DNA of 64,000 bases from Ferrimonas lipolytica (GTDB lineage: Bacteria > Pseudomonadota > Gammaproteobacteria > Enterobacterales > Shewanellaceae), in NCBI RefSeq assembly GCF_012295575.1, contig NZ_CP051180.1, forward strand, positions 2,542,001-2,606,000, read 5' to 3'. The position numbers and the translations under genes were made by a program. Every line of letters begins with the position of its first letter. Positions within the stretch are counted from its first letter, which is position 1. The notes beneath the pieces were generated by a model. It had not been told where the DNA came from. It made no database searches and was given only the letters and a program-made list of their open reading frames with translations. Of this stretch, positions 1 through 64,000 are shown one piece after another.

Positions 1-1205
1 CACGGGAGTTAGCCGCACAGGTAGAAGAGAATGTTAACGCTTACGCCAAGAACACGCCGCTGCGCTCTGCAGTGGTATTTGGTGGTGTAAAGATCAACCC
101 GCAGCTGCAAAAATTGCGCAGCGGTGTGGATGTATTGGTCGCAACTCCAGGTCGCCTTCTCGACTTGTACCAACAAAATGCTATTCGTTTTGATCAGCTG
201 GAAGTGCTGGTACTGGACGAAGCGGACCGTATGCTCGATATGGGCTTTATCCGCGACATCAAGAAGATCATTAACTTGTTGCCTGCAAAGCGTCAGAACC
301 TTCTGTTCTCCGCCACCTTCTCCGACGAGATCCGCGAGCTAGCCAAAGGCTTAGTAAACAATCCGGTTGAGATCTCAGTGACGCCACGTAACGCCACAGC
401 CAAAAGCGTCGAGCAGATTGTCCACCCGGTGGATAAGAAGCGTAAGCCGCTTCTGCTGGCACAGCTGATTGGCGAAAATAACTGGCAACAGGTGTTGGTG
501 TTTACCCGTACCAAGCACGGTGCTAATAAGTTAACCAAGTACCTGCAAGAGTTCAGCATTACCGCTGCCGCTATCCACGGCAATAAAAGCCAAGGTGCTC
601 GTACTCGCGCTCTGGCTGAGTTCAAATCCGGTGATGTACGTGCCTTGGTTGCTACCGATATCGCCGCCCGTGGCCTCGATATCGACCAACTGCCACAAGT
701 CGTAAACTACGAGCTACCACAGGTGGCAGAAGACTATGTACACCGCATTGGCCGAACTGGCCGTGCTGGTGCAACCGGTCATGCTATCTCACTGGTGTGT
801 GCCGACGAGTGGGAGCAAATGGTTGCCATTGAACAGCTGACTCAAAAGCACCTAGAGCGTGAAATGGTGGCTGGATTTGAACCACAAAACCCGTTGGATG
901 ACTCTAAGCCGATTCGCCCGCTTAAGGCAAAGAAGCCGAAGAAACCAAAGAAGCCAGCTGGCAATGAACACAACAGCGATGGCACTGAGACCAAAGCTGC
1001 AGCACCACGCCGTCGCAAGCCACAAGCCAATCGAAATGGCCAAGGTGCTCACAGTGGCGATGCTAAACCGACTGGCGGTCAACGTCGTGGCGGTGGCGGT
1101 CAACGTACCGGTGCGAGCAGCGGTGGCGAAGGCCAACGTAATGGTAACCGCAACTCCGGCGGTCGCAGTCAGGGTAGCGGCAACCGCAGCCGTCGCAGCG
1201 ATTAA
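1..1205 (+). CDS. rhlE: DEAD-box RNA helicase, RhlE-like (5' end outside window)
   Basis: ATP-dependent RNA helicase of the DEAD-box family; RhlE-type enzymes remodel RNA during ribosome assembly and RNA decay in the cytoplasm. The frame is open from base 3, so the Q motif and Walker A region lie outside the window. Visible are TPGR (motif Ib), DEAD (II), SAT (III) and [10 protein letters not shown] (VI). After the helicase core comes a basic tail: a KPKKPKK stretch and then about 75 residues rich in Gly, Arg and Asn with RGG-like pieces. This tail is typical of RhlE and argues against DbpA, which has a folded RNA-binding domain. SrmB cannot be fully excluded. The gene ends just before a strong hairpin terminator. 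Confidence 0.88.
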
Positions 1206-1235
1206 GCGACAACGTTCGCGTTGATTATCCGATAC

Positions 1236-1263
1236 AAACAGGGCGCCTAACGGCGCCCTGTTT
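1236..1263. terminator. Bidirectional intrinsic terminator between rhlE and the GNAT gene
   Basis: A 12-bp perfect stem (AAACAGGGCGCC paired with GGCGCCCTGTTT) closes a TAAC loop and is flanked by A and T runs on both sides. It lies between two convergent genes and can serve both. Confidence 0.85.
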
Positions 1264-1296
1264 CATTATTGTAAAGCGACTTTGCAAGTGCGGATG

Positions 1297-1809
1297 TCAG
1301 CCACCCATATTTAAGCAGTACAGATCACAATCCACGTCGCCTTCAAAGCCTTTTTCTATCAGTTCAAAGCCATGCTTTAGCAGCAACCGAATCGACGCCT
1401 GATTACATGGGTCAACCGTTGCCCGCAGCTGGCTTAGTCGCAAATGATGCTGCGACCAGACAATCATGCCTTGCAGTAGTTCGCTACCTAGCCCTTTACC
1501 CCAGTGTTCACGACCAAAGCCATAGATAATCTCTTCGCCACCTTCATCTGGACGTGAGATCCCAGCCCAGCCAATCAAGCGGCCACTATCATTGTCTAAC
1601 AACGCCCCAGTACCATAACCATGAGCGACCACGTTACGGCGTGAGTTGATAATCCACTGCTCGGTTTGCGCTTGAGTAAGGGGGTTGCCATCGCCGACGT
1701 AGGTCATCACTTCAGCATCGGCACATAACGTAGACAGCTCATCGAGATCGGTTAACTCAAACTGGCGAAAGCACAGCCTTGAGGTAGTAAAAAAATTATT
1801 TTTCAACAT
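1297..1809 (-). CDS. GNAT family N-acetyltransferase (RimJ/RimL-like)
   Basis: A 170-residue acetyl-CoA-dependent N-acetyltransferase. The start TSRLCFRQFELTDLDEL is the usual first strand and helix of RimJ/RimL-type GNATs. The acetyl-CoA pyrophosphate-binding loop is seen as GKGLGSELLQG near residue 104, preceded by IIYGFGREHWG. The C-terminus has the ATVDPCNQASIRLLLKHGF pattern (conserved Asn plus Ser in the final helix). Substrates in this family include ribosomal proteins, tRNA-linked groups and small amines, and nothing here fixes which. It is a single gene, converging on rhlE. Confidence 0.8.
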   Translation of the reverse strand: MLKNNFFTTSRLCFRQFELTDLDELSTLCADAEVMTYVGDGNPLTQAQTEQWIINSRRNVVAHGYGTGALLDNDSGRLIGWAGISRPDEGGEEIIYGFGREHWGKGLGSELLQGMIVWSQHHLRLSQLRATVDPCNQASIRLLLKHGFELIEKGFEGDVDCDLYCLNMGG

Positions 1810-1826
1810 CCTGTTCCTACAACAAA

Positions 1827-1840
1827 TTGACCTATATCAA
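1827..1840 (-). promoter_or_regulatory. FNR/CRP-family-like site upstream of the GNAT gene
   Basis: TTGACCTATATCAA matches the FNR consensus TTGATNNNNATCAA at 9 of 10 fixed positions. It ends 18 bases before the ATG. A separate 6-bp inverted repeat, ACCTAT-ATCA-ATAGGT, overlaps it. Its closeness to the start codon would suit repression more than activation. Single-site matches of this size can occur by chance. Confidence 0.3.
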
Positions 1841-2010
1841 TAGGTAATTTAGACAGCCTAATAGTTTGTTTAGTTAGCAATAGCGCGGCTACTTTAACTG
1901 CCTTTAGCCCTAATGAGAACCACCCTGTAATCAGAGCAATTAGCCGCTTGGATCCCGATCAAAGGTAACCGTTGAAAACCATGCCGCAGTTCTGTGCAAG
2001 CAGATACCAA

Positions 2011-2038
2011 AATGGCCACCTAGAGTTAGGTGGCCATT
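2011..2038 (-). terminator. Intrinsic terminator of the assT-barrel operon
   Basis: A perfect 12-bp stem (AATGGCCACCTA with TAGGTGGCCATT) and a 4-base loop lie about 20 bases after the stop codon of the minus-strand barrel gene. On that strand the stem is followed by a short T-rich stretch. Confidence 0.75.
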
Positions 2039-2059
2039 GTTAGCGAGGCAAGAGAGCCG

Positions 2060-2800
2060 TTAGATTTTGTAGGTAAAGTTCAAAAACAGCGAGGTACCAT
2101 CGTATTTGTAGCCACCAAACGACTTGAAGTGGTGCCATTGCAGGTGGCCAACAAAATCCTTGGTGAAGGCGTAGTTGCTCATCAGCATGTAATGATAACC
2201 GTGCTCTTTCCAACCAATCGCATCTTGAAGCCGTTCATTACGAAAATTAACGTTTTCAAACATCAGCATCTGGCTGAACTTGTTGGTCCAAGCGTAGCTT
2301 GCAGTGGTGCGACCAAACAGGTGAATACTGTCAGCGTCATCCTGTGGCGAGTGACCAAAGTAGTACTCCGGTGCCAGCGACATTCTGAACGCCACATCAC
2401 CAAACTTCTTGGCGTACGAAAAACCGGTTCTTAGATGGTTATCGGCGATTTTGGTGTTCGATACCGTCTGGTGATCAATCCATACCGAGAAGTTAGAATC
2501 GTCCAAATCGTACAGCGTGGTAGAGAAGGTCTTAAAGGTTGCGATCTCTAAGCCATTCGGACTCTCCTTGGTACTGCCAATGTTTTCGATTAACCCTCGC
2601 GCCATGCTCGACCCCCAGTCGGTCTTCGCACGAAACTCAGCGGTAATTACGGTTTCATCGCCTTGGTTTGATGCCTCTGAATCGGTGCCTACTTCAAACC
2701 AATAACCAACACCAACTTGAAAGTTGCTTTTTAAAATCTCAGCCTGCGCCGGAGCAACTGCAGCGGCGACTATCGCGCCAGCTAAAAGTAATTTCTTCAT
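2060..2800 (-). CDS. Putative outer-membrane beta-barrel protein (porin-like)
   Basis: This 246-residue protein has a clear Sec signal peptide (MKKLLLAGAIVAAAVAPAQA, cut before EIL). The mature chain is made of alternating polar and aromatic strands such as FQVGVGYWFEVG and AFRMSLAPEYYFG. It ends in LFLNFTYKI, a C-terminal strand with the alternating aromatic pattern recognised by the BAM machinery. The size fits a small channel of 10 to 12 strands, like KdgM- or Tsx-type porins, but I recognise no family signature. It lies 8 bases after assT and ahead of the shared terminator, so it is probably co-transcribed. By inference it could admit aryl sulfates or phenolic acceptors to the periplasm. 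Confidence 0.6.
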   Translation of the reverse strand: MKKLLLAGAIVAAAVAPAQAEILKSNFQVGVGYWFEVGTDSEASNQGDETVITAEFRAKTDWGSSMARGLIENIGSTKESPNGLEIATFKTFSTTLYDLDDSNFSVWIDHQTVSNTKIADNHLRTGFSYAKKFGDVAFRMSLAPEYYFGHSPQDDADSIHLFGRTTASYAWTNKFSQMLMFENVNFRNERLQDAIGWKEHGYHYMLMSNYAFTKDFVGHLQWHHFKSFGGYKYDGTSLFLNFTYKI

Positions 2801-2808
2801 GATCAGAC

Positions 2809-4566
2809 CTACAGCAGTTCAGGATTGATGATGGTGGCGCGGTAAGGAGCATTACCTGGCAATGGCGAGATAACTTCCAGCTCTAAGCCCACTTCATCGC
2901 TGTTGTATTTAACTTCGTTAATTACGCCACGAGTCAATTGAGTGCGATCTTGTAGGTAGGTGTTCGCGCTGTAGATAAACATGCTGTTGGTATCTTGCTG
3001 GTAACTTACGTTAGAGGTGATTGCTGAGTACCAATCGTAACCGCGATCTTTACCGTATTCCCAAACTTGCTCAACGGTCATGTCTTTCTCGTTCACCTTG
3101 TATTCGACGGCACGAGAGTACTTCATGGTTGGCATTGCTGGCTGTTCGTAGTGACGGCCATCGCCGTTATCAAATACGGTTAAGCCCTTTGTTTCACCGC
3201 CGTTGTATACCTTGCCGGTCAGCCAAGCTGTGTGCTGGGTGTAGGTAAAGTCGAAGTCACCTTCACACAACCCTTTCTCAGAACAGCTAATCTCTTTGCC
3301 TTTACTGTTTACTGGGGTCAGTACTTTACTTGCTAAATCACCTTTCCAACCGGCAGACGGAGACAGGATCCATTTCACTACTTTGTTACGGCCAATCTTC
3401 ACTACACCTTGGTGACGAAGGGACAAGATGATGGAATCGTCAGAGTTATCATGTTCAACCGAGTTAACGTGCGCCCAATTACGACCAGCACCGACACCAG
3501 GAATGTCAGTAAATGGAGCGTCGGATTCAATCTCAATGGTTTCACCGGTGTGCTCGTTATCAACGTTCAGACAAACTGCGCCCGCATCCAGTGCAATCAA
3601 CAGGTCATCGCGCATATTGTCAAGGATCTCGTTCAAATCCCACACATCAACTAGCTTACCGTCTTCATCCATCTCTAAGATGTGGTCACGTACGGTGTGG
3701 ACGCGCTTGCCGTCAGCACGCAGATAATCCGCTTTAGCAGCCCGCAGCAGGTAGTGGCCGTTATCCATTTCCATTACATCGTGTGAGAAATCAAGGTAAC
3801 CACGAGGTAAATCCCAGTCCCAAACCATCTTGCCGAACATATCCATCCGGAACAGCTGTTGGCCTTTCCCCCACAACAGGTCGCCGTTTGGCAGCTGATG
3901 GAAGCCCATCATGATGCCGCGCTTAGTGATATCACGGTAATCTTCGAAATGAGAGGTGTCTAATGTCCAGCGAACTTCACCAGTCGTATCGGTCACAAAG
4001 ATGTTGTTCTTACCAGACCAGTTTTGCGAACCCATGTTGCCTTTCCAAGCCAGTGCAGCGTCATCTGGGGTCTCAAAGATGTGGTTTACCATGTACAAGC
4101 GATCTTTGTACTTACTGTCTACTTTAACTGGCTTGATGACTGGGGCATTGGTTTTCATGCCATCTTTTGGAGTAGAACTAACACGAGGAGCAGTGTAGAT
4201 CTTGTAGTCTTCGGTAATTTGCTTGCCTTCTTTAACGTAGCTTACGGTCACGGTGTTGTTGTAATCGGCATACAAACCAAATACAGGAATACCGTTGTGA
4301 GTCAGAATCTTATCTTTTTCTACGTTGTAGGTAATATCGATACCGTCTTTGCCTTTACCTTGAACGGTAACCTTAGCCCCTTCGATTTTGTAGCCGCCCA
4401 AATCGATAATTGCGGTTTGTGGAGCCAGTCCATAGGCATCAACGAAGACTGTACCTAATTGGCCTTGCGCCTTTGGTTTTTGTGATGGGTCAAAGGCTTT
4501 TGCTGCATAAGCCGTAGTGGAAATCATAGTGGCAAGAACTGCGACACTTAAGATGCTCTTTTTCAT
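2809..4566 (-). CDS. assT: Periplasmic aryl-sulfate sulfotransferase (PAPS-independent)
   Basis: Moves a sulfuryl group from a phenolic sulfate donor to a phenolic acceptor in the periplasm, without PAPS. There are 585 residues including a signal peptide (cleavage near AYA-AKA at 22). An N-terminal beta domain spans about residues 30-130, then the six-bladed propeller. Residues that match the E. coli AssT active site in position and spacing are His262 (SHDV), His366 (WAHVNS), Arg384 (LRH) and His445 (TQH); the last is the family's sulfo-histidine nucleophile. Cys428 and Cys434 form a C-x5-C pair just before it, as in the enterobacterial enzyme whose disulfide DsbL makes. Cys332 is an extra, presumably unpaired cysteine. 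The Shine-Dalgarno lies in a hairpin (4567-4608). dsbL and dsbI lie about 1.4 kb away on the other strand. Confidence 0.93.
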   Translation of the reverse strand: MKKSILSVAVLATMISTTAYAAKAFDPSQKPKAQGQLGTVFVDAYGLAPQTAIIDLGGYKIEGAKVTVQGKGKDGIDITYNVEKDKILTHNGIPVFGLYADYNNTVTVSYVKEGKQITEDYKIYTAPRVSSTPKDGMKTNAPVIKPVKVDSKYKDRLYMVNHIFETPDDAALAWKGNMGSQNWSGKNNIFVTDTTGEVRWTLDTSHFEDYRDITKRGIMMGFHQLPNGDLLWGKGQQLFRMDMFGKMVWDWDLPRGYLDFSHDVMEMDNGHYLLRAAKADYLRADGKRVHTVRDHILEMDEDGKLVDVWDLNEILDNMRDDLLIALDAGAVCLNVDNEHTGETIEIESDAPFTDIPGVGAGRNWAHVNSVEHDNSDDSIILSLRHQGVVKIGRNKVVKWILSPSAGWKGDLASKVLTPVNSKGKEISCSEKGLCEGDFDFTYTQHTAWLTGKVYNGGETKGLTVFDNGDGRHYEQPAMPTMKYSRAVEYKVNEKDMTVEQVWEYGKDRGYDWYSAITSNVSYQQDTNSMFIYSANTYLQDRTQLTRGVINEVKYNSDEVGLELEVISPLPGNAPYRATIINPELL

Positions 4567-4608
4567 AATATAACTCCGTGTTCAGAAACTAGATGACGGA
4601 GTTATATT
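4567..4608 (-). promoter_or_regulatory. Leader hairpin enclosing the assT ribosome-binding site
   Basis: AATATAACTCCGT at 4567-4579 and ACGGAGTTATATT at 4596-4608 form a perfect 13-bp inverted repeat with a 16-base spacer. In the assT transcript (minus strand) the downstream arm carries the only Shine-Dalgarno (GGAG) and ends directly against the ATG at 4566. A folded leader would hide the ribosome site completely. The same palindrome could instead be a protein operator at DNA level. Confidence 0.6.
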
Positions 4609-4949
4609 CGGTGTTATTGAGTAAGGTTATCATGACTTTTTTCACCAAAGAGATGGAAACAAATCCGCAAACATTAAAAATAATTAAGTCAAAATCTAAC
4701 ATTAAAAAAATTTAAGGTGTAGAACACAAAATAAACACATTGCAGAGTAAAAAATTTCACATAGAAATCTGGTTTAAAACTTAATGACTATTGCTAGCCA
4801 TAATTAATCTCATAATGGCTAATTAATGCAATAAGGTTATATTTTCCAACAAAAAGCGCCACATAATTATGTGGCGCTAAATATTTACAATAAAAAATTT
4901 GGGTGATTACCGCTGCTATTTCTACTTATCGCGTTAATCATCACTATAT
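4609..4949. other. AT-rich gap between tetR-like gene and assT
   Basis: Very AT-rich and without a credible gene. It should hold the assT promoter, but no clear -35/-10 pair stands out. It also contains the terminator of the TetR-type gene at 4855-4878. Confidence 0.5.
4855..4878 (-). terminator. Intrinsic terminator of the TetR-type gene
   Basis: A 24-bp perfect palindrome (AGCGCCACAT, loop AATT, ATGTGGCGCT) is followed on the minus strand by TTTTTG. It lies about 70 bases after the regulator's stop codon and separates it from assT. Confidence 0.8.
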
Positions 4950-5666
4950 TTAATAAGATAGAAGCTTCATCTCTTCGATATAATCGGTATCGGCCACAAT
5001 CCTTGGGGCTAAGGAATGGCAGTACTCCTCAACGTTACTGATACTAATCTCATCAGTAATGTTCCAGTTGAGGGTTTGAAGAATGTCTGCTTCAAACTTC
5101 ATCATGTCTAAGCTGTCTTCACAGCCAAACATATTGATGTTCTTGTTATCATAATTGAGCGTAAATCCGCGCTCGTAGTTCTTCATGGTCTGAATACAAC
5201 GCCTAATTTCGTCCTCAGTAGCATCGACATAGCCCCGCTCAATCATGCACCGAATTGACGCCAAATTTATCGATTTTAACTTCTTATAAATCAGCGAGGT
5301 ATCATGAATATATTGATGCGAGGCGCAATCCATCAAGCCATGAATTGATACAAAATACTGGATGTCATTATCGACTCTAGAGTATTGATTCTTTAACGTA
5401 GTCAAATAGATCTGAGCTAGCAACTTTTCCTTTGGATTCAATGCACTAGTAAAGCAATCCTTCTGCCCATTGATGCCCCATCGAATCAGGTTACGGTTGA
5501 ATAACAGTACGTAAAAATCATTCACCGATGAGAAGTTTTTATAAACTGTTCCTTTTGCTAAGCCGGTACCCTTTACTACCGAATTCAAGGTACAGGAAAA
5601 CAACTTCCCTGAATCATATAACTCATCTAAGCATGTAAATATTGATAAAAGGCTGTCCCTGTCCAA
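4950..5666 (-). CDS. TetR/AcrR-like transcriptional regulator
   Basis: A 238-residue probable DNA-binding regulator. The helix-turn-helix lies at about residues 25-55: LNSVVKGTGLAKGTVYKNFS, close to the TetR pattern of GxAKGTxYxxFxxK. The C-terminal ligand part matches nothing I know and is longer than in most TetR proteins. The first usable start is TTG at 5666, with GAGAG about nine bases upstream; no ATG precedes the HTH. Lying between assT and the divergent dsbLI genes, it most likely controls them in response to a phenolic or sulfated compound. That role is inference from position only. Confidence 0.7.
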   Translation of the reverse strand: MDRDSLLSIFTCLDELYDSGKLFSCTLNSVVKGTGLAKGTVYKNFSSVNDFYVLLFNRNLIRWGINGQKDCFTSALNPKEKLLAQIYLTTLKNQYSRVDNDIQYFVSIHGLMDCASHQYIHDTSLIYKKLKSINLASIRCMIERGYVDATEDEIRRCIQTMKNYERGFTLNYDNKNINMFGCEDSLDMMKFEADILQTLNWNITDEISISNVEEYCHSLAPRIVADTDYIEEMKLLSY

Positions 5667-6026
5667 AGTAATTCTCTCTTCTACTTACAATATAAGCACT
5701 TTAACGATATGGGCCTTTTCTTTGTGCGTTACAGTGCAAGGAAAATAACATTCAAGCCAATGGAATAAGCAATACACCAACCCGATCACAGCAATGGTAA
5801 ATTTGTGACACCAAACAACATTAACCAACCAGAATGTGAAACCACTTACTCTCACCTGGGAGCCACTAAAATTATAGATGGAAAAAATTCCATCACTGGT
5901 GTGAGTACCTTTACAAAATCGGTTCTGCTAAATAATTTCTATTTTTAGTGTGATTCAACTCATAATAAACTACGGTTGACGCCGCTAAATTATATAGCAA
6001 GTGAAATAACCAACAATGGATTTACC
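5667..6026. other. Divergent control region between tetR-like gene and dsbL
   Basis: 360 bases with no gene. AT-rich, with one distinct inverted repeat at 5877-5894 (separate entry). The dsbL promoter must lie to the right of it, but no strong hexamers are evident. Confidence 0.5.
5877..5894. promoter_or_regulatory. Candidate operator, inverted repeat upstream of dsbL
   Basis: GATGGAA-AAAA-TTCCATC is a perfect 7-bp inverted repeat in the divergent region, about 130 bases before the dsbL ATG and 210 before the TetR-type gene. Size and symmetry suit a TetR-family operator. Its link to the adjacent regulator is inferred. Confidence 0.4.
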
Positions 6027-6629
6027 ATGAAAAAAATAATTGCTGCTATCTCTTTAGCCATCTCTTTCGGTGCTACCGCTTATGATCAAGGAAAACATTA
6101 TATCGACCTAAAAGATAAAGGTTTTAATGCACCGAACCAAGTAGTTAAAGTTTATTCTACTAACTGCCCATTCTGTTACAAATATGAAAAATCTGTTATT
6201 CCTAACTACGAAAAAAACCTGCCTGATGGTATTAACTACGATGCGTACCACATTACCACTAAACCACCATTTGGTTTAGAAAAAGCTACTGCAGTTGCCG
6301 TTGGTAAAGTACTGGGTGAGAAACAATACAAAACCGTAAAAATGGCTTACTACAAACAGCTCCACGATTTAAAGAAGAAGTTCACTTCAAGTGAAGAAGC
6401 CACTCAGTTCGGCATCGACAAATTAGGCATCTCACAAGCAGAGTTCGATAAGCATGCCGCTTCCCCTGAAGTCGCTAAACTGCTGCTGAAGTGGGACCAA
6501 GGATTAGAGGTTGCCAAAGTTAAGGGCATTCCGGCCATCGTGGTGAACGGTAAATACCTGATCAACACCCAAAGCGTCACCAGTATGAAGATGCTAGATG
6601 AATTGACCGCTGAGCTGCTGGCTAAGTAA
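6027..6629 (+). CDS. dsbL: Periplasmic thiol oxidase DsbL (DsbA family)
   Basis: Thioredoxin-fold oxidase that inserts disulfides into periplasmic proteins. A longer frame opens at a TTG (5976), but the ATG at 6027 begins a textbook signal peptide (cut after Ala18) and has GGA seven bases upstream, so I use it; this gives 200 residues. The active site is Cys47-Pro-Phe-Cys50. CPFC is the motif of DsbL in uropathogenic E. coli and Salmonella, unlike CPHC of DsbA. The cis-Pro loop is seen as GIPAIVVNG near the C-terminus. In enterobacteria DsbL serves AssT in particular, which fits the neighbouring assT. It runs directly into dsbI, with a 10-base gap. Confidence 0.9.
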   Translation: MKKIIAAISLAISFGATAYDQGKHYIDLKDKGFNAPNQVVKVYSTNCPFCYKYEKSVIPNYEKNLPDGINYDAYHITTKPPFGLEKATAVAVGKVLGEKQYKTVKMAYYKQLHDLKKKFTSSEEATQFGIDKLGISQAEFDKHAASPEVAKLLLKWDQGLEVAKVKGIPAIVVNGKYLINTQSVTSMKMLDELTAELLAK

Positions 6630-6639
6630 GGAGAGCACT

Positions 6640-7251
6640 ATGACTGCAATTACCGCTGGCTTCGGAGACTTAAGAGCAGCTCCGGGCCAAACCCTAACGG
6701 CATGGCAGAATCAGCGCTGGCTGTGGCTGTTAATGAGTGGCGCGGCACTATTTCTCATTTTATCTGCCATGGGTTATTTCCAATGGTTCCTTGAGATGGA
6801 CCCGTGCGAGATCTGTGTATACATCCGCTTTAGTCAGTGTTGTATCCTTTTTGCAGGCCTCATTATCGCAATTAAACCCTGCAATAACGTTCTCAAGATT
6901 GCTGGTATGGCATTAGCTTGGTACGGCGTTCTGCAAGGCATGGCATGGTCAATTGAATTAAACGCGTTGCACGACTCCTCCCACGCACTAGATGACGTAA
7001 TGGCAGCGGGCGGCGATCTGTTTGCAGCCGGTGGTGGCGGTGGTGCTTGTTCCACCGAACCGCACTTCCCACTGGGCCTACCACTGCACGAATGGCTGCC
7101 ATATGAGTTCCAGCCATCGGGGATCTGTGGTGAAGATGATTGGTCACTGTTAGGCCTGAATATGGCGCAATACTGCATCATCGCTTACAGCTTCTTTATC
7201 ATCGGTTTAGGCGCAGCGACCTTCGGTTGGCTACGCGGCTTCAAAAAGTAG
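6640..7251 (+). CDS. dsbI: Inner-membrane quinone-linked oxidase DsbI (DsbB family)
   Basis: Reoxidises DsbL and passes electrons to quinone. A 203-residue membrane protein with four hydrophobic segments (about 28-48, 66-80, 86-104 and 176-196). First periplasmic pair: Cys56-Glu-Ile-Cys59 just after helix 1, equal to the CVLC of DsbB. Second pair: Cys137 and Cys163, 26 residues apart, the same spacing as Cys104/Cys130 of DsbB. A glycine run (GGGGG) precedes Cys137. AAGGAG lies at a good distance before the ATG. It forms a two-gene operon with dsbL and ends at a strong terminator. Confidence 0.9.
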   Translation: MTAITAGFGDLRAAPGQTLTAWQNQRWLWLLMSGAALFLILSAMGYFQWFLEMDPCEICVYIRFSQCCILFAGLIIAIKPCNNVLKIAGMALAWYGVLQGMAWSIELNALHDSSHALDDVMAAGGDLFAAGGGGGACSTEPHFPLGLPLHEWLPYEFQPSGICGEDDWSLLGLNMAQYCIIAYSFFIIGLGAATFGWLRGFKK

Positions 7252-7280
7252 TGCAAGCCATAACAATTCCTGCTCGCTCA

Positions 7281-7305
7281 AGCACAGCCAGTGGCTGTGC
7301 TTTTT
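7281..7305 (+). terminator. Intrinsic terminator of dsbL-dsbI
   Basis: AGCACAGCC-AGT-GGCTGTGCT (9-bp stem) followed by TTTT, 30 bases after the dsbI stop codon. Confidence 0.88.
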
Positions 7306-7404
7306 AGGTTACTACTCGACCAAACACAGTAACAGTAGTAGTAGTACAAGTAAGCGGAAAATTAAGCTAGCTTTAGCAGACCGCCAGCCATACCTAGGAA
7401 GCTT

Positions 7405-8076
7405 ATGAAGGGCGCTGAAATTATCCCTGCCCCTTGGAATCTAAGCGGCACCGGCATTATCTTGTTGTATCACTTTAAGGCCGATTGGCTGCGGCAACAT
7501 CGCCTCGTTCCCACGTCGATGCGCGACCACTGCTGTGGTGGTTTAGGGGCGCTGATGTTGGTTAACTACCTCAACAGCGACTGTGGCGTAAAGCCTTATC
7601 AGGAGATGTTGTTTATCCCAGGTAAATTTCATTGGCCGGCACAACCGGCCTCGATTAAGCGCCACAGCATCACCGATATTGTGGTTTCAACCGAGCAAAG
7701 CGCAATCAGTGGTAATGCCAACTGGGCTATCCCTAAACGCTTAGCACAGTTTGCTTGGCAGCAGCACGAGCGCAACAGCCATATCTGCGTAACCGAACAG
7801 CAGCAACCATTAGTTGATATCAGTCTGAGCCACTACCCAATCCCTTTGCCGATGCACACCGCCTTGTTGCCAATGCCGTTAGCTCAGCCTCATGCTAGTC
7901 AATTATGGCTAACTGATTACGTCGGCCGTGGCTTTGCCTACCCAGCTAAGGTCAATCACTTTCACGCCCATTCAACTCAACTCGCGCCACTGAACAACCT
8001 CAACTGCATCGCTGCACTTTATGTTTCACCATTTAGGCTTGAATTCCCAACGGTCAAAAAAGTAGCTATACAATAA
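7405..8076 (+). CDS. Acetoacetate decarboxylase-like (ADC family) protein
   Basis: A 223-residue soluble protein with the ADC fold pattern. An opening IPAPWNLSGTGIILLY strand is followed by PYQEMLFIPGKF and then SGNANWAIPKRLAQF. The last corresponds to the GxxxxGxPK(K/R)LA segment carrying the catalytic, Schiff-base-forming lysine of acetoacetate decarboxylase. Many relatives do not decarboxylate acetoacetate and act on other 2- or 3-keto acids, so the substrate is open. AGGA precedes the ATG. It stands alone after the dsbI terminator, and a tie to the sulfotransferase module is not evident. Confidence 0.65.
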   Translation: MKGAEIIPAPWNLSGTGIILLYHFKADWLRQHRLVPTSMRDHCCGGLGALMLVNYLNSDCGVKPYQEMLFIPGKFHWPAQPASIKRHSITDIVVSTEQSAISGNANWAIPKRLAQFAWQQHERNSHICVTEQQQPLVDISLSHYPIPLPMHTALLPMPLAQPHASQLWLTDYVGRGFAYPAKVNHFHAHSTQLAPLNNLNCIAALYVSPFRLEFPTVKKVAIQ

Positions 8077-8248
8077 GAACTATCGCTACTTTAACTACTG
8101 CTGAAATATAAAAATGGAGATTGAATCATACTCATGAATAACCAAAACCAAACAACCACTAGCGACTGAATATATTAAACTTTCATTAGCGGTAACTATA
8201 TTCATTGGCGAAATGTCGACAGACAACAAATATACTTTAACGATTTTA

Positions 8249-8264
8249 CGTGACACCAATCACA
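8249..8264. promoter_or_regulatory. CRP-like binding site
   Basis: CGTGACACCAATCACA matches TGTGA-N6-TCACA at 9 of 10 positions, about 190 bases upstream of the first pilin-like gene. The distance implies a long leader or a role together with another factor. Confidence 0.45.
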
Positions 8265-8365
8265 TATTAAAGTTAGGAAAAACCATACATAACAGCTAAT
8301 AATTGACCAGTTCCAAACTAAACACGAAAAAATATCAACCGGTTAGTTATCAATGAAAAAACATC

Positions 8366-8394
8366 AACTAATGTTTAATATTTAAACATTAGTT
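8366..8394. promoter_or_regulatory. 13-bp perfect inverted repeat before the pilin-like gene
   Basis: AACTAATGTTTAA and TTAAACATTAGTT separated by TAT, ending 53 bases before the ATG at 8448. No T run follows on either side, so a terminator is unlikely. An operator or leader structure is the better reading. Confidence 0.5.
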
Positions 8395-8447
8395 CATTCA
8401 ATTATTAACTTCTAACTCGTTATGTACTAAACGATAAGGACATTACT

Positions 8448-9053
8448 ATGAACACATCTGCATTACGTTGTAGTTTGATTGCACTTGCAATAGTTGCAAC
8501 GCCTTCGATCGCGCAAGACGTTACTGGTAACGCAACCGTCACTGTGAAAAACTCATTCACCTTTACTGAAGATGCGCCATTAAACTTTGGTGAAATCAGC
8601 GCGACTGCTGGTGCCACTGCCACTACTGATATCGCAACGTTAACCATTAGTTCCGATGGTACTGTGAATGCTGCTGATAATAGTGCTGCAACCGCAGCAC
8701 AGATCCGAGTGTTAACCGCTGGTAGCGCAGGTACCTACTCCATCTCAGGTGTTGCCCCCTACTCTAGCCTTACCCTCGACCTAACTACCCTAAACAGCAA
8801 TTCTGTTGAACTTACAGCAGTATCTGGTGCGCCAGGGGCAGCAACATTCACGGTAGATAACTTTGAAGCGACCGTTACTGTGGGTAACAATGTCGGCGAC
8901 AGTGCTGATAATTCCACACCAATAGTTGCCGACGCGAGCGGCAGCGCAGGCTTCGCCCTCGGTGCAGTACTAACCACAGATGCTGCCGGCACTTCGCCTA
9001 CCTATTACGATGAAGAATACACAGGTACCTTTACTTTAACTGTTGATTACTAA
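8448..9053 (+). CDS. DUF4402 pilin-like secreted protein
   Basis: A 201-residue protein with a signal peptide (cut near SIAQ-DVTG). The mature chain is low in charge, rich in Thr, Ala, Ser and Val, and starts with the DUF4402 pattern: a beta strand (ATVTVKNSF), then LNFGEISA and a run of strands, ending in the C-terminal strand GTFTLTVDY. DUF4402 proteins are often encoded beside chaperone-usher genes and are taken to be structural subunits. AAGGA precedes the ATG. First gene of a five-gene same-strand cluster (8448-14068), so probably the major subunit. There are no cysteines in the mature part. Confidence 0.75.
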   Translation: MNTSALRCSLIALAIVATPSIAQDVTGNATVTVKNSFTFTEDAPLNFGEISATAGATATTDIATLTISSDGTVNAADNSAATAAQIRVLTAGSAGTYSISGVAPYSSLTLDLTTLNSNSVELTAVSGAPGAATFTVDNFEATVTVGNNVGDSADNSTPIVADASGSAGFALGAVLTTDAAGTSPTYYDEEYTGTFTLTVDY

Positions 9054-9063
9054 TCCCAGTTCG

Positions 9064-9519
9064 ATGTTAACGCCTAGAAAAACGGCCGCTGCTTTGGTTG
9101 GCCTGTTTTATTGTAAAGCCAGCCTTGCTGGCTTTTTGACTATCCAACACCTTAATTTTGGTGAGGTTGTTAACAGTGATGTTAGTCAAGTTAGTACTGT
9201 TACGGTTCACCCTGACGGCCATACTAGCTCAACCAAGGCCCTATGGCGGATAACGCCAGGACAGCTTGGGCTTTACCAGCTCATTGGTTTGCCGCCCTAC
9301 ACAGTAATGTCCATTAGCAGTACTATTACTGTACCGGACTCCACAGGCCCCAATAATAACTCATTCAAGTTGACTGAAATTGTTACCCCAACAACTCTCA
9401 CCGCCGATATTTATGGTGAAGCACAACTTGAAGTGAGTGGTACCTTGGAAACCGTAAAAGGTAAACCGGCATTTGACGGTATTCACTCGACCTATTTCCA
9501 CATAACAGTCAGCTACTAA
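9064..9519 (+). CDS. Second, shorter DUF4402-like subunit
   Basis: Same overall plan as the gene before it: a hydrophobic N-terminal segment ending in KASLAG, then LTIQHLNFGEVVNS and a C-terminal strand YFHITVSY. The ORF can be opened from a TTG at 9043 inside the previous gene, but the ATG at 9064, ten bases after the previous stop, gives a normal signal peptide and 151 residues. No good Shine-Dalgarno is seen, so translation may be coupled. Likely a minor or tip subunit; this is inferred from size and order. Confidence 0.6.
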   Translation: MLTPRKTAAALVGLFYCKASLAGFLTIQHLNFGEVVNSDVSQVSTVTVHPDGHTSSTKALWRITPGQLGLYQLIGLPPYTVMSISSTITVPDSTGPNNNSFKLTEIVTPTTLTADIYGEAQLEVSGTLETVKGKPAFDGIHSTYFHITVSY

Positions 9520-9539
9520 ATAAAAGAATTAACCTTACC

Positions 9540-10340
9540 GTGAAAAAATTTATCTCTTTGGCGCTTTTTTGTTGCGCTTTTACTACCGTTTCTGTGCACG
9601 CCAACTTATTAATTAGTCCAACCAACGTTGTGATTGAAGATCGCCAACGCAGTAGCAATATCACGGTTATTAATAACGGTAAAACAACCCGAACTTATCG
9701 GCTCTCATGGCAACATAAACGCGCCAAACCGTCTGGCGGCTACGTCAATGTCACCGATACGCCACCGCTGCAGCTCGCTGCTGATCAGTTTATAAAAATC
9801 AGCCCTCGCCAGGTAACCTTAGCAGCAGGTGAACGCCAAACGATTCGCCTTTCCGCTCGCCGTCCCAAAGGGCTACTTGATGGAGAGTACCGCAGCCACC
9901 TGTTGTTTTCGGCACTGCCAGAAAATAAATCTGCAGCGGAGAATGGCGCCGGCGGCTCGATCAGTATTGATGTATTGATGAACTACTCAATGCCAGTAAT
10001 TGTTCGCCAAGGGCAAGATAAAGTAGCCGTCAATATTGCTGGCATCGAACATCGTCGCGCAGCAGATAGCAGTTCGATTGCAGTTCACTTTGAGCGTACA
10101 GGCAAACACTCTGTAGTAGGCAACGCCATTATCTATTGGCAGGCCTCAGCTACTGCCCCAACCCAAGAAGTAGCACGGATCAACGCTTATCGCCTGTACC
10201 CAGAGCTCGACCATGCTCAGCTGAATATCCCCGCCCACAGCGATATCCCTAACAGCGGTTTATTGTCAGCAAAATACCTTGGATTAGGTAAGGACAAAGG
10301 CAAATTACTTAGTGCGTCTGAAGCCATTGCCATTCACTAA
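9540..10340 (+). CDS. PapD-type periplasmic pilus chaperone
   Basis: A 266-residue protein with a GTG start and a signal peptide cut near VHA-NLL. The first Ig domain shows the usual chaperone pattern: LLISPTNVVIEDRQRSSNITV, then FIKISPRQVTLAAGERQTIRL, where family members place the conserved Pro and the donor strand, then DGEYRSHLLFSAL. A second beta domain follows. It is related to the chaperones of the Csu and alternate groups more than to PapD itself. It should bind the DUF4402 subunits in the periplasm and hand them to the 984-residue outer-membrane protein encoded 9 bases downstream. Confidence 0.8.
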   Translation: MKKFISLALFCCAFTTVSVHANLLISPTNVVIEDRQRSSNITVINNGKTTRTYRLSWQHKRAKPSGGYVNVTDTPPLQLAADQFIKISPRQVTLAAGERQTIRLSARRPKGLLDGEYRSHLLFSALPENKSAAENGAGGSISIDVLMNYSMPVIVRQGQDKVAVNIAGIEHRRAADSSSIAVHFERTGKHSVVGNAIIYWQASATAPTQEVARINAYRLYPELDHAQLNIPAHSDIPNSGLLSAKYLGLGKDKGKLLSASEAIAIH

Positions 10341-10349
10341 GCACGACCA

Positions 10350-13304
10350 ATGAACCGATCTTCATCAGCTATTATTTTAGGCTGTAGCTTACTTGCTCTG
10401 CTACTGCCAAGTGGTAGTTGGGCGAGTAACGACAACGCAGCCCTTAAAAATTCACGGTTAATCTCAGCGCTAAAGCGGATCCAACAAAGTTATGAGAACC
10501 CATCGAATAAAGCCACCGATATGGGGGCTCAGGCCAGTGGTATTCCGGCAGGGGAAGAGTTGTTGTTAGATGTTACCGTAGCGCAGCAGCTGCACAGCGA
10601 TATTTGGGGGATAAAAAGTAATTCAGGTGCGATGCTCAGCTTGCAAGATTTCTTCGATCTATTGCAGATCCCCATCGAGATTGATCTTAGCTCCGAGCTG
10701 GTTGAGGGGTGGTACTTCAATCCCAACAATCGCTTTAAACTGACTAGTAATCTGACGACTGGACAACGCCAAGTTAGCATCAATGGCGTCGAGCTTCCGG
10801 TCAATGACGACACTTTTTTATTACTGGACGACGAACTATTGGTCGATGCCAACCAGCTCGCCAATTGGTTTGGGTTGGACTTAGCCATCAACTATCGCCA
10901 AATGAGTCTTACTATTGAGTCGTCACAGACACTACCGTTTGAGCAGCAATTGGCGCGACGAGAACGGAGTCTGAGTAGCAAACCAAACGATACACCAAGC
11001 TTTACCGAAGCGGATAACAGCTACCAATTGCTGTCTGCTCCAGTGCTCGACTTGCAGCTACAAGGCAATTTCAGTGAAAACTATAATAACGGCTACTTCT
11101 CCGCCTTAGGTAGCCATGATCTGGCCTTTATGAATAGCCAGTATTACTTCTCTGGCAGCAGCGAATCTGGTCTCGATAATGCCCGTTTTACCCTAAGTAA
11201 CCAATCCAACCACAATGATCTGTTAGGCCCACTGCAGGTAAGCCAATACAGTATTGGCGATGTTAGCCCGGTCAGCCACGGCATTAACAGCAGCAGCGGC
11301 TTAAGTCGCGGAGCACGGATCAGCAACCGCAATAACAATCAACTCACCAATACTCGCAAAATAACCCTTGATGGCGATATACAACCTGGCTGGGATATCG
11401 AGCTTTATCACAATGAGCTGTTAATAGATCAGCAGTTCAGTAATCAAAACGGACGCTATGAATTTAATGACGTTTCACTCCGCATTGGTGATAACCGTTT
11501 TGAGCTGGTTTTTTACGGCCCATATGGTGAAATTGAACGGAAAAGCAAACAGGTACTGGTAGATATCGACAGCACCACCGAACAGCAATGGGTTTACGAT
11601 TTTTCAGCCGTCGAACTGAATAGTGGTCTGTTTGATCAATTTGACAATAAAAACAGCAGTGAACAAGGGCTGCAACTGAGCAGTCAGCTGCAGCGTGGCC
11701 TGAACCAACGCTGGTCGGTCGAACTAGGAGCAAGTTACCTAGACAACAGTGTCGGTGCCGACCAACAAAGCCTCTCACTTGGCAGTAACTATGCTTTGTG
11801 GGACAACTGGCTGTTGGATGGACTGTACCAATGGGATGACCAGAACGACAATGGCTATCACTTTGGGATTCGAGGCCAGCGCCAACAACACAGCTTCAGT
11901 GCTTACATCGAGCAATATCATCGAGACAATAAACAGTGGGGTACAGAGGTCAGTGGTCAACCCGCCTTCGGTGACAGCATCAATCTGAACTACTTACTGA
12001 GTTGGACCGACTATCAGACCTCCAGCAGTCATCAACAGCTGCGTCAGAGCCTAAACTGGCGCATAGCCAACATTGGTTATGAACATTCGTTGCTCTGGGG
12101 CAAAAACGATTACAGCGAAGATTCATTAAAGGGAAGTTTCCGCAGTCAGTTCAATCGGTTCGGTGTATTTAGTCAACTAACGCTGGATTACAGTGCACTA
12201 CCACAATGGCAACTGGATAAAGTAAAGGTCGATTTATCATGGCCTATCATCCCCTACCTTAGTGGCGATGTGGAAGCGTTCTATAAGCCACAGTATGACC
12301 AATATCAGGTACAAACAGCCTTCACTTGGCAACAGAACTCATGGTATCTCAACAGTTACTTCAGGTGGGACTCGGTACAAGAGTGGAGTCTTGGCTTATT
12401 AGCGCGGATCAGCGTCGGTTACGACAATAAAACGGACAGCGTATTGCTCACCAAACAATCGCTGGCAAACTCTGGCACCGTGTTGGTTCGCGTATTCGAA
12501 GACAGTAACCTCAACGGCAAATACGACGAGGATGAACTGCTGGTTAAAAATGCCAAGGTGAAAGCTCCTCAAAGCCGTCGGCAGGGTTACACCAACGACT
12601 CTGGCATAGCGACACTCACCTCAATGCCGCTGCTTCGCGCCACAGATGTTGTACTTGATCGTGACAGTCTAGAGGATGGATTTCTGATCCCAACTCAACC
12701 GGGCGTGGCCGTTGCACCTAAGCGTGGCCAGATGGTCGTTCTAGAAATTCCTCTGGTCGAAGCCGCTGAGATTGATGGCACAATCTATCTGCAAAAAGAT
12801 CCCGATAAAGGTGATGAGCCAGCCGCATACGCGGGTCTAATGCTAAAAGATAAACAGGGCCAAACGGTAGCCACCACGCAAGCGGAATACGATGGCTATT
12901 ATCTGTTTACCGACATCATTCCTGGAGATTATCAGGTAGTCGTTGATCCGGAATACGCCCAGCGCCAAAAACTGCGCACGGTAGAACCAGCGACTGCAGC
13001 ACTACACCAACCGGGTACGGTGTTAGCAGGGCTAGATATGACCCTAGAGCGCAAACAAACCTTAACAGGATATGCTGCTGCCATCGGCACCTTTAAATCA
13101 TTAGCATTAATGCAGAGCTACTGGCATCTATTGCAACCTAGGTTAGTCGGTTTCGAACTCAACGGTTTTTATTCCATTGACGCCAGCGGTTACCAATTAA
13201 ATGCGGCGTTATATCAACAAGAAAACGAAGCCGACTTGGTCTGTCGAAAACTCCAACAAACTGGTATAAGCTGTAATGTCAGTCTGTATCAGCGCGATTT
13301 TTAG
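10350..13304 (+). CDS. Usher-like outer-membrane protein with SdrD-B-like and C-terminal SPOR-like domains
   Basis: A 984-residue protein with a signal peptide (cut after GSWA at 26). About 60-200: a soluble N-terminal domain. About 230-700: many amphipathic strands with aromatic ends (for example NWRIANIGYEHSLLWGKND), consistent with a large barrel; within it lies GDNRFELVFYGPYGE, the plug-like beta domain pattern of ushers. About 708-780: VFEDSNLNGKYDEDE, an SdrD B-like calcium-loop motif. About 795-890: a second carboxypeptidase-regulatory-like beta domain (YDGYYLFTDIIPGDYQVVV). About 904-984: a SPOR-like fold (GYAAAIGTF ... YQLNAALYQQENEADLVCRKL) with Cys-x9-Cys. Position after a PapD-type chaperone supports an usher role. 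It is not a classical FimD/PapC, and the SPOR-like end is unusual. Confidence 0.7.
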   Translation: MNRSSSAIILGCSLLALLLPSGSWASNDNAALKNSRLISALKRIQQSYENPSNKATDMGAQASGIPAGEELLLDVTVAQQLHSDIWGIKSNSGAMLSLQDFFDLLQIPIEIDLSSELVEGWYFNPNNRFKLTSNLTTGQRQVSINGVELPVNDDTFLLLDDELLVDANQLANWFGLDLAINYRQMSLTIESSQTLPFEQQLARRERSLSSKPNDTPSFTEADNSYQLLSAPVLDLQLQGNFSENYNNGYFSALGSHDLAFMNSQYYFSGSSESGLDNARFTLSNQSNHNDLLGPLQVSQYSIGDVSPVSHGINSSSGLSRGARISNRNNNQLTNTRKITLDGDIQPGWDIELYHNELLIDQQFSNQNGRYEFNDVSLRIGDNRFELVFYGPYGEIERKSKQVLVDIDSTTEQQWVYDFSAVELNSGLFDQFDNKNSSEQGLQLSSQLQRGLNQRWSVELGASYLDNSVGADQQSLSLGSNYALWDNWLLDGLYQWDDQNDNGYHFGIRGQRQQHSFSAYIEQYHRDNKQWGTEVSGQPAFGDSINLNYLLSWTDYQTSSSHQQLRQSLNWRIANIGYEHSLLWGKNDYSEDSLKGSFRSQFNRFGVFSQLTLDYSALPQWQLDKVKVDLSWPIIPYLSGDVEAFYKPQYDQYQVQTAFTWQQNSWYLNSYFRWDSVQEWSLGLLARISVGYDNKTDSVLLTKQSLANSGTVLVRVFEDSNLNGKYDEDELLVKNAKVKAPQSRRQGYTNDSGIATLTSMPLLRATDVVLDRDSLEDGFLIPTQPGVAVAPKRGQMVVLEIPLVEAAEIDGTIYLQKDPDKGDEPAAYAGLMLKDKQGQTVATTQAEYDGYYLFTDIIPGDYQVVVDPEYAQRQKLRTVEPATAALHQPGTVLAGLDMTLERKQTLTGYAAAIGTFKSLALMQSYWHLLQPRLVGFELNGFYSIDASGYQLNAALYQQENEADLVCRKLQQTGISCNVSLYQRDF

Positions 13305-13318
13305 GTAGTGTGTAGTAT

Positions 13319-14068
13319 ATGAATCGTCCAACTCAGTGTTTTTCTGTGAGCATGAAGCGAGCGCTAATACCTGTGGTGCTGTTAATTTCTGGTTGTGCAA
13401 CCAATGTCGACCAAGATCCTCGGCTAGAGCAACTAAACTCGCAAGTGGTTCAGTTGCAGCAGCAGATGTCTGACTATAAGAAAATGGAACCCAAGCTTAA
13501 ACACCTAGTTGAGCTCGAAGGCGATCTAAAGATTGTGGTTGATGAGTTAGCACAAATGACTTCTGAGCTACCAAATATCCCCCCCCCTGCGCATACTACC
13601 CCAAATATCTCTGAGCCCGCGGCTCCTCAGGTTGCTGCTGCCACACCTCCAACTCCGCTCGAAAATACAGAATCGGCAGTTATCAACGCTACGCCAGCCG
13701 ATAAACTCAAGCCTAAAATAGCGACTGCGGTAGCCCCATCAATGGCACAAGAAGCCACGCCTAAAACAGAGGCTGTTACTAGCCCCAACAACCCGGTGAC
13801 CATTGCAACAGCTAACGCTGTTATCGATATTCAGCTCGTTTCCTTTAAGAACGAACGCCTTACGGTGGCGGCTTGGCAAAAGATCCGTCGCAAGCATGAA
13901 CAGCTTTTGGGGAATCTCGATCCGTTCATCGAAAAAGCGACCTTAAAACAAGGTACCTTCTACCGACTTAAGGTGGGTCCGTTTGACAATAAAAACGCAG
14001 CAATAGCGACCTGCAACAAACTTAGAAAAGCCAATCAAGATTGCAACGTAACAACGGCGTTGCTGTAA
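13319..14068 (+). CDS. Lipoprotein with coiled coil, Pro-rich linker and SPOR-like domain
   Basis: A 249-residue protein. Lipobox LLISGC puts the lipidated Cys at residue 27, or 16 if the internal ATG at 13352 is the true start; that one gives a normal short signal (MKRALIPVV). Next comes a coiled-coil region at about 40-82, then a Pro/Ala/Thr linker to about 165, then a SPOR-like domain (IDIQLVSFKNE ... FYRLKVGPFDNKNAAIATCNKL). The final Cys-x9-Cys has exactly the spacing of that in the preceding usher-like protein. SPOR domains bind glycan strands lacking stem peptides, so the pair may anchor the surface structure to peptidoglycan. Membrane side (inner or outer) is not certain, but no Asp follows the Cys. 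Confidence 0.7.
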   Translation: MNRPTQCFSVSMKRALIPVVLLISGCATNVDQDPRLEQLNSQVVQLQQQMSDYKKMEPKLKHLVELEGDLKIVVDELAQMTSELPNIPPPAHTTPNISEPAAPQVAAATPPTPLENTESAVINATPADKLKPKIATAVAPSMAQEATPKTEAVTSPNNPVTIATANAVIDIQLVSFKNERLTVAAWQKIRRKHEQLLGNLDPFIEKATLKQGTFYRLKVGPFDNKNAAIATCNKLRKANQDCNVTTALL

Positions 14069-14128
14069 CCAAGCGGCCCCTATTCGATACCGCCCGAAAA
14101 AACAGTTTAGCCACCAACGATAAGTGAT

Positions 14129-14680
14129 ATGACCGAACTAGAAAAGATGCGCTCTGGCCTGCCTTACAACTTGTTCGATGCCGAACTCGACGCTATTCGC
14201 TTGCATGTATACCCAATTTTGCAACGCTTTAATCAAGGCGCCAGTGCCCACGATGGTATCGAACTGTTGCTAGAGATGGGGATGGATATCCATCCGACGG
14301 CGCTGATCCAACCACCATTACGTACCTGCTACGCACGTTTCATTAAAATTGGGGCCAAGTCATTCATTAATTGGGACTGTGTCATGCTAGATCATGGTGG
14401 CATTACCATTGGTGAACATGTTTTTATCGGCCCACAAGTTCAATTGGTCACAGTGAATCACGCCAGCAGCGCCAAAGAGCGCATCGCCGGAGGTGAGATA
14501 GCAAAACCGATCAACATCGCTGACAAAGTGTGGATTGGCAGCGGTGCCATTATCCTACCGGGAATATCTATTGCAGAGGGCGCTATTGTCGCCGCAGGTG
14601 CAGTCGTAACCAAAAACGTTGCTGCGTACACCACTGTTGGCGGCAACCCAGCTAAGGTTATCGCTACCACCACCGAGTAA
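14129..14680 (+). CDS. Sugar O-acetyltransferase (LbH hexapeptide-repeat, Maa/LacA type)
   Basis: A 183-residue acetyl-CoA-dependent O-acetyltransferase with left-handed beta-helix repeats: ITIGEHVFIGPQVQLV, PINIADKVWIGSGAIILPG, ISIAEGAIVAAGAVVTK. The conserved catalytic His is in VTVNHAS, and the C-terminus is the usual GGNPAKVI. The family acetylates maltose, galactosides or nodulation factors, and the substrate here cannot be told. The N-terminal MTELEKMRSGLPYN is the Maa-type leader. Confidence 0.85.
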   Translation: MTELEKMRSGLPYNLFDAELDAIRLHVYPILQRFNQGASAHDGIELLLEMGMDIHPTALIQPPLRTCYARFIKIGAKSFINWDCVMLDHGGITIGEHVFIGPQVQLVTVNHASSAKERIAGGEIAKPINIADKVWIGSGAIILPGISIAEGAIVAAGAVVTKNVAAYTTVGGNPAKVIATTTE

Positions 14681-14754
14681 GCCTCGCTGTAGATCACAAA
14701 ATGTCACCACCAATAACGGTTGATGTCACTATTTTCATTGGGATCTGGCAGGAT

Positions 14755-14772
14755 AATCGTAGCGATACGATT
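14755..14772. promoter_or_regulatory. LacI-type operator candidate before the SDR-like gene
   Basis: AATCGTA-GCGA-TACGATT is an inverted repeat. Its 16-base core (14756-14771) differs at one base from the operator at 23650-23665 in the sugar operon. It ends 14 bases before the ATG at 14787, overlapping the expected transcription start or leader, so a bound repressor would block this gene. Confidence 0.55.
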
Positions 14773-14786
14773 TTAGGAGCATTGCC

Positions 14787-15623
14787 ATGAAACCACGCGC
14801 ATTAGTAACCGGAGCCACCGATGGCATCGGTCGTGCTTTAGCCTTTGAACTCGCCCAACAGGGCTACAACGTCGATGTGCTTGGCCGCGATGCTAGTCGC
14901 GGTGAAGCGGTGCTCCAGCAGCTGCAGCAACTGCACCCAGAAGGCGAACATCAGTTACATCTAGTTGAACTGGCGACCATCAGTGCCAACAATGCATTTT
15001 TAGCTCGTTATACCCAGCAACATCAATCGTTACAGCTATTGGTCCTTAACGCCCTTCCCCACGGCAGCAAGACCAACATCAGTGACGATGGCATCGAATC
15101 TACCTTTGCGGTTGGCTGCGTCTCGCGCTACTTATTTAGCGAAGCACTAGAGCCGTTATTGCAGGCCAGTGACAACAGCCGCGTCATTCATATTGCAGAC
15201 CCAAGCCATCTGGATAACATCAACTACAAACTGCTTGAAGACGGTCGTACCGGCGTTGGTAAGGCAACCTTCCAAGCGTTTGCTGGCTGCAGCTTATTGG
15301 CCTACCACGTCAATAAATTTGGCCATTGCAACACCCCGCATGAGATCTACCACCCCGGTGCAACCTCAACTGGGCAAACCAAGAATCAAGGTCTGTTCAA
15401 TAAGCTATTCTCATTGATGATCAAGTGGCAAACCCCTGAACAAGCGGCACAGACGCTGCTACAACACATCAACGAGGTCAAAGCGGTTGATGCTGCCGGT
15501 AAGATCTATAAGCAAGGTGAACGCCAGAAAGCCAGTCCAAACCTGTTGATCGGCGAACCCGCCTACCGCGGTTTATTGGAGTGGCTGGAAGAGAAAACTC
15601 AGGTGACGTTTAGCACGAAGTAA
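14787..15623 (+). CDS. Short-chain dehydrogenase-like protein with degenerate active site
   Basis: A 278-residue Rossmann protein of the retinol-dehydrogenase-like SDR branch. The cofactor loop is intact (TGATDGIG at 8-15, GRD at 33). The catalytic set is not: where SDRs carry NAG it has NAL, the catalytic Ser of the VSS strand is replaced (IADPSH), and the Tyr-x3-Lys is replaced by Phe165-x3-Ser169. It may bind NAD(P) without classical SDR chemistry. TTTTAGGAG gives a good Shine-Dalgarno. The operator match just upstream links it to the regulator of the 16.5-26.5 kb sugar operon. Possible roles are a regulatory or scaffold protein, or an enzyme of altered mechanism. Confidence 0.7.
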   Translation: MKPRALVTGATDGIGRALAFELAQQGYNVDVLGRDASRGEAVLQQLQQLHPEGEHQLHLVELATISANNAFLARYTQQHQSLQLLVLNALPHGSKTNISDDGIESTFAVGCVSRYLFSEALEPLLQASDNSRVIHIADPSHLDNINYKLLEDGRTGVGKATFQAFAGCSLLAYHVNKFGHCNTPHEIYHPGATSTGQTKNQGLFNKLFSLMIKWQTPEQAAQTLLQHINEVKAVDAAGKIYKQGERQKASPNLLIGEPAYRGLLEWLEEKTQVTFSTK

Positions 15624-15704
15624 GTGCCTATGCCGTCAGCTTAGGCCAGCGCTTAACCGCTCTAAATATTGGCACAGGGTTAATCGACATTGACCACTTA
15701 AAAC

Positions 15705-15733
15705 AAAACCGCAGCTCTGAGAGCTGCGGTTTT
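15705..15733. terminator. Bidirectional terminator between convergent genes
   Basis: A 13-bp perfect stem (AAAACCGCAGCTC with GAGCTGCGGTTTT) and a TGA loop, with A and T runs at the ends. It sits between the 3' ends of the SDR-like gene and the small minus-strand gene. Confidence 0.9.
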
Positions 15734-15765
15734 TCGTTGCTTCGCTGCGGTGGTACTATTTTTGC

Positions 15766-16080
15766 CTAAACCTGTTTGGCGTACAGGTACTTATGCGGCG
15801 CAAAGTACACCATAATTGGGGTTAGCATCGCTTTTGCTCCGGTTAGGTTACAGCCGGTGTGAATCGTTAATTTATCGTCACGTTTCACCTTAACCTGCAG
15901 CTTATTGGACCGCATCCAATCCAACTTAAAAAAGATCTCATGCTCACCTGGGGATAGGTCAAAGCTTAAGGTCTCACCGTCGCGGACCTCGCCAATCTTA
16001 TTTTTCTTGCCGTCGAACACTTTGTACTTACGGTTACGATCCACAAACATGCTATCGCGTTTTACCACTAACTGAGCCAT
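15766..16080 (-). CDS. Small protein of unknown function with beta-sandwich pattern
   Basis: A 104-residue protein without signal peptide or membrane segment. The pattern is a run of beta strands with YKVFDGKKNKIGEVRDGE, then LSPGEHEIFFKLDWMRSNKL. This recalls small PEGA-like or ligand-binding domains that share a GEHxxxxxxDWxxSN motif. One cysteine (Cys77). A perfect AGGAG precedes the ATG with a 5-base gap. A LacI-type operator lies about 120 bases upstream (16200-16215), so it may belong to the sugar regulon. Function unknown. Confidence 0.6.
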   Translation of the reverse strand: MAQLVVKRDSMFVDRNRKYKVFDGKKNKIGEVRDGETLSFDLSPGEHEIFFKLDWMRSNKLQVKVKRDDKLTIHTGCNLTGAKAMLTPIMVYFAPHKYLYAKQV

Positions 16081-16199
16081 TAGGATCTCCTAGACCATTA
16101 GCGACGAAGGCCGCTGATAATTCATTCAATAGTGATAGTAAAATTACTGCGAGCAGACAGCCATTACTTCACCTTAAAGGCGTTAACTAGATCGCACAA

Positions 16200-16215
16200 T
16201 TCGTAGCGCTACGAC
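16200..16215. promoter_or_regulatory. LacI-type operator candidate
   Basis: TCGTAGCGCTACGA (16201-16214) is a perfect 14-bp palindrome identical to the core of the operator at 23650-23665. It may control the small gene starting at 16080 (minus strand) or a plus-strand transcript running toward the orphan hairpin at 16314. Confidence 0.6.
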
Positions 16216-16313
16216 GTGTGTAATGCAGCATCCTAACGCGTGAGTTTGAATTAACCTCAACGGTTGCTGAGTTTCACCACAAAGCCGCAGTAATTTTCAT
16301 TTTGTACAAAAAA

Positions 16314-16349
16314 GCCGACTCGCATCTGGCGGATGCTAGCCGGCATTTT
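16314..16349 (+). terminator. Terminator-like hairpin without an upstream gene
   Basis: GCCGACTCGCATC pairs with GATGCTAGCCGGC (two mismatches) around a 5-base loop and is followed by ATTTTCGTTTT. On the plus strand the nearest gene ended 690 bases earlier, behind its own terminator. It could end a small RNA started near 16220-16235. Confidence 0.4.
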
Positions 16350-16529
16350 CGTTTTAAACCTTAGGAATCGCTGCTGACGACATCGACACTTAAGAGGAGC
16401 CAAAAATTTGGGAACAACTGACTCCGATGACTTCCCTCTAAAGGGGTGATTACTGCTAAGGCGTTAGCGCTAACTCGGCGCCCTAGCAATACCAATAAAA
16501 AGAAAGTCATCGCAGCCGACGGTTACCAA

Positions 16530-16551
16530 AAGGGCCGCAAGTGCGGCCCTT
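16530..16551 (-). terminator. Intrinsic terminator of the sugar-degradation operon
   Basis: AAGGGCCGC-AAGT-GCGGCCCTT (9-bp stem); on the minus strand a TT run follows. It lies 25 bases past the stop of the exporter gene, the last gene of the minus-strand operon. Confidence 0.8.
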
Positions 16552-16575
16552 GGTAGATAACCTAAAGGCTATATA

Positions 16576-17490
16576 TTATTTAGCTTCAGCAGCTTCGGCA
16601 GCAGCAATCGCCGCTTGACGAGCGTCTTCTTCTGCGCGGATAGCAGCAACTTTCTTACCGAAAATCAGTTGCAGAATCGCTACGCCACCGAAGGCAGGTA
16701 CCAGACAGGTCCAAGCAGGAACGTCCAAGTAGCCTTTAATCAGCATTGCACCAGAACCAATCAACAGCATGAATACCATCTTGCGGAAGATCGGAGTAGG
16801 AATACGCTTGTGAACCCACTGACCTACTAGAGAACCAGCAATCATAGTAGGGATACACAGGATAACTAACTTAACAGTAGAGATGGTCAGAATACCTGCA
16901 CCGGCCAAGCCGCCAATTACAGTCAAGTTGTTCGCAGTAAAGAAGGCGTTCAAAGTACCACGGAAAGCCGCAGGAGCTAGGTTACGCAACATACCGTAGA
17001 TAACAACTGGTGGACCATTGGTAGAGAATGCTGCACCCAGTGCACCAGCGATCACACCCATAGGTGCTGCAATCCAACCCTTGTCGTATACCGGTAAACG
17101 AGGAATAAACAAGCTGTAGAAAGAGTAAACAATCAGGAAGGTACCTAAGAAAGCTTTCATCATTGCATCTGGCAAGTAAGACAGAGCGTAGATACCCACT
17201 GGCACACCCAGAACGGAGAAACCGATCAGGACTGCTGCAGACTTCCAGTCAGTGTCTTTACGGGACAACCAAGTGGCGTACAAGGCAGTAGCGGTACCTA
17301 CCATTACCGACATAGGTGCTGCCATCTTAACTGGCAGCAACAGGGTAACTAGTGGCATGGTAGTTAAACCACCACCAAAACCAGCACAGATACCAACGAA
17401 GGTGTACATAAACATCAACGCAACAACCGTAAGGATGGTGCTGGTTTCTAACGCGACGCCGTCAGGCGTAAATAACTCGAAAAATTCCAT
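16576..17490 (-). CDS. TauE/SafE family membrane exporter (TSUP)
   Basis: A 304-residue inner-membrane protein with about eight hydrophobic segments. It has the TSUP family pattern in both halves: CAGFGGGLTTMPLV near residue 35 and GAAFSTNGPPVVIYGML near 150. The tail is Ala/Glu-rich. TauE/SafE proteins are tied to export of sulfite and of C2/C3 sulfonates such as sulfolactate or DHPS, and are a regular part of sulfoquinovose gene clusters. As last gene of the seven-gene operon it would remove the sulfonated end product. Direction and substrate are inferred. Confidence 0.82.
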   Translation of the reverse strand: MEFFELFTPDGVALETSTILTVVALMFMYTFVGICAGFGGGLTTMPLVTLLLPVKMAAPMSVMVGTATALYATWLSRKDTDWKSAAVLIGFSVLGVPVGIYALSYLPDAMMKAFLGTFLIVYSFYSLFIPRLPVYDKGWIAAPMGVIAGALGAAFSTNGPPVVIYGMLRNLAPAAFRGTLNAFFTANNLTVIGGLAGAGILTISTVKLVILCIPTMIAGSLVGQWVHKRIPTPIFRKMVFMLLIGSGAMLIKGYLDVPAWTCLVPAFGGVAILQLIFGKKVAAIRAEEDARQAAIAAAEAAEAK

Positions 17491-17520
17491 AGGAAACTAC
17501 TTCTATTTTAAAAAAGCGGA

Positions 17521-18348
<828 letters not shown>

Positions 18349-19218
18349 TTAAATTTTTGCGTTGCTGTTAACCACTTTATAAGTGGCACAGAAATCTTCG
18401 CCGCCGATGCCCTGCTCTAGACCTTTGTCGTAAACAGCTTTAACAACATCAGCACCAGGTAGCTTCAGGCCAGACTCGGCCATCATGGCGTTCATGATGT
18501 TTACGTCTTTAGCCATGTTCTCCAGCGAGAATGCAGTGGTGTAATCTTCTTTGGCGATGGCAGGCAGCTTGCCAGACATGTAGAAGTTGGAAGCGCCGCC
18601 GTAAGAAGCAGCCAAACCGAAATCTTCTTTATCGATGCCGTAGTGAACGCCAGCAGTAACCATTTCATTTACCGCGTTCTGGATGCCGCCAACTAAGTTG
18701 TTGTGCAGAATTTTCATTACCAGACCACGGCCATTAGCGCCTAAGTGGATCTGGTTAGAGCCCATCATCGCAAGGATGTGCTCAATCTTGCCGTAAGCTT
18801 CTTTGTCGCCACCGACGTAGATACCCAGCTCTGCTGCAACAGCAGCAGGCACAGACTTAACTACCGGTGCGTCCAGCATCACTGCGCCAGTGGCAGCAAC
18901 TTGAACAGACAGGTCTTCAGATACTGAAGGGTCGATAGTAGACATATCAATGGTGATCTGGCCGTCACGCAGATGTGGCAGCAGATCAGCGTATACCGCT
19001 TGAACATGCTCAGACTTAGGCACCATTGAGATGATTACGTCTGCTTTCTTAGCAATTTCAGCGCTAGACTCAACCGCAGTTGCGCCCGCTTCAACTAGCT
19101 TCGCTACCTGCGCTTGGTTGTAATCGAATACCAAAACGTCGCCGTCGTGCTTAGCAACGATATTTTTGGACATGGCTTCGCCCATCAGGCCCAGACCGAT
19201 AAAACCGATAGTTGTCAT
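18349..19218 (-). CDS. Beta-hydroxyacid dehydrogenase family reductase, YihU-like (sulfolactaldehyde reductase candidate)
   Basis: A 289-residue NAD(P)-dependent enzyme. It has the Rossmann loop GFIGLGLMG at 5-13, catalytic Lys169 in GRGLVMKILHNN with Asn173, and the all-alpha C-terminal half of 3-hydroxyisobutyrate dehydrogenases. The substrate loop, usually DAPVSGG, is DAPVVKS (116-122). The glycine place where YihU of E. coli has its sulfonate-binding arginine is Lys121 here. This points to an anionic aldehyde larger than tartronate semialdehyde, such as sulfolactaldehyde, reduced to DHPS. Stop and start overlap by one base with the lactonase gene. Alternative: tartronate or succinate semialdehyde reductase. 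Confidence 0.78.
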   Translation of the reverse strand: MTTIGFIGLGLMGEAMSKNIVAKHDGDVLVFDYNQAQVAKLVEAGATAVESSAEIAKKADVIISMVPKSEHVQAVYADLLPHLRDGQITIDMSTIDPSVSEDLSVQVAATGAVMLDAPVVKSVPAAVAAELGIYVGGDKEAYGKIEHILAMMGSNQIHLGANGRGLVMKILHNNLVGGIQNAVNEMVTAGVHYGIDKEDFGLAASYGGASNFYMSGKLPAIAKEDYTTAFSLENMAKDVNIMNAMMAESGLKLPGADVVKAVYDKGLEQGIGGEDFCATYKVVNSNAKI

Positions 19219-20093
19219 TATTTGTTCTCTTTGAAGGTTGGTTTAACCATGCCGGCAACGTCTGTGCGCATGGTAAAGATTGAGCCAGAAAGTGGCTTCT
19301 CTGCCAGTTCGGCTTCATCCATGTTTTCGCGAGTGGTAGTGATGTACAGCGTCTTCATATCGTCGCCGCCAAAGCACACCATCGTTGGGCAACGTACTGG
19401 CAGTTGATACTCTTCCAATACTTCGCCAGTCGGGGAGATACGAGCGATGCGGTGGCCATCGAACAATGCAGTCCAGTAGCAACCTTCAACATCCATTGCG
19501 CCGCCATCTGGACGACCATTGCCTTGTGGGAAGCGTTTAAACACTTCACGCATACCCAGCTCACCATCGGCGTCAATTGGGGTGCGGTACATCACGTGAT
19601 TTGGGGTATCAGTGTTGTACATCCACTGTTTGTCAGCGCTAAACGCTAAGCCATTAGCACCAAGGATGTCGCACTGCACTACTTTCGGAGTCAGGTCAGC
19701 ATCGATACGCATCAGCATGGCACCATTGAAGCTGCGTGGGCCCCAGTAGGTACCAGCAAAGAAGCGACCGTCTTGATCAACTCCGCCGTCGTTAAAGCGA
19801 GCGACCAGTGGGTTGTTCGGGTTTTCACATACGCGAGATTCAATCTTGCCGTTGGCATCAGCTAAGAAGATGCCAGTACGCATAGCTAGGATGAAACCAC
19901 CCTTATCACGCAAACCAAAGCAACCTACTTCTTCATCGAAGTTAAGCACTGAGTGCTCGCCGGTAGCAGGATCCAACGAGTGGATCTCTTGTTCAATGAT
20001 GTCGGTCCACAACAGCTTTTGCTGCGCCGAGTCCCAAGTTGGGCACTCTGGCAGATGGCCGATGTAGTCAAACAGAACTTCAGGCTTATTCAC
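19218..20093 (-). CDS. SMP-30/gluconolactonase family sugar lactonase
   Basis: A 291-residue six-bladed propeller enzyme that hydrolyses the aldonolactone made by the SDR dehydrogenase. Metal-site residues of the family are visible: Glu in PECPTWD (residue 16), Asn in GANGLAFSADKQ, and Asp in NGRPDGGAMDVEGCYW. Its neighbours make the step (lactone to aldonate) nearly certain, while the sugar is not. It overlaps the mutarotase gene by 8 bases. Confidence 0.85.
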   Translation of the reverse strand: MNKPEVLFDYIGHLPECPTWDSAQQKLLWTDIIEQEIHSLDPATGEHSVLNFDEEVGCFGLRDKGGFILAMRTGIFLADANGKIESRVCENPNNPLVARFNDGGVDQDGRFFAGTYWGPRSFNGAMLMRIDADLTPKVVQCDILGANGLAFSADKQWMYNTDTPNHVMYRTPIDADGELGMREVFKRFPQGNGRPDGGAMDVEGCYWTALFDGHRIARISPTGEVLEEYQLPVRCPTMVCFGGDDMKTLYITTTRENMDEAELAEKPLSGSIFTMRTDVAGMVKPTFKENK

Positions 20094-20982
20094 AATCGGA
20101 TACCTTAATGATCATAGTGACGGATACAGACTGACCTGGGCCAACCAGCTTCATCGCTTGGTCGTTACTACCACACGTCAGATCGTTAATAGCGTTATTT
20201 ACGTTGGTAACGGGTTCAATCGCCACGAAGTTTTTCTCCGCAGGCGGCATGAAGAACACCGCATTTTTCGCATCAGGAGAGATAACCTCAGCCTTCACCT
20301 TGGCGTCAGGCCAGCGCACCTCGGAGTGGCCATCCCAACCGGCAAAGCAGTTGTCTACCGAACCGGCAACAGGGGCACGCAATTCGCTGTAGTCCCACTT
20401 AGCTGGTACATCTTCAACCGCACAAGGCAGGGTGTTGGCATCGTTGAGCAGTACCTTTTTAGCAGCAAAGCGCACTAACGCGTCTTTGGCGTTAGCAAAG
20501 TACGGATGGAAGCCTAGACCTACCGGCACATTGCGCTCGGCTAGATTGAAGTAGCTCAGAGTCACGTGCAGCTCATTATCTTTAAGCTCAAACACCTGAG
20601 TAGCTTGGTATGGCCAAGGCCAGCTGTGATAGGCATCGCCTTCTGCTTGGTGGAGACACTTGAGGACTACACCGTTACTGGCCTCTTCGCTGATGATCCA
20701 CGGTTGATGCCATGCATTACCGTGGATGGTGTGCGGGTGCTCACCAAAGTTTTTTAACAGCTCAAATTGCTCGCCTTCAAACTCAAAGATGCCGTTAGCG
20801 ATGCGGTTCGAGAACGGGATCAGCGGGAAGCTGCCAGATTGGTTAACAATCACATTCTCAAGCGCAGGCAATGGACGCAAAATGTCTACGTCGCGGTATT
20901 GCAACGCTGCAATAGCGCCGCCCAGTTCAGGGGCAACTTTTAGGGTTAGGTCCCCGAGAGTTTTAGTGACGAGCTTAAGCAT
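20086..20982 (-). CDS. Aldose 1-epimerase (mutarotase)
   Basis: A 298-residue galactose-mutarotase-like beta-sandwich protein that interconverts alpha and beta anomers. The motifs NRIANGIFEFEGEQFEL, HTIHGNAWHQPW (family His) and VGLGFHPYFANA (second His) are all seen. The C-terminal acid lies in the VAIEPVTN segment. Mutarotases occur in sulfoquinovose clusters as well as in ordinary sugar operons; here it would feed the beta anomer to the dehydrogenase. Confidence 0.87.
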   Translation of the reverse strand: MLKLVTKTLGDLTLKVAPELGGAIAALQYRDVDILRPLPALENVIVNQSGSFPLIPFSNRIANGIFEFEGEQFELLKNFGEHPHTIHGNAWHQPWIISEEASNGVVLKCLHQAEGDAYHSWPWPYQATQVFELKDNELHVTLSYFNLAERNVPVGLGFHPYFANAKDALVRFAAKKVLLNDANTLPCAVEDVPAKWDYSELRAPVAGSVDNCFAGWDGHSEVRWPDAKVKAEVISPDAKNAVFFMPPAEKNFVAIEPVTNVNNAINDLTCGSNDQAMKLVGPGQSVSVTMIIKVSDCE

Positions 20983-20983
20983 G

Positions 20984-21775
20984 TTAGTAAACCTCGCCGC
21001 CGGATACGGTTAGCTCTTCGCCACGGATAGCAGCCAGCTGCTCTTTAGCACGAGCCAGCAAGTAGCTCATGTCAGAGCCCAGTGCTACGAACGAGAAGCC
21101 CATCTCTTGGTATTTGTTAGCCAGCTCAGGGTTGCCGCCAACAATGCCGCAAGGCAGGTTCATCGCCTTGGCTTTCGCCAGACCTTCGGCAATCTTGGCC
21201 TGAACTTCTGGGTGGCTTGGGTTACCGATGTGACCCATAGCCGCAGACATGTCGCCGGGGCCGATAAAGAAACCAGTTACGCCTTCTACTGCGCCAATGG
21301 CTTCCATGTTGTCAATTGCTTCAGGGGTTTCCATTTGCAGGATGAAGGCAATCTCTTCGTTCGCTTCACGAACAAAATCGGCTTTTGAACCGTACATAGA
21401 CGCACGGTGTACAGCTGCGAAACCACGCTTGCCTAGTGGCGGGTAGTAAGCGGCTTCTACCGCAGCACGAGCTTCTTCTGCGGTGTTGATAAAAGGAACC
21501 ATCAACGAGTTAGCGCCGCCGTCTAAGGCACGCTTGATCAGTACTACGTCATTCCAAGCCAAGCGGTACAGTGGAGTAGTCGTGGTGCTGGCGTTGCGAA
21601 TCGCACGATCGATGCGAACTGCGTCTAGTGAATCTACTGGTACGTGCTCTTGGTCCAATACCAAGAAGTCGAAACCGATGGTAGACATCGCTTCAGCAAC
21701 GGTGTCAGAGCCAGTCATCATCCAGGTACCCAGTTGGGTGTTACCGTTTTCGATGGCGTGTTTAAATTGGTTCAT
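20984..21775 (-). CDS. HpcH/HpaI class II aldolase (2-keto-3-deoxy-aldonate aldolase; KDSG aldolase candidate)
   Basis: A 263-residue metal-dependent aldolase that splits a 2-keto-3-deoxy sugar acid to pyruvate and an aldehyde. Seen are TWMMTGS near residue 18, FLVLDQEHVP with the base/metal region, Arg in PLYRLAWN, PPLGKRGFA, metal Glu in LQMETPEAIDN, and IGPGDMSAAMG with the metal Asp. These match the HpaI/RhmA/GarL family. In sulfo-ED the equivalent enzyme yields pyruvate and sulfolactaldehyde. It is tightly packed between the dehydratase and the mutarotase. Confidence 0.85.
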   Translation of the reverse strand: MNQFKHAIENGNTQLGTWMMTGSDTVAEAMSTIGFDFLVLDQEHVPVDSLDAVRIDRAIRNASTTTTPLYRLAWNDVVLIKRALDGGANSLMVPFINTAEEARAAVEAAYYPPLGKRGFAAVHRASMYGSKADFVREANEEIAFILQMETPEAIDNMEAIGAVEGVTGFFIGPGDMSAAMGHIGNPSHPEVQAKIAEGLAKAKAMNLPCGIVGGNPELANKYQEMGFSFVALGSDMSYLLARAKEQLAAIRGEELTVSGGEVY

Positions 21776-21845
21776 TGTTGTGATCCTTGTGACGCAACGG
21801 AGGGGCCGCCGTAACGGCCCAACATTTCAATTAGTGACTAACGAA

Positions 21846-23597
21846 TTAGTGAATTGGTGGCTCAGGAACATCGCTACCAGCTTGCAGGAAGTCGAAATCA
21901 CAACCTTCGTCAGCTTGGGTAACGTGCTGCTGGTAAAGGGCAGCGTATGAGCGGTCGAAGGTACGATGGGTTGGCTTCAGATGCTCACGACGATCGGCCA
22001 GCTCTTCGTCAGATACCAACATGTTCAAAGAACCCGCTTCGATATCCAGTTCGATGATGTCGCCAGTCTTAACCAGCGCCAATGGACCACCAACCGCAGA
22101 CTCAGGGGCAACGTGCAGGATACAAGTACCGTAGTGAGTACCTGACATACGTGCATCGGTGATACGAACCATGTCGTTCACACCCTGCTGCAGCAGTTTC
22201 TTAGGAATTGGTAAGTTGCCCCACTCTGGCATGCCTGGTGCGCCAACTGGACCTGCGTTACGCAGAATAAGTACTGAGTCTTTGGTGATGTCCAACTCTG
22301 GACTGTCGATGTTGTCAGACAGTGACTGATGGTCATCAAATACAACCGCTTTACCTTTGTGCTTGCGCAGCTCAGGCTTAGCAGCGGAGGACTTCATTAC
22401 CGCGCCATTTGGACACAGGTTGCCTTTCAGTACAGACAGAGCACAGCCCTGAGATAGTGGTACTACTGGGTTGTCGAGGTCACGGATGACGTTGTCATCG
22501 TAGCAATGAGCGTTTTCAATCCAGCTGCCCAAAGTAGTGTTGGTTACGCCAACCACATCTTTGTGCAGGAACTGCTCCAGTTTCTTCATCTGTGCCATCA
22601 AGCCGCCAGCGAAGAAGAACTCTTCCATCAGCTGGTCGCCAGATGGGAACAGGTTAGCCAGTACTGGTACCTTGCGAGCAATCGCTTCCATATCATCAAG
22701 AGTAATCTTGATCTTGGCGCGGTTAGCCATAGCAATCATGTGGATAGCAGCGTTGGTAGAACCACCAACAGCCATGTAAGCCACGATGCCGTTTATGAAG
22801 TTTTCACGCTTCAACCACTTCGACGGCTTGTGGTCGTGCCACACCATATCAACAATGGTTTCGCCACACTTCGCGGCCATCTGTACGTGGCGAGAATCGG
22901 CGGCAGGGATAGAAGAAGCACCTGGCAGCATGAAGCCAATCGCATCAGCGATAGAGGTCATGGTAGAAGCAGTACCCATGGTGTTGCAGGTACCGATTGA
23001 GCGAGTCATAGAACCTTCTAGCTCAATCCAATCGTGCTGAGTAATAGCGCCTAGACGTAGTTGATCCCAGTACTTCTTAGTGTGAGTACCAGCGCCAACA
23101 GTTTGGCCGCGCCATTTGCCAGAAGACATTGGTCCAGCTGGACAGAACAACATTGGGATATCCATAGATACCGCCCCCATCAGCATAGCTGGGGTAGATT
23201 TGTCACAGCCACCAAGCAAAACTGCGCCATCGATTGGGTGCTGACGTAGCAACTCTTCAGTTTCCATCGCTAGGAAGTTGCGGTACAGCATAGTAGTAGG
23301 CTTAACCAATACTTCGCCTACTGACAAAGCTGGTAGCTCTACAGGGTAACCACCAGCTGCCCATACTGCGCGTTTAACCGCTTCAGCACGCTCACGTAAA
23401 TGTGAGTGACAAGGGCTTAGCTCCGACCAAGTATTGATAATGCCGATTACCGGCTTACCCATAAACTCTTCGCGGTTCAGGCCTGCTTGTTGAGTGCGCT
23501 GGCGATGTGCAAAAGCTCGGATGGTGTCCGGCGCATACCAACGCTGGCTACGCAACTCAGAGATATCTAGTTTCTTAAGATTTTGAGTATTAAACAT
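21846..23597 (-). CDS. IlvD/Edd family sugar-acid dehydratase ([Fe-S]); sulfogluconate dehydratase candidate
   Basis: A 583-residue dehydratase that turns an aldonate into its 2-keto-3-deoxy form. Cys63 (SPCHSH), Cys131 (GGCDKST) and Cys204 (GTCNTMG) are the three cluster ligands of the pentonate/hexonate dehydratase branch, as in L-arabonate and xylonate dehydratases. The start at 23597 matches family N-termini (LRSQRWY just inside). First gene of the seven-gene minus-strand operon, behind the operators at 23650-23679. True dihydroxyacid dehydratase (IlvD) is unlikely given the gene context and the closer match to sugar-acid enzymes. Confidence 0.87.
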   Translation of the reverse strand: MFNTQNLKKLDISELRSQRWYAPDTIRAFAHRQRTQQAGLNREEFMGKPVIGIINTWSELSPCHSHLRERAEAVKRAVWAAGGYPVELPALSVGEVLVKPTTMLYRNFLAMETEELLRQHPIDGAVLLGGCDKSTPAMLMGAVSMDIPMLFCPAGPMSSGKWRGQTVGAGTHTKKYWDQLRLGAITQHDWIELEGSMTRSIGTCNTMGTASTMTSIADAIGFMLPGASSIPAADSRHVQMAAKCGETIVDMVWHDHKPSKWLKRENFINGIVAYMAVGGSTNAAIHMIAMANRAKIKITLDDMEAIARKVPVLANLFPSGDQLMEEFFFAGGLMAQMKKLEQFLHKDVVGVTNTTLGSWIENAHCYDDNVIRDLDNPVVPLSQGCALSVLKGNLCPNGAVMKSSAAKPELRKHKGKAVVFDDHQSLSDNIDSPELDITKDSVLILRNAGPVGAPGMPEWGNLPIPKKLLQQGVNDMVRITDARMSGTHYGTCILHVAPESAVGGPLALVKTGDIIELDIEAGSLNMLVSDEELADRREHLKPTHRTFDRSYAALYQQHVTQADEGCDFDFLQAGSDVPEPPIH

Positions 23598-23649
23598 GAA
23601 CTCGACTCACGAATAGTAAATGGGAATAATTTGTTGGGGTCTAATTTAC

Positions 23650-23679
23650 ATCGTAGCGCTACGATCGCAACGCTACGAT
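23650..23679. promoter_or_regulatory. Tandem LacI-type operators in the divergent sugar promoter
   Basis: ATCGTAGCGCTACGAT (23650-23665) is a perfect 16-bp palindrome. ATCGCAACGCTACGAT (23664-23679) overlaps it by two bases and matches at 14 of 16. They lie between the divergent dehydratase and symporter genes and are most likely bound by the LacI-type protein encoded at 25525-26562. Confidence 0.8.
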
Positions 23680-23687
23680 TGTGCATG

Positions 23688-23703
23688 TGTGACCTCATTC
23701 ACA
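23688..23703. promoter_or_regulatory. CRP binding site
   Basis: TGTGACCTCATTCACA fits the consensus TGTGA-N6-TCACA at every fixed base. It sits 9 bases beyond the tandem operators in the same divergent region, indicating cAMP-dependent activation of one or both transcripts. Confidence 0.8.
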
Positions 23704-23825
23704 TTCGCTGCCGATTCCGCATGAATTCTGTTAATTCAGTCATGTTTTTTTATCATGTCACGTTGGAATGCGCCTTATATGGTGCGATAGTCAGCTTAAT
23801 TCCTCTGATTTAGCCGTATTTACTT

Positions 23826-25547
23826 ATGACTGAAACCTTATTTGTATTAGCTAGCTTTCTAGCATTTATGCTCATCGTAGCGCTCTACTCCTACTCAAAA
23901 ACGAAAGGGATATCAGAGAGCGGAGTGTCCGGGTTCTTCCTCGCTGGCCGAGGCTTAACCGCTTGGTTTATTGTGGGTTCCTTATTGCTGTCGAACCTAT
24001 CTGCCGAGCAATTAGTGGGGCTAAACGGCAACGCTTACCGTTTCGACATTAGTGGTTTGGCTTGGGAAAGTTCCGCCGCGATCGCCACCATTGCGATGGC
24101 GCTGTTCTTTTTGCCGCGCTATCTAAAGCGCGGCATTACCACCATGCCGGAGTTTCTTGAAGAGCGCTTCGATGCCACCACGCGTCGAATGGTCAGCATT
24201 ATGTTCCTTATTGGTTACGCGATAATGGCCAACCCTTCTTCTCTATACCTTGGTGCTATCACTATGGATGAGATGTTTGGCTTGCATGAGTCGCTTGATA
24301 TCTCCTACTCCAGCTCCATCGCGATTCTTTCGTTGGTGATGGGTGCAGTCGGTGGTTTATATGCGGCCTGTGGTGGCCTGAAGGCGGTAGCAGTATCCGA
24401 TACCATTAACGGCATTATCTTACTGGTCGCCTCTATTCTGATCCCATTCCTTGGCTTAATGGCTCTGGGAGATGGTTCTATCAGCGACGGTTTTATGATG
24501 CTGGTAAATGAAAACCCAGAGCAGCTTAACGCCATCGGCGACGAGAACGCATCGGTTCCGTTTGGCACGCTGTTTACCGGTATGATCTGTGCCAACTTAT
24601 TCTACTGGTGTACTAACCAGATGATCATCCAGCGTACCCTTGGCGCTAAATCTTTGGCTGAAGGTCAAAAGGGTGTGTTACTGGCCGGCTCTATCAAACT
24701 TTTGGTACCGCTAGTAATGGTGCTACCCGGTCTTATTGCCTTCAACATGTTTGGCGATACTTTAGAAAATGGCGACGTTGCTTACCCAACGTTAGTTAAG
24801 GCAGTTCTGCCGTGGTGGTTAACTGGTCTGTTTGCAGCTGCGTTGTTTGGTACTGTAGTAAGCCACTTCAACTCCATTGTTAACTCCTCGGCAACACTAT
24901 TTGCAATGGACTTGTACGGCCCGCTGACGGGTTGTACCGATGAAAAGAAGCTGGTTAAGGTTGGCAAATGGGGATCTGTTGCCTTTGCACTAGTGTCTAT
25001 CGCTATCGCACCATTGCTACTGGATGCCCCTGGCGGGATATTCGATCTGCTGCGCCGCTTTACCGGTTTCTACAACATCCCAATCATCACCATTGTATTG
25101 GTAGGCTTTCTGACTAAACGCGTTCCAGCTGTGGCCGCTAAGTTTGTCCTCGGCTTCCACATCGTCTTCTACGGCAGCTACATGTTTGCTGGTTTGGATG
25201 AGATGATCGATCTGCACTACATCCACATCATGGGTATCATGTTTGCGTTGGAAGTGGGCATCATGATGTTGTTTGGTAAACTAATGCCTAAAACCGACTA
25301 CCAACCCAAAGAGATCAAGCCAGTTATCCCTATGCAACCATGGCACCATGCTAAGAGCATGAGCGTATTCATCGTGGCAGGTCTAGTGACCATCTACGTA
25401 ACGCTGTCGCCATTGGGCTTGGCTAACCCAGATGGTATCGCCAACACATATCCGATGTTAGTTGCTGGGATTTGGATGATTGCTGTGGTAATTATTCGCC
25501 AATTAAGAAAATCAGTTACTGGAAATGCCTGTGCGTCCACCAATTAA
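23826..25547 (+). CDS. Sodium/sugar symporter (SSS family)
   Basis: A 573-residue inner-membrane transporter with about 13-14 hydrophobic segments and SSS signatures: FFLAGRGLTAWFIVGSLLLSN near 37-57, GGLYAACGGLKAVAVSD near 178, and the Na+-site region FGTVVSHFNSIVNSSATLFAMDLY near 340. It resembles vSGLT/YidK sugar symporters rather than proline or acetate carriers. Divergent from the degradation operon and overlapping the LacI-type gene, it is the likely uptake system for that sugar. If the substrate is sulfoquinovose this would be Na+-driven uptake of a sulfonated sugar. Confidence 0.87.
   Translation: MTETLFVLASFLAFMLIVALYSYSKTKGISESGVSGFFLAGRGLTAWFIVGSLLLSNLSAEQLVGLNGNAYRFDISGLAWESSAAIATIAMALFFLPRYLKRGITTMPEFLEERFDATTRRMVSIMFLIGYAIMANPSSLYLGAITMDEMFGLHESLDISYSSSIAILSLVMGAVGGLYAACGGLKAVAVSDTINGIILLVASILIPFLGLMALGDGSISDGFMMLVNENPEQLNAIGDENASVPFGTLFTGMICANLFYWCTNQMIIQRTLGAKSLAEGQKGVLLAGSIKLLVPLVMVLPGLIAFNMFGDTLENGDVAYPTLVKAVLPWWLTGLFAAALFGTVVSHFNSIVNSSATLFAMDLYGPLTGCTDEKKLVKVGKWGSVAFALVSIAIAPLLLDAPGGIFDLLRRFTGFYNIPIITIVLVGFLTKRVPAVAAKFVLGFHIVFYGSYMFAGLDEMIDLHYIHIMGIMFALEVGIMMLFGKLMPKTDYQPKEIKPVIPMQPWHHAKSMSVFIVAGLVTIYVTLSPLGLANPDGIANTYPMLVAGIWMIAVVIIRQLRKSVTGNACASTN
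23874..23889. promoter_or_regulatory. Possible auxiliary operator inside the symporter gene
   Basis: ATCGTAGCGCT, the first 11 bases of the operator, recurs 49 bases into the symporter gene (12 of 16 positions in all). It is 224 bases from the main operator, a distance compatible with looping by a tetrameric LacI-type repressor. It may be chance. Confidence 0.25.
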
Positions 25548-26562
25548 AAAGAGCATCAAGCTGGATGACGTTGCATCGTTGGCGGGAGTGTCTCCGTCAA
25601 CCGTGTCACTGTACGTCCGTCGCCCTGACAAAGTCTCCGCCAATACCGGAACTAAGATTCAACAAGCGATCGACGAGTTAGGCTATGTGCACAATAAAAT
25701 TGCCAGCCAACTGACTGGGGGCAGAAGTCAATCAATGGCTCTGCTGGTGCCTTCAATCGCCAACATCGCCTTTAGCGAAGCGATACAGCAGATTGAAAAG
25801 CAGCTAAGTCAGGCTAACTACACATTGTCTATCGCAACCTATGATCACGACCTCGACAAAGAAGAGGAACAGATCCGTTCGATACTGGCGTGGAAGCCAG
25901 CGGCTATTGCCATCACCGGTGCGACGCATAAGCCGAATACGATTAAGATGCTTAAAGCGTCTGGGATCCCGGTGGTACAGATGTTTCAGGTCGACCGCGG
26001 CGATTTTACTGCTCAGGTGGGCATCAACCACACCAAAGCGGGCTATGCTGCGGCTGACTATTTACTAGAAACTGGCTGTAAAAAACCAGCCTATTTCAGT
26101 ACTCGGTTAGAAGACGATGTTCGTGCCAAAAAGCGTTGCAATGGCTTCATTGCGGCACTAGAAGAACACAATATCGAGCCTGTAGTGGTCGATATTGCTG
26201 GCAATGAAAATATCTATGCGGCCACCCGCCCTGCGCTGCTTAGGGCAATGGTAGCGAACCGAGGAATTGATGGGATCTTTGCCTCAAACGACTCCATCGC
26301 TACCGCGTTGCTAATGGAAGCAAACGACAAAGGCATTAAGGTGCCAGAACAGTTAAGCATCCTCGGCTTTGGTGACTTCCCCTACAGTGGTTACTTATCG
26401 CCAGTATCGCTCAGCAGTATGAGTTTGCATGCCAAGCAAGTGGCACGCCACAGCGCTGAAATGATGCTTAGAATGGCGCAAGATGAAAGCTATGAAGGTG
26501 AACGGATTGATGTTGGCTTTGAGATCATCCCACGTCAAAGTACGCGGTTACCTGCTATCTAA
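25525..26562 (+). CDS. LacI-family transcriptional regulator of the sugar operon
   Basis: A 345-residue repressor-type protein. The helix-turn-helix is at about residues 12-35 (LDDVASLAGVSPSTVSLYVRR), the hinge helix near 57-62 (KIASQL), then a periplasmic-binding-like effector domain (ALLVPSIANIAFSEAIQQIE, IFASNDSIATALLMEA, LSILGFGDFPYSGYLSP). It resembles the GntR/IdnR branch. Its start lies 23 bases inside the symporter gene, so the two are co-transcribed and the regulator probably controls itself. The operator consensus is ATCGTAGCGCTACGAT, seen at three to four places in this window. Confidence 0.88.
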   Translation: MPVRPPIKKSIKLDDVASLAGVSPSTVSLYVRRPDKVSANTGTKIQQAIDELGYVHNKIASQLTGGRSQSMALLVPSIANIAFSEAIQQIEKQLSQANYTLSIATYDHDLDKEEEQIRSILAWKPAAIAITGATHKPNTIKMLKASGIPVVQMFQVDRGDFTAQVGINHTKAGYAAADYLLETGCKKPAYFSTRLEDDVRAKKRCNGFIAALEEHNIEPVVVDIAGNENIYAATRPALLRAMVANRGIDGIFASNDSIATALLMEANDKGIKVPEQLSILGFGDFPYSGYLSPVSLSSMSLHAKQVARHSAEMMLRMAQDESYEGERIDVGFEIIPRQSTRLPAI

Positions 26563-26580
26563 TATCAGCAACTGATATAA

Positions 26581-26603
26581 AAGGGACTTCGGTCCCTTCT
26601 TTT
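26581..26603 (+). terminator. Intrinsic terminator after the LacI-type gene
   Basis: AAGGGAC-TTCG-GTCCCTT, a 7-bp stem with a stable TTCG loop, followed by CTTTT, about 20 bases past the stop codon. Confidence 0.85.
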
Positions 26604-26900
26604 ATGGCTGTGTACCAATTAAGTGTTGCTCTTTCCTAGGCTGTTAAAGCACTGGCTAAGCGAGTGTTGATACCAGGGGGAAGTACTACCGCCATTGTTC
26701 TTCTGCCGCATTGGAGCACTCCAGCAAAGCGTTTTGGGCGGCGGCCTAAGGCAAGGGGGATTCCCAAGGGGGGCGAAGCTCCGCCCTAATGCATACAAGA
26801 ATGTGCCGTCGCCACCGCGACATAGTCCTCTAAAAGCACCGAAATCGGTGAAGCCGAAGGCTTGCTATAAACCTCAACAGTTAACTGTGACACAGCCTCA

Positions 26901-26938
26901 AAAAAGCCTCCATCGTTACCCATCGATGGAAGCTTTTT
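26901..26938. terminator. Bidirectional terminator at the end of the acpS operon
   Basis: AAAAAGCCTCCATCG and CGATGGAAGCTTTTT form a 15-bp stem with one mismatch. With A and T runs at the ends it can stop the minus-strand acpS transcript and any plus-strand read-through. Confidence 0.8.
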
Positions 26939-26978
26939 CAGTTATGGCGGTAGCAGACTTGCCTATTTGAGCACGCCG

Positions 26979-27356
26979 CTACTCGATGATAACGGTCGCC
27001 ACCACGTAGGCTTTCTCATCCGATAGGCTTACCAACGCACAGTTTGCGCCAAGTGATGCTAGTCGCTCTGCAGCACCACCATTGAATCGCAGCTTAGGCG
27101 CGCCCCAGTCATCGTGATAAAGCTCAATATGATGGAACGAGACACCACGACCTATCCCGGTACCTAGCGCCTTAGAAGCAGCCTCTTTGACGGCAAAACG
27201 CTTCGCCAACAGGCGGGCTGGGGTTGAGCTTTGAGCAAATTCTGCCTGCTCAGACTCGGTTAGGATGCGCCGTGCTAACTTATCGCCAAGCTTATCGAAG
27301 CGATCGCTAAAGCGAGCGATTTCGACAATGTCGGTACCGAGCCCTTTAATCGCCAT
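26979..27356 (-). CDS. acpS: Holo-[acyl-carrier-protein] synthase
   Basis: Transfers 4'-phosphopantetheine from CoA to acyl carrier protein. A 125-residue protein, the usual length. The Mg2+-binding start GLGTDIVEIARF (Asp at residue 9) and RFAVKEAASKALGTG (Glu-Ala-x-x-Lys) are seen, with the substrate loop ARRILTESE. It is the last gene of the rpoE-to-acpS run and overlaps the pdxJ stop by one base (TAATG). Confidence 0.97.
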   Translation of the reverse strand: MAIKGLGTDIVEIARFSDRFDKLGDKLARRILTESEQAEFAQSSTPARLLAKRFAVKEAASKALGTGIGRGVSFHHIELYHDDWGAPKLRFNGGAAERLASLGANCALVSLSDEKAYVVATVIIE

Positions 27357-28084
27357 TAACGACGCGCAGCCAACATCAATTGTTTCATCGTCTGCACCGC
27401 TGGAGCTAGCCCCTCAATTGCAGCCCGCGCGATGATACTGTGGCCAATATTGAGTTCATAGAACTCAGGAATAGCAGCAATAGGACCAACGTTGTGATAA
27501 TGCAAACCGTGGCCTGCATTCACAACGATACCTAGTGCTGCTGCTTGTTTCGCGCCCTTAGCAATACGCTTTAGCTCTGCTTGCTGAGCAACGTCAGATT
27601 CAGCATCAGCGTAGGCTCCGGTATGGATCTCAATGTACGGTGCACCAACTTGGGCGGCAGCTTCAATCTGAGCGGGATCGGCATCGATAAACAACGACAC
27701 CTTAATGCCAGCCGCCTTTAAACGAGTGCAAGCGTCTTCAATCTTATCCATCTGGCCGACGACATCTAAACCGCCTTCGGTCGTCAGCTCTTCCCGCTTT
27801 TCCGGAACCAAACATACGTAAGCCGGTTTGATCCGCTCGGCAATAGCCAGCATCTCATCGGTCACAGCCATTTCAAGATTCATCCGTGTTTTAATGGTCT
27901 GCGCCAATAACTCAACATCGCGATCAACGATGTGACGACGGTCTTCACGCAGGTGAATCGTGATGCCATCAGCGCCAGCCATTTCAGCAACTGCGGCGGC
28001 GTGCACCGGATCGGGGTAATCAGTACCACGGGCTTGGCGAAGGGTAGCAATGTGATCGATGTTAACGCCCAGAAGTATGCTCAT
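27356..28084 (-). CDS. pdxJ: Pyridoxine 5'-phosphate synthase
   Basis: Last step of the DXP-dependent vitamin B6 pathway: condenses 1-deoxyxylulose 5-phosphate with 3-amino-2-oxopropyl phosphate to pyridoxine 5'-phosphate. The frame is open to 28138, but the ATG at 28084 gives [20 protein letters not shown], the family N-terminus, with GAGGA just upstream and 242 residues. [14 protein letters not shown] and FIDADP are conserved active-site segments. The start lies inside the end of recO (23-base overlap). Confidence 0.97.
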
Positions 28085-28790
28085 GTCGTCCTCGTTGTCG
28101 GTTAAATAGCGTCCTGCTATGCAGTGGTTTGTTGCCAAGCAACGGCTGCAATAAGGCTCTGATTAAATGTTTGGCTTGGCGTAGGTGTTCCAGTTCAAGA
28201 AGCTGGTGATCACTCCATGCCAATAACATCGCTCCACTAACGGCACGATGGTTGGGTTGTATGGTGGCGATAAAGCCTTGTCCTGCCTGCCATAAGTAGT
28301 TAGCACTGGTAGATAACGGCTGACTACTGGCATCGTATTCTAAAGCGGGGATTTGACCAAGGTGTTGCAATAACGCGAGCTCAAAATAGCGTAAATTGGC
28401 CTCTGCCTGCGCTTCGCTGGCCAAGGCAATCAGGCTTTGTTGATACTGCTCAAACAGCGTGGCGCACTCTTGCCACTCAGGCAAAGTCCGTTGGCATAGT
28501 TCGTTGAGATAGAGGCCACTATAGAGCGCCGTACCAGTCAGAGGTAGCGGCATACTCGGAGCTTCAAGTTGGGCGAGGTTGCGCAGCGTTGAGCGGCCGC
28601 TTAAGCCAACCTTTAGCGGCCGAAAGGGTTGCAGCTGCGCTTTCTTAGCGGCTCCGGTTTTGCCGCCAATACGAGCAACGGCCGCAATGCGGCCGTGATC
28701 TTCGGTAAGTAGGTCGAGTAACAAGCTGCTCTCTTTGTAAGGCCGAGCATGCAGCAAGTAGGCCCGACTAAGCGGCTCAGTCGTCGCCAT
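28062..28790 (-). CDS. recO: DNA repair protein RecO
   Basis: Works with RecR to load RecA on SSB-coated single-stranded DNA. A 242-residue protein with the OB-fold start ([32 protein letters not shown], here quoted in part) and the helical C-terminal domain ([13 protein letters not shown]). No zinc-finger cysteines, as in other gammaproteobacterial RecO. It overlaps era by 14 bases and pdxJ by 23. Confidence 0.95.
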
Positions 28791-29682
28791 AACCGAGGCT
28801 ACGTAGGGCGCGTTCGTCGTCGGCCCAACCAGACTTCACCTTTACCCATGTCTCAAGGTAAACCTTGGTGTCGAACAGCTCTTCCATGTCGATTCGCGCT
28901 TCACGGCCGATCACTTTGATCTTCTCACCGTTATTACCAATCACCATGCGCTTCTGACCGGTACGTTCAACCAAGATCAGGGCGTTGATGTGGAAAGTGC
29001 CTTTCTCATCAACACCAAACTGTTCAATTTCAACGTTCAGTGAGTACGGTAGTTCATCCCCTAAGAAACGAATCAGCTTCTCGCGCAGGATTTCAGCCGC
29101 CATAAAGCGTTGGCTGCGATCGGTCACGTACTCTTCTGGAAAGTAGTGTACGCCTTCAGGTAGCAGCTGTTGCGCCATCTTAACGATCTGATCTGGCTTG
29201 TCGCCCTTACCTGCCGACATTGGGATAATGGCGTCAAAAGCAAATTGTTGCTGTAACCACTCTAGATGCGGGAACAGCTCTTCTTTGTTTTTAACCTGAT
29301 CAACCTTATTCACTACCAGCACAGTTTTACGCTGGCCAGCACCACGTTTGACCTTGTTAAGTACCATCTGATCGTCAGGCGACCATTTGGTCCCTTCAAC
29401 CACCATCACCACCATCTCAACGTCACCGATGGAGGAAGCCGCAGCGCGGTTCATCAAACGGTTGATCGCTTTTTTCTCATCCACGTGCAGCCCAGGAGTA
29501 TCAACAAAGATGGTCTGGTAAGACCCTTCCGTATGAATGCCCATGATGCGGTGGCGGGTGGTTTGTGGCTTACGCGAAGTAATACTGATTTTTTGGCCCA
29601 AGATGCTATTTAGCAGCGTGGATTTGCCCACATTGGGGCGGCCAACGATGGCGACAAAGCCGCAAAAGGTGGTATCGGTCAT
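28777..29682 (-). CDS. era: GTPase Era
   Basis: Essential GTPase that binds 16S rRNA during 30S assembly. A 301-residue protein: G1 GRPNVGKST (14-22), G3 DTPG, G4 NKVD and the C-terminal KH domain ([21 protein letters not shown]). Overlaps rnc by four bases and recO by 14; the pairing with rnc is the conserved arrangement. Confidence 0.97.
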
Positions 29683-30353
29683 GACTGTAACAGCTCCAGA
29701 GTCTTGGCTGCAGCGTCCTGCTCGGCCTTGCGGCGTGAAGAGCCCTCGCCAACAATCGCGTCGGCTAAGTCTTCTACTTCACAGCTAATGGTAAAGGTTT
29801 GGTCGTGAGCATCACCGGCAACGGTGAGCACGGTATAAACAGGCAGTGCTTTACGACGACCTTGCAGAAACTCCTGCAAGCTGGTCTTTGGATCTTTTTG
29901 GCGTAAGCCCGGTACGATGGCGTCTAGACGCGATTTATACAGGCGTAGAATCAAGCTTCTAATCGCTTCAGTACCGCTATCCAGATAAACCGCACCAAAG
30001 ATCGCTTCAACCGCATCGGCCAGAATCGATTCTCGGCGGAAACCACCTGATTTCAACTCGCCGGGGCCAAGCTTAATCACTTCAGGTAGATTCAGCTCGC
30101 GGCCAAGCTCAGCCAAGGTTACCCCTTTGACTAAGCTTGCCCGCATGCGAGTCATATCGCCCTCGGTTACCTTAGGGAAGCGGTGGTAAAGCTCGTCAGC
30201 AATGACAAAACCCAATACCGCATCCCCTAGGTATTCCAAGCGTTCGTTATGAAGCCCTGCGGCACTGCGGTGAGTCAGTGCTAGTTGCAGGTGCGCTTCG
30301 TCCTTGAACTGGTAATTCAGTGCATCCTGCAAGCGTTTTAGCTTGAGCTGCAT
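29679..30353 (-). CDS. rnc: Ribonuclease III
   Basis: Endonuclease for double-stranded RNA (rRNA maturation, mRNA and sRNA turnover). The frame extends to 30401, but the ATG at 30353, which shares its A with the lepB stop (TGATG), gives the family start and 224 residues. The signature [13 protein letters not shown] carries the catalytic acids; [15 protein letters not shown] follows, and the C-terminal dsRNA-binding domain ends [18 protein letters not shown]. Confidence 0.97.
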
Positions 30354-31273
30354 CACTCCAGGCCTCCAATACGGTCTAAACGAACCCCGGTAGGAACCCA
30401 ACTAGGTAAGATGCTGTCAGCACCGCGCTCAAACTCGAATGACATCCAGATAACGTTCGCTCGACCAACTAGTTGCGACTCATCAACAAAGCCCCAGAAA
30501 CGGCTGTCAGTGGAGTTATCGCGGTTGTCACCCATAGCAAAGTACTTGCCTTCAGGCACAATCCACTCACCCACACGGCTACCATCTTGCTGATAGTAAT
30601 AGCCTACCGGCTCGCGACGGCTTGGGTTGATTAGCAGGTCGTGGGTCACCTCGCCAATCTCTTCACGCAGACGGGTCAGCGCAATTGCACCTTGGTTAAA
30701 TTCACCTTGGTTGACCTCAACCCGAGAGATCTCTTTCAGCTCAGGACAAGGGGTTTGGCCCTGTTCGCACTTAGGCTGAACGTACAGGCTCTTGTTACGA
30801 TAGACAATGCGATCACCAGGTAGACCAACCACTCGCTTGATGTAATCGATGCGTTCATCTTTCGGGTATTTGAATACCACGATGTCACCGCGATCCGGTT
30901 TGCCGGTTTCCACCAGAGTATTGCGCCATACTGGATCTTTGATGCCGTATGCGTATTTCTCAACCAACAGGAAATCGCCAACCAACAAGGTTGGCATCAT
31001 CGAACCCGATGGGATCTGAAACGGTTCAAATATAAATGAACGGAAGATCAGCACACCAAACAGCACCGGGAACACCCCGTGGCAGTTTTCGGCAATAACC
31101 CCCTCACGCAGCAATCCGGTGCGGGTGTTCTCGTCCAACGGCGCGCCACTGTTGGCTTCGGCTGTTGCCAGCGCAGCTTGGCGCTTCGGCAACAACACAA
31201 AGTGATCGAACGCCCAGACTAATCCACATACCAGCGTAGCCAGTACTAAGATATGAGAAAACAGGGTAGCCAT
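30353..31273 (-). CDS. lepB: Signal peptidase I
   Basis: Inner-membrane serine protease that removes Sec and Tat signal peptides. A 306-residue protein with two N-terminal membrane segments (4-22 and about 63-80). The catalytic Ser is in [16 protein letters not shown] and the Lys in [26 protein letters not shown] is box E. Sits between lepA (3-base gap) and rnc (1-base overlap), the classical order. Confidence 0.97.
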
Positions 31274-31276
31274 GAA

Positions 31277-33070
31277 TTAGCTGTCTCCGACTTTCAAGAT
31301 GGCAAGGAACGCTTCCTGTGGAACCTCAACGTTACCTACTTGCTTCATACGCTTTTTACCCTCTTTCTGCTTCTGCAGCAGTTTCTTCTTACGAGAAACG
31401 TCACCGCCGTAACACTTAGCGGTTACGTCTTTACGCAGGGCTTTAACGTTAGAACGAGCAATAACTTGGTTACCAATAGCAGCCTGAATCGCCACGTCAA
31501 ACATCTGTCGAGGGATCAGCTCGCGCATCTTCTCAACCAGCTGACGACCACGGAACTGTGCATTATCAACGTGGGTGATCATCGCTAGCGCATCAACGCG
31601 GTCGCCGTTAATCAGTACGTCTACACGAACCATCTTCTCTTCGTTAAAGCGCACGAAGTTGTAATCCAACGAAGCGAAACCGCGGGAGGTCGACTTCAAA
31701 CGGTCGAAGAAATCCAGTACCACTTCAGCCATTGGTAGGTCGTAGCGAACCGCCACTTGGTTGCCGTGGTAGGTCATGTCTTTCTGCACACCACGACGCT
31801 CGATACATAGCGTAATCACGTTGCCGAGGTACTCTTGCGGTACCAAAATGTTGGCTTCAACAATTGGTTCTGCGATGGTTTCGATGCTGTTGATGGCAGG
31901 CAAACCCGATGGGTTATCTACCATTACCACTTCACCAGCAGTGGTGGTTACTTGGTAAACTACCGTTGGTGCAGTGGTGATCAGATCCAAGTTGTATTCA
32001 CGCTCAAGACGCTCTTGGATAATCTCCATGTGTAGCATGCCAAGGAAGCCACAACGGAAACCGAAGCCCAGTGCGGTAGAGCTCTCTGGCTCGTAAAATA
32101 GCGAGGCGTCATTCAACGACAGTTTCGCCAGTGCATCACGAAACGCTTCGTAATCTTCCGATGAGATTGGGAATAAACCGGCATATACCTGCGGCTTCAC
32201 TTTCTGGAAGCCCGGCAGCGGCTCATCGGAACCATTTTTGGCGTGGGTTAGAGTATCGCCTACTGGGGCACCATGGATCTCTTTGATACCCATAACAACC
32301 CAGCCAACTTCACCACATAACAGTTCGGTTTTATCGACCTGTTTTGGCGTAAAAATACCTAAACGGTCAACGCCCCACACCTGACCGGTGCTCATCACTT
32401 TGATCTTGTCGTTCTTCTTCAGTTTACCGTTTTTAATGCGAACTAAAGAGACCACGCCAAGGTAGTTGTCAAACCATGAATCGATAATAGAGGCCTGCAG
32501 CGGCGCTTCTGGATCACCTTCTGGGGCCGGAATATCGCGGACGATGGTTTCCAGAACGTCTTCGATGCCGAGACCGGTTTTAGCGGAACAGCGAGTGGCA
32601 TCAACCGCATCGATGCCAACGATGTCTTCAATCTCTTGGGCAACACGATCAGGATCCGCCTGAGGCAGATCGATCTTGTTCAGGATTGGCAGAACATCAA
32701 GATCCATTTCGATGGCGGTGTAACAGTTAGCTAAGGTCTGCGCTTCAACGCCCTGACCTGCATCAACCACCAATAAGGCACCTTCACAGGAAGCCAATGA
32801 ACGCGAGACTTCATAGCTAAAGTCGACGTGCCCAGGGGTGTCAATGAAGTTCAGCTGGTAGGTTTCGCCATCTTGGGCATGGTAGTCCAGAGTTACACTC
32901 TGGGCTTTAATGGTAATACCGCGCTCACGTTCCAAATCCATAGAATCCAAAACCTGCGATTCCATTTCACGTTCGGACAAGCCGCCGCAGTGTTGGATTA
33001 ATCGGTCTGACAAGGTCGACTTGCCGTGATCGATATGGGCGATAATCGAGAAATTTCGAATGTGCTTCAT
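31277..33070 (-). CDS. lepA: Elongation factor 4 (ribosomal back-translocase)
   Basis: Translation GTPase that acts on stalled or misaligned ribosomes. A 597-residue protein: [14 protein letters not shown] (G1), the RGITIKAQ switch, DTPGHVDF (G3), NKIDLPQAD (G4), and the LepA-specific C-terminal domain ending with a Lys-rich stretch ([15 protein letters not shown]). The region upstream (33071-33239) contains a palindromic element rather than a clear promoter. Confidence 0.98.
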
Positions 33071-33104
33071 CTGTGCCGGTACTTCGCTAATAAACTGAAT
33101 CTAA

Positions 33105-33199
33105 ATACCAATCCCAGTAAATAATGGTTCTGACCATCCGTGTTCGAAGCGCTGCGCTTCCGTGGAGCAGTTAGAACACTTATTTACTACGACAGGTAT
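33105..33199. repeat. Palindromic MITE-like intergenic element between rseC and lepA
   Basis: The 95-bp stretch folds on itself. The outer ends are ATACC and GGTAT. GTAAATAATGGTTCT (33117-33131) faces AGAACACTTATTTAC (33173-33187) with two mismatches. An inner hairpin is GAAGCG-CTG-CGCTTC (33146-33160). No coding capacity. The end sequence resembles short repeats I recall from intergenic regions of Alteromonadales and Vibrionales, but only one copy was noticed in this window. Confidence 0.6.
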
Positions 33200-33239
33200 A
33201 ACTAAGGGGGGCGATTTTAGCGGATTTTTTGCCGCTGGG

Positions 33240-33677
33240 CTATGCGCCTGAGAGCGGTTCGCCCAACTGACCGAGAATGGTCAGTGGTTTTGGCTGTTTT
33301 GCCGCCCACGAACGAGCTACAGCCCAACCGATAACGCCCCCGATTATTGAGGCTAAAATGGTAACGGCCTCAGTGCCAATAGTAGCTTGTGCTGCCATTG
33401 CCATACCGATACCGCTAACAAGCGGTAACAAATAAACCGCGGCAGAGGCCTTAAGCAAATCTTGTTCGGCAATACCAACTCGCAGCTGGGTGCCTATAGG
33501 ATAGTGTTGTTTACTGTCGATGGTGAGCCGATTTTGTTTCGGTGCCATCGCTTTAGCCACTACACCTGAGCCGCACTCGTCTGCTTGTTCGCAGTGACCA
33601 CAAGCAGTTTGGCTAAACCAGCTTATAGTCAAAGTGCCAGCTTGTGACGCCTCAACCGTAGCAATGGCTTCTATCAT
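33240..33677 (-). CDS. rseC: Sigma-E regulatory/redox protein RseC
   Basis: A 145-residue inner-membrane protein of the RseC/MucC family, modulating sigma-E signalling and reported in related reducing systems such as SoxR reduction. The N-terminal domain has the family cysteine set in QTACGHCEQADECGSG (four Cys). Two membrane segments follow at about 75-95 and 100-120. The start overlaps the rseB stop by 4 bases. Confidence 0.92.
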   Translation of the reverse strand: MIEAIATVEASQAGTLTISWFSQTACGHCEQADECGSGVVAKAMAPKQNRLTIDSKQHYPIGTQLRVGIAEQDLLKASAAVYLLPLVSGIGMAMAAQATIGTEAVTILASIIGGVIGWAVARSWAAKQPKPLTILGQLGEPLSGA

Positions 33678-34630
33678 TCGGGCTTCTGTGGGTAGATGTT
33701 TTCGGCGATGTTGTTAAGGGCTTCTACCGGCATCTTGCCAACCACCACCACTTCATATTCGCCATGCACCGAGGAGGTCAGCGACAAGCCATTACCCGCA
33801 GTAATGCTCTTTGGTAGGCTGACTCGACCTACGAGGCCAATATAGACAGAGAAATTGCTCAGGCCATCGGTCAACGACAGATATTCAACTGGTTCATTTA
33901 AACCAAGCAGAAGGTGCTGATCATAATGCTTAACCTCAAACCCTTCTGGCAACCAACCAAAGCGCCACGGGTGATCGGTTTGACTCACTGGCGCCAATAC
34001 TACTTCAGGCCAAGGCTGTGCTTTAATCTCTGCTAAAATCGGCAGCGGTTGCTTAAATACGTGGGTTTCAACAACCAGTAACTGTTCCAGCAGTGCGTTG
34101 TCAGGATCAACCAGATCAACTCGCAGCGGCAATGCGCTCTCTACGTCCAACCAGACACGGTACTGATAACGGTACTGATCAGCAGACACAATGCGAATCA
34201 GTTGGGCACTGCGCCCTGCGACCCGATTGCGCCCACCGGCAACAAAGCTGTAGTTACCTTCAAGCTGCAACAAGCCACCGGCAAAGGCGCCGGGGAAGAG
34301 ATCAGGGATGCGAGCACTCTGAACGCTATAAGGCTGAGCGTCTTGTTCTAGAAAGACAACCTTACGGCCAACACGAGCGGCACTTTTAATTGGCCCATTA
34401 AGGTTCTCTAAAAATGCGATCTGCTCTCCATCCAAAACGCCATGGTAATAGCGCATTGGCCGGATCTGATCTCGCTGCATCTGTACGAGGGAGAGTTCAA
34501 AGTTGTGCTGATTCAAGGCTTGAGCCATTCGACCTAGCCATTGCTTAGCTACATCGCTGCCGGACTCAGAGGGGGCTGCACTGGCCATGCTGGTGAAGGC
34601 CAGTGCAATAACAAACAAAATTCGCTGCAA
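33674..34630 (-). CDS. rseB: Periplasmic sigma-E regulator RseB (MucB)
   Basis: A 318-residue periplasmic protein with a signal peptide (cut near ASA-APS at 19). It binds the RseA periplasmic domain and senses lipopolysaccharide or lipoprotein defects. The N-terminal LolA-like domain (LNQHNFELSLVQMQ, then YRVWLDVESALPLRVDLVD) and the smaller C-terminal domain (PWRFGWLPEGFEV) are visible. Lies between rseA and rseC as in E. coli. Confidence 0.95.
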   Translation of the reverse strand: MQRILFVIALAFTSMASAAPSESGSDVAKQWLGRMAQALNQHNFELSLVQMQRDQIRPMRYYHGVLDGEQIAFLENLNGPIKSAARVGRKVVFLEQDAQPYSVQSARIPDLFPGAFAGGLLQLEGNYSFVAGGRNRVAGRSAQLIRIVSADQYRYQYRVWLDVESALPLRVDLVDPDNALLEQLLVVETHVFKQPLPILAEIKAQPWPEVVLAPVSQTDHPWRFGWLPEGFEVKHYDQHLLLGLNEPVEYLSLTDGLSNFSVYIGLVGRVSLPKSITAGNGLSLTSSVHGEYEVVVVGKMPVEALNNIAENIYPQKPE

Positions 34631-34656
34631 ACTATATTCCTGTTAAGTGCAGATGC

Positions 34657-35211
34657 TTAATGCTGTACCACAACACCATTCAAACGTTGCTGTAACAGGT
34701 GGTCGCGCAAGAACGCGTTGGCACGGATCTGCTGTTCTTTAGCAGACTCTTCAGCGGTACGCTCGTTTTGAGCGCCCATGCCAGGTACTTGGTAACTGGC
34801 TGGAGTCGGTGCACCAAGCATCGGCGTGGTTTGCAATACTGGCGACGGGTTAACCGCGCTGTTTTGCGCACCGTACTGCTGCACACCTACAACGGCTACT
34901 GCTGCAACACCAGCAGCAATGGCGTACTGGCCAAATTGCTTACTTAGCTGCACAACCTTGGCCGGCATAGCAAAGCGTTGCTTCGACGGTTTTGGAGCCA
35001 ATACCGTTGGTTCCAACTCCAATTGAGCAGCCACTTGACCGGCAATATCAAAATTGATCTGCGCTGGTACTTCGTTACGTATCACATCACCAACTAGATG
35101 GTAATTTTGCCAACGCTGACGCAGTTCCGGATCTGACATGATCTGGTCCAACATGCCGTCGTGTTCGTTGCCGTCCACGTAATTCGACAAATGTTCCTTG
35201 ATATCTGACAC
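34657..35211 (-). CDS. rseA: Anti-sigma-E factor RseA
   Basis: A 184-residue single-pass membrane protein. The cytoplasmic N-terminal domain (LSNYVDGNEHDGMLDQIMSD and RQRWQNYHLVGDVIRN) wraps sigma-E, a membrane segment spans about 93-112, and a Gln-rich periplasmic part follows. It is released by DegS and RseP proteolysis under envelope stress. The 14-base gap to rpoE indicates co-transcription. Confidence 0.95.
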   Translation of the reverse strand: MSDIKEHLSNYVDGNEHDGMLDQIMSDPELRQRWQNYHLVGDVIRNEVPAQINFDIAGQVAAQLELEPTVLAPKPSKQRFAMPAKVVQLSKQFGQYAIAAGVAAVAVVGVQQYGAQNSAVNPSPVLQTTPMLGAPTPASYQVPGMGAQNERTAEESAKEQQIRANAFLRDHLLQQRLNGVVVQH

Positions 35212-35225
35212 GATAAGGTACCTTT

Positions 35226-35807
35226 TTATGCCCGTTCAACGAGCGGTTGAATTTTCCGATCAATGGCTTCCCGTGCGCGGAAGATCCTAGAGCGGACCGT
35301 TCCTACCGGGCAGTCCATCACTGCCGCAATCTCTTCATAGCTCATACCTTCCAACTCTCGCAAGGTGATGGCTACTTTTAACTCTTCAGGCAAGCTGTCA
35401 ATGGTACTGAACACCGCTGACTTAATCTCGTCTGTTAATAGTTGTCGCTCCGGTGACGCAACGTCACGAAGTGCATCTGCACCATCGTAAAACTCTGCCT
35501 CTTCCGCATCAACGTCACTGGCTGGAGGCCGACGACCTTGGCTTACAAGGTAGTTTTTCGCTGTGTTTACCGCAATGCGATACAACCAAGTATAAAACGC
35601 ACTATCACCGCGAAAATTAGGGAGTGAACGGTATGCCTTAATAAACGCTTCTTGCGCTACATCAGCGACGTCACCCTGATTCTTCACGAAGCGACCAATC
35701 AAATTGGCCACCTTATGCTGATACTTCACTACGAGCAGGTTGAAAGCTTGCTTATCACCCTGCTGAACACGCTCGACCAGTTGTTGATCACTTAACGGCT
35801 CACTCAC
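35226..35807 (-). CDS. rpoE: RNA polymerase sigma factor RpoE (sigma-24)
   Basis: Envelope-stress sigma factor. The open frame runs up to 36026, but the upstream part matches nothing. The GTG at 35807 gives SEPLSDQQLVERVQQGD, aligned with the E. coli N-terminus, and 193 residues (191 in E. coli); an AGGAG lies 11 bases before it. Region 2 (DVAQEAFIKAYRSLPNFRG, then FYTWLYRIAVNTAKNYL) and region 4 (MSYEEIAAVMDCPVGTVRSR) are strongly conserved. Confidence 0.96.
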   Translation of the reverse strand: MSEPLSDQQLVERVQQGDKQAFNLLVVKYQHKVANLIGRFVKNQGDVADVAQEAFIKAYRSLPNFRGDSAFYTWLYRIAVNTAKNYLVSQGRRPPASDVDAEEAEFYDGADALRDVASPERQLLTDEIKSAVFSTIDSLPEELKVAITLRELEGMSYEEIAAVMDCPVGTVRSRIFRAREAIDRKIQPLVERA

Positions 35808-35868
35808 TCGAGTCGTCACTCCTACTAACCTGTTGAATTTTTGGTTTACTCGTCTCAAGCGCACTATG

Positions 35869-35895
35869 TGAGACTGCGACCTTCGGAAAAAGTTC
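35869..35895 (-). promoter_or_regulatory. Sigma-E-dependent autoregulatory promoter of rpoE
   Basis: On the minus strand GAACTT (35890-35895) is followed after 16 bases by TCTCA (35869-35873), the form of sigma-E promoters. The start would fall near 35862, giving a leader of about 55 bases to the GTG at 35807. Confidence 0.75.
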
Positions 35896-36005
35896 GTAAA
35901 AAAATAGGTATCTCGAAAAAAAACAGCTACGCATCGAAAAACTGGGTGTTTCCAGCAAGTCAGGGTAACATTATCGAACCATTTAAATTCCCACCATGAT
36001 ACCGG

Positions 36006-37616
36006 ATGACTCAAGGGCTTGAACACCGCACCGACGCGTTAATTATTGGCAGCGGCGCCGCTGGCTTAACACTTGCGATAAAATTGGCTGATTTCGCCAA
36101 GGTTATTGTGATAGCCAAAAGCAAACTCAAAGATGGATCGACCTATTATGCCCAAGGCGGAGTCGCTGCGGTATTTGATGAAGACGACAGCATCGATTCC
36201 CACGTCGAAGATACGCTAATTGCTGGCGCCGGCTTGTGTGATCGCAATAGCGTTCACTTTACGGCTAGTCACGCCCGTGATGCATTGGAGTGGTTGATTG
36301 GCCAAGGAGCGCATTTCGACCAAGAGACCGGCAGTGATGGACAACATCGCTATCACCTAACCCGTGAAGGTGGCCACAGCCATCGCCGGATTCTCCATTC
36401 AGCGGACGCTACCGGCAAAGAGATCCAGCTAACGCTGCAGCAACAAGCCCGACTGCACCCTAATATCACCGTGTTAGAGGGCTTTAACGCCGTTGATTTA
36501 ATCACCGCGAAAAAGCTGGATAAATCCCAGAGCGACCGGGTGGTAGGGGCATACGTACTCAACCGTGCCAGTGGCCAAGTGGAAACAGTTAGAGCCAACT
36601 TTGTTACGCTCGCCACCGGCGGCGCGTCCAAAGTGTATCAATACAGCTCCAACCCAGATGTAGCCTCTGGCGACGGTATCGCTATGGCATGGCGTGCCGG
36701 TTGCCGTGTCGCCAATATGGAATTTAACCAGTTTCATCCCACTTGCCTATTTCATCCGGACGCGCGCAACTTCCTGTTGACCGAAGCATTACGAGGCGAA
36801 GGTGCGCAGCTAAAGCGGCCAGATGGCACTCGATTTATGCCAGGTATTGATCCCCGCGAAGAGTTAGCCCCTCGAGATATTGTTGCCCGTGCTATCGATT
36901 ACGAAATGAAACGATTAGGCGCGGATTGCATGTACTTAGACATCAGCCATAAACCGGCTGAGTTTATTACCAAACACTTCCCTACGATCTATGAGCGCTG
37001 CTTAGAGTTAGGCATCGACATCACCACATCTGCGATCCCAGTAGTACCAGCGGCTCACTACACCTGTGGTGGAGTGATGACAGATCTGAACGGTGCCACT
37101 GATCTGCCCGGCCTATACGCCATTGGTGAAGTGGCCTACACCGGTTTGCATGGCGCCAACCGCATGGCCAGCAACTCAATTCTGGAGTGTTTGGTGTTCG
37201 CTCGAGCGGCAGCCAATGCCATTGTCGAACAGCTTGATGCAGCCAAAGATCGCCCTGAATTACCGCTGCCACACTGGGATGAAAGCCAAGTAGTCGATTC
37301 CGATGAACACGTGGTGATTGCTCACAACTGGCATGAATTACGACTCTTTATGTGGGATTACGTCGGCATCGTTCGCACCGATAAACGCTTGCAACGAGCG
37401 CTGCGCCGGGTAGAGATGCTTGAAGCGGAGATCCGCCAGTATTACTCCAACTTTAAGATCAGCAATGATCTGCTGGAACTGCGTAACCTTGTTCAGGTCG
37501 CTGAGCTTATCATTCGTTGTGCAATGGAGCGCAAAGAGAGCCGTGGCTTACACTTTACTCTGGATTACCCTGAATTAAGCTCTGATCCAGCCCCAACCAT
37601 ACTTTCTCCGCGTTGA
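36006..37616 (+). CDS. nadB: L-aspartate oxidase
   Basis: First enzyme of NAD synthesis; oxidises L-aspartate to iminoaspartate using FAD, with oxygen or fumarate as acceptor. A 536-residue protein: FAD loop [45 protein letters not shown], and the active-site region HPTCLFHP. Divergent from rpoE as in E. coli. The last 52 bases overlap the 3' end of the convergent ygfX gene. Confidence 0.97.
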
Positions 37617-38002
37617 GCCTTCAGCGCTATCCGGCAAAGGCGACGCCAATGGGTGTCGTCGATGCTATCGCACCACAACCATTGCCACCCCAATTGCTCA
37701 CTATGCAGTACTACCACCTGCGGCAGCAACCGCGTCCGAACCGATAATTGAAACTGTTCACCAGCGGCCAACAATCGACCTCGTCCATTCCCCTCAAGGG
37801 TAAAAGCGGCGAGACGTTTTGGTCGATTATGGTAACGGAAATAACCAACATAAAGCCCCAGCATAGCTTGAAGCAACGGTTGCAAGGCGGCCTGCTGTGG
37901 CCAACTGAGAATCAATAGAACGAGAAAGGTTGTCGCCGCCCAGTACCATATTTGGCCTAGGCGGGAGTGGTGCGGCCGAAAACTATAAACGATTTCGCTC
38001 AA
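37565..38002 (-). CDS. ygfX: YgfX/CptA-like inner-membrane protein
   Basis: Short membrane protein found next to sdhE. The end ([20 protein letters not shown]) matches the YgfX C-terminus, and two hydrophobic segments precede it ([15 protein letters not shown] and [13 protein letters not shown]). The frame is open to 38122, but family length and the 17-residue lead before the first membrane segment favour a TTG at 38002, inside the last codons of sdhE (145 residues). In E. coli the pair was described as a toxin-antitoxin (CptA/CptB), though a role in flavinylation or envelope function is also debated. It overlaps nadB tail-to-tail by 52 bases. Confidence 0.75.
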
Positions 38003-38252
38003 GGACCAGCTTAACGATGCTAGCAAGCTGTGGGTCGGGGCATTGTTCGTGGCCCATAAACCAAGCGAACAACTCTGGATCGTCGCTGGTAAGCAGCCGT
38101 TCAAACTGCTGTTGTTCGCCACGACTTAGACCAGCGTACTCCCGGTCTACAAAGGGTTCGAGCAAAACATCTAGCTCTAACATGCCACGGCGGCAGGCCC
38201 ACTTGAGCCGGCGAATGTCCTGCGCTGGCGTACTTTGTTGTTGTTGGGTCAT
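37983..38252 (-). CDS. sdhE: FAD assembly factor SdhE (YgfY/CptB)
   Basis: An 89-residue cytoplasmic protein that helps attach FAD covalently to succinate dehydrogenase and fumarate reductase flavoproteins. It has the family motif RRGMLELD (RGxxE), then FERLLTSDDPELFAWFMGHE. Upstream of and overlapping ygfX, the common arrangement. Confidence 0.93.
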   Translation of the reverse strand: MTQQQQSTPAQDIRRLKWACRRGMLELDVLLEPFVDREYAGLSRGEQQQFERLLTSDDPELFAWFMGHEQCPDPQLASIVKLVLERNRL

Positions 38253-38297
38253 CCCTGTTCCTCAAATACTCATGCACTTGGTATTACAGCATCCAAG

Positions 38298-39491
38298 TTA
38301 ATCGCGACTCAGTGTAGCACGGCTCTGCAGCCAAAAGATCAGCACCGCTGCACTGGTACAACTAATCATCATAAACGCCAACGGTGAGGTAGTGTCGTTG
38401 TGCAACCAACTGATTAGTCCACTAGAAGCTGCTCCCCAAGTAAAGCGCATAAAGCCCCCTAGGGCAGCCACCGAGCCGGCGGCGTTATCAAAGTATTCCA
38501 ATGCTAGGCTGGTGCTGTTAGCAGCAATCATCCCTATTGGACCTAAGATAAACACCCCTGGTATGGTCATACCCCACATCCAATCTGGGGCAATCAGTTG
38601 ACATAACAGCATGAGTACCGCCCCGAACGCCGCAATAGTTAAGCCTATCGACAGCATCCGCCGCGCCCCTAATTTAGCGACATAGCGGGCATTAAAGCTG
38701 GTGCAGATCATCATCAGCACCACGTTTAAGCCAAAGATATAACCGAAGTTTTCTGGGGCAACCCCAAAGTGTTCGATATAGACAAATGGTGCTGCAGCGA
38801 TAAAAGAAAACAGCGAACCGGCAGTCATGATCCCCACCAGCAGTAAGCCGAGGCATGGACGGTGGCGCAAGATGGTCAGATAGGTTTTTATAGCAGAACG
38901 AAACGACAGGGAATGGCGCCGCTCCGGTGGTAAGGTTTCACCCAGTCCAAGTGACACGGCAAGCAACATCACCATCGCGACTATTGCCAGCAAAACAAAC
39001 AAGCTTTCCCAGCCGGCAAACACCAGTAGGTAACCGCCAAGGATTGGCGCGAGTAGAGGCGCAAGCTGCATTACCAACATAACAAAGCTTACCGCACGGG
39101 CGAATTCGTCACGCTTGAAGCGGTCGCGGATCATTCCCATCGTAACCACTGATGTTGCAGCCCCCGCTACCGCCTGTAACGCACGCCACATCAACAGTTG
39201 TTCAAGATTATGGGAAAAGATACAACCCAAGCTGGCAAAGCCAAATAGCATCAGGCCGCCGTTCATCACTTTCAGTCGACCAATCGCGTCAGTGAGGGGG
39301 CCAAACAATAACTGACCAAAACCAAAGAATAATAGATAGACACTAACGGACAGCTGTACCCGTTCAACAGGCTCGGAAAAGTGCAGTCCCAAAGCAGGGA
39401 TCGCAGGGAGGTACATATCAATGGCAAGTGGCGTTAACCCAGCAACAATACCAAGGATAGTAATAACAATAGGATAGGGAGCACGAGCCAC
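38298..39491 (-). CDS. bcr: Bcr/CflA family multidrug efflux MFS transporter
   Basis: A 397-residue protein with twelve hydrophobic segments. The DHA1 signatures are present: motif D1 near PLAIDMYLPAIP (residues 21-32), motif A as GPLTDAIGRLKVM, and motif C-like APILGGYL. Bcr-type pumps export bicyclomycin, chloramphenicol or peptides by proton antiport. It is a single gene, and the substrate is unknown. Confidence 0.85.
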   Translation of the reverse strand: MARAPYPIVITILGIVAGLTPLAIDMYLPAIPALGLHFSEPVERVQLSVSVYLLFFGFGQLLFGPLTDAIGRLKVMNGGLMLFGFASLGCIFSHNLEQLLMWRALQAVAGAATSVVTMGMIRDRFKRDEFARAVSFVMLVMQLAPLLAPILGGYLLVFAGWESLFVLLAIVAMVMLLAVSLGLGETLPPERRHSLSFRSAIKTYLTILRHRPCLGLLLVGIMTAGSLFSFIAAAPFVYIEHFGVAPENFGYIFGLNVVLMMICTSFNARYVAKLGARRMLSIGLTIAAFGAVLMLLCQLIAPDWMWGMTIPGVFILGPIGMIAANSTSLALEYFDNAAGSVAALGGFMRFTWGAASSGLISWLHNDTTSPLAFMMISCTSAAVLIFWLQSRATLSRD

Positions 39492-39585
39492 AGGGATACC
39501 TCGAAAAGCAGACCCACTATGTTCGCATCACAAAAAAATCAAAACAAGGTGATAGATCGCACTAACTTAACGCACGTGAAAATGA

Positions 39586-40476
39586 TTACTCGTTGCCGGC
39601 AAAGAAAGGGCCGAAGTCAGTGCTCAACAACCGCCGCACTGCTGGGTGCTGAATCATTCGTTCCGCAAACATCACGTGATACTCCTCTTGCACCTCCTCC
39701 GTTTCGCCAATTAAGGTTAAACCGGCGTCCAACATCTCCTGCTTTTGCAGGTTCGGCGTAACAAAGATCCCGTGACTGTGGCGGCCAAAGGCCTTCATCA
39801 TCGCAGCGTCATCAAACTCACCAAGGATCTTCGGCGTAAGTCCAAGCCCATCGAACCAGCGCAACAACTGTTGCCCCAACGGTGATTTTCGCTGAGGAAT
39901 CAACATTGCAGCCTGCTCTAAGTTGGCAGGAAATTCCCCATCGATGGTTTTTTGACTAAAGAAACAGATTCCGCAGCTGCCAAGCTTTTGGCTGAGAATG
40001 GTACTGTAATTACGAGATTCAGCGTCACTGCCGGACAAGATCATATCAAGTTTATGCTGATCAAGCCGAGCCGCCAATTGATCGTCCGCGGCTTGAAAGC
40101 AGTTTAAGTGGATGCTGCCATCGGCTGGCATAACCGATAACAACACCCGACTGGCTAAGGGTTTCGACAGGGTTTCAGCAATGCCAACCTCGAACAAGAT
40201 CGACTCATCCTTGGTATAGTTGAGGAGATCCTGCATCTCGTAAGCGAGATTGAACATCTGATCGGCATAACGATACACCAGCAGCCCCAACTGGGTTGGT
40301 TGTAATTGGCGCCCTTTTCTATCGAAAAGTTTGCCCCCAAGTCGCTGCTCCAATTGGCGGATCTGACCTGTCACCGTTTGTGGCGCCAGAAATAGCGCTT
40401 GTGCCGCCGCTACCACTGAGCCTTTTTTCTGGACCATCCAAAAATAATACAAATGGTTATAGTTCAGATGCGCCAT
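39586..40476 (-). CDS. nhaR: LysR-type sodium-responsive activator NhaR
   Basis: A 296-residue LysR regulator. It starts MAHLNYNHLYYFWMVQKKGSV, the characteristic NhaR N-terminus with HTH (AAAQALFLAPQTVTGQIRQLE), and keeps high similarity through the substrate-binding half. Activates nhaA in response to Na+. It follows nhaA by 22 bases on the same strand, the usual nhaA-nhaR order. Confidence 0.93.
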   Translation of the reverse strand: MAHLNYNHLYYFWMVQKKGSVVAAAQALFLAPQTVTGQIRQLEQRLGGKLFDRKGRQLQPTQLGLLVYRYADQMFNLAYEMQDLLNYTKDESILFEVGIAETLSKPLASRVLLSVMPADGSIHLNCFQAADDQLAARLDQHKLDMILSGSDAESRNYSTILSQKLGSCGICFFSQKTIDGEFPANLEQAAMLIPQRKSPLGQQLLRWFDGLGLTPKILGEFDDAAMMKAFGRHSHGIFVTPNLQKQEMLDAGLTLIGETEEVQEEYHVMFAERMIQHPAVRRLLSTDFGPFFAGNE

Positions 40477-40498
40477 TGAGTACCCCTGTTAACTCAAA

Positions 40499-41674
40499 CT
40501 AACCGTTAGTTACGGTCGGCTTAGCGAAACGCAATAACGTAAAGCCAATAACCGCTGCAACACCAGAGCCAATCAAGATCCCCAATCGTGCCATCGCACC
40601 GTATTCCACCATCCCAGCTTCGAACGCCAACGAGGCAACAAACATCGCCATGGTAAAGCCGATACCACACAAGCACCCGACACCCAACAACTGCGTCCAG
40701 TTAACGCCGTGCGGCATACGGGCAATGTTGGTACGAATCGCCACGGTGCTGAACAGCAAGATACCTAACGGCTTACCAAGCAACAGGCCAGCAGCAATGC
40801 CCAGTGGCAGTGGTGCCATCAGATCATTAACCCCAACTCCGTCCAGGTTTACCCCAGCATTCACGAAGGCAAACAACGGTAGAATGAAGAAGGTACTCCA
40901 CGGGTGTAAGCTATGCTCTAAGGTATCACTCGGACAAGGCTTATTGGCCTGATGACCCGATGGGATAGTAAAGGCTAAGACCACACCTGCAAGCGTAGCG
41001 TGAACGCCAGACTTTAATACCGCAACCCACAGCACTGTACCGATCAACATGTACGGCGTTAGCGTGCGAACGTTAGCGCGGTTTAGGCCGATTAAGGCGC
41101 TAATCGCTACCGCTGCAATCACCAAACTGGTGGTCGACAAACTGCCGCTGTAAAACACCGCAATGATGACGATCGCCAACAGGTCATCAATGATAGCCAA
41201 GGCCAACAAGAACACCTTTAAGCTCGGCGGCACTCGGCTGCCTACCAAGGCCAAAATACCTAAGGCAAAAGCGATATCGGTAGCGGCGGGGATTGCCCAA
41301 CCATTCGCTGCAATAGGATCACCGCCGGCAATCATCAAGAAGATCAGTGCTGGGAAAACCATGCCACCAATGGCTGCAAAGGTCGGTAACGCCGCTTGAC
41401 GCCAAGTTGATAGCGCCCCAAACAACAACTCACGCTTTACTTCTAAGCCGATGAGTAAGAAAAACAGTGCCATTAATAGGTCGTTAACCCATAACAACAG
41501 TGGTTTATCCAGATCTAATGCGCCGATGCGGATCTGTACCGGTGTGTCAAGAAACCCTTGGTACCACGTCGCCATCGACGAGTTGGCCATAGCCATTGCT
41601 AATCCAACCATGGCAAGCAGGATCATTCCGCCCGCTGCTGGTTGTCCCAAGAAGTTTTTAATCCGCTGTGGCAT
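40499..41674 (-). CDS. nhaA: Na+/H+ antiporter NhaA
   Basis: Expels Na+ in exchange for two H+ across the inner membrane. The ORF is open to 41788, but the ATG at 41674 has GGAG six bases upstream and gives 391 residues (388 in E. coli). The ion-site pair of aspartates is in LALAIIDDLLAIVII, and the crossed-helix part in GWAIPAATDIAFALG. The pH-sensor lysine region (VLKSGVHATLAGV) is kept. Confidence 0.96.
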   Translation of the reverse strand: MPQRIKNFLGQPAAGGMILLAMVGLAMAMANSSMATWYQGFLDTPVQIRIGALDLDKPLLLWVNDLLMALFFLLIGLEVKRELLFGALSTWRQAALPTFAAIGGMVFPALIFLMIAGGDPIAANGWAIPAATDIAFALGILALVGSRVPPSLKVFLLALAIIDDLLAIVIIAVFYSGSLSTTSLVIAAVAISALIGLNRANVRTLTPYMLIGTVLWVAVLKSGVHATLAGVVLAFTIPSGHQANKPCPSDTLEHSLHPWSTFFILPLFAFVNAGVNLDGVGVNDLMAPLPLGIAAGLLLGKPLGILLFSTVAIRTNIARMPHGVNWTQLLGVGCLCGIGFTMAMFVASLAFEAGMVEYGAMARLGILIGSGVAAVIGFTLLRFAKPTVTNG

Positions 41675-41952
41675 ACATCGCTCCATATTTGAAAGAGTCG
41701 AAAGTGTAAGGATATCCAATAGACAGGGAAAATCGTTTGTTTCTGTATTATAACTCGGAAAAACCGAACTTGCATATGAATCAACCAACTAGAGCACTCG
41801 GTGGCGACTACAAGGGGTTGAAATTAGTTATCGTGCTATAGCCAGAATCACAGCCGATCCGGATCACATCCATGCCATTCGTCGCGCTAGTAAATCGAAC
41901 TGGCCAAGTACAATTACTGAGAATTTTTCACTGGTATTACTGGGCACTTCTG

Positions 41953-43206
41953 ATGACATCCGCTTCCACTGATTCAACTAACACACCTTCGCCTTGGGCA
42001 CGCTGGTGTGGCGTTCCACTATGGTTAAAGATCCTTATTGGCATGATTTTAGGTATGGCGACCGGCGCCATGCTCGGGGAAAACGCGCAATACCTGAAAC
42101 CTATCGGTACCCTATTCGTTAATACCATCAAAATGCTTATCGTGCCGCTGGTCTTCTGCTCGTTGATTGTCGGCATCACCTCGATGCAAGATACCCACAA
42201 GATGGGCCGCATCGGCTTAAAATCGTTCCTGTTCTACCTCGCAACCACTGCAGTGGCGATCACCATAGGTCTAACCTTGGGCGCTTTACTGCAGCCCGGT
42301 GCTGGCCTGTCACTACCAACATCAGAGTTGGTTGCAAATAGTAAAGAAGCCCCTTCGTTTATTGATACTTTAGTGGCTATTGTACCGACAAACCCAGTGG
42401 CAGCCCTCGCAGATGGCAAGATCCTGCAGGTTATCGTATTTGCTGTTGCCCTAGGCGTGTCACTGGTGCTTATCGGTGAGCGCGGTAAACCAGCGGCGGC
42501 CTTTTTTGAGTCGATGGCTGAAGCGATGTTCAAACTGACCGACTTGGTTATGCGCCTTGCCCCTTACGGTGTATTTGCGCTGATGGCATGGGTTGCAGGC
42601 TCATACGGTTTGAGCGTATTACTGCCCCTGATTAAGGTTATCTTTGCAGTTTACCTTGGTTGCGCCCTGCATATCTTTGGCTTCTACGGCACCCTATTGG
42701 CGCTCGTTGCCCGTATGAATCCGCTGCAGTTCTTTAAAAAGATCTCCGAAGCGATGGCTGTCGCCTACACCACTTCAAGTTCCGCCGGTACCTTACCTGC
42801 ATCAATGAAGTGTGCCGGAGCCATCGGTGTAAATAAGCGCATCTCTAGCTTTGTATTGCCACTGGGTACCACTATCAACATGGATGGAACCGCACTATAC
42901 CAAGGCGTATGTGCGTTGTTCGTGGCACAAGCGTTCGGCATTGATTTAACCCTAAGCCAATACCTAACCATTATCGCCACCGCCACCCTAGCGTCCATTG
43001 GTACTGCTGGTGTTCCAGGTGCTGGTTTGGTGATGCTGACGTTAGTACTGACCACCGTCGGCTTACCGTTGGAAGGGGTCGCACTGGTTGCAGGCATCGA
43101 TCGCGTCCTCGACATGGCTCGAACCGTAGTTAACGTTTCCGGTGACTTGGTGGCAACCACCATCGTTGCTAAATCTGAAGGCGAAATGAACAGCGATAAC
43201 TGCTAA
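41953..43206 (+). CDS. Dicarboxylate/amino acid:cation symporter (DAACS family)
   Basis: An inner-membrane Na+- or H+-coupled carrier for C4-dicarboxylates or Glu/Asp. The GltPh-type signatures are present: hairpin 1 TTSSSAGTLPASMKC, NMDGTALYQ in TM7, ASIGTAGVPGAGLV in hairpin 2, and DRVLDMARTVVNVSGD in TM8. The frame can start at an ATG at 41872, but that adds 27 odd residues; the ATG at 41953 gives 417 residues, close to family length. Neither start has a strong Shine-Dalgarno. It ends at a hairpin terminator. Confidence 0.87.
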   Translation: MTSASTDSTNTPSPWARWCGVPLWLKILIGMILGMATGAMLGENAQYLKPIGTLFVNTIKMLIVPLVFCSLIVGITSMQDTHKMGRIGLKSFLFYLATTAVAITIGLTLGALLQPGAGLSLPTSELVANSKEAPSFIDTLVAIVPTNPVAALADGKILQVIVFAVALGVSLVLIGERGKPAAAFFESMAEAMFKLTDLVMRLAPYGVFALMAWVAGSYGLSVLLPLIKVIFAVYLGCALHIFGFYGTLLALVARMNPLQFFKKISEAMAVAYTTSSSAGTLPASMKCAGAIGVNKRISSFVLPLGTTINMDGTALYQGVCALFVAQAFGIDLTLSQYLTIIATATLASIGTAGVPGAGLVMLTLVLTTVGLPLEGVALVAGIDRVLDMARTVVNVSGDLVATTIVAKSEGEMNSDNC

Positions 43207-43227
43207 CCATCGTTCGCTCAGTCAATT

Positions 43228-43255
43228 AAGCGAGGGGATTTACGCTCCCTCGCTT
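43228..43255 (+). terminator. Intrinsic terminator after the DAACS symporter
   Basis: AAGCGAGGG and CCCTCGCTT (9-bp stem, 10-base loop), about 20 bases after the stop codon, followed by a modest T-rich stretch. Confidence 0.7.
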
Positions 43256-43376
43256 ATGTTTGTTAGCCCTTCCCCATCTTAAGCTTCCTTTCAATCCTAC
43301 GCGCGGGCCAGCGTTTATCGCTACTACTCAATCTGCTAGGATCATCACAACAATAACAACAGGATAATTTCGCCAG

Positions 43377-44228
43377 ATGAAACAGTATTTAGATTTGTGC
43401 CAACGCATTGTTGATAAAGGGCAGTGGGTTGAAAACAAGCGCACCGGTAAGCGCTGCCTTACCGTCATTAACGCCGATCTTGAATACGATGTTGCTGCTG
43501 GCGAATTTCCGTTAGTGACCACCCGCAAAAGCTTCTATAAATCGGCCATTGCCGAGGTGATAGGCTACCTGCGCGGTTACGATAATGCCGCCGACTTCCG
43601 CGCCCTTGGCACCAAAACCTGGGATGCCAATGCCAACCTGAATTCAGATTGGCTTGCCAACCCACTGCGTAAGGGGGAAGACGATTGCGGCTTTATCTAT
43701 GGGGCAGTAGCTCGTAACTTCCCAAAACCCGATGGCGGCAGCATCGATCTGCTCAAGCAGATCATCGATGACCTCAAAAATGGCATCGATAACCGTGGCG
43801 AAATCTTAACCTTCTTCCACCCGGGTGCTTTCCACATGGGGTGCCTGCGCCCGTGTATGTACAGCCACCACTTCTCATTACTGGGTGACACCCTGTACCT
43901 CAACAGCACTCAACGCAGTTGTGATGTCCCACTGGGTCTGAACTTTAATATGGTGCAGGTATACGTACTACTGGCGTTGATTGCGCAAATTACCGGCCAC
44001 AAAGCCGGTACCGCATTCCATAAAATTGTTAACGCTCATATCTACGAAGACCAGCTCGAGTTGATGCGTGATGTGCAGCTCAAACGCGCGCCATTGCCGT
44101 TACCGACTTTAAAGATTAACCCCAACATCAAGTCGCTCGAAGATATTGAAACCTGGGTCACCATGGACGACTTTGAAGTAGTCGATTACCAACACCACGA
44201 GCCAATCAAATACCCGTTCTCGGTTTAA
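43377..44228 (+). CDS. thyA: Thymidylate synthase
   Basis: Makes dTMP from dUMP with methylene-tetrahydrofolate. A 283-residue protein of the divergent longer branch rather than the 264-residue E. coli type. The nucleophile Cys is in [10 protein letters not shown] (instead of the common PPCH), followed by [19 protein letters not shown], which binds the dUMP phosphate and base. [11 protein letters not shown] replaces the usual W-x-D-W region. In E. coli thyA follows lgt on the same strand; here it is turned round and converges on lgt. Confidence 0.93.
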
Positions 44229-44235
44229 CCAAAAC

Positions 44236-44265
44236 AAAAAAGAGAGCCAATTGGCTCTCTTTTTT
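44236..44265. terminator. Bidirectional terminator between thyA and lgt
   Basis: AAAAAAGAGAGCCAA followed directly by TTGGCTCTCTTTTTT, a 30-bp perfect palindrome with long A and T runs, between the convergent thyA and lgt. Confidence 0.92.
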
Positions 44266-44289
44266 TTATTGCAGCAATATTGTTTGCTA

Positions 44290-45081
44290 TTAAGCGTTGG
44301 CCGCTTTGTACGGGCGCACCATCAAGAACAAACCAAACATCAACATCGGAACGGTGAGCAACTGCCCCATAGTCATACCAAAATAGAGGCTCATATGGGC
44401 ATCAGGCTGACGGACAAACTCAACCGCAAAACGACTTAAACCGTAGCCTACCAAGAACAATCCAGCAACCGCTCCAGGGCGCTTATTGCGTTTGCTAAAC
44501 CACCACAACACCGTAAATAACACCAGACCTTCTAAGAACGCCTCATACAGCTGCGACGGGTGACGTGGTATTGCGCCAGCGCCTGGAAACACGAAGGCCC
44601 ATGGCACATCGGTAGTTCGGCCCCATAATTCGCCATTAATGAAGTTACCAATACGACCTAGGCCAAGACCGATAGGCACAACCGGAGCAACTAAATCTGC
44701 CACCTGCCAGTAGGTCCGCTTCTGTCGCCAAGCGATGTATCCCATCGCGCTAATAACACCAATTAGACCGCCATGGAACGACATACCACCATCGGTGATT
44801 TTGAACAGATAAAGTGGGTCTTGCAAAAACCACTCAAAGCCATAAAACAGGACATAGCCAAGACGGCCACCAAGCACCACACCCAAGAAGCTATAGAACA
44901 ACAGGTCAGACACTTGGTCTCGATCCCAGCCGGAGTTTGGTTGATCAGCGTAACGGTTTAATAAGCCAAGTGCCGCTAAGAAGCCAGCCAAGTACATCAA
45001 CCCGTACCAGCGTAATGCCAACGGGCCGATCTCAACAATAATCGGATCGATCTGAGGAAAGGTAAACCAAGGTTCAGCCAT
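44290..45081 (-). CDS. lgt: Prolipoprotein diacylglyceryl transferase
   Basis: Inner-membrane enzyme that attaches diacylglycerol from phosphatidylglycerol to the lipobox cysteine. A 263-residue protein with seven membrane segments. The essential His is in GGMSFHGGLIG, and the Lgt signature is GRIGNFINGELWGR. It follows ptsP on the same strand. Confidence 0.96.
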   Translation of the reverse strand: MAEPWFTFPQIDPIIVEIGPLALRWYGLMYLAGFLAALGLLNRYADQPNSGWDRDQVSDLLFYSFLGVVLGGRLGYVLFYGFEWFLQDPLYLFKITDGGMSFHGGLIGVISAMGYIAWRQKRTYWQVADLVAPVVPIGLGLGRIGNFINGELWGRTTDVPWAFVFPGAGAIPRHPSQLYEAFLEGLVLFTVLWWFSKRNKRPGAVAGLFLVGYGLSRFAVEFVRQPDAHMSLYFGMTMGQLLTVPMLMFGLFLMVRPYKAANA

Positions 45082-45172
45082 GAAAAAATGAGTCTCTTAG
45101 GGAGTTAAAATTTTTGCACAAGGATAGTGAGTTAGCAGCTCCGTAGCAACGTTCAGCGGCAACTCAAGATAA

Positions 45173-47398
45173 TCAAAATTGTTCCAAATTGTCTAAACCG
45201 GACTGGTGTAGATGGTTGTGCAACAACTGCCGAACTTCATGGCTATCACGTGCGTCGAGTAAGCCCTGCTTCAAATCAGCTAATTGCAGTAGGTCAAGAT
45301 TGCGTACTAGATAATGAATCGGCCCTAAAGAGGGTCCATTCATACTCAGTTCACGATACCCCAGCGCTAACAGCATTAGTGCACCTTGAGTCTCACCGGC
45401 CAGTTCACCACATAAGCTAAATGAGTGATTTTTACAGCTATCTGCCACTTGCGCTAACGCTTGTACTACTGCGGGATGATAGCTATCAAACTGCTGCCCA
45501 ACTCGTTCATTATTGCGATCAACTGCCAATATATATTGGGTTAAATCGTTGCTGCCAACAGAAACAAAATCAACCTGCTCCAGCCATTTGGGCAGTTGCA
45601 TCAACGCTGCAGGCACCTCAATCATAATCCCCAATTGCGGGATCGGCAGCGGCCGATCTAGCTCCTCCACCAATTCAGCTAAGGCTTGATGCATCAAGCG
45701 CTGACACTGGTGGATCTCATCCAACCGCGCCACCATTGGGATCAAAATTTTAAGGTTATCAAAATCGGCATTGGCGCTTAACATCGCCCGCAGTTGCCCG
45801 ATAAACAGCTCTGGATGATCCAAGCATAAGCGGATCCCACGCCAGCCCAAGAACGGGTTGTCTTCACGGATAGGCATGTATGGCAGCGGTTTATCCCCGC
45901 CAACATCCAAGGTTCGGATCACCACCGGTTTGCCTTTGGCCTGCTCCAACATAAAGTGATAGTGACGGCGCTGTTGTTGCTCGGAAGGGAATCGATCCGA
46001 CGCCATAAACAGCGCTTCAGTGCGGTATAAACCAACACCGCTAACGCCATCTTGGCTCATTAACTGCTCCACTGAGCCTGCATCGGCATTAAGCATCAGT
46101 TGCACTGCCTGACCATCTTGGCTCACACAAGGCTGCGATAGATGCTCTTGCATTACCGCTTGGAAGCGATCTCGTTGTTGTTTCGACCGCTCGAATCGGG
46201 CAACTTGCTCCGCCTCAGGGTTTATCCAAACTTGCCCCTTTAAGGCATCTAGAAGCAACTGTTGACCATCGAGCTGTTCGACAGTTATCCCTTCCAGCGC
46301 GACAATGGCCGGGATCCCCATTGCTCGTGCCAAGATGGCGGTATGAGAATTAACCCCACCGCGAATACTAATAAGCCCCTGCAACTGTTCGCCACCATAT
46401 TCCAGCAACATGGTTGCGGTGATATCGGTCGCCACCAATATCATTGGTCCATTAACCTCGCTAACTTGATCACTGGAGGCTGACAATTGCTTTAAAATCC
46501 GCTGCGCTAAGTCCTGAATGTCGCTAGCGCGCTCACGCAGGTACTCGTCAGTCATGCTGGCAAAGCGGTTCATCGCTTGTTTCATTACCCGACAAACGGC
46601 GGTTTCAGCGCTCCAACCTTGCTCGCATTGAGCCTCAAAACTGCGTAGTAACTCCGGATCGCCCAACAGCATTTGGTAGCTATCGAATACCATCCGCACA
46701 TCATCAGCAACACCGTTGTCGAGCCGCAGCATCAGTGCGTCAAGATCCACCATGGTCGCATCAATCGCTTGCTGCAATCGTGGCCACTCGAGATCAGGCT
46801 CCACACTTAACTGCTCTGGTTGCTGCAACGACTCCTGTGGTTTCACCACTAGGGCTGGTGCAATTGCGATGCCAGAGGAAGCACTCAAGCCACTATAACA
46901 ATAGCGCGACTCACCATTTTTACTGGCAAGCGCACGCTGGTGTATTTGCGGGGATATTTGCGAAGCAAGAGTAATGAGAAAGGACTCCTCCTCTTCACTG
47001 AATTGACGTGCTATTCGCTGTTGCACCACCAACACCCCAACAGTAACCGCTCGGTGCACCAATGGTACCGCGAGAAAGGCACGGTAATCGTCTTCGTTGG
47101 CTTCAGGTAAACGGACAAAAGCTGGATGACTTGGCGCATTAGCAAGGTTAATTAGCTCCTCGCGCGAAGCAACGGTGCCAACGACCCCTTGACCTAATGC
47201 GAGCCGCGAGCGGCCCACTGCATCTGCGGCTAAACCATTACTGGCCACTAACAACAGCCCTTGTTCATCCACTAAATAGAGTGAACAACAATCGGTGTTT
47301 AGTGCGGAACGGGTCAAATTCACAAGCTCGGTCACTGACTGTTCGACAGTTTCGGCTTGTGACACTTGCTGAACAATTTGCCGCAGAGTATTTATCAT
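45173..47398 (-). CDS. ptsP: PEP-protein phosphotransferase of the nitrogen PTS (enzyme I-Ntr)
   Basis: A 741-residue protein with an N-terminal GAF domain (about 1-160, starting [20 protein letters not shown]), then the enzyme I core. The phosphorylated His is in [18 protein letters not shown], and the PEP-binding region is [18 protein letters not shown] through [11 protein letters not shown] to [13 protein letters not shown]. Starts the phosphate relay to NPr and EIIA-Ntr. The start overlaps the rppH stop by 4 bases, as in other gammaproteobacteria. Confidence 0.96.
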
Positions 47399-47931
47399 CG
47401 TGGTCGTCGCCTTCGGCGATTGCGCGAAGGCTCAGGCTTCCCTTTTTGTGGCTGCTGTCCGGTTAAGGCAGTCAGCGTAAATTCATCCAATACTTTACGA
47501 TAGACCTCACGTTTAAATGAGACCACCTGTCTTACTGGATACCAAAAACTAACCCAGCGCCAATCATCAAATTCTGGATGGCCAGAAGCGGCCAGATTGA
47601 TGCGGCTTTCTTCACACTGCAATTGCAGCAGGAACCATTTCTGCTTTTGACCAATACAAACCGGCTTGCTGTCTTGTCGAACAAGACGTTTAGGCAGCCT
47701 ATAGCGTAGCCAAGTTCGGCTACGGGCGATGATGCGAACGTCGTCTCGTTTTAAGCCGACCTCTTCGAAAAGTTCACGAAACATCGCCTGTTCCGCGCTT
47801 TCACCATCATTGATACCGCCTTGAGGAAACTGCCACGAGTGCTGGCCTAGTCGGCGAGCCCACAGCACTTGGCCGTTGCGGTTGCAGATAATGATCCCAA
47901 CGTTGGCTCGAAAGCCGTCGCTATCGATCAC
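47395..47931 (-). CDS. rppH: RNA pyrophosphohydrolase
   Basis: Nudix hydrolase that removes pyrophosphate from mRNA 5' ends and so triggers RNase E decay. The frame continues to 47997, but the GTG at 47931 aligns with the E. coli start ([16 protein letters not shown]) and gives 178 residues. The Nudix box is [22 protein letters not shown]; only its first 20 residues need be read (GGINDG to EE). The tail is very basic (RNRRRRRPR). Confidence 0.95.
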
Positions 47932-48049
47932 AAGATAATCCGATAAAATTCGTAACTTATTGGGATTGTTCCACAAAGGCAGCAATGCGGCAAACATAGT
48001 GCATTGTTAGTCATCACAAAAGTTATTAACAGAAGATATCCACTAACTC

Positions 48050-48070
48050 TGTGGATAACTACGTGAATAA
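48050..48070 (-). promoter_or_regulatory. Paired DnaA boxes
   Basis: Minus strand TTATCCACA (48050-48058) is a perfect R1-type DnaA box. TTATTCACG (48062-48070) beside it has one mismatch to TTATNCACA. Both lie in the rppH leader/promoter region. Confidence 0.5.
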
Positions 48071-48262
48071 CCTCAAATATCTGTTTTAACACTGTCTTTA
48101 TCAGCGTTGATTATAACCAGCAATGCTCGCCTTCAAAAACACTTACCAATAAAAACAACCACTTACCTCCAACCCAAACAAGCAAAACAGCAAAAACACT
48201 CTTTCTGTTCGTTTTTTAATCTTAGTTAACTCAATCAGATTGTGACTGAAGTGTCGAGTTTT

Positions 48263-48271
48263 TTATCCACA
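48263..48271 (+). promoter_or_regulatory. DnaA box
   Basis: Perfect TTATCCACA, mid-way between rppH and mutH. Confidence 0.45.
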
Positions 48272-48354
48272 GCCCTCAACCGGTCGAGTGTTTTTTGTGC
48301 TCTTTGCGCCGATGTAGGGTTCGTAAATTTGTGATTCACCCATATATTGTGGAA

Positions 48355-48454
48355 GGAACTGTGCATAACACCAAGTAGGTAATGACTAGAGTCAAAACTT
48401 AAGAGAGCGGATCTCAATTCGCAACCGCGATATAATGTTGTTATGCACAGTTCC
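48355..48454. repeat. 16-bp inverted repeat bracketing the mutH promoter and start codon
   Basis: GGAACTGTGCATAACA (48355-48370) is the exact reverse complement of TGTTATGCACAGTTCC (48439-48454), with 68 bases between. Each arm contains the DnaA-box form TTATGCACA. The right arm covers the mutH ATG (48443). Confidence 0.75.
48431..48436 (+). promoter_or_regulatory. mutH promoter -10 element (possible leaderless mRNA)
   Basis: A consensus TATAAT lies 6 bases before the mutH ATG, so transcription would begin at or next to the start codon. No Shine-Dalgarno is present. The -35 region is weak. Confidence 0.5.
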
Positions 48455-49108
48455 CCTAAAGATATTGAACAACTTCTTCAGCGCGCTCACCACATTGCCG
48501 GATGGCAACTGGGCGAAATTGCCGCTGAGTTGGGTATAGCCGCTCCCCATGACCTTCGCCACCACAAAGGTTGGGTGGGGCAGCTGTTGGAGCATTGGTT
48601 AGGCGCCAGCGCCGGTTCGCGACCAGAACCAGACTTCCCCCACTTAGGCGTTGAGCTCAAAACCGTCCCCATTGACGCAAATTACAAACCCATTGAGTCA
48701 ACTTACATAAGCGTATGTCCACTTACTGGCTTACGCGGTCTGCGCTGGCAAGACTCAGCGGTCTGCCACAAGCTCAGCCATGTATTGTGGATCCCTGTTC
48801 AGGGAGATAAATCCATTCCGGTGGCACAACGCCATGTCGGTATGCCGCTACTATGGCAACCCACTGCAGATGAACAGCAACAGTTACAGCGAGATTGGGA
48901 AGAGCTGATCGAGCAAGTCGCCTTAGGTAAGGTAGAATCGATTACCGCTCACCAAGGAGAGCTGCTGCAATTGCGTCCCAAAGCCGCTAACCGCAAGGCA
49001 TTAACCGAAGCCATTGGCCCCGACGGTTGTAAGATAAACACCCTTCCTCGCGGATTTTATCTTCGAACCAGTTTTACCAAGTTACTGTTCCAAAGAAACT
49101 TTTCATGA
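48443..49108 (+). CDS. mutH: DNA mismatch repair endonuclease MutH
   Basis: Nicks the unmethylated strand at hemimethylated GATC when activated by MutS-MutL. A 221-residue protein (229 in E. coli) aligned from its first residues: GWVGQLLEHWLGASAGSRPEPDF (read in part) and LGVELKTVPID carry the catalytic Asp, Glu and Lys; ELLQLRPKAANRKALTEAIG and LPRGFYLRTSFT close the fold. The start at 48443 fits the family and lies directly after a -10 box. MutH implies Dam methylation in this organism. Confidence 0.95.
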   Translation: MHSSPKDIEQLLQRAHHIAGWQLGEIAAELGIAAPHDLRHHKGWVGQLLEHWLGASAGSRPEPDFPHLGVELKTVPIDANYKPIESTYISVCPLTGLRGLRWQDSAVCHKLSHVLWIPVQGDKSIPVAQRHVGMPLLWQPTADEQQQLQRDWEELIEQVALGKVESITAHQGELLQLRPKAANRKALTEAIGPDGCKINTLPRGFYLRTSFTKLLFQRNFS

Positions 49109-49235
49109 TCTATATCTATTTTTAAGGTAAGAAGCTGAGCACAAATGCTGGTTTAAGCTCACACAATTCATTACAATCGTGCGCTTGTGCTCATAGCACC
49201 CCCCGTCGTTTTCAGAAGTAGCGAAATTTTTTCCT

Positions 49236-50339
49236 TTGCAGACAGGTCAAGAACTCAAAAAATTTATCTTTGCTGTTATCGCATGGACCGCCGCCATATT
49301 AATTTTTGTGACGGTGCGGCACTCCTTCGCGTACGACAATGAGTCGTGGAATTTCACCACTGGTGACGTCATCAGCATCGTTACTTATCTCGGCACTATT
49401 TTAGGTTGTCTGCATTGGCTATCTAACTTAATTGCCAACATCAGTGCTATTCGGCGTATGAACTACCTTGCCATTGTGGCATTCAAAGGGATGTTCCTGC
49501 TGCTCGGTGCCTTCTTCCTTATCAAAGTGACCATCTGGATCAACACTTGGACACCGGCACCGCAACTCGATCGCCACTATAACGAACTGACCCAAAGCTT
49601 ATTGGCTAGTGCCTCCACACCAATCATGTTGGCGTACTTAGTATGGGTACGGTTGTGCTTAGCCTTTTTCGAGCAAGTAGTATTATTGGTGGGCTCTCGT
49701 AACCTAATCAACATGGGTGTCGGCAACTACCACCGACCACGCCAAGAGGAACGAGTATTCCTGTTTATCGATATGGTCGGTTCGACCGCACACGCTGAGG
49801 CCATTGGTGATTTCCAATTCTCACGTTTGGTGCAGGACTGTTTCGATCTGCTGTCCGGCTGCGTTACTCGTCAAAAGGGTGAGATCTACCGTTACATCGG
49901 TGATGCGGCGATGATCAGCTGGGAGCTCAATCGCGACCGCAACCTCGAACACAGCTTAGATCTCTACTACGAATTTGTGCAGATCATTGGTTGGCATAAA
50001 AACTACTTCGAAGAGAACTACGGCTTTGTACCGCGCTTTAAAGGAGCGGTTCATGGTGGTCGCGTGATGACCGCCGTAGTCGGAGTGAATAAGCAGGAGA
50101 TCAGTTACTTCTCTGATGTCATCAACACCCTAGCGCGACTGCAAGATCAGTGTGGTCCATTAAAACAAGATCTGTTGTTGTCGGGCCAGATTCGCCATCG
50201 CTTAGGTGACACAGCCAACTACAACATAGAGTCCATCGGCCCCATGCGCTTAAAAGGCAAGCAGCATGAGGTCGAGGTGTTCGCGGTTAACGCTCCTTCG
50301 GCGGAAGTAGCCCCTGGATCATTTGACCGAGGGTTCTAA
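49236..50339 (+). CDS. Membrane-anchored class III adenylate/guanylate cyclase
   Basis: A 367-residue protein. N-terminal membrane segments lie at about 10-28, 44-64, 83-105 and 125-155; the cyclase domain follows from about 175. The first metal Asp is in FLFIDMVGST, the second in YRYIGDAAMISW, and FKGAVHGGRVMTAVVG forms the dimer/substrate face. The nucleotide specificity residues are not clear enough to tell cAMP from cGMP. The start is a TTG (49236) without a good Shine-Dalgarno; no ATG precedes the third membrane segment. The 3' end overlaps convergent oxyR by 53 bases. Confidence 0.82.
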   Translation: MQTGQELKKFIFAVIAWTAAILIFVTVRHSFAYDNESWNFTTGDVISIVTYLGTILGCLHWLSNLIANISAIRRMNYLAIVAFKGMFLLLGAFFLIKVTIWINTWTPAPQLDRHYNELTQSLLASASTPIMLAYLVWVRLCLAFFEQVVLLVGSRNLINMGVGNYHRPRQEERVFLFIDMVGSTAHAEAIGDFQFSRLVQDCFDLLSGCVTRQKGEIYRYIGDAAMISWELNRDRNLEHSLDLYYEFVQIIGWHKNYFEENYGFVPRFKGAVHGGRVMTAVVGVNKQEISYFSDVINTLARLQDQCGPLKQDLLLSGQIRHRLGDTANYNIESIGPMRLKGKQHEVEVFAVNAPSAEVAPGSFDRGF

Positions 50340-51195
50340 AGGTTCGCAAACGGCTTGAAGTCTGGCGCCATACCAAGCCAATTTCGCGGTATGGTGCAGT
50401 CCCCTTCGGCTGATACTCGTTCAACTCAGTACCATTTAAGATCCCAGCATCAATCGCCATTTGTGGCAGGAACGTCGTCCCTAGCTTCGAATCCACCATC
50501 TGTACCAATGTATGCAAACTGGTCGCAGCGAATGGATTGATCTTGGCGCTGTTTTTTAGATCACAGGCACTAATTGCATGGCCGGTGATGCAATGTTCGC
50601 GCTGCAACAAGAAAATGCTTTGATCCGGAAACTCTTCATACTCCAAATCTTCAGAATCTAAGGTTTGATCCTTGTGCGCTACCAGCTTAAACGGATCAAT
50701 ACCAACCGACATGCTATGAAAACCGCTAGTATCAACCGGCAACGCCAGTAGTAACAGGTCGAGTTCGCCGCTGCCTAAGGCAGAGATCAGACTTTCAGTG
50801 GTATCTTCACGCAGCAACAGGCTCATCTCAGGAAATTGAGCTTGGGTCTCTTTAACAACCCGGTTTAGCAAGAACGGCGCAATGGTAGGAATACAGCCAA
50901 GGCGAATGGTGCCCGCCATCGGTTCACCCGCGCTACGCGCCAGCTCCGTCATCTCTTGCACTTCCGCCAACAGATGCCGCGAACGACCAACCACATCTTC
51001 ACCTAAAGCGGTAAACATAAAGGATTTGTGGTCACGTTCAATCAGTTGCCCACCCAGCTGCTCTTCTAGGTTCTGAATTCCAGACGACAAAGTAGATTGG
51101 CTAACGTGGCAGGCTTTAGCAGCCCGGTTAAAATTTTGCTCTCGATGCAGCTGCACCAGATAGTACAAATTCTTGAGGCTCGGTAACTTATTCAT
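50287..51195 (-). CDS. oxyR: Peroxide-sensing LysR regulator OxyR
   Basis: A 302-residue activator of the peroxide response. HTH at about residues 15-40 (FNRAAKACHVSQSTLSSGIQ). The redox cysteines are in REHCITGHAISACD: the two Cys are nine residues apart, as Cys199/Cys208 in E. coli. The ATG at 51195 is used rather than an in-frame TTG three codons earlier. It overlaps the cyclase gene tail-to-tail. Confidence 0.92.
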   Translation of the reverse strand: MNKLPSLKNLYYLVQLHREQNFNRAAKACHVSQSTLSSGIQNLEEQLGGQLIERDHKSFMFTALGEDVVGRSRHLLAEVQEMTELARSAGEPMAGTIRLGCIPTIAPFLLNRVVKETQAQFPEMSLLLREDTTESLISALGSGELDLLLLALPVDTSGFHSMSVGIDPFKLVAHKDQTLDSEDLEYEEFPDQSIFLLQREHCITGHAISACDLKNSAKINPFAATSLHTLVQMVDSKLGTTFLPQMAIDAGILNGTELNEYQPKGTAPYREIGLVWRQTSSRLRTFRTLGQMIQGLLPPKER

Positions 51196-51290
51196 AATGA
51201 GCAATAGGCTTTTTTAATCGATAAAAGCGTTTATCTCATAAAAAATCGATCACGTCACAGGTTGGGTCACAAATTTCGTAAACAACCAGC

Positions 51291-51902
51291 CTATTTAGAA
51301 TCGAAAGCCGCCTCTACGAGATCGTCGATAGTCAGGTGGAATGACGCTACAAAGTTATCCATAAACCACTTCACCTCTGGCAGATCATCAATAAAGGGCT
51401 GCAGCGCTGCTAACACCTTACGTTCGGTGCCCTCAAACTCCATATTACCCGCCCGCAACTCCGCCAAAGCTTTGGTGTAAGCCGAAAGCAGATCCGCCGC
51501 TTTAACAATCTGGGCTTCCAAATCGCCCTCGCCATGGCTCAAAAGTGGTGCATAGCTAGACTTAAGCGGATCTGGAATCGTACCTACTAGCAACTCAGTG
51601 GCGATATTTTCCATCTCACGGCACAACTCCAACATTCTTGGCGCCGAGTACTTAATGCCGCTATTCACATCCTCGGTTAGCACCTCTGGAGCATCATGAA
51701 ACAGCGCCACCACCGCCAACTTATTCTCGTCCACTGGCTTCAGCTCAGGGAAGATTTTGTTGTGAATGAGTCCCAGCGCATGCGCAAACATCGCCACCTG
51801 CATACTGTGCTCCGCCACATTTTCGGCTCGGGTTGGGTTCGACTTGCCCCACCGGTGAACGTTCTGCATTCGAGACATTAACGCAAAGAAGACAGGCTGC
51901 AT
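51291..51902 (-). CDS. yfbR: 5'-deoxynucleotidase YfbR (HD domain)
   Basis: Removes phosphate from deoxynucleoside 5'-monophosphates. A 203-residue HD-domain protein: NPTRAENVAEHSMQVAMFAH (metal His), ALFHDAPEVLTEDV (HD pair) and VKAADLLSAYTKALAEL (last Asp) all match YfbR. The C-terminal SFHLTIDDL is also family-specific. Confidence 0.92.
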   Translation of the reverse strand: MQPVFFALMSRMQNVHRWGKSNPTRAENVAEHSMQVAMFAHALGLIHNKIFPELKPVDENKLAVVALFHDAPEVLTEDVNSGIKYSAPRMLELCREMENIATELLVGTIPDPLKSSYAPLLSHGEGDLEAQIVKAADLLSAYTKALAELRAGNMEFEGTERKVLAALQPFIDDLPEVKWFMDNFVASFHLTIDDLVEAAFDSK

Positions 51903-52011
51903 GCTTACTCCAAAATTTTATTAAGTTTAAATGACTTATGGTGCACTTAGGCGAATCTATATGAGAAACTAACACGGATATAATGGATTTATTAGAACTG
52001 GCTGTTAATTA

Positions 52012-53550
52012 ATGCAGAGCATTCAAAAGCGTTGGATAAGGATTTTCCTAGCTTTGGCCATCAGCGTGGGCTTGGGTTTACTGATCCAAAAATTTGATAG
52101 CCACACTCAATACAGCCATCAACATGCTACCGCTGCAGAGGTGGATGAGTTTAGCGATAGAGAATGGCAACCATATGCAGCAAGCAACGCCCACTGGCAT
52201 CATCATCAATTAGCCCCTTATGAATCACAGGTCATCACTACGCTCTCACTTGAGCCGATCACCTTAGCCAAAGTCGACTCACTTCGAACTGAAGTAATTG
52301 AAATTGCCGCCTCAGATTGGCAACAACCATTGCAGCGACATTTAGTCACTAGCCTGTCTCGCCCACTCGATCTGTATCACTCTGTTGATGGTAACGGTCG
52401 CGTATTCTTTGGCGAGTTGCCAAACCCGATTCTATTTATGCTGCTAGGGGCGCTGCTGCTTGGTCAGGTGATCCTGTGGCTATTTACTACTATTCGCTGG
52501 CGCACCATGGCAACCGTAGCCGTAGCAGGACCAATGCTTATCGTCTCGCCACTGTTGCCAATAGTCGCAACCGGCGCACTACTTACCTTGGTTGCGGCAC
52601 TGCCACTAAACAAACAATGGGCGATACCCTGGGTTGGCGTTGCCGTCTTGGTTGGGTTAATGGTGCCACAACAATGGCAAGCGTGGTCGAGCTTCGCCTT
52701 CGCCTTACCGCTGTTGTGCTACCACCTGCTGTCACGGCAAAGTCATTGGTATCAACAGGTTACTTGGCTCGCCCTAATGGTGCTGGCGCTAGAGTTACCA
52801 GTGCGCAGTGACATCTCCATCATCTATGCGCTGGCAGCCATTGCCATTTGGCAGTTGTGCCATATTATCCGGCCACTGGTGAAGCTTTCGGCGCACTCGT
52901 CGCAGCTGGAACAAAAGAAACAACAGCTATCAAGCGCCGACCAAAAACAGTACAGCTCATTGCAACAACAGATCGACTCGCTCGAATCGAAAAACCGAAT
53001 GTTGCATGAAAAAACCTGGGTAGACCCACTTACTGGCCTACGCAACCGCCTGTTCTTTAATGAGCAGTATCAAGCTGAAGTCGCCCGCAGTAATCGCGAA
53101 CAAACCACGCTTAGTCTGCTTATTCTCGACCTGGATTTTTTCAAAAACGTGAATGATCAACACGGCCACCCCGTCGGTGATGAAGTGCTCCGTCAGGTAG
53201 CTAAACGCCTCTACTACAGTCTCCGTCGTCCTGCGGATGCATTGTGCCGTATTGGTGGTGAAGAGTTTGCGATCTTGCTGCCGCAAACCAATAAACAAGG
53301 CGCGGAACACGTTGCCAATACCCTTCTAAAGAAGGTTGCTGAAAAGCCGATCATCTACCAGCAGCAGGAGCTCTACGTTACGGCCAGTATTGGTTGTGCC
53401 ACCTTGGTTCAACAAGTTGCTTTACCTGATATGGAGTTGTTTAACCGTGCTGATAGTGCCCTTTATCACGCTAAAGCGCGTGGTCGAAACCGGTGCGAAT
53501 CCTTTGACGGTGAAGAACAAATGGAACACTTCGCGATAAGGCGAGGATAA
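52012..53550 (+). CDS. Membrane diguanylate cyclase (GGDEF domain)
   Basis: A 512-residue protein. One membrane segment lies at about 10-26, then an extracytoplasmic stretch to about 140, several membrane segments to about 290, a coiled coil near 300-335 (KKQQLSSADQKQYSSLQQQ), and a GGDEF domain from about 340. The active-site motif is IGGEEF with DLDFFKNVND upstream; RPAD five residues before GGEEF is an intact product-inhibition (I) site. Synthesises c-di-GMP; the sensory input is unknown. Confidence 0.88.
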   Translation: MQSIQKRWIRIFLALAISVGLGLLIQKFDSHTQYSHQHATAAEVDEFSDREWQPYAASNAHWHHHQLAPYESQVITTLSLEPITLAKVDSLRTEVIEIAASDWQQPLQRHLVTSLSRPLDLYHSVDGNGRVFFGELPNPILFMLLGALLLGQVILWLFTTIRWRTMATVAVAGPMLIVSPLLPIVATGALLTLVAALPLNKQWAIPWVGVAVLVGLMVPQQWQAWSSFAFALPLLCYHLLSRQSHWYQQVTWLALMVLALELPVRSDISIIYALAAIAIWQLCHIIRPLVKLSAHSSQLEQKKQQLSSADQKQYSSLQQQIDSLESKNRMLHEKTWVDPLTGLRNRLFFNEQYQAEVARSNREQTTLSLLILDLDFFKNVNDQHGHPVGDEVLRQVAKRLYYSLRRPADALCRIGGEEFAILLPQTNKQGAEHVANTLLKKVAEKPIIYQQQELYVTASIGCATLVQQVALPDMELFNRADSALYHAKARGRNRCESFDGEEQMEHFAIRRG

Positions 53551-53678
53551 ATCGCAATCGCGTTAAACCTTTTTACTAAATCCACCTGTCTAATCAAATA
53601 ACCATCCGATTGGCACTTGAACTGTTTTCCAAACAAGTTGCCTTGGTTATTCGTTAGCTTCGGTAAAAGGACATTACA

Positions 53679-54209
53679 GTGACTCAGCCGCCAGAGGATC
53701 ACACCGAACATATTGAGCAGCAATGGATTGCCCTAGCCCAGGCCGGTGACCAAGCTGCGTTTTCACTGCTATTTGAACATCATCACCGCCGTGTCTATGC
53801 GCTGTGCCTGCGTCTATGTCATAACCCTCGTTGTGCTGAAGACGCAACTCAAGAGGTGTTTCTGCGTTTGTGGCAAAAGCTCGACCAATATCGTGGTGGA
53901 GCCAAATTCAGCACCTGGCTACATCGCTTGTGTATTAATCACGCCATCAACTATCAACGCCAAGGGCAATGGTGGCGCCAGTTCATCACCAACGATGAAC
54001 AAGCAGAGATCGAAATTACTGAAAACCACAGCGACGGCATCGATAGATTACTGCCGAAATTACCGGTACGGCGCCGTCAAGTGTTCGTGTTGCATGCCAT
54101 CGAGGGCTACCAACACAACGAGATAGGCACACTGTTGGGGATCAGCAGCGGCGCCAGTAAAGCCCATTACCACCATGCTCGCCAACAATTGCAGGAGTGG
54201 TTGCAATGA
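53679..54209 (+). CDS. ECF-type RNA polymerase sigma factor
   Basis: A 176-residue sigma-70 family protein with region 2 (YALCLRLCHNPRCAEDATQE and WQKLDQYRGGAKFSTWLHRL) and region 4 (LPVRRRQVFVLHAIEGYQHN, then EIGTLLGISSGASKAHYHHA). GTG start with AGGA nine bases upstream. It shares ATGA with the next gene, a membrane protein that is probably its anti-sigma factor. Confidence 0.88.
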   Translation: MTQPPEDHTEHIEQQWIALAQAGDQAAFSLLFEHHHRRVYALCLRLCHNPRCAEDATQEVFLRLWQKLDQYRGGAKFSTWLHRLCINHAINYQRQGQWWRQFITNDEQAEIEITENHSDGIDRLLPKLPVRRRQVFVLHAIEGYQHNEIGTLLGISSGASKAHYHHARQQLQEWLQ

Positions 54210-54661
54210 AGCAAGACAAACTAGAACAACTGCTAGCGCAAACCCCAGCGGAGCTAACGCCTAATAACGATCTGTGGCCCATCATCACTGCTAAGATAAA
54301 CACCAAGCAACGGCAGCCATTTAACCAGTGGGCTGTGGCCGCTAGCTTAGTTATTGGTGTGCTTATTGGCGGCATAGGTGGCTATCAAATCAAACCACAG
54401 CCCCGCTATGACCCACAGCTGTTACAGGGGGTGTTGCAGGTGTTATCGGAACAGCATCAACAACAATTGGCACAACTACCACCAAGCAACCCATTGGTTG
54501 CCGCAGCTGATCTACAAGCATTACGCAGTGGGGCTTCAGAGCTTCAACAGGCACTGCTACAGCAACCCAATAACCAAGCTTTACTTGAACTTTGGCTATG
54601 GACCAAACAACGTGAACTTGAGCTATTGCAAACTCGCCTCTCCCATCCAGAGATGCTTTAA
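54206..54661 (+). CDS. Putative membrane anti-sigma factor
   Basis: A 151-residue protein: a short N-terminal cytoplasmic part (EQLLAQTPAELTPNNDLWP, the pattern seen in many ECF anti-sigma proteins), one membrane segment at about 45-63 (AVAASLVIGVLIGGIGGY), and a Gln/Leu-rich helical periplasmic part. The ATG at 54206 overlaps the sigma gene's TGA and has AGGAG nine bases before it. Role taken from order and topology; no zinc motif. Confidence 0.68.
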   Translation: MKQDKLEQLLAQTPAELTPNNDLWPIITAKINTKQRQPFNQWAVAASLVIGVLIGGIGGYQIKPQPRYDPQLLQGVLQVLSEQHQQQLAQLPPSNPLVAAADLQALRSGASELQQALLQQPNNQALLELWLWTKQRELELLQTRLSHPEML

Positions 54662-54670
54662 GGAGCTATG

Positions 54671-55624
54671 ATGAAACCGTTTTCAACCACCGTTTTTGCC
54701 ACCACGCTTACTTCACTCTTACTCAGTCCCTTCGCCGCCGCTGAAGAGGTAAATACAACTCTTAGCTGGTCAAGCAACAGTAATGTCGTTATCGATGTAC
54801 CTCGGGGTGATATTGAGGTTCTTGGCACCGATAGTACCAGCGTTACTGTCAGCGGCCGTATCGATAGCGAAGCCGAAGCCTTTATCTTTGAGCAACAGGG
54901 CGATGTGCTGCGCATTCAGGTTAAGCTGCCACGAAATTGGGGCAACCAGCAAAATAACGCCAAGCAGTTTAGTGACCTAAAGATCTCGCTCCCCTCCCAA
55001 GCACAAGTAGATATCGACGTAGTAAGTACTGACATCGACATCAGCAAGGTCAACTCTATCGAAATCGAATCGGTTAGTGGCGACGTGCGTGCAAGCGTAA
55101 GTAGTGACAGCGTCGAGATCGATGCCGTTAGTGGCGACGTCACCGTGCGCGAAGCCAATGGCAGCATTGATATTGAAACCGTCAGTGGTGACATCAATGC
55201 CGACGACAGCCGTGGTGAGTTCGAGCTCAGCTCGGTCAGTGGTGATATCAGGGGCAAAAACCTCAACGGCGAGTTGGAGTTAGAATCCGTTAGTGGCGAC
55301 ATCGAAATCGATATCCTTGAATTAACCGCGCTGGAAGGACGCAGCGTCAGCGGCGACATCGGCATCAATGGCAAAACACTGGCTCTGAAATCTGAATTAG
55401 AACTGGAAACCGTAAGCGGCGACGTCACCTTAAGTATTGCCGACATTGGCTCAGTGTCAGTACACGCTCACACCGGCGGCGGTGGCGATATTGACAATGA
55501 CTGGAGCGAAGATAACGTACAAAAAAGTAAATACGGTGGCAACAAGAGCTTAGAGTTTGGCAGCGGCGCCAAAACCGTAACGCTCAACACTGTTAGTGGC
55601 TTGCTTGCGCTGAAACGCCGTTAA
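54671..55624 (+). CDS. Exported DUF4097 beta-solenoid protein with VSGD repeats
   Basis: A 317-residue secreted protein. Signal peptide cut near PFAAA-EEV. After a first beta domain the chain is built of repeats centred on (S/A)VSGD(V/I), at least seven copies, five of them spaced exactly 18 residues. Such DUF4097 (adhesin-like) solenoids are often co-encoded with sigma/anti-sigma pairs and may be their regulated output or sensor. An ATG at 54668 is also possible, but the one at 54671 gives a better distance from AGGAG. No membrane anchor. Confidence 0.75.
   Translation: MKPFSTTVFATTLTSLLLSPFAAAEEVNTTLSWSSNSNVVIDVPRGDIEVLGTDSTSVTVSGRIDSEAEAFIFEQQGDVLRIQVKLPRNWGNQQNNAKQFSDLKISLPSQAQVDIDVVSTDIDISKVNSIEIESVSGDVRASVSSDSVEIDAVSGDVTVREANGSIDIETVSGDINADDSRGEFELSSVSGDIRGKNLNGELELESVSGDIEIDILELTALEGRSVSGDIGINGKTLALKSELELETVSGDVTLSIADIGSVSVHAHTGGGGDIDNDWSEDNVQKSKYGGNKSLEFGSGAKTVTLNTVSGLLALKRR
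55073..55423 (+). repeat. 54-bp tandem coding repeats (VSGD units)
   Basis: GTTAGTGGCGAC-type units start at 55073, 55127, 55181, 55235 and 55289 (exactly 54 bases apart), then 55346 and 55412. Third positions vary (GTTAGTGG, GTCAGTGG, GTAAGCGG), so the repeats are old and held by protein selection. Confidence 0.85.
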
Positions 55625-55677
55625 ATCAACGCTAATCACGCTGCCATCCCAACGCGGTTTGCGCTACCCTTGCGCCC

Positions 55678-56808
55678 ATGAATACGAATGATTGGGCGTC
55701 TCTGGCTGACGCCATTAAGCAACACGGCAAGGCGTTGGGGTTCAGCGCCGTTGGTATTGCAGACATTGATCTCAGTGCCGAACTGCCACACCTGCAACAA
55801 TGGTTAGACAACCACTACCACGGCGACATGGATTACATGGCTCGCCACGGTGATATGCGTTGTCAGCCGCAGGCATTACATCCCGGCACACTTAAAGTGA
55901 TCTGTGTGGCACTTGATTACCTGCCACCGCAAGCAGGCTTCGCCGATAATCTAAAACAGACCGAAACAGCTTACATTAGCCGTTACGCCGGTGGCCGTGA
56001 TTACCACAAGCTGATGCGTAACCGCATCAAAAAGTTAGGTGATTGGCTCAAGACTCAGCTGCCAGATCAAAACGAGCTTAACTTCCGCCCCTTTGTTGAC
56101 TCAGCACCTATCTTAGAACGGCCGTTGGCCAGAAATGCTGGGCTTGGTTGGGTTGGCAAGCACTCACTACTTTTAAATGAGCACGCTGGTTCTTGGTTCT
56201 TCCTCGGCGAACTGTTGGTCAACTTACCGCTGCCAATCGATCCCCCAAACCAACAAGACTGCGGCAGCTGCAGTGCCTGTATGACCATCTGCCCAACCAA
56301 TGCCATCGTTGCTCCATACGTCGTTGATGGGCGCCGTTGTATCAGCTACCTCACCATTGAGTCAGATCTCGCCATTCCAGAAGCATTACGCCCAGCCTTA
56401 GGCAATCGCATCTACGGCTGTGATGATTGCCAACTGGTGTGTCCATGGAACCGCGAAGCGCCGCTGACTGCAGAATCCGATTTCCACATTCGCAAACCGC
56501 TGCAACAAATCGAGTTACTTACACTTTGGCAATGGGACCAAGCAACCTTCCTTGCCAACACCGAAGGGTCACCGATACGCCGTATCGGCTTTAGGCGTTG
56601 GCAACGTAACCTGGCCGTTGCGATTGGCAATGGCCCAGCCAGCGACAAGGCTATCAGCGCCCTGAACAACGGCCTTGGCCGTGTCGATGCGATGGTTGAT
56701 GAACATATCCATTGGGCTGTTAACCAACTTCAACAACAGCAGCCAAACAACCGGCAACAGCAACGCTTAATTCGCATCGTCGAAAAAGGCCTCAGCAGAG
56801 ACGCTTAA
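55678..56808 (+). CDS. queG: Epoxyqueuosine reductase
   Basis: Final step of queuosine synthesis in tRNA: reduces epoxyqueuosine with a cobalamin cofactor and two [4Fe-4S] clusters. A 376-residue protein. Seen are YGxDYHxxMR-like SRYAGGRDYHKLMRNRIK, FVDSAPILERPLARNAGLGW, ferredoxin cysteines CGSCSACMTICP and CDDCQLVCPWNR, and a HEAT-like end (AVAIGNGPASDKAISAL). Confidence 0.96.
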   Translation: MNTNDWASLADAIKQHGKALGFSAVGIADIDLSAELPHLQQWLDNHYHGDMDYMARHGDMRCQPQALHPGTLKVICVALDYLPPQAGFADNLKQTETAYISRYAGGRDYHKLMRNRIKKLGDWLKTQLPDQNELNFRPFVDSAPILERPLARNAGLGWVGKHSLLLNEHAGSWFFLGELLVNLPLPIDPPNQQDCGSCSACMTICPTNAIVAPYVVDGRRCISYLTIESDLAIPEALRPALGNRIYGCDDCQLVCPWNREAPLTAESDFHIRKPLQQIELLTLWQWDQATFLANTEGSPIRRIGFRRWQRNLAVAIGNGPASDKAISALNNGLGRVDAMVDEHIHWAVNQLQQQQPNNRQQQRLIRIVEKGLSRDA

Positions 56809-56828
56809 GTTCCCTTGAATAAGGTTGC

Positions 56829-57785
56829 CTAAGCGGACTCGACCTGCACTGAACCATACTTTACCAATTGATAGACGGCATTACGCAACCACAGCGGTAA
56901 TGCCGACGCCGTTTGGCTGGTAAGTGCATAGTAGTTTGCCGGCTTTAGCGATTGCTTTAGGAGCTCCGCTTCATTGGCCGCAAACTCTTCGCAGCGGATG
57001 CCGGGATAGTCGTTAAAAAACGAGATGGTATGGCTCGACACAAAACTGATGGCATCACTATCCAGCAGAATCGATGGCACTTCCGACAACAGATTAGAAC
57101 TACCGACTTTATTAAGTATGCGACCACGCTCCATCGCAAAGTGTTCCATTGGGTCGGCCTTAGAGTTAAAACCAGTAATTGAGGTAACCCAAAACGGATA
57201 GTCCAATATTTTGCTCAGACGGTCATCCTCGGGGCACTGCCAAATCGGATGGCCTTCTCGAGCGATCAATCGCGGACCATCGCCAGTGCAGATATAGTCA
57301 CAGTCCAATTGTGGGATCTGTAAACTTTGACAGCTCACTACCATATCGCTGCCACCATCAAGCAGCATCTTCGGAGAATGTTCATCCGATGAGTGCACCG
57401 TTAGCTTAACGTTATGCCCCAACGCTTTAGTGGCATGCATTAACTGACTGGTGGCCGCGCTGCACAACATGCTGGGTAGATGGATATGATATTCAAGCGC
57501 TGCTGAGGCGCTAGTCCCCCTTACTAATTGATTTAGTTGCTCCTCAATCAGAACCGCCCTTTGCGCCGATGGATACAACTTTACTGCCAATGATGTCGGC
57601 TCAAATTGAAACTGACGGCGGTGGAACAATGGGTCATCAAAGTGCTGCCGCAAACTATTTAGACTGCGGCTAACTTTAGATGCAGACAGGTTCAGCTGCT
57701 TAGCAACCGCAGACGCGTTACGCAGCTCATAGGTCAAAATAAAGACCCGCAGTTCAAAGAAACTCAACGCTGAAATCTGATCCAT
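56829..57785 (-). CDS. LysR-type transcriptional regulator
   Basis: A 318-residue protein. HTH at about residues 20-45 (ASAVAKQLNLSASKVSRSLN), then a substrate-binding domain of weak similarity to known groups. The ATG at 57785 (GGA eight bases upstream) is preferred to a TTG 18 bases earlier. It converges on queG. It is clearly a relative of the next LysR gene: both share the pattern xxKQLNxxxSKVSRxLxxLR. Confidence 0.85.
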   Translation of the reverse strand: MDQISALSFFELRVFILTYELRNASAVAKQLNLSASKVSRSLNSLRQHFDDPLFHRRQFQFEPTSLAVKLYPSAQRAVLIEEQLNQLVRGTSASAALEYHIHLPSMLCSAATSQLMHATKALGHNVKLTVHSSDEHSPKMLLDGGSDMVVSCQSLQIPQLDCDYICTGDGPRLIAREGHPIWQCPEDDRLSKILDYPFWVTSITGFNSKADPMEHFAMERGRILNKVGSSNLLSEVPSILLDSDAISFVSSHTISFFNDYPGIRCEEFAANEAELLKQSLKPANYYALTSQTASALPLWLRNAVYQLVKYGSVQVESA

Positions 57786-57834
57786 AATCTTGTCCACTAC
57801 CAATAATATTGTTCAGCCCGTTAAGGGGTGTTCG

Positions 57835-58779
57835 TTAATGCTCTGCCGCTCTGACACAGTCAGCCATGACCTGATAGATATGTTTGAAGATGACTTCATC
57901 AACGGGTCTGGTACGGGCAGTCAAAATATAATAAGTGGCTACCTCACAGCGCTGGTGTAACCGATCAAATTCTGCCTGGGCCAAGCGCTGACAGTGTAGA
58001 TCTGGGTTCGACTCAATAAATCGAACCCCACAATTAGTTGAAACCAAGATGAAGGCATTACAGTTTTTTATTTTCTTTACTGCAGCATCTAATCCTGTCG
58101 AAGGCTCTAAATACTGTAAATTACGCCCATGCGTTTGCGCATATAACTCCAATGGATGAATCCGTTCAGTTAGTGTTGGGCAACTTACTTCAACATAGGG
58201 GTAATCGAGTAGGTCGTTAAGACAAGTGCTATCCGAGTTATTCCATAATGGATGATTCTTACGTGTAACTACATATAACTGTTCTGATGAAGCTACAAAG
58301 CTTGTTTTAATCCCTTTATGGTTACTAGGAAGAAAAGAAATAATAAGATCACTTTTACCTTTTAATAAATTATCGACACTATCGTTTGTCAATGGTTCGA
58401 TAACTAACTGCTCGGTAAAGGTGTCGGCATCATTATTAAATACACAGCAAGAGAACAGTGGTGGTACTTCAACAACAACCACTTTGCCTTGGTCTTTAAG
58501 CGACCCTTTGGCGTTACATATCTGCGCCATTTCATCCGCAACTTCCAGTAGTTCCTTGAAATAGGGATAAACTCTTTCAGCCATGGGCGTTGCCTCAAAG
58601 CCATACTGTTTGCGGATAAACAGCTCATCATTGAGAGAATGGCGCAAGCCTGCAAGACAACGGCTTACCTTGGAAGGAGCAACGTTCAGCTGTTTCGATA
58701 CCAACAGAGCATTAAGTGAATCAAACACCGCAACAAAAACTTGAGCAGAAAACACATTGATATCTTTTATCCGTGCCAT
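57835..58779 (-). CDS. LysR-type transcriptional regulator (paralogue of neighbour)
   Basis: A 314-residue protein. HTH at about 18-42 (ALLVSKQLNVAPSKVSRCLA), then the effector domain. A perfect GGAGG lies five bases before the ATG at 58779; a TTG four codons earlier is less likely. Six or more Cys residues lie in the effector part, more than usual. It is divergent from the anaerobic cytochrome operon with 532 bases between, so it may regulate it; there is no direct evidence. Confidence 0.83.
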   Translation of the reverse strand: MARIKDINVFSAQVFVAVFDSLNALLVSKQLNVAPSKVSRCLAGLRHSLNDELFIRKQYGFEATPMAERVYPYFKELLEVADEMAQICNAKGSLKDQGKVVVVEVPPLFSCCVFNNDADTFTEQLVIEPLTNDSVDNLLKGKSDLIISFLPSNHKGIKTSFVASSEQLYVVTRKNHPLWNNSDSTCLNDLLDYPYVEVSCPTLTERIHPLELYAQTHGRNLQYLEPSTGLDAAVKKIKNCNAFILVSTNCGVRFIESNPDLHCQRLAQAEFDRLHQRCEVATYYILTARTRPVDEVIFKHIYQVMADCVRAAEH

Positions 58780-59311
58780 AACTGCCTCCAAAGTGTGACT
58801 ATCGTCATAATTAATATTATTACAATTTGAAAATCTGATCCTTACTATCTTGCAAAAGTTCTGATCTTTCTGAGTTAGCCGCGACTACAATTCACAACGA
58901 AAAAATATCGAATTGCATTCCATCCCTGTATTTAAACCACATGTTATAGAAACTATATTCGATTTATCTACAGCCAACTTTAAATCTGTCGTGTTTATAT
59001 TGTTAACGCATGACTTTCACTAGTAATGCACCATGATAATCCTTAATGACACCTAAAAGTAGCGCTATTGATTCAACATTAGCCTGCACTAATGAAACTG
59101 TTAAGTTGACTGGTTATTTCAATAACTGCAATAGCAAATTGTAGTTATAAGAAATCTGATATGGATTATGATATATTTCAAAATATAACGATCAAAAATC
59201 ACTAATAATGCAACTCTGAAAATACATGATTTAGATCATTATCACTTGGCAAATTAAAGTTTGATAATTAACTCAGGTGGAAAACAAGACTCCACCATAT
59301 AGGAGTAAATT
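58780..59311. other. Long AT-rich divergent region before the nrf-like operon
   Basis: 532 bases with no gene. The only strong signal is the FNR-like class II promoter at 59226-59268. The rest is AT-rich with no clear repeats. LysR-type sites (T-N11-A) are too loose to assign. Confidence 0.5.
59226..59268 (+). promoter_or_regulatory. FNR-like class II promoter of the cytochrome operon
   Basis: ATGATTTAGATCAT (59226-59239) matches TTGATNNNNATCAA at 8 of 10 positions and is a perfect inverted repeat. GATAAT (59263-59268) follows as a -10 box. With a start near 59274 the site is centred at -41.5, the standard class II activator position. Confidence 0.6.
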
Positions 59312-59509
59312 ATGAGCTTAGAACTATTTTTCAACGTCATCGTTCCTTATTTCTTCATGTTCTTTGTATTGTTTATTTGCGTCCCTATGGTCGTGCTTGG
59401 ATTAGCTAAAGCCGGTTACGAAGCACTGCATAAGCGCAAACAGAGCCAACCTGAAAAGCAGCAGAAAACCTCTGAAGGCACCTCGTTCAATAACCTGAAA
59501 CATTCATGA
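59312..59509 (+). CDS. Small single-pass membrane protein at head of nrf-like operon
   Basis: A 65-residue protein: membrane segment at about 8-33 (FNVIVPYFFMFFVLFICVPM and on), then a basic Lys/Gln-rich cytoplasmic tail. TAGGAG seven bases before the ATG. First gene behind the FNR-like promoter, 64 bases ahead of nrfB. No family recognised; it might be an assembly or anchoring subunit of the electron-transfer complex. Confidence 0.65.
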   Translation: MSLELFFNVIVPYFFMFFVLFICVPMVVLGLAKAGYEALHKRKQSQPEKQQKTSEGTSFNNLKHS

Positions 59510-59573
59510 ACGTCGATAAGGAGGGTGGTAGCAGCATCCCAACTACCACCCTTGGCAAGAAGGAGAGCCCCCC

Positions 59574-60026
59574 ATGTTGAAACATGCCATTACAGTCACG
59601 CTGTTAATGTCTGTGTGCTTTGGCGTTGCCGCACAAGCCAGTGCGGATAAAAAATGCATGATGTGCCATAAGAAAAACGGCACCATGTTAGGCATCCACA
59701 GCACCATTAATAATATTTCTATTGGTTGCGTTAGCTGTCATGGGGAAAAAGGTAAGCATCCACGCGATAAAACCGCGTTGCGTTACTTTGGGCTCGACAG
59801 CCATACCCCCGCATCAGAACAAAACCTCGCTTGCATGAGTTGCCACCAACTTGAGCAACTGCGCCAGTCCGAATGGACCCACGATGTGCACCTCAGCAAA
59901 CTCTCTTGTGCCGCCTGCCATCAACTCCATCCTGAACGAGACCCAATCGATGGGATCTCAGCACACGATCGTTCGCAAGCCTGTGCAGATTGCCATAGCC
60001 AGTTCAACGGGGAGGCAGAACAATGA
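59574..60026 (+). CDS. nrfB: Pentaheme c-type cytochrome NrfB
   Basis: Periplasmic electron carrier between a quinol-oxidising NrfCD module and a terminal reductase. A 150-residue protein with a signal peptide (cut near QAS-ADK) and five CxxCH motifs: CMMCH, CVSCH, CMSCH, CAACH, CADCH. Their spacing and the HDVHLSKLSCAACH context match NrfB. It shares four bases with nrfC (ATGA). No nrfA lies in the window. Confidence 0.87.
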   Translation: MLKHAITVTLLMSVCFGVAAQASADKKCMMCHKKNGTMLGIHSTINNISIGCVSCHGEKGKHPRDKTALRYFGLDSHTPASEQNLACMSCHQLEQLRQSEWTHDVHLSKLSCAACHQLHPERDPIDGISAHDRSQACADCHSQFNGEAEQ

Positions 60027-60676
60027 AAGTTACCCGTCGCCAATTTCTCATCGGAGGAACAGCTTGCACCATTATTCCGGTGCTCAACGTTACCGCCGAG
60101 GATGAAAGCAGCCGCAATTTCGCCATGGTTTACGATCAAAGCAAATGCATTGGCTGTGAACGTTGTGAACAAGCATGCCGTGAAACCAACGATATTCCAG
60201 CAAGCTACAGCCGCTTAGAAATAATCCGCACTGGTCCATTTGGAGAAGGCGAAGATCGCCATTACCGTTTTGATCGCAGCAGTTGCGTCCATTGTGAAAC
60301 CGCACCGTGCATCAGCGTGTGCCCAACCGGTGCTCCCTATCGCGATAAAGATGGCATTGTTGCTATCCATCAAGAACGTTGCGTTGGCTGTAAATACTGT
60401 GTTGCTGCCTGTCCAAGCAAGGTCCGCCACTTAAATCCTGTCACCAAGGTTATCGACAAGTGCGACTTCTGCCGCACCAGCAAACTAGCCAAAGGCGAAC
60501 TACCTGCCTGTGTTGAAGTCTGCCCAACGAAAGCCTTGGTATTTGGCGATCTAAACGATCACAACAGCGAAATTGTACAACTGTTGCGCCACAAGCAAAC
60601 CTTTAGAGACAAGATGTACCTTGGTACACGTCCAAAACTCTACAAAATCCCACACGGAAGAGGCGAGGTAATCTAA
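60023..60676 (+). CDS. nrfC: Tat-exported 4Fe-4S ferredoxin subunit NrfC
   Basis: A 217-residue protein with an N-terminal Tat signal (TRRQFLIGG) and four cysteine clusters: CIGCERCEQAC, CVHCETAPCISVCP, CVGCKYCVAACP and CDFCRTSK ... CVEVCP. These are four [4Fe-4S] sites, as in NrfC/PsrB/DmsB. It passes electrons from NrfD to NrfB on the periplasmic side. Overlaps nrfB by four bases and nrfD by one. Confidence 0.92.
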   Translation: MKVTRRQFLIGGTACTIIPVLNVTAEDESSRNFAMVYDQSKCIGCERCEQACRETNDIPASYSRLEIIRTGPFGEGEDRHYRFDRSSCVHCETAPCISVCPTGAPYRDKDGIVAIHQERCVGCKYCVAACPSKVRHLNPVTKVIDKCDFCRTSKLAKGELPACVEVCPTKALVFGDLNDHNSEIVQLLRHKQTFRDKMYLGTRPKLYKIPHGRGEVI

Positions 60677-61638
60677 TGGACACCGCCGTCAATGCAGTAC
60701 TTCACTTTGATAACCTAATTTGGCATTGGCCTATCGCCATCTACCTGTTTCTAGCGGGGGTGTCCGCCGGTGCCGTATTAATCTCAATATTATTTAAGCG
60801 TCGTGCCACGTCACTGGGTAACGATCCTGCCCATAGCAGCATCGTCCGCGCCATGGCATTAATCGCGCCGGTGAGCGTAATACTTGGCCTCGCTATTCTG
60901 GTTGTGGATCTCAGCAAGCCGCTCGAATTCTGGAAAATGATGATCTACGGCAACCCTAGCTCAGTTATGTTTTGGGGAGTCTGGGGACTGTCAGTCTACA
61001 TCGGCGTACTGATGTTATACCTCATGGCGATATTCCATGAACCAATGGAAGTGTTTGCCCACTTTATTTCGCCGTTAACCCACCTAATCAACCTGGTGCG
61101 ACGCTGGGACAAATACCTAGAAACCGCCATGGTGGTACTGGCCATCGGTATTGGTGCCTACACCGGCCTGTTATTGTCGGCACTCAAAGCCTATCCGCTG
61201 CTGAATAACCCTCTGTTACCGGTGTTGTTTTTAGTATCAGGATTATCCTCCGGCGCAGCCGCTACCCTACTGTTTGCGGTGCTCTGCTTCGACGGCACCA
61301 ACCAACCAGAAGAGATCAAATTCATTCACAAGATCGAAAAGCCGGTACTAGCGATGGAATTGGCACTGTTGGCGTTGTTCTTTGTCGGCCTATCATTCGG
61401 TGGCGCTGGTTCAATGAAAGCGCTTACCACCGCACTTAATAACGATTTTTGGAGCGTCATCTTCTGGGGCTTTGTGATTGGTGGTGGTATTGCCTTGCCA
61501 TGGCTACTGCAATGGTTATTGCCCGAGTCGCTCACCCATCACCGCTACTTCGTAAGCTTCTGTTGCATTCTCAGCTTATCCGGGGTGTTTGCCCTTCGTC
61601 ACTTCATGCTCTACACCGGCCAAATGGTTCCGGCCTAA
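60676..61638 (+). CDS. nrfD: Membrane quinol-oxidising subunit NrfD
   Basis: A 320-residue NrfD/PsrC-family inner-membrane protein with about eight hydrophobic segments. The opening WHWPIAIYLFLAGVSAGAVL is the quinone-site helix typical of the family. Takes electrons from menaquinol. It is translationally coupled to nrfC and is followed by a small tetraheme cytochrome gene. Confidence 0.92.
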   Translation: MDTAVNAVLHFDNLIWHWPIAIYLFLAGVSAGAVLISILFKRRATSLGNDPAHSSIVRAMALIAPVSVILGLAILVVDLSKPLEFWKMMIYGNPSSVMFWGVWGLSVYIGVLMLYLMAIFHEPMEVFAHFISPLTHLINLVRRWDKYLETAMVVLAIGIGAYTGLLLSALKAYPLLNNPLLPVLFLVSGLSSGAAATLLFAVLCFDGTNQPEEIKFIHKIEKPVLAMELALLALFFVGLSFGGAGSMKALTTALNNDFWSVIFWGFVIGGGIALPWLLQWLLPESLTHHRYFVSFCCILSLSGVFALRHFMLYTGQMVPA

Positions 61639-61666
61639 CTCGATAACAATAAAAAGGAATAACAAC

Positions 61667-61951
61667 ATGAAATATTTATGGATATTACTGCTGGTTGGTG
61701 GCCTTGCTCAGGCCCAACCTTTAGCCGATATGCACACCGAGATGGGCGGCTGTGAATCCTGCCACCAAGAGGGTGAACCCTCGGACACTCTCACCTTTGA
61801 AAACGGTAACTGCGTGGAGTGCCACAGCGAACTCAGTGAGATGGACGACCCTCATGCTCCACACCAAGGCAGTTTGGTCTGCAGTGACTGCCACACCCTG
61901 CATGAAGAGACCGACCCGATGACTACCTGCAGCAACTGTCACGAAGAGTAG
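61667..61951 (+). CDS. cctA: Small tetraheme cytochrome c (STC/CctA-like)
   Basis: A 94-residue protein: signal peptide (cut near AQA-QPL), then four hemes CESCH, CVECH, CSDCH, CSNCH. The flanks (MHTEMGGCESCH, LSEMDDPHAPHQGSLVCSDC) match Shewanella small tetraheme cytochrome and the heme domain of its fumarate reductase. The ATG at 61667 has AAGGA eight bases upstream; a longer frame from 61589 runs inside nrfD and is rejected. It probably acts as a periplasmic electron shuttle. Confidence 0.88.
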   Translation: MKYLWILLLVGGLAQAQPLADMHTEMGGCESCHQEGEPSDTLTFENGNCVECHSELSEMDDPHAPHQGSLVCSDCHTLHEETDPMTTCSNCHEE

Positions 61952-61985
61952 TTAGCACCGCTAATCATTTCGCCTAGATAACAAA

Positions 61986-62017
61986 AAAACGCCAGTCAGA
62001 AACCTGACTGGCGTTTT
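61986..62017. terminator. Bidirectional terminator after cctA
   Basis: AAAACGCCAGTCAG and CTGACTGGCGTTTT (14-bp perfect stem, AAAC loop), between the convergent cctA and hemerythrin genes. Confidence 0.9.
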
Positions 62018-62064
62018 GCTATTGGGTCGCACTGTATTTCTGCTTTAGCAGCGCAGCGATTAGG

Positions 62065-62598
62065 TTACTCCGCTAAGTAAGCACGCAGATCTTCATAGTC
62101 ACGAGCGCTGCTACTGAACAGCGGATCGTGTTGGATCTTATCTGCCACCATCACTTGTAACTTGCTCCAATCGTCTTCGTCTAACGCAGCGGCGACCTTT
62201 GGTAGCAACACGTTATCTTCATACGATAAATGATCGCGTTGCATGGTGAGAAACAACTGCAGATCCTTAATTAGCCGCTCACGGGGAACAACTTGGTCGT
62301 TCAAGATCATCCGCAACGTATCCAATATGGCATTGGTGGCATCCGCCAGGTTATGGTGCTCTTGCGCCAATCGGTGCACATCCCCTTCAGATTGCTCAGT
62401 CTTATCCAAATAGTATTGGTAGAGAATATCTTCCAGCGGGTGGTGGCAGTGGTCAGCATACCGGTGCAAGTAGTCCACGGCATCATGCAGCATCGTCATC
62501 TGCACTGCCCCGCCTTGTTCCAAACGATCAATTTTGTCAGCCAGTAGATTCAGCAAACTGGTGATATGACGATGATCGGTATCAATTCTAGCTAACAT
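62065..62598 (-). CDS. Hemerythrin-domain protein
   Basis: A 177-residue all-helical protein of the HHE family with a likely di-iron site: DTDHRHITSLL, YADHCHHPLEDILYQY, LAQEHHNL and MQRDHLSYEDNVLLP provide His and Glu ligands in the expected order. Relatives act in iron-centre repair under nitric oxide stress or as oxygen/NO sensors. Its place beside the anaerobic electron-transfer operon suits such a role, but it is transcribed toward it and is separate. Confidence 0.85.
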   Translation of the reverse strand: MLARIDTDHRHITSLLNLLADKIDRLEQGGAVQMTMLHDAVDYLHRYADHCHHPLEDILYQYYLDKTEQSEGDVHRLAQEHHNLADATNAILDTLRMILNDQVVPRERLIKDLQLFLTMQRDHLSYEDNVLLPKVAAALDEDDWSKLQVMVADKIQHDPLFSSSARDYEDLRAYLAE

Positions 62599-62670
62599 TC
62601 AGCCTCCATTAGCTCAGTTAGAGCCTACTAGCACCTTGCCTGATCTCAACCACAACCGTGTTGATCAGCA

Positions 62671-63351
62671 TCAAAGTTGCCAATTTATTGCACTTTGCCC
62701 CTGTGCCAGCAGTTGTCTGTTGGCTTGCGAGAAATGGCCACACCCAAAGAAGCCACGATAAGCCGAAAGCGGCGACGGATGCGGCCCAACAAGAACGGTA
62801 TGGCGAGTACGATCAATGCCTTTACCCTTCTTCTGCGCGTGACTGCCCCACAGCATAAACACCAAGCCCTCACGCTCGCTAGCAAGATTGCGGATCACCT
62901 CATCAGTAAACTGCTCCCAGCCAATCTTGGCATGAGAGTGAGCCTTACCCTGTTCAACCGTTAATACCGTATTGAGCAGCAGCACCCCCTGCTCGGCCCA
63001 ATGGCGCAAATCGCCGTGGCTAGGAATGGTAAAGCCGTCAATATCCTGCGCTAGCTCTTTATAGATATTCACCAATGACGGCGGCACCTTAATGCCCGGC
63101 TCAACCGAAAAGCTAAGCCCATGAGCTTGCCCAGCGCCGTGATAGGGATCTTGACCCAATATCACTACTTTGACCTTAGCAAGTGGCGTATGTTCAAAGG
63201 CAGCAAATATCTGCTGCTGCGGTGGGTAGATAACCTGCCCTTGCTGTCGCCAGAGTTCTATCTGCGCCATCATCTGTTGATAGTAAGGCTGTTGTTGCTG
63301 TTGCAGCATCAGCGGTTGCCACTGGGACGAGAAAGCGTTGGAGCATGACAT
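62671..63351 (-). CDS. ung: Uracil-DNA glycosylase
   Basis: Cuts uracil from DNA to start base-excision repair. A 226-residue protein: catalytic water-activating Asp in [38 protein letters not shown], and the [17 protein letters not shown] loop. The ATG at 63351 is preferred to a GTG nine bases earlier. It is divergent from nfo, another base-excision gene, across about 107 bases. Confidence 0.96.
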
Positions 63352-63458
63352 AGCAACCACCTAACGAGTGAAAAAAACGATTGGGTTAGGATACCCATTC
63401 CGCTTGCCCGATAAAACCAGCATCAGTAGCATGGCCGCCATATTTGGAAGGAGAACCC

Positions 63459-64000
63459 ATGCGATACATTGGAGCCCACGTTAGTGCCAGTGGCGGCGTC
63501 GAAAACGCCCCAGTTAATGCCCATAAACTCGGCGCTAACGCCTTTGCCCTGTTCACTAAGAATCAGCGCCGTTGGCAAGCGAAACCTTTAACTGAAGAAA
63601 ACATCAATAACTTCAAGCAGCGTTGCGCCCAATACGGCTTTGCCCCAGAGCAGATTCTACCTCACGACAGCTACCTAATTAACTTAGGCCATCCTGAAGC
63701 AGAGCCGTTACAGCGTTCTCGCGATGCCTTTATCGATGAGATGCAGCGTTGTGAACAGCTTGGGTTAACGCTGCTTAATTTTCACCCTGGCAGCCATCTT
63801 AAAAAGATCTCCGAACAAGATTGTTTAGCGCGTATTGCCGAATCGATAAACCTCGCCTTAGATGCCACTGTTGGGGTGACCGCAGTAATTGAAAACACCG
63901 CTGGTCAAGGCAGCAACCTCGGCCACCGTTTCGAACATCTCGCTGCGATTATCGACCAAGTTGAAGATAAAACACGGGTTGGTGTTTGCCTCGATACCTG
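63459..64000 (+). CDS. nfo: Endonuclease IV (AP endonuclease), 3' end outside window
   Basis: Zn-dependent apurinic/apyrimidinic endonuclease. ATG at 63459 with GGAGAA upstream. The first 180 residues show [39 protein letters not shown] (metal His), [10 protein letters not shown] and VIENTAGQG (metal Glu), all endonuclease IV signatures. The frame runs off the right edge at VGVCLDT. Confidence 0.95.

Follow-up and report, generated by a model that had tools for sequence, protein, structure and literature searches.

A nine-gene cluster of Ferrimonas lipolytica very likely encodes a DHPS-forming variant of the sulfo-Entner-Doudoroff (sulfo-ED) pathway, and very probably lets this marine host use half of sulfoquinovose (SQ) while discarding the sulfur half as DHPS. 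SQ is a plant and algal sulfosugar, DHPS is a sulfonate that serves as food for other bacteria, and Ferrimonas includes iron-reducing members; with this cluster the genus joins the probable primary SQ degraders that release DHPS. The pathway itself is not new, since DHPS-forming sulfo-ED was already shown in Vibrio in 2026: what is new here is the Ferrimonas host, a reductase lying outside the YihU orthologues, and a conserved palindrome with two extra copies. Four kinds of evidence are read directly from the sequence, namely gene content, protein kinship, the sulfonate pocket of the SDR and that palindrome.

In the window (the whole 64,000-nucleotide stretch analyzed) all nine genes of the original prediction are borne out, each as an ORF at the position listed here. 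Seven of them form a run on the minus strand, from 23597 down to 16576, and the SSS symporter and LacI regulator lie on the plus strand:

16576..17490, minus: TauE/SafE-family permease, candidate DHPS exporter (PF01925, 114.8 bits)
17521..18288, minus: probable sulfoquinovose 1-dehydrogenase, SDR (PF13561/PF00106; best PDB match 9gwu)
18349..19218, minus: beta-hydroxyacid dehydrogenase, putative sulfolactaldehyde reductase (PF03446/PF14833)
19218..20093, minus: SMP-30 family lactonase, putative sulfogluconolactonase (PF08450, 263.3 bits)
20086..20982, minus: aldose 1-epimerase, putative sulfoquinovose mutarotase (PF01263, 113.9 bits)
20984..21775, minus: HpcH/HpaI aldolase, putative KDSG aldolase (PF03328, 113.8 bits)
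21846..23597, minus: IlvD/Edd dehydratase, putative sulfogluconate dehydratase (PF00920/PF24877)
23826..25547, plus: sodium:solute symporter, candidate sulfoquinovose importer (PF00474; NF007790, 680 bits, cut-off 401)
25525..26562, plus: LacI-family regulator (PF00356/PF13377)

The sulfo-ED set of SDR, IlvD/Edd dehydratase, HpcH/HpaI aldolase and SMP-30 lactonase is thus found together in one cluster. The beta-hydroxyacid dehydrogenase stands where the canonical sulfo-ED has an aldehyde dehydrogenase, and a Pfam search of the nine cluster proteins gave no match to PF00171, the SLA dehydrogenase family. The absence of GH31 previously noted for the window holds for the whole Ferrimonas genome (zero matches, with the search control positive in 6 of 14 reference genomes, E. 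coli among them); hence, the usable SQ should be either free or released by some other enzyme. With the SDR as query, 12 loci were fetched from other species, a scan that reaches close relatives only and is therefore uninformative on prevalence. The identical seven-gene order recurs in 10 of these 12, belonging to Vibrio, Aeromonas and six Enterobacterales genera, so that the arrangement is not due to chance.

Our inferences on the reactions, the reductase direction, transport, cofactor balance and regulation are as follows. Free SQ would enter via the SSS symporter and undergo mutarotation, after which the SDR would oxidize it to sulfogluconolactone, making NADH. The SMP-30 lactonase would open the lactone, the IlvD enzyme would dehydrate the opened product to KDSG, and the HpcH aldolase would split KDSG into pyruvate and sulfolactaldehyde. 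The beta-hydroxyacid dehydrogenase would then reduce sulfolactaldehyde to DHPS, using NADH, and DHPS would leave through the TauE-type permease. Conversion of the C6 sugar to two C3 units would in this manner be redox neutral, with pyruvate kept by the cell, and the LacI repressor acting on ATCGTAGCGCTACGAT would switch both divergent units.

Affinities of the upstream enzymes

The best PDB match of the SDR is a sulfoquinovose 1-dehydrogenase (9gwu, 323.6 bits; runner-up 207.4), and it is 59.8% identical to the SQ dehydrogenase of Pseudomonas putida SQ1 (PpSQDH), the one member of that cluster entered in our sequence comparison. Alignment to PpSQDH shows that it retains the catalytic tetrad, Asp45, Asp99, Gln198 and both sulfonate-pocket arginines, Arg152 and Arg154; the two next-best solved SDRs have an arginine at neither of these two positions in the printed alignments. 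The Arg154 position does vary, being Asn in Shinella HZN7 and Lys in one fetched locus (L012). Thus, the SDR groups with a characterized SQ dehydrogenase and keeps its sulfonate arginines, in line with the role originally assigned to it. In PpSQDH the C3 hydroxyl is contacted by Arg101. This residue is replaced by His in the window SDR and in 12/12 gamma relatives.

The dehydratase is 69-70% identical to the enzymes of the Rhizobium and Shinella clusters, and in phmmer searches it scores 941-954 bits against these versus 583 bits against the solved L-arabinonate dehydratase (9evv/5j83): its affinity for enzymes from clusters of canonical layout is accordingly far the greater, as expected of a sulfo-ED component. 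Its NCBIfam label is L-arabinonate dehydratase (887.8 bits, 6 over the cut-off of 882), and the Rhizobium and Shinella cluster dehydratases are also annotated "L-arabinonate", so this label cannot separate sulfo-ED from an arabinose route. Users of annotations should hence be aware that a key sulfo-ED dehydratase gets labelled as an L-arabinonate dehydratase.

The crossing of that cut-off by the dehydratase, along with D-xylose 1-dehydrogenase as the best NCBIfam model of the SDR (287, under the cut-off of 400), could be taken to mean that an ordinary sugar (L-arabinose, D-galactose, D-fucose or D-xylose) is oxidized and that the reductase takes the released C2/C3 aldehyde. We consider this very unlikely, as the label is shared with the Rhizobium and Shinella enzymes, the SDR and dehydratase both resemble sulfo-ED enzymes more than they do sugar enzymes of known structure, and the SDR retains both arginines of the sulfonate pocket; on the latter two grounds ordinary pentose or hexose oxidation was rejected.

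Another sulfosugar, e.g. sulfofucose, might alternatively be the substrate with the end product unchanged: the Arg101 position is His in 13/13 rows of the clade, and a sulfofucose ED pathway is known in Paracoccus. Against this, the published sulfofucose dehydratase is of the PF13378/PF02746 type and its genome encodes no PF00920 dehydratase, whereas the window's dehydratase is PF00920/PF24877; the sulfofucose (Sfc) pathway was rejected because its dehydratase comes from another superfamily. Moreover, the reductase-type Vibrio cluster has been proven for SQ (PMC13372026), and we regard a different sulfosugar as highly improbable.

The remaining SQ-to-sulfolactaldehyde enzymes are less similar to their counterparts in the Rhizobium and Shinella clusters, with 48-49% identity for the aldolase and 43-45% for the SMP-30 lactonase. 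The best PDB match of the aldolase is HpcH (2v5j, 199 bits), and no KDSG aldolase was found among its PDB matches. Taken together, the kinship of the SDR and dehydratase, the sulfonate arginines and the recurring gene order leave the inference of a sulfo-ED operon well supported.

The reductase and the predicted DHPS end

The reductase had been called YihU-like, which is apt in the sense of a superfamily relative but not of a YihU orthologue: it scores 125.9 bits on NF012005, the sulfolactaldehyde 3-reductase equivalog, against a cut-off of 348, and the orthologue assignment was rejected on this score. It shows 27-30% identity to two YihU proteins, and 65-79% to the reductases at the matching place in 10 fetched loci. 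Its Lys121 aligns with YihU Arg123 and its Lys169 with YihU Lys171, and from this alignment Lys121 is a candidate for the sulfonate-contacting residue. In Enterobacter sp. ENT03 and Citrobacter amalonaticus, a further reductase encoded near the cassette scores above the curated YihU cut-off; the former also has a GH31 gene there. We also rejected a uronate/galactarate route (SDR, lactonase, GarL-like aldolase and GarR-like reductase): the aldolase scores 228.7 on the GarL model (cut-off 406.75), the reductase 147.7 on the tartronate-semialdehyde reductase model (cut-off 340.75), and the kinship of the SDR is with SQ dehydrogenase.

The predicted reduction of the C3 aldehyde to DHPS is backed by data on growth, metabolites, the proteome and a gene knockout in Vibrio splendidus JLJ25 (PMC13372026). 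The accompanying view that such an end was unknown for sulfo-ED is superseded, having been predicted for Aeromonas cavernicola (PMC12133307) and shown in V. splendidus (PMC13372026), and its depiction as fermentative-style is doubtful here, given that F. balearica, the type species of the genus, is described as strictly respiratory. Sulfolactate is the end of the canonical sulfo-ED, and Desulfovibrio DhpA, a YihU-homologous DHPS dehydrogenase, is described in a review as oxidizing DHPS; both would fit a reductase running in reverse or on another aldehyde, with sulfolactaldehyde converted to sulfolactate by an enzyme encoded elsewhere in the genome. This appears extremely unlikely, as the reductase gene lies within the operon in 10/10 fetched loci with the cluster, and JLJ25 accumulated DHPS with sulfolactate undetected (PMC13372026). 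Reduction of sulfolactaldehyde to DHPS is thus the favored reading.

Transport, predicted operators and related loci

TauE homologues with 75-79% identity occupy the matching place in 10/12 fetched loci, whereas the TauE proteins of the Rhizobium and Shinella clusters are ~30% identical to the window permease over part of its length. LacI homologues (47-63% identity) are at the matching place in 9/12. Copies of a palindrome in the divergent promoter and beyond it, with the neighboring genes, are:

23650-23665, unstranded: predicted operator, perfect 16-bp palindrome ATCGTAGCGCTACGAT in the divergent promoter
23664-23679, unstranded: predicted operator, two-mismatch palindrome match overlapping the first
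14756..14771, unstranded: predicted operator copy with one mismatch, lying 15 bases ahead of the second SDR gene
16200..16215, unstranded: two-mismatch copy of the predicted operator, before the 104-aa ORF
14787..15623, plus: second, divergent SDR gene (PF00106, 59.4 bits)
15766..16080, minus: 104-aa ORF without a Pfam match, downstream of the 16200 site

With up to 3 mismatches the window has 4 sites versus 0.22 expected, and in 9/9 fetched loci having both SSS and LacI genes the divergent promoter carries the palindrome with at most one mismatch. These patterns suggest that the 16-bp palindrome is probably the LacI operator, and that the second SDR gene and the 104-aa ORF are possible extra members of its regulon. 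The second SDR gene was found in 1 of 14 Ferrimonas genomes, its own (E <= 1e-20). More speculatively, and with considerable doubt, the DHPS-forming cassette might be transferable as a unit, LacI regulon included, and in this Ferrimonas its repressor might also have taken over the divergent SDR (14787-15623) and the 104-aa protein (15766-16080), adding an undescribed sulfosugar step.

The reductase-type cassette thus extends past Vibrio to Aeromonas, Enterobacterales and Ferrimonas, with the predicted operator mostly shared. Two fetched loci, L010 and L012, have an SQ-dehydrogenase-like SDR (73% and 69%), with the other cluster genes not found in the stretch examined, which in L012 stops ~245 bases past the SDR match. 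Among 14 Ferrimonas genomes the cassette SDR is present only in the host's own at the cut-off used. In samples where at most 6 or 7 candidates were scored per genome, the class sample yielded the reductase in 1/369 genomes, its own (E <= 1e-60), and the SDR in 4/369, the three besides its own at 45-49% identity; the order sample yielded the SDR in 3/394, its own included (E <= 1e-90). One of the latter relatives (86% SDR identity) has adjoining SMP-30, reductase and TauE genes, and the other (59%) an adjoining LacI gene in the 3.7 kb examined. A blastn search of E. coli genomes gave no DNA match to the SDR, and 0 of 1168 matching plasmid records held a reductase relative at >=60% identity.

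Comparison with known systems

The canonical sulfo-ED clusters (P. putida SQ1, Rhizobium sp. WSM4643 and two Shinella loci) share the SDR, SMP-30, IlvD, HpcH and TauE-family components with the window. The Rhizobium and Shinella clusters have a succinate-semialdehyde-type aldehyde dehydrogenase, GH31 and an ABC importer, whereas the window has the reductase, an SSS symporter and no GH31. With the sulfo-EMP yih cluster it would share the use of a beta-hydroxyacid dehydrogenase for the reduction of sulfolactaldehyde to DHPS, but the upstream chemistry differs. In A. cavernicola DSM 24474, whose species was put forward in 2025 as a predicted reductase-type sulfo-ED organism (PMC12133307), all seven genes, with the dehydratase at one end and TauE at the other, are ordered as in the window, at 67-87% identity per gene except for the mutarotase (49%). 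Unlike the window, it has two GPH symporters at the place of the SSS symporter, and its reductase and SDR genes are separated by one for an OmpL-type porin; the stretch examined gave no match to the LacI or SSS gene.

The closest functional precedent, V. splendidus JLJ25, was reported in June 2026 to grow on SQ with near-stoichiometric DHPS and SQ-induced proteins, and knockout of its SQ dehydrogenase abolishes this growth (PMC13372026). The words symporter, exporter and regulator are absent from the main text of that report. Its locus tags (prefix ACZ2GX_, with 07095 for the SQ dehydrogenase, 07105 for the lactonase, 07115 for the aldolase and 07120 for the dehydratase; PMC13372026) fit the window order, leaving space for two intervening genes; orthology of the two clusters is proposed on the description of JLJ25 and this tag order. 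DHPS as end product, shown for JLJ25, would apply to the window cluster by extension: the hosts differ, one a Vibrio and the other a Ferrimonas, but both have the SQ dehydrogenase, lactonase, aldolase and dehydratase, with a reductase replacing the SLA dehydrogenase.

The gene cluster and its relatives

The stretch at 16576-26562 had been read as a candidate sulfo-Entner-Doudoroff (sulfo-ED) cluster for sulfoquinovose (SQ), and this reading is right in outline. It holds nine genes, whose predicted layout and family assignments agree with the gene positions and with concordant Pfam matches:

Within 16576-26562, minus strand: seven genes, in order IlvD/Edd dehydratase, HpcH/HpaI aldolase, aldose epimerase, SMP-30 lactonase, beta-hydroxyacid dehydrogenase, SDR and TauE permease
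Within 16576-26562, plus strand, divergent from the seven-gene run: SSS symporter and LacI regulator

A locus search with the SDR as query, which reaches close relatives only, yielded 12 loci. The seven-gene order from dehydratase to TauE is identical in 10 of these (Vibrio owensii, two Buttiauxella, Mixta tenebrionis, two Enterobacter, Citrobacter amalonaticus, Leminorella grimontii, Edwardsiella anguillarum and Aeromonas cavernicola), and the divergent SSS and LacI genes are also present in nine of the 12. The A. cavernicola cluster contains an OmpL/KdgM-type porin gene (9284-9973 of its locus) between the reductase and SDR genes. Mixta sp. Marseille-Q2659 and Vibrio xiamenensis encode SQ-dehydrogenase-like SDRs (10001-10765 in each locus; 73% and 69%), with no other sulfo-ED genes seen in the available stretch, which in V. 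xiamenensis ends at the contig end. No paper on sulfoquinovose together with either Ferrimonas or Leminorella was found in open-licence PubMed Central.

Apparent sulfo-EMP (yih-type) genes lie beside the cassette in Enterobacter sp. ENT03 (13085-20082 of its locus) and C. amalonaticus (11735-20329). Both loci have an adjoining protein matching YihU, the sulfolactaldehyde (SLA) reductase of that route (550 and 566 bits, respectively; cut-off 348), and the Enterobacter locus adds a GH31-type protein (1180 bits on PRK10426, which we take to be YihQ; cut-off 553) and a D-mannose-isomerase-like protein, as YihS presumably would be (513.5 bits, below the cut-off of 600). Four of the ten neighbour proteins scored, including two of the three from C. 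amalonaticus, matched no family at the threshold used, and a full yih cluster is thus less firm for the latter strain. The presence of sulfoglycolysis genes next door fits well with a sulfosugar substrate, and by gene content each of these two strains may have two routes from SQ to DHPS, the proposed product.

The putative SQ dehydrogenase and its partner enzymes

The SDR matches 698 distinct PDB sequences, and the highest score is that to 9gwu, the sulfoquinovose 1-dehydrogenase PpSQDH of Pseudomonas putida SQ1 (323.6 bits, against 207.4 for the runner-up; 59.8% identity). Passages of PMC12133307 describe contacts of PpSQDH to SQ by Asp99, Arg101, Gln198 and, at the sulfonate, Arg152, with Arg154 acting via water. 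In our alignment Asp45, Asp99, the Asn-Ser-Tyr-Lys tetrad, Gln198, Arg152 and Arg154 are all retained, whereas position 101 is His as against the Arg of PpSQDH. Both His101 and Arg152 are common to all 12 gammaproteobacterial relatives, and Arg154 to 11 of them, V. xiamenensis having Lys. The two next-best solved SDRs have no arginine at 152 or 154 in the PDB match alignments. In the tree the SDR pairs with that of V. owensii (94/88, slightly below the starred level), and both fall within a starred group (95/93) that includes A. cavernicola.

The plasmid loci examined were L014-L019, with 24 further matches listed. Those of Rhizobium sp. WSM4643, Shinella sp. HZN7 and Shinella sp. WSD5-1 (L014-L016) list an 'L-arabinonate dehydratase', an aldolase, SMP-30, an SDR, an 'alpha-glucosidase', TauE/TSUP and a 'succinate-semialdehyde dehydrogenase', and from this layout and the SDR we infer them to be sulfo-ED clusters. 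Identity of the F. lipolytica proteins to those of Rhizobium WSM4643 and Shinella HZN7 is 69-70% for the dehydratase, 54% for the SDR, 48-49% for the aldolase, 43-45% for the lactonase and, across a partial alignment, about 30% for TauE; SDR residues 101/152/154 are Arg/Arg/Arg in the former and Arg/Arg/Asn in the latter. Plasmids of Acinetobacter, Roseibium and Burkholderia (L017-L019), included in the identity, SDR-alignment and tree comparisons, differ in carrying SDR relatives without the full canonical layout; both pocket arginines are absent from the Acinetobacter and Roseibium rows of the same alignment. The Burkholderia multivorans plasmid, typed conjugative, carries at 1273-11056 of L019 a gene for an SQ-dehydrogenase-like SDR (49%), accompanied by those for an IlvD protein, an aldolase, an epimerase and an ABC importer; its gene table, which is incomplete, lists no lactonase, TauE or aldehyde dehydrogenase in this stretch.

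The NCBIfam label of the F. lipolytica dehydratase is L-arabinonate dehydratase, its cut-off being exceeded by 6 bits. With phmmer it scores 941-954 bits to the Rhizobium/Shinella cluster enzymes versus 583 to a solved L-arabinonate dehydratase; the Rhizobium WSM4643 dehydratase scores 600 to the same solved protein, and the two are therefore roughly equidistant from it. In the tree the F. lipolytica dehydratase pairs with that of V. owensii (98/95, starred). No GH31 was found in the F. lipolytica genome (a single contig of 4,133,133 bases), so use of SQ probably requires that it be free or released by some other enzyme.

Predicted operator and possible acquisition by transfer

The palindrome and the features beside its outlying copies are:

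23650: palindrome ATCGTAGCGCTACGAT, in the divergent promoter
14756-14771: palindrome site outside the operon promoter, 15 bases upstream of the second SDR gene
14787-15623: second, divergent SDR gene
16200-16215: palindrome site outside the operon promoter, preceding the 104-aa frame
15766-16080: 104-aa frame without a Pfam match

The palindrome, with at most one mismatch, lies between both units in all nine loci having SSS and LacI. A two-mismatch copy in A. cavernicola begins 17 bases before the first open start of a GPH symporter frame; no site is present in the Mixta sp. Marseille-Q2659 or V. xiamenensis loci. The window and the 12 loci together have 14 sites at ≤2 mismatches, against a mean of 0.10 and a maximum of 4 for scrambled palindromes (300 draws). 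The window has four sites (≤3 mismatches; 0.22 expected), unlike the other fetched clusters, with one each; genome-wide there are six at ≤2 mismatches versus three for the reversed pattern, four of the six being in the window. The LacI protein is predicted to bind these sites, and the two extra copies suggest a wider regulon in this strain. No paper on a LacI operator for the sulfoquinovose Entner-Doudoroff pathway was found in open-licence PubMed Central.

The operon SDR occurs in one of 14 Ferrimonas genomes, that of F. lipolytica itself (E ≤ 1e-60), as does the second SDR (E ≤ 1e-20), and the neighbouring pdxJ in 14/14. Four Ferrimonas relatives have era-recO-pdxJ-acpS followed by different genes at the operon's spot (one stretch being cut by a contig end), where the operon genes have no match. 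The operon has a GC content of 50.0%, against 48.9% for the remainder of the window. This pattern fits acquisition by transfer into a variable site.

The probable reductase ending and known pathways

The original prediction of a 'YihU-like' reductase stands at the level of superfamily; on the NCBIfam YihU equivalog the protein scores 125.9 bits, below the cut-off of 348. It scores highest on the NCBIfam model for 3-hydroxyisobutyrate dehydrogenase (168 bits, below the cut-off of 291.6). It is 65-79% identical to the same-position reductase in 10 loci and 27-30% identical to two YihU proteins, both above the YihU cut-off. In the alignment the PVVKS motif is invariant across 11/11 reductase rows, its Lys121 lying opposite YihU Arg123, and Lys169 opposite YihU Lys171. 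In YihU, Arg123 is the sulfonate-binding residue and Lys171 the catalytic one. The operon beta-hydroxyacid dehydrogenase would be the SLA reductase, an assignment made because of gene position and the Vibrio work rather than the Lys121 residue. Elsewhere in the genome, 2481714-2482607 scores 213 bits on the YihU model, above the operon reductase and still below the cut-off, with one in-frame TAG within the match. One NADH produced by the SDR and one consumed by the reductase would give internal redox balance. F. balearica is described, in a passage of PMC3035368, as strictly respiratory.

A reductase ending, familiar to the earlier reading from sulfo-EMP and not from sulfo-ED, has already been described for sulfo-ED. 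Passages of PMC12133307 predict it: certain sulfo-ED bacteria, with A. cavernicola as the example, possess a homologue of the SLA reductase and might produce DHPS; passages of a 2026 review give sulfolactate as the sulfo-ED end product (PMC12890257). It is demonstrated in Vibrio splendidus JLJ25, for which the relevant parts of PMC13372026 (dated 17 June 2026) report near-stoichiometric DHPS from SQ, a more than tenfold rise of four sulfo-ED proteins, a reductase gene in the cluster with an SLA dehydrogenase homologue undetected, loss of growth on SQ upon SQ dehydrogenase knockout, and sulfo-ED in 81 Vibrio genomes, all predicted DHPS producers. The cluster is genuine, and F. lipolytica is very probably a new host of this pathway variant published in June 2026. 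The reductases of the two organisms resemble YihU to a similar extent, with 31.2% similarity for that of JLJ25 (PMC13372026, in the same parts) and 27-30% identity for that of F. lipolytica.
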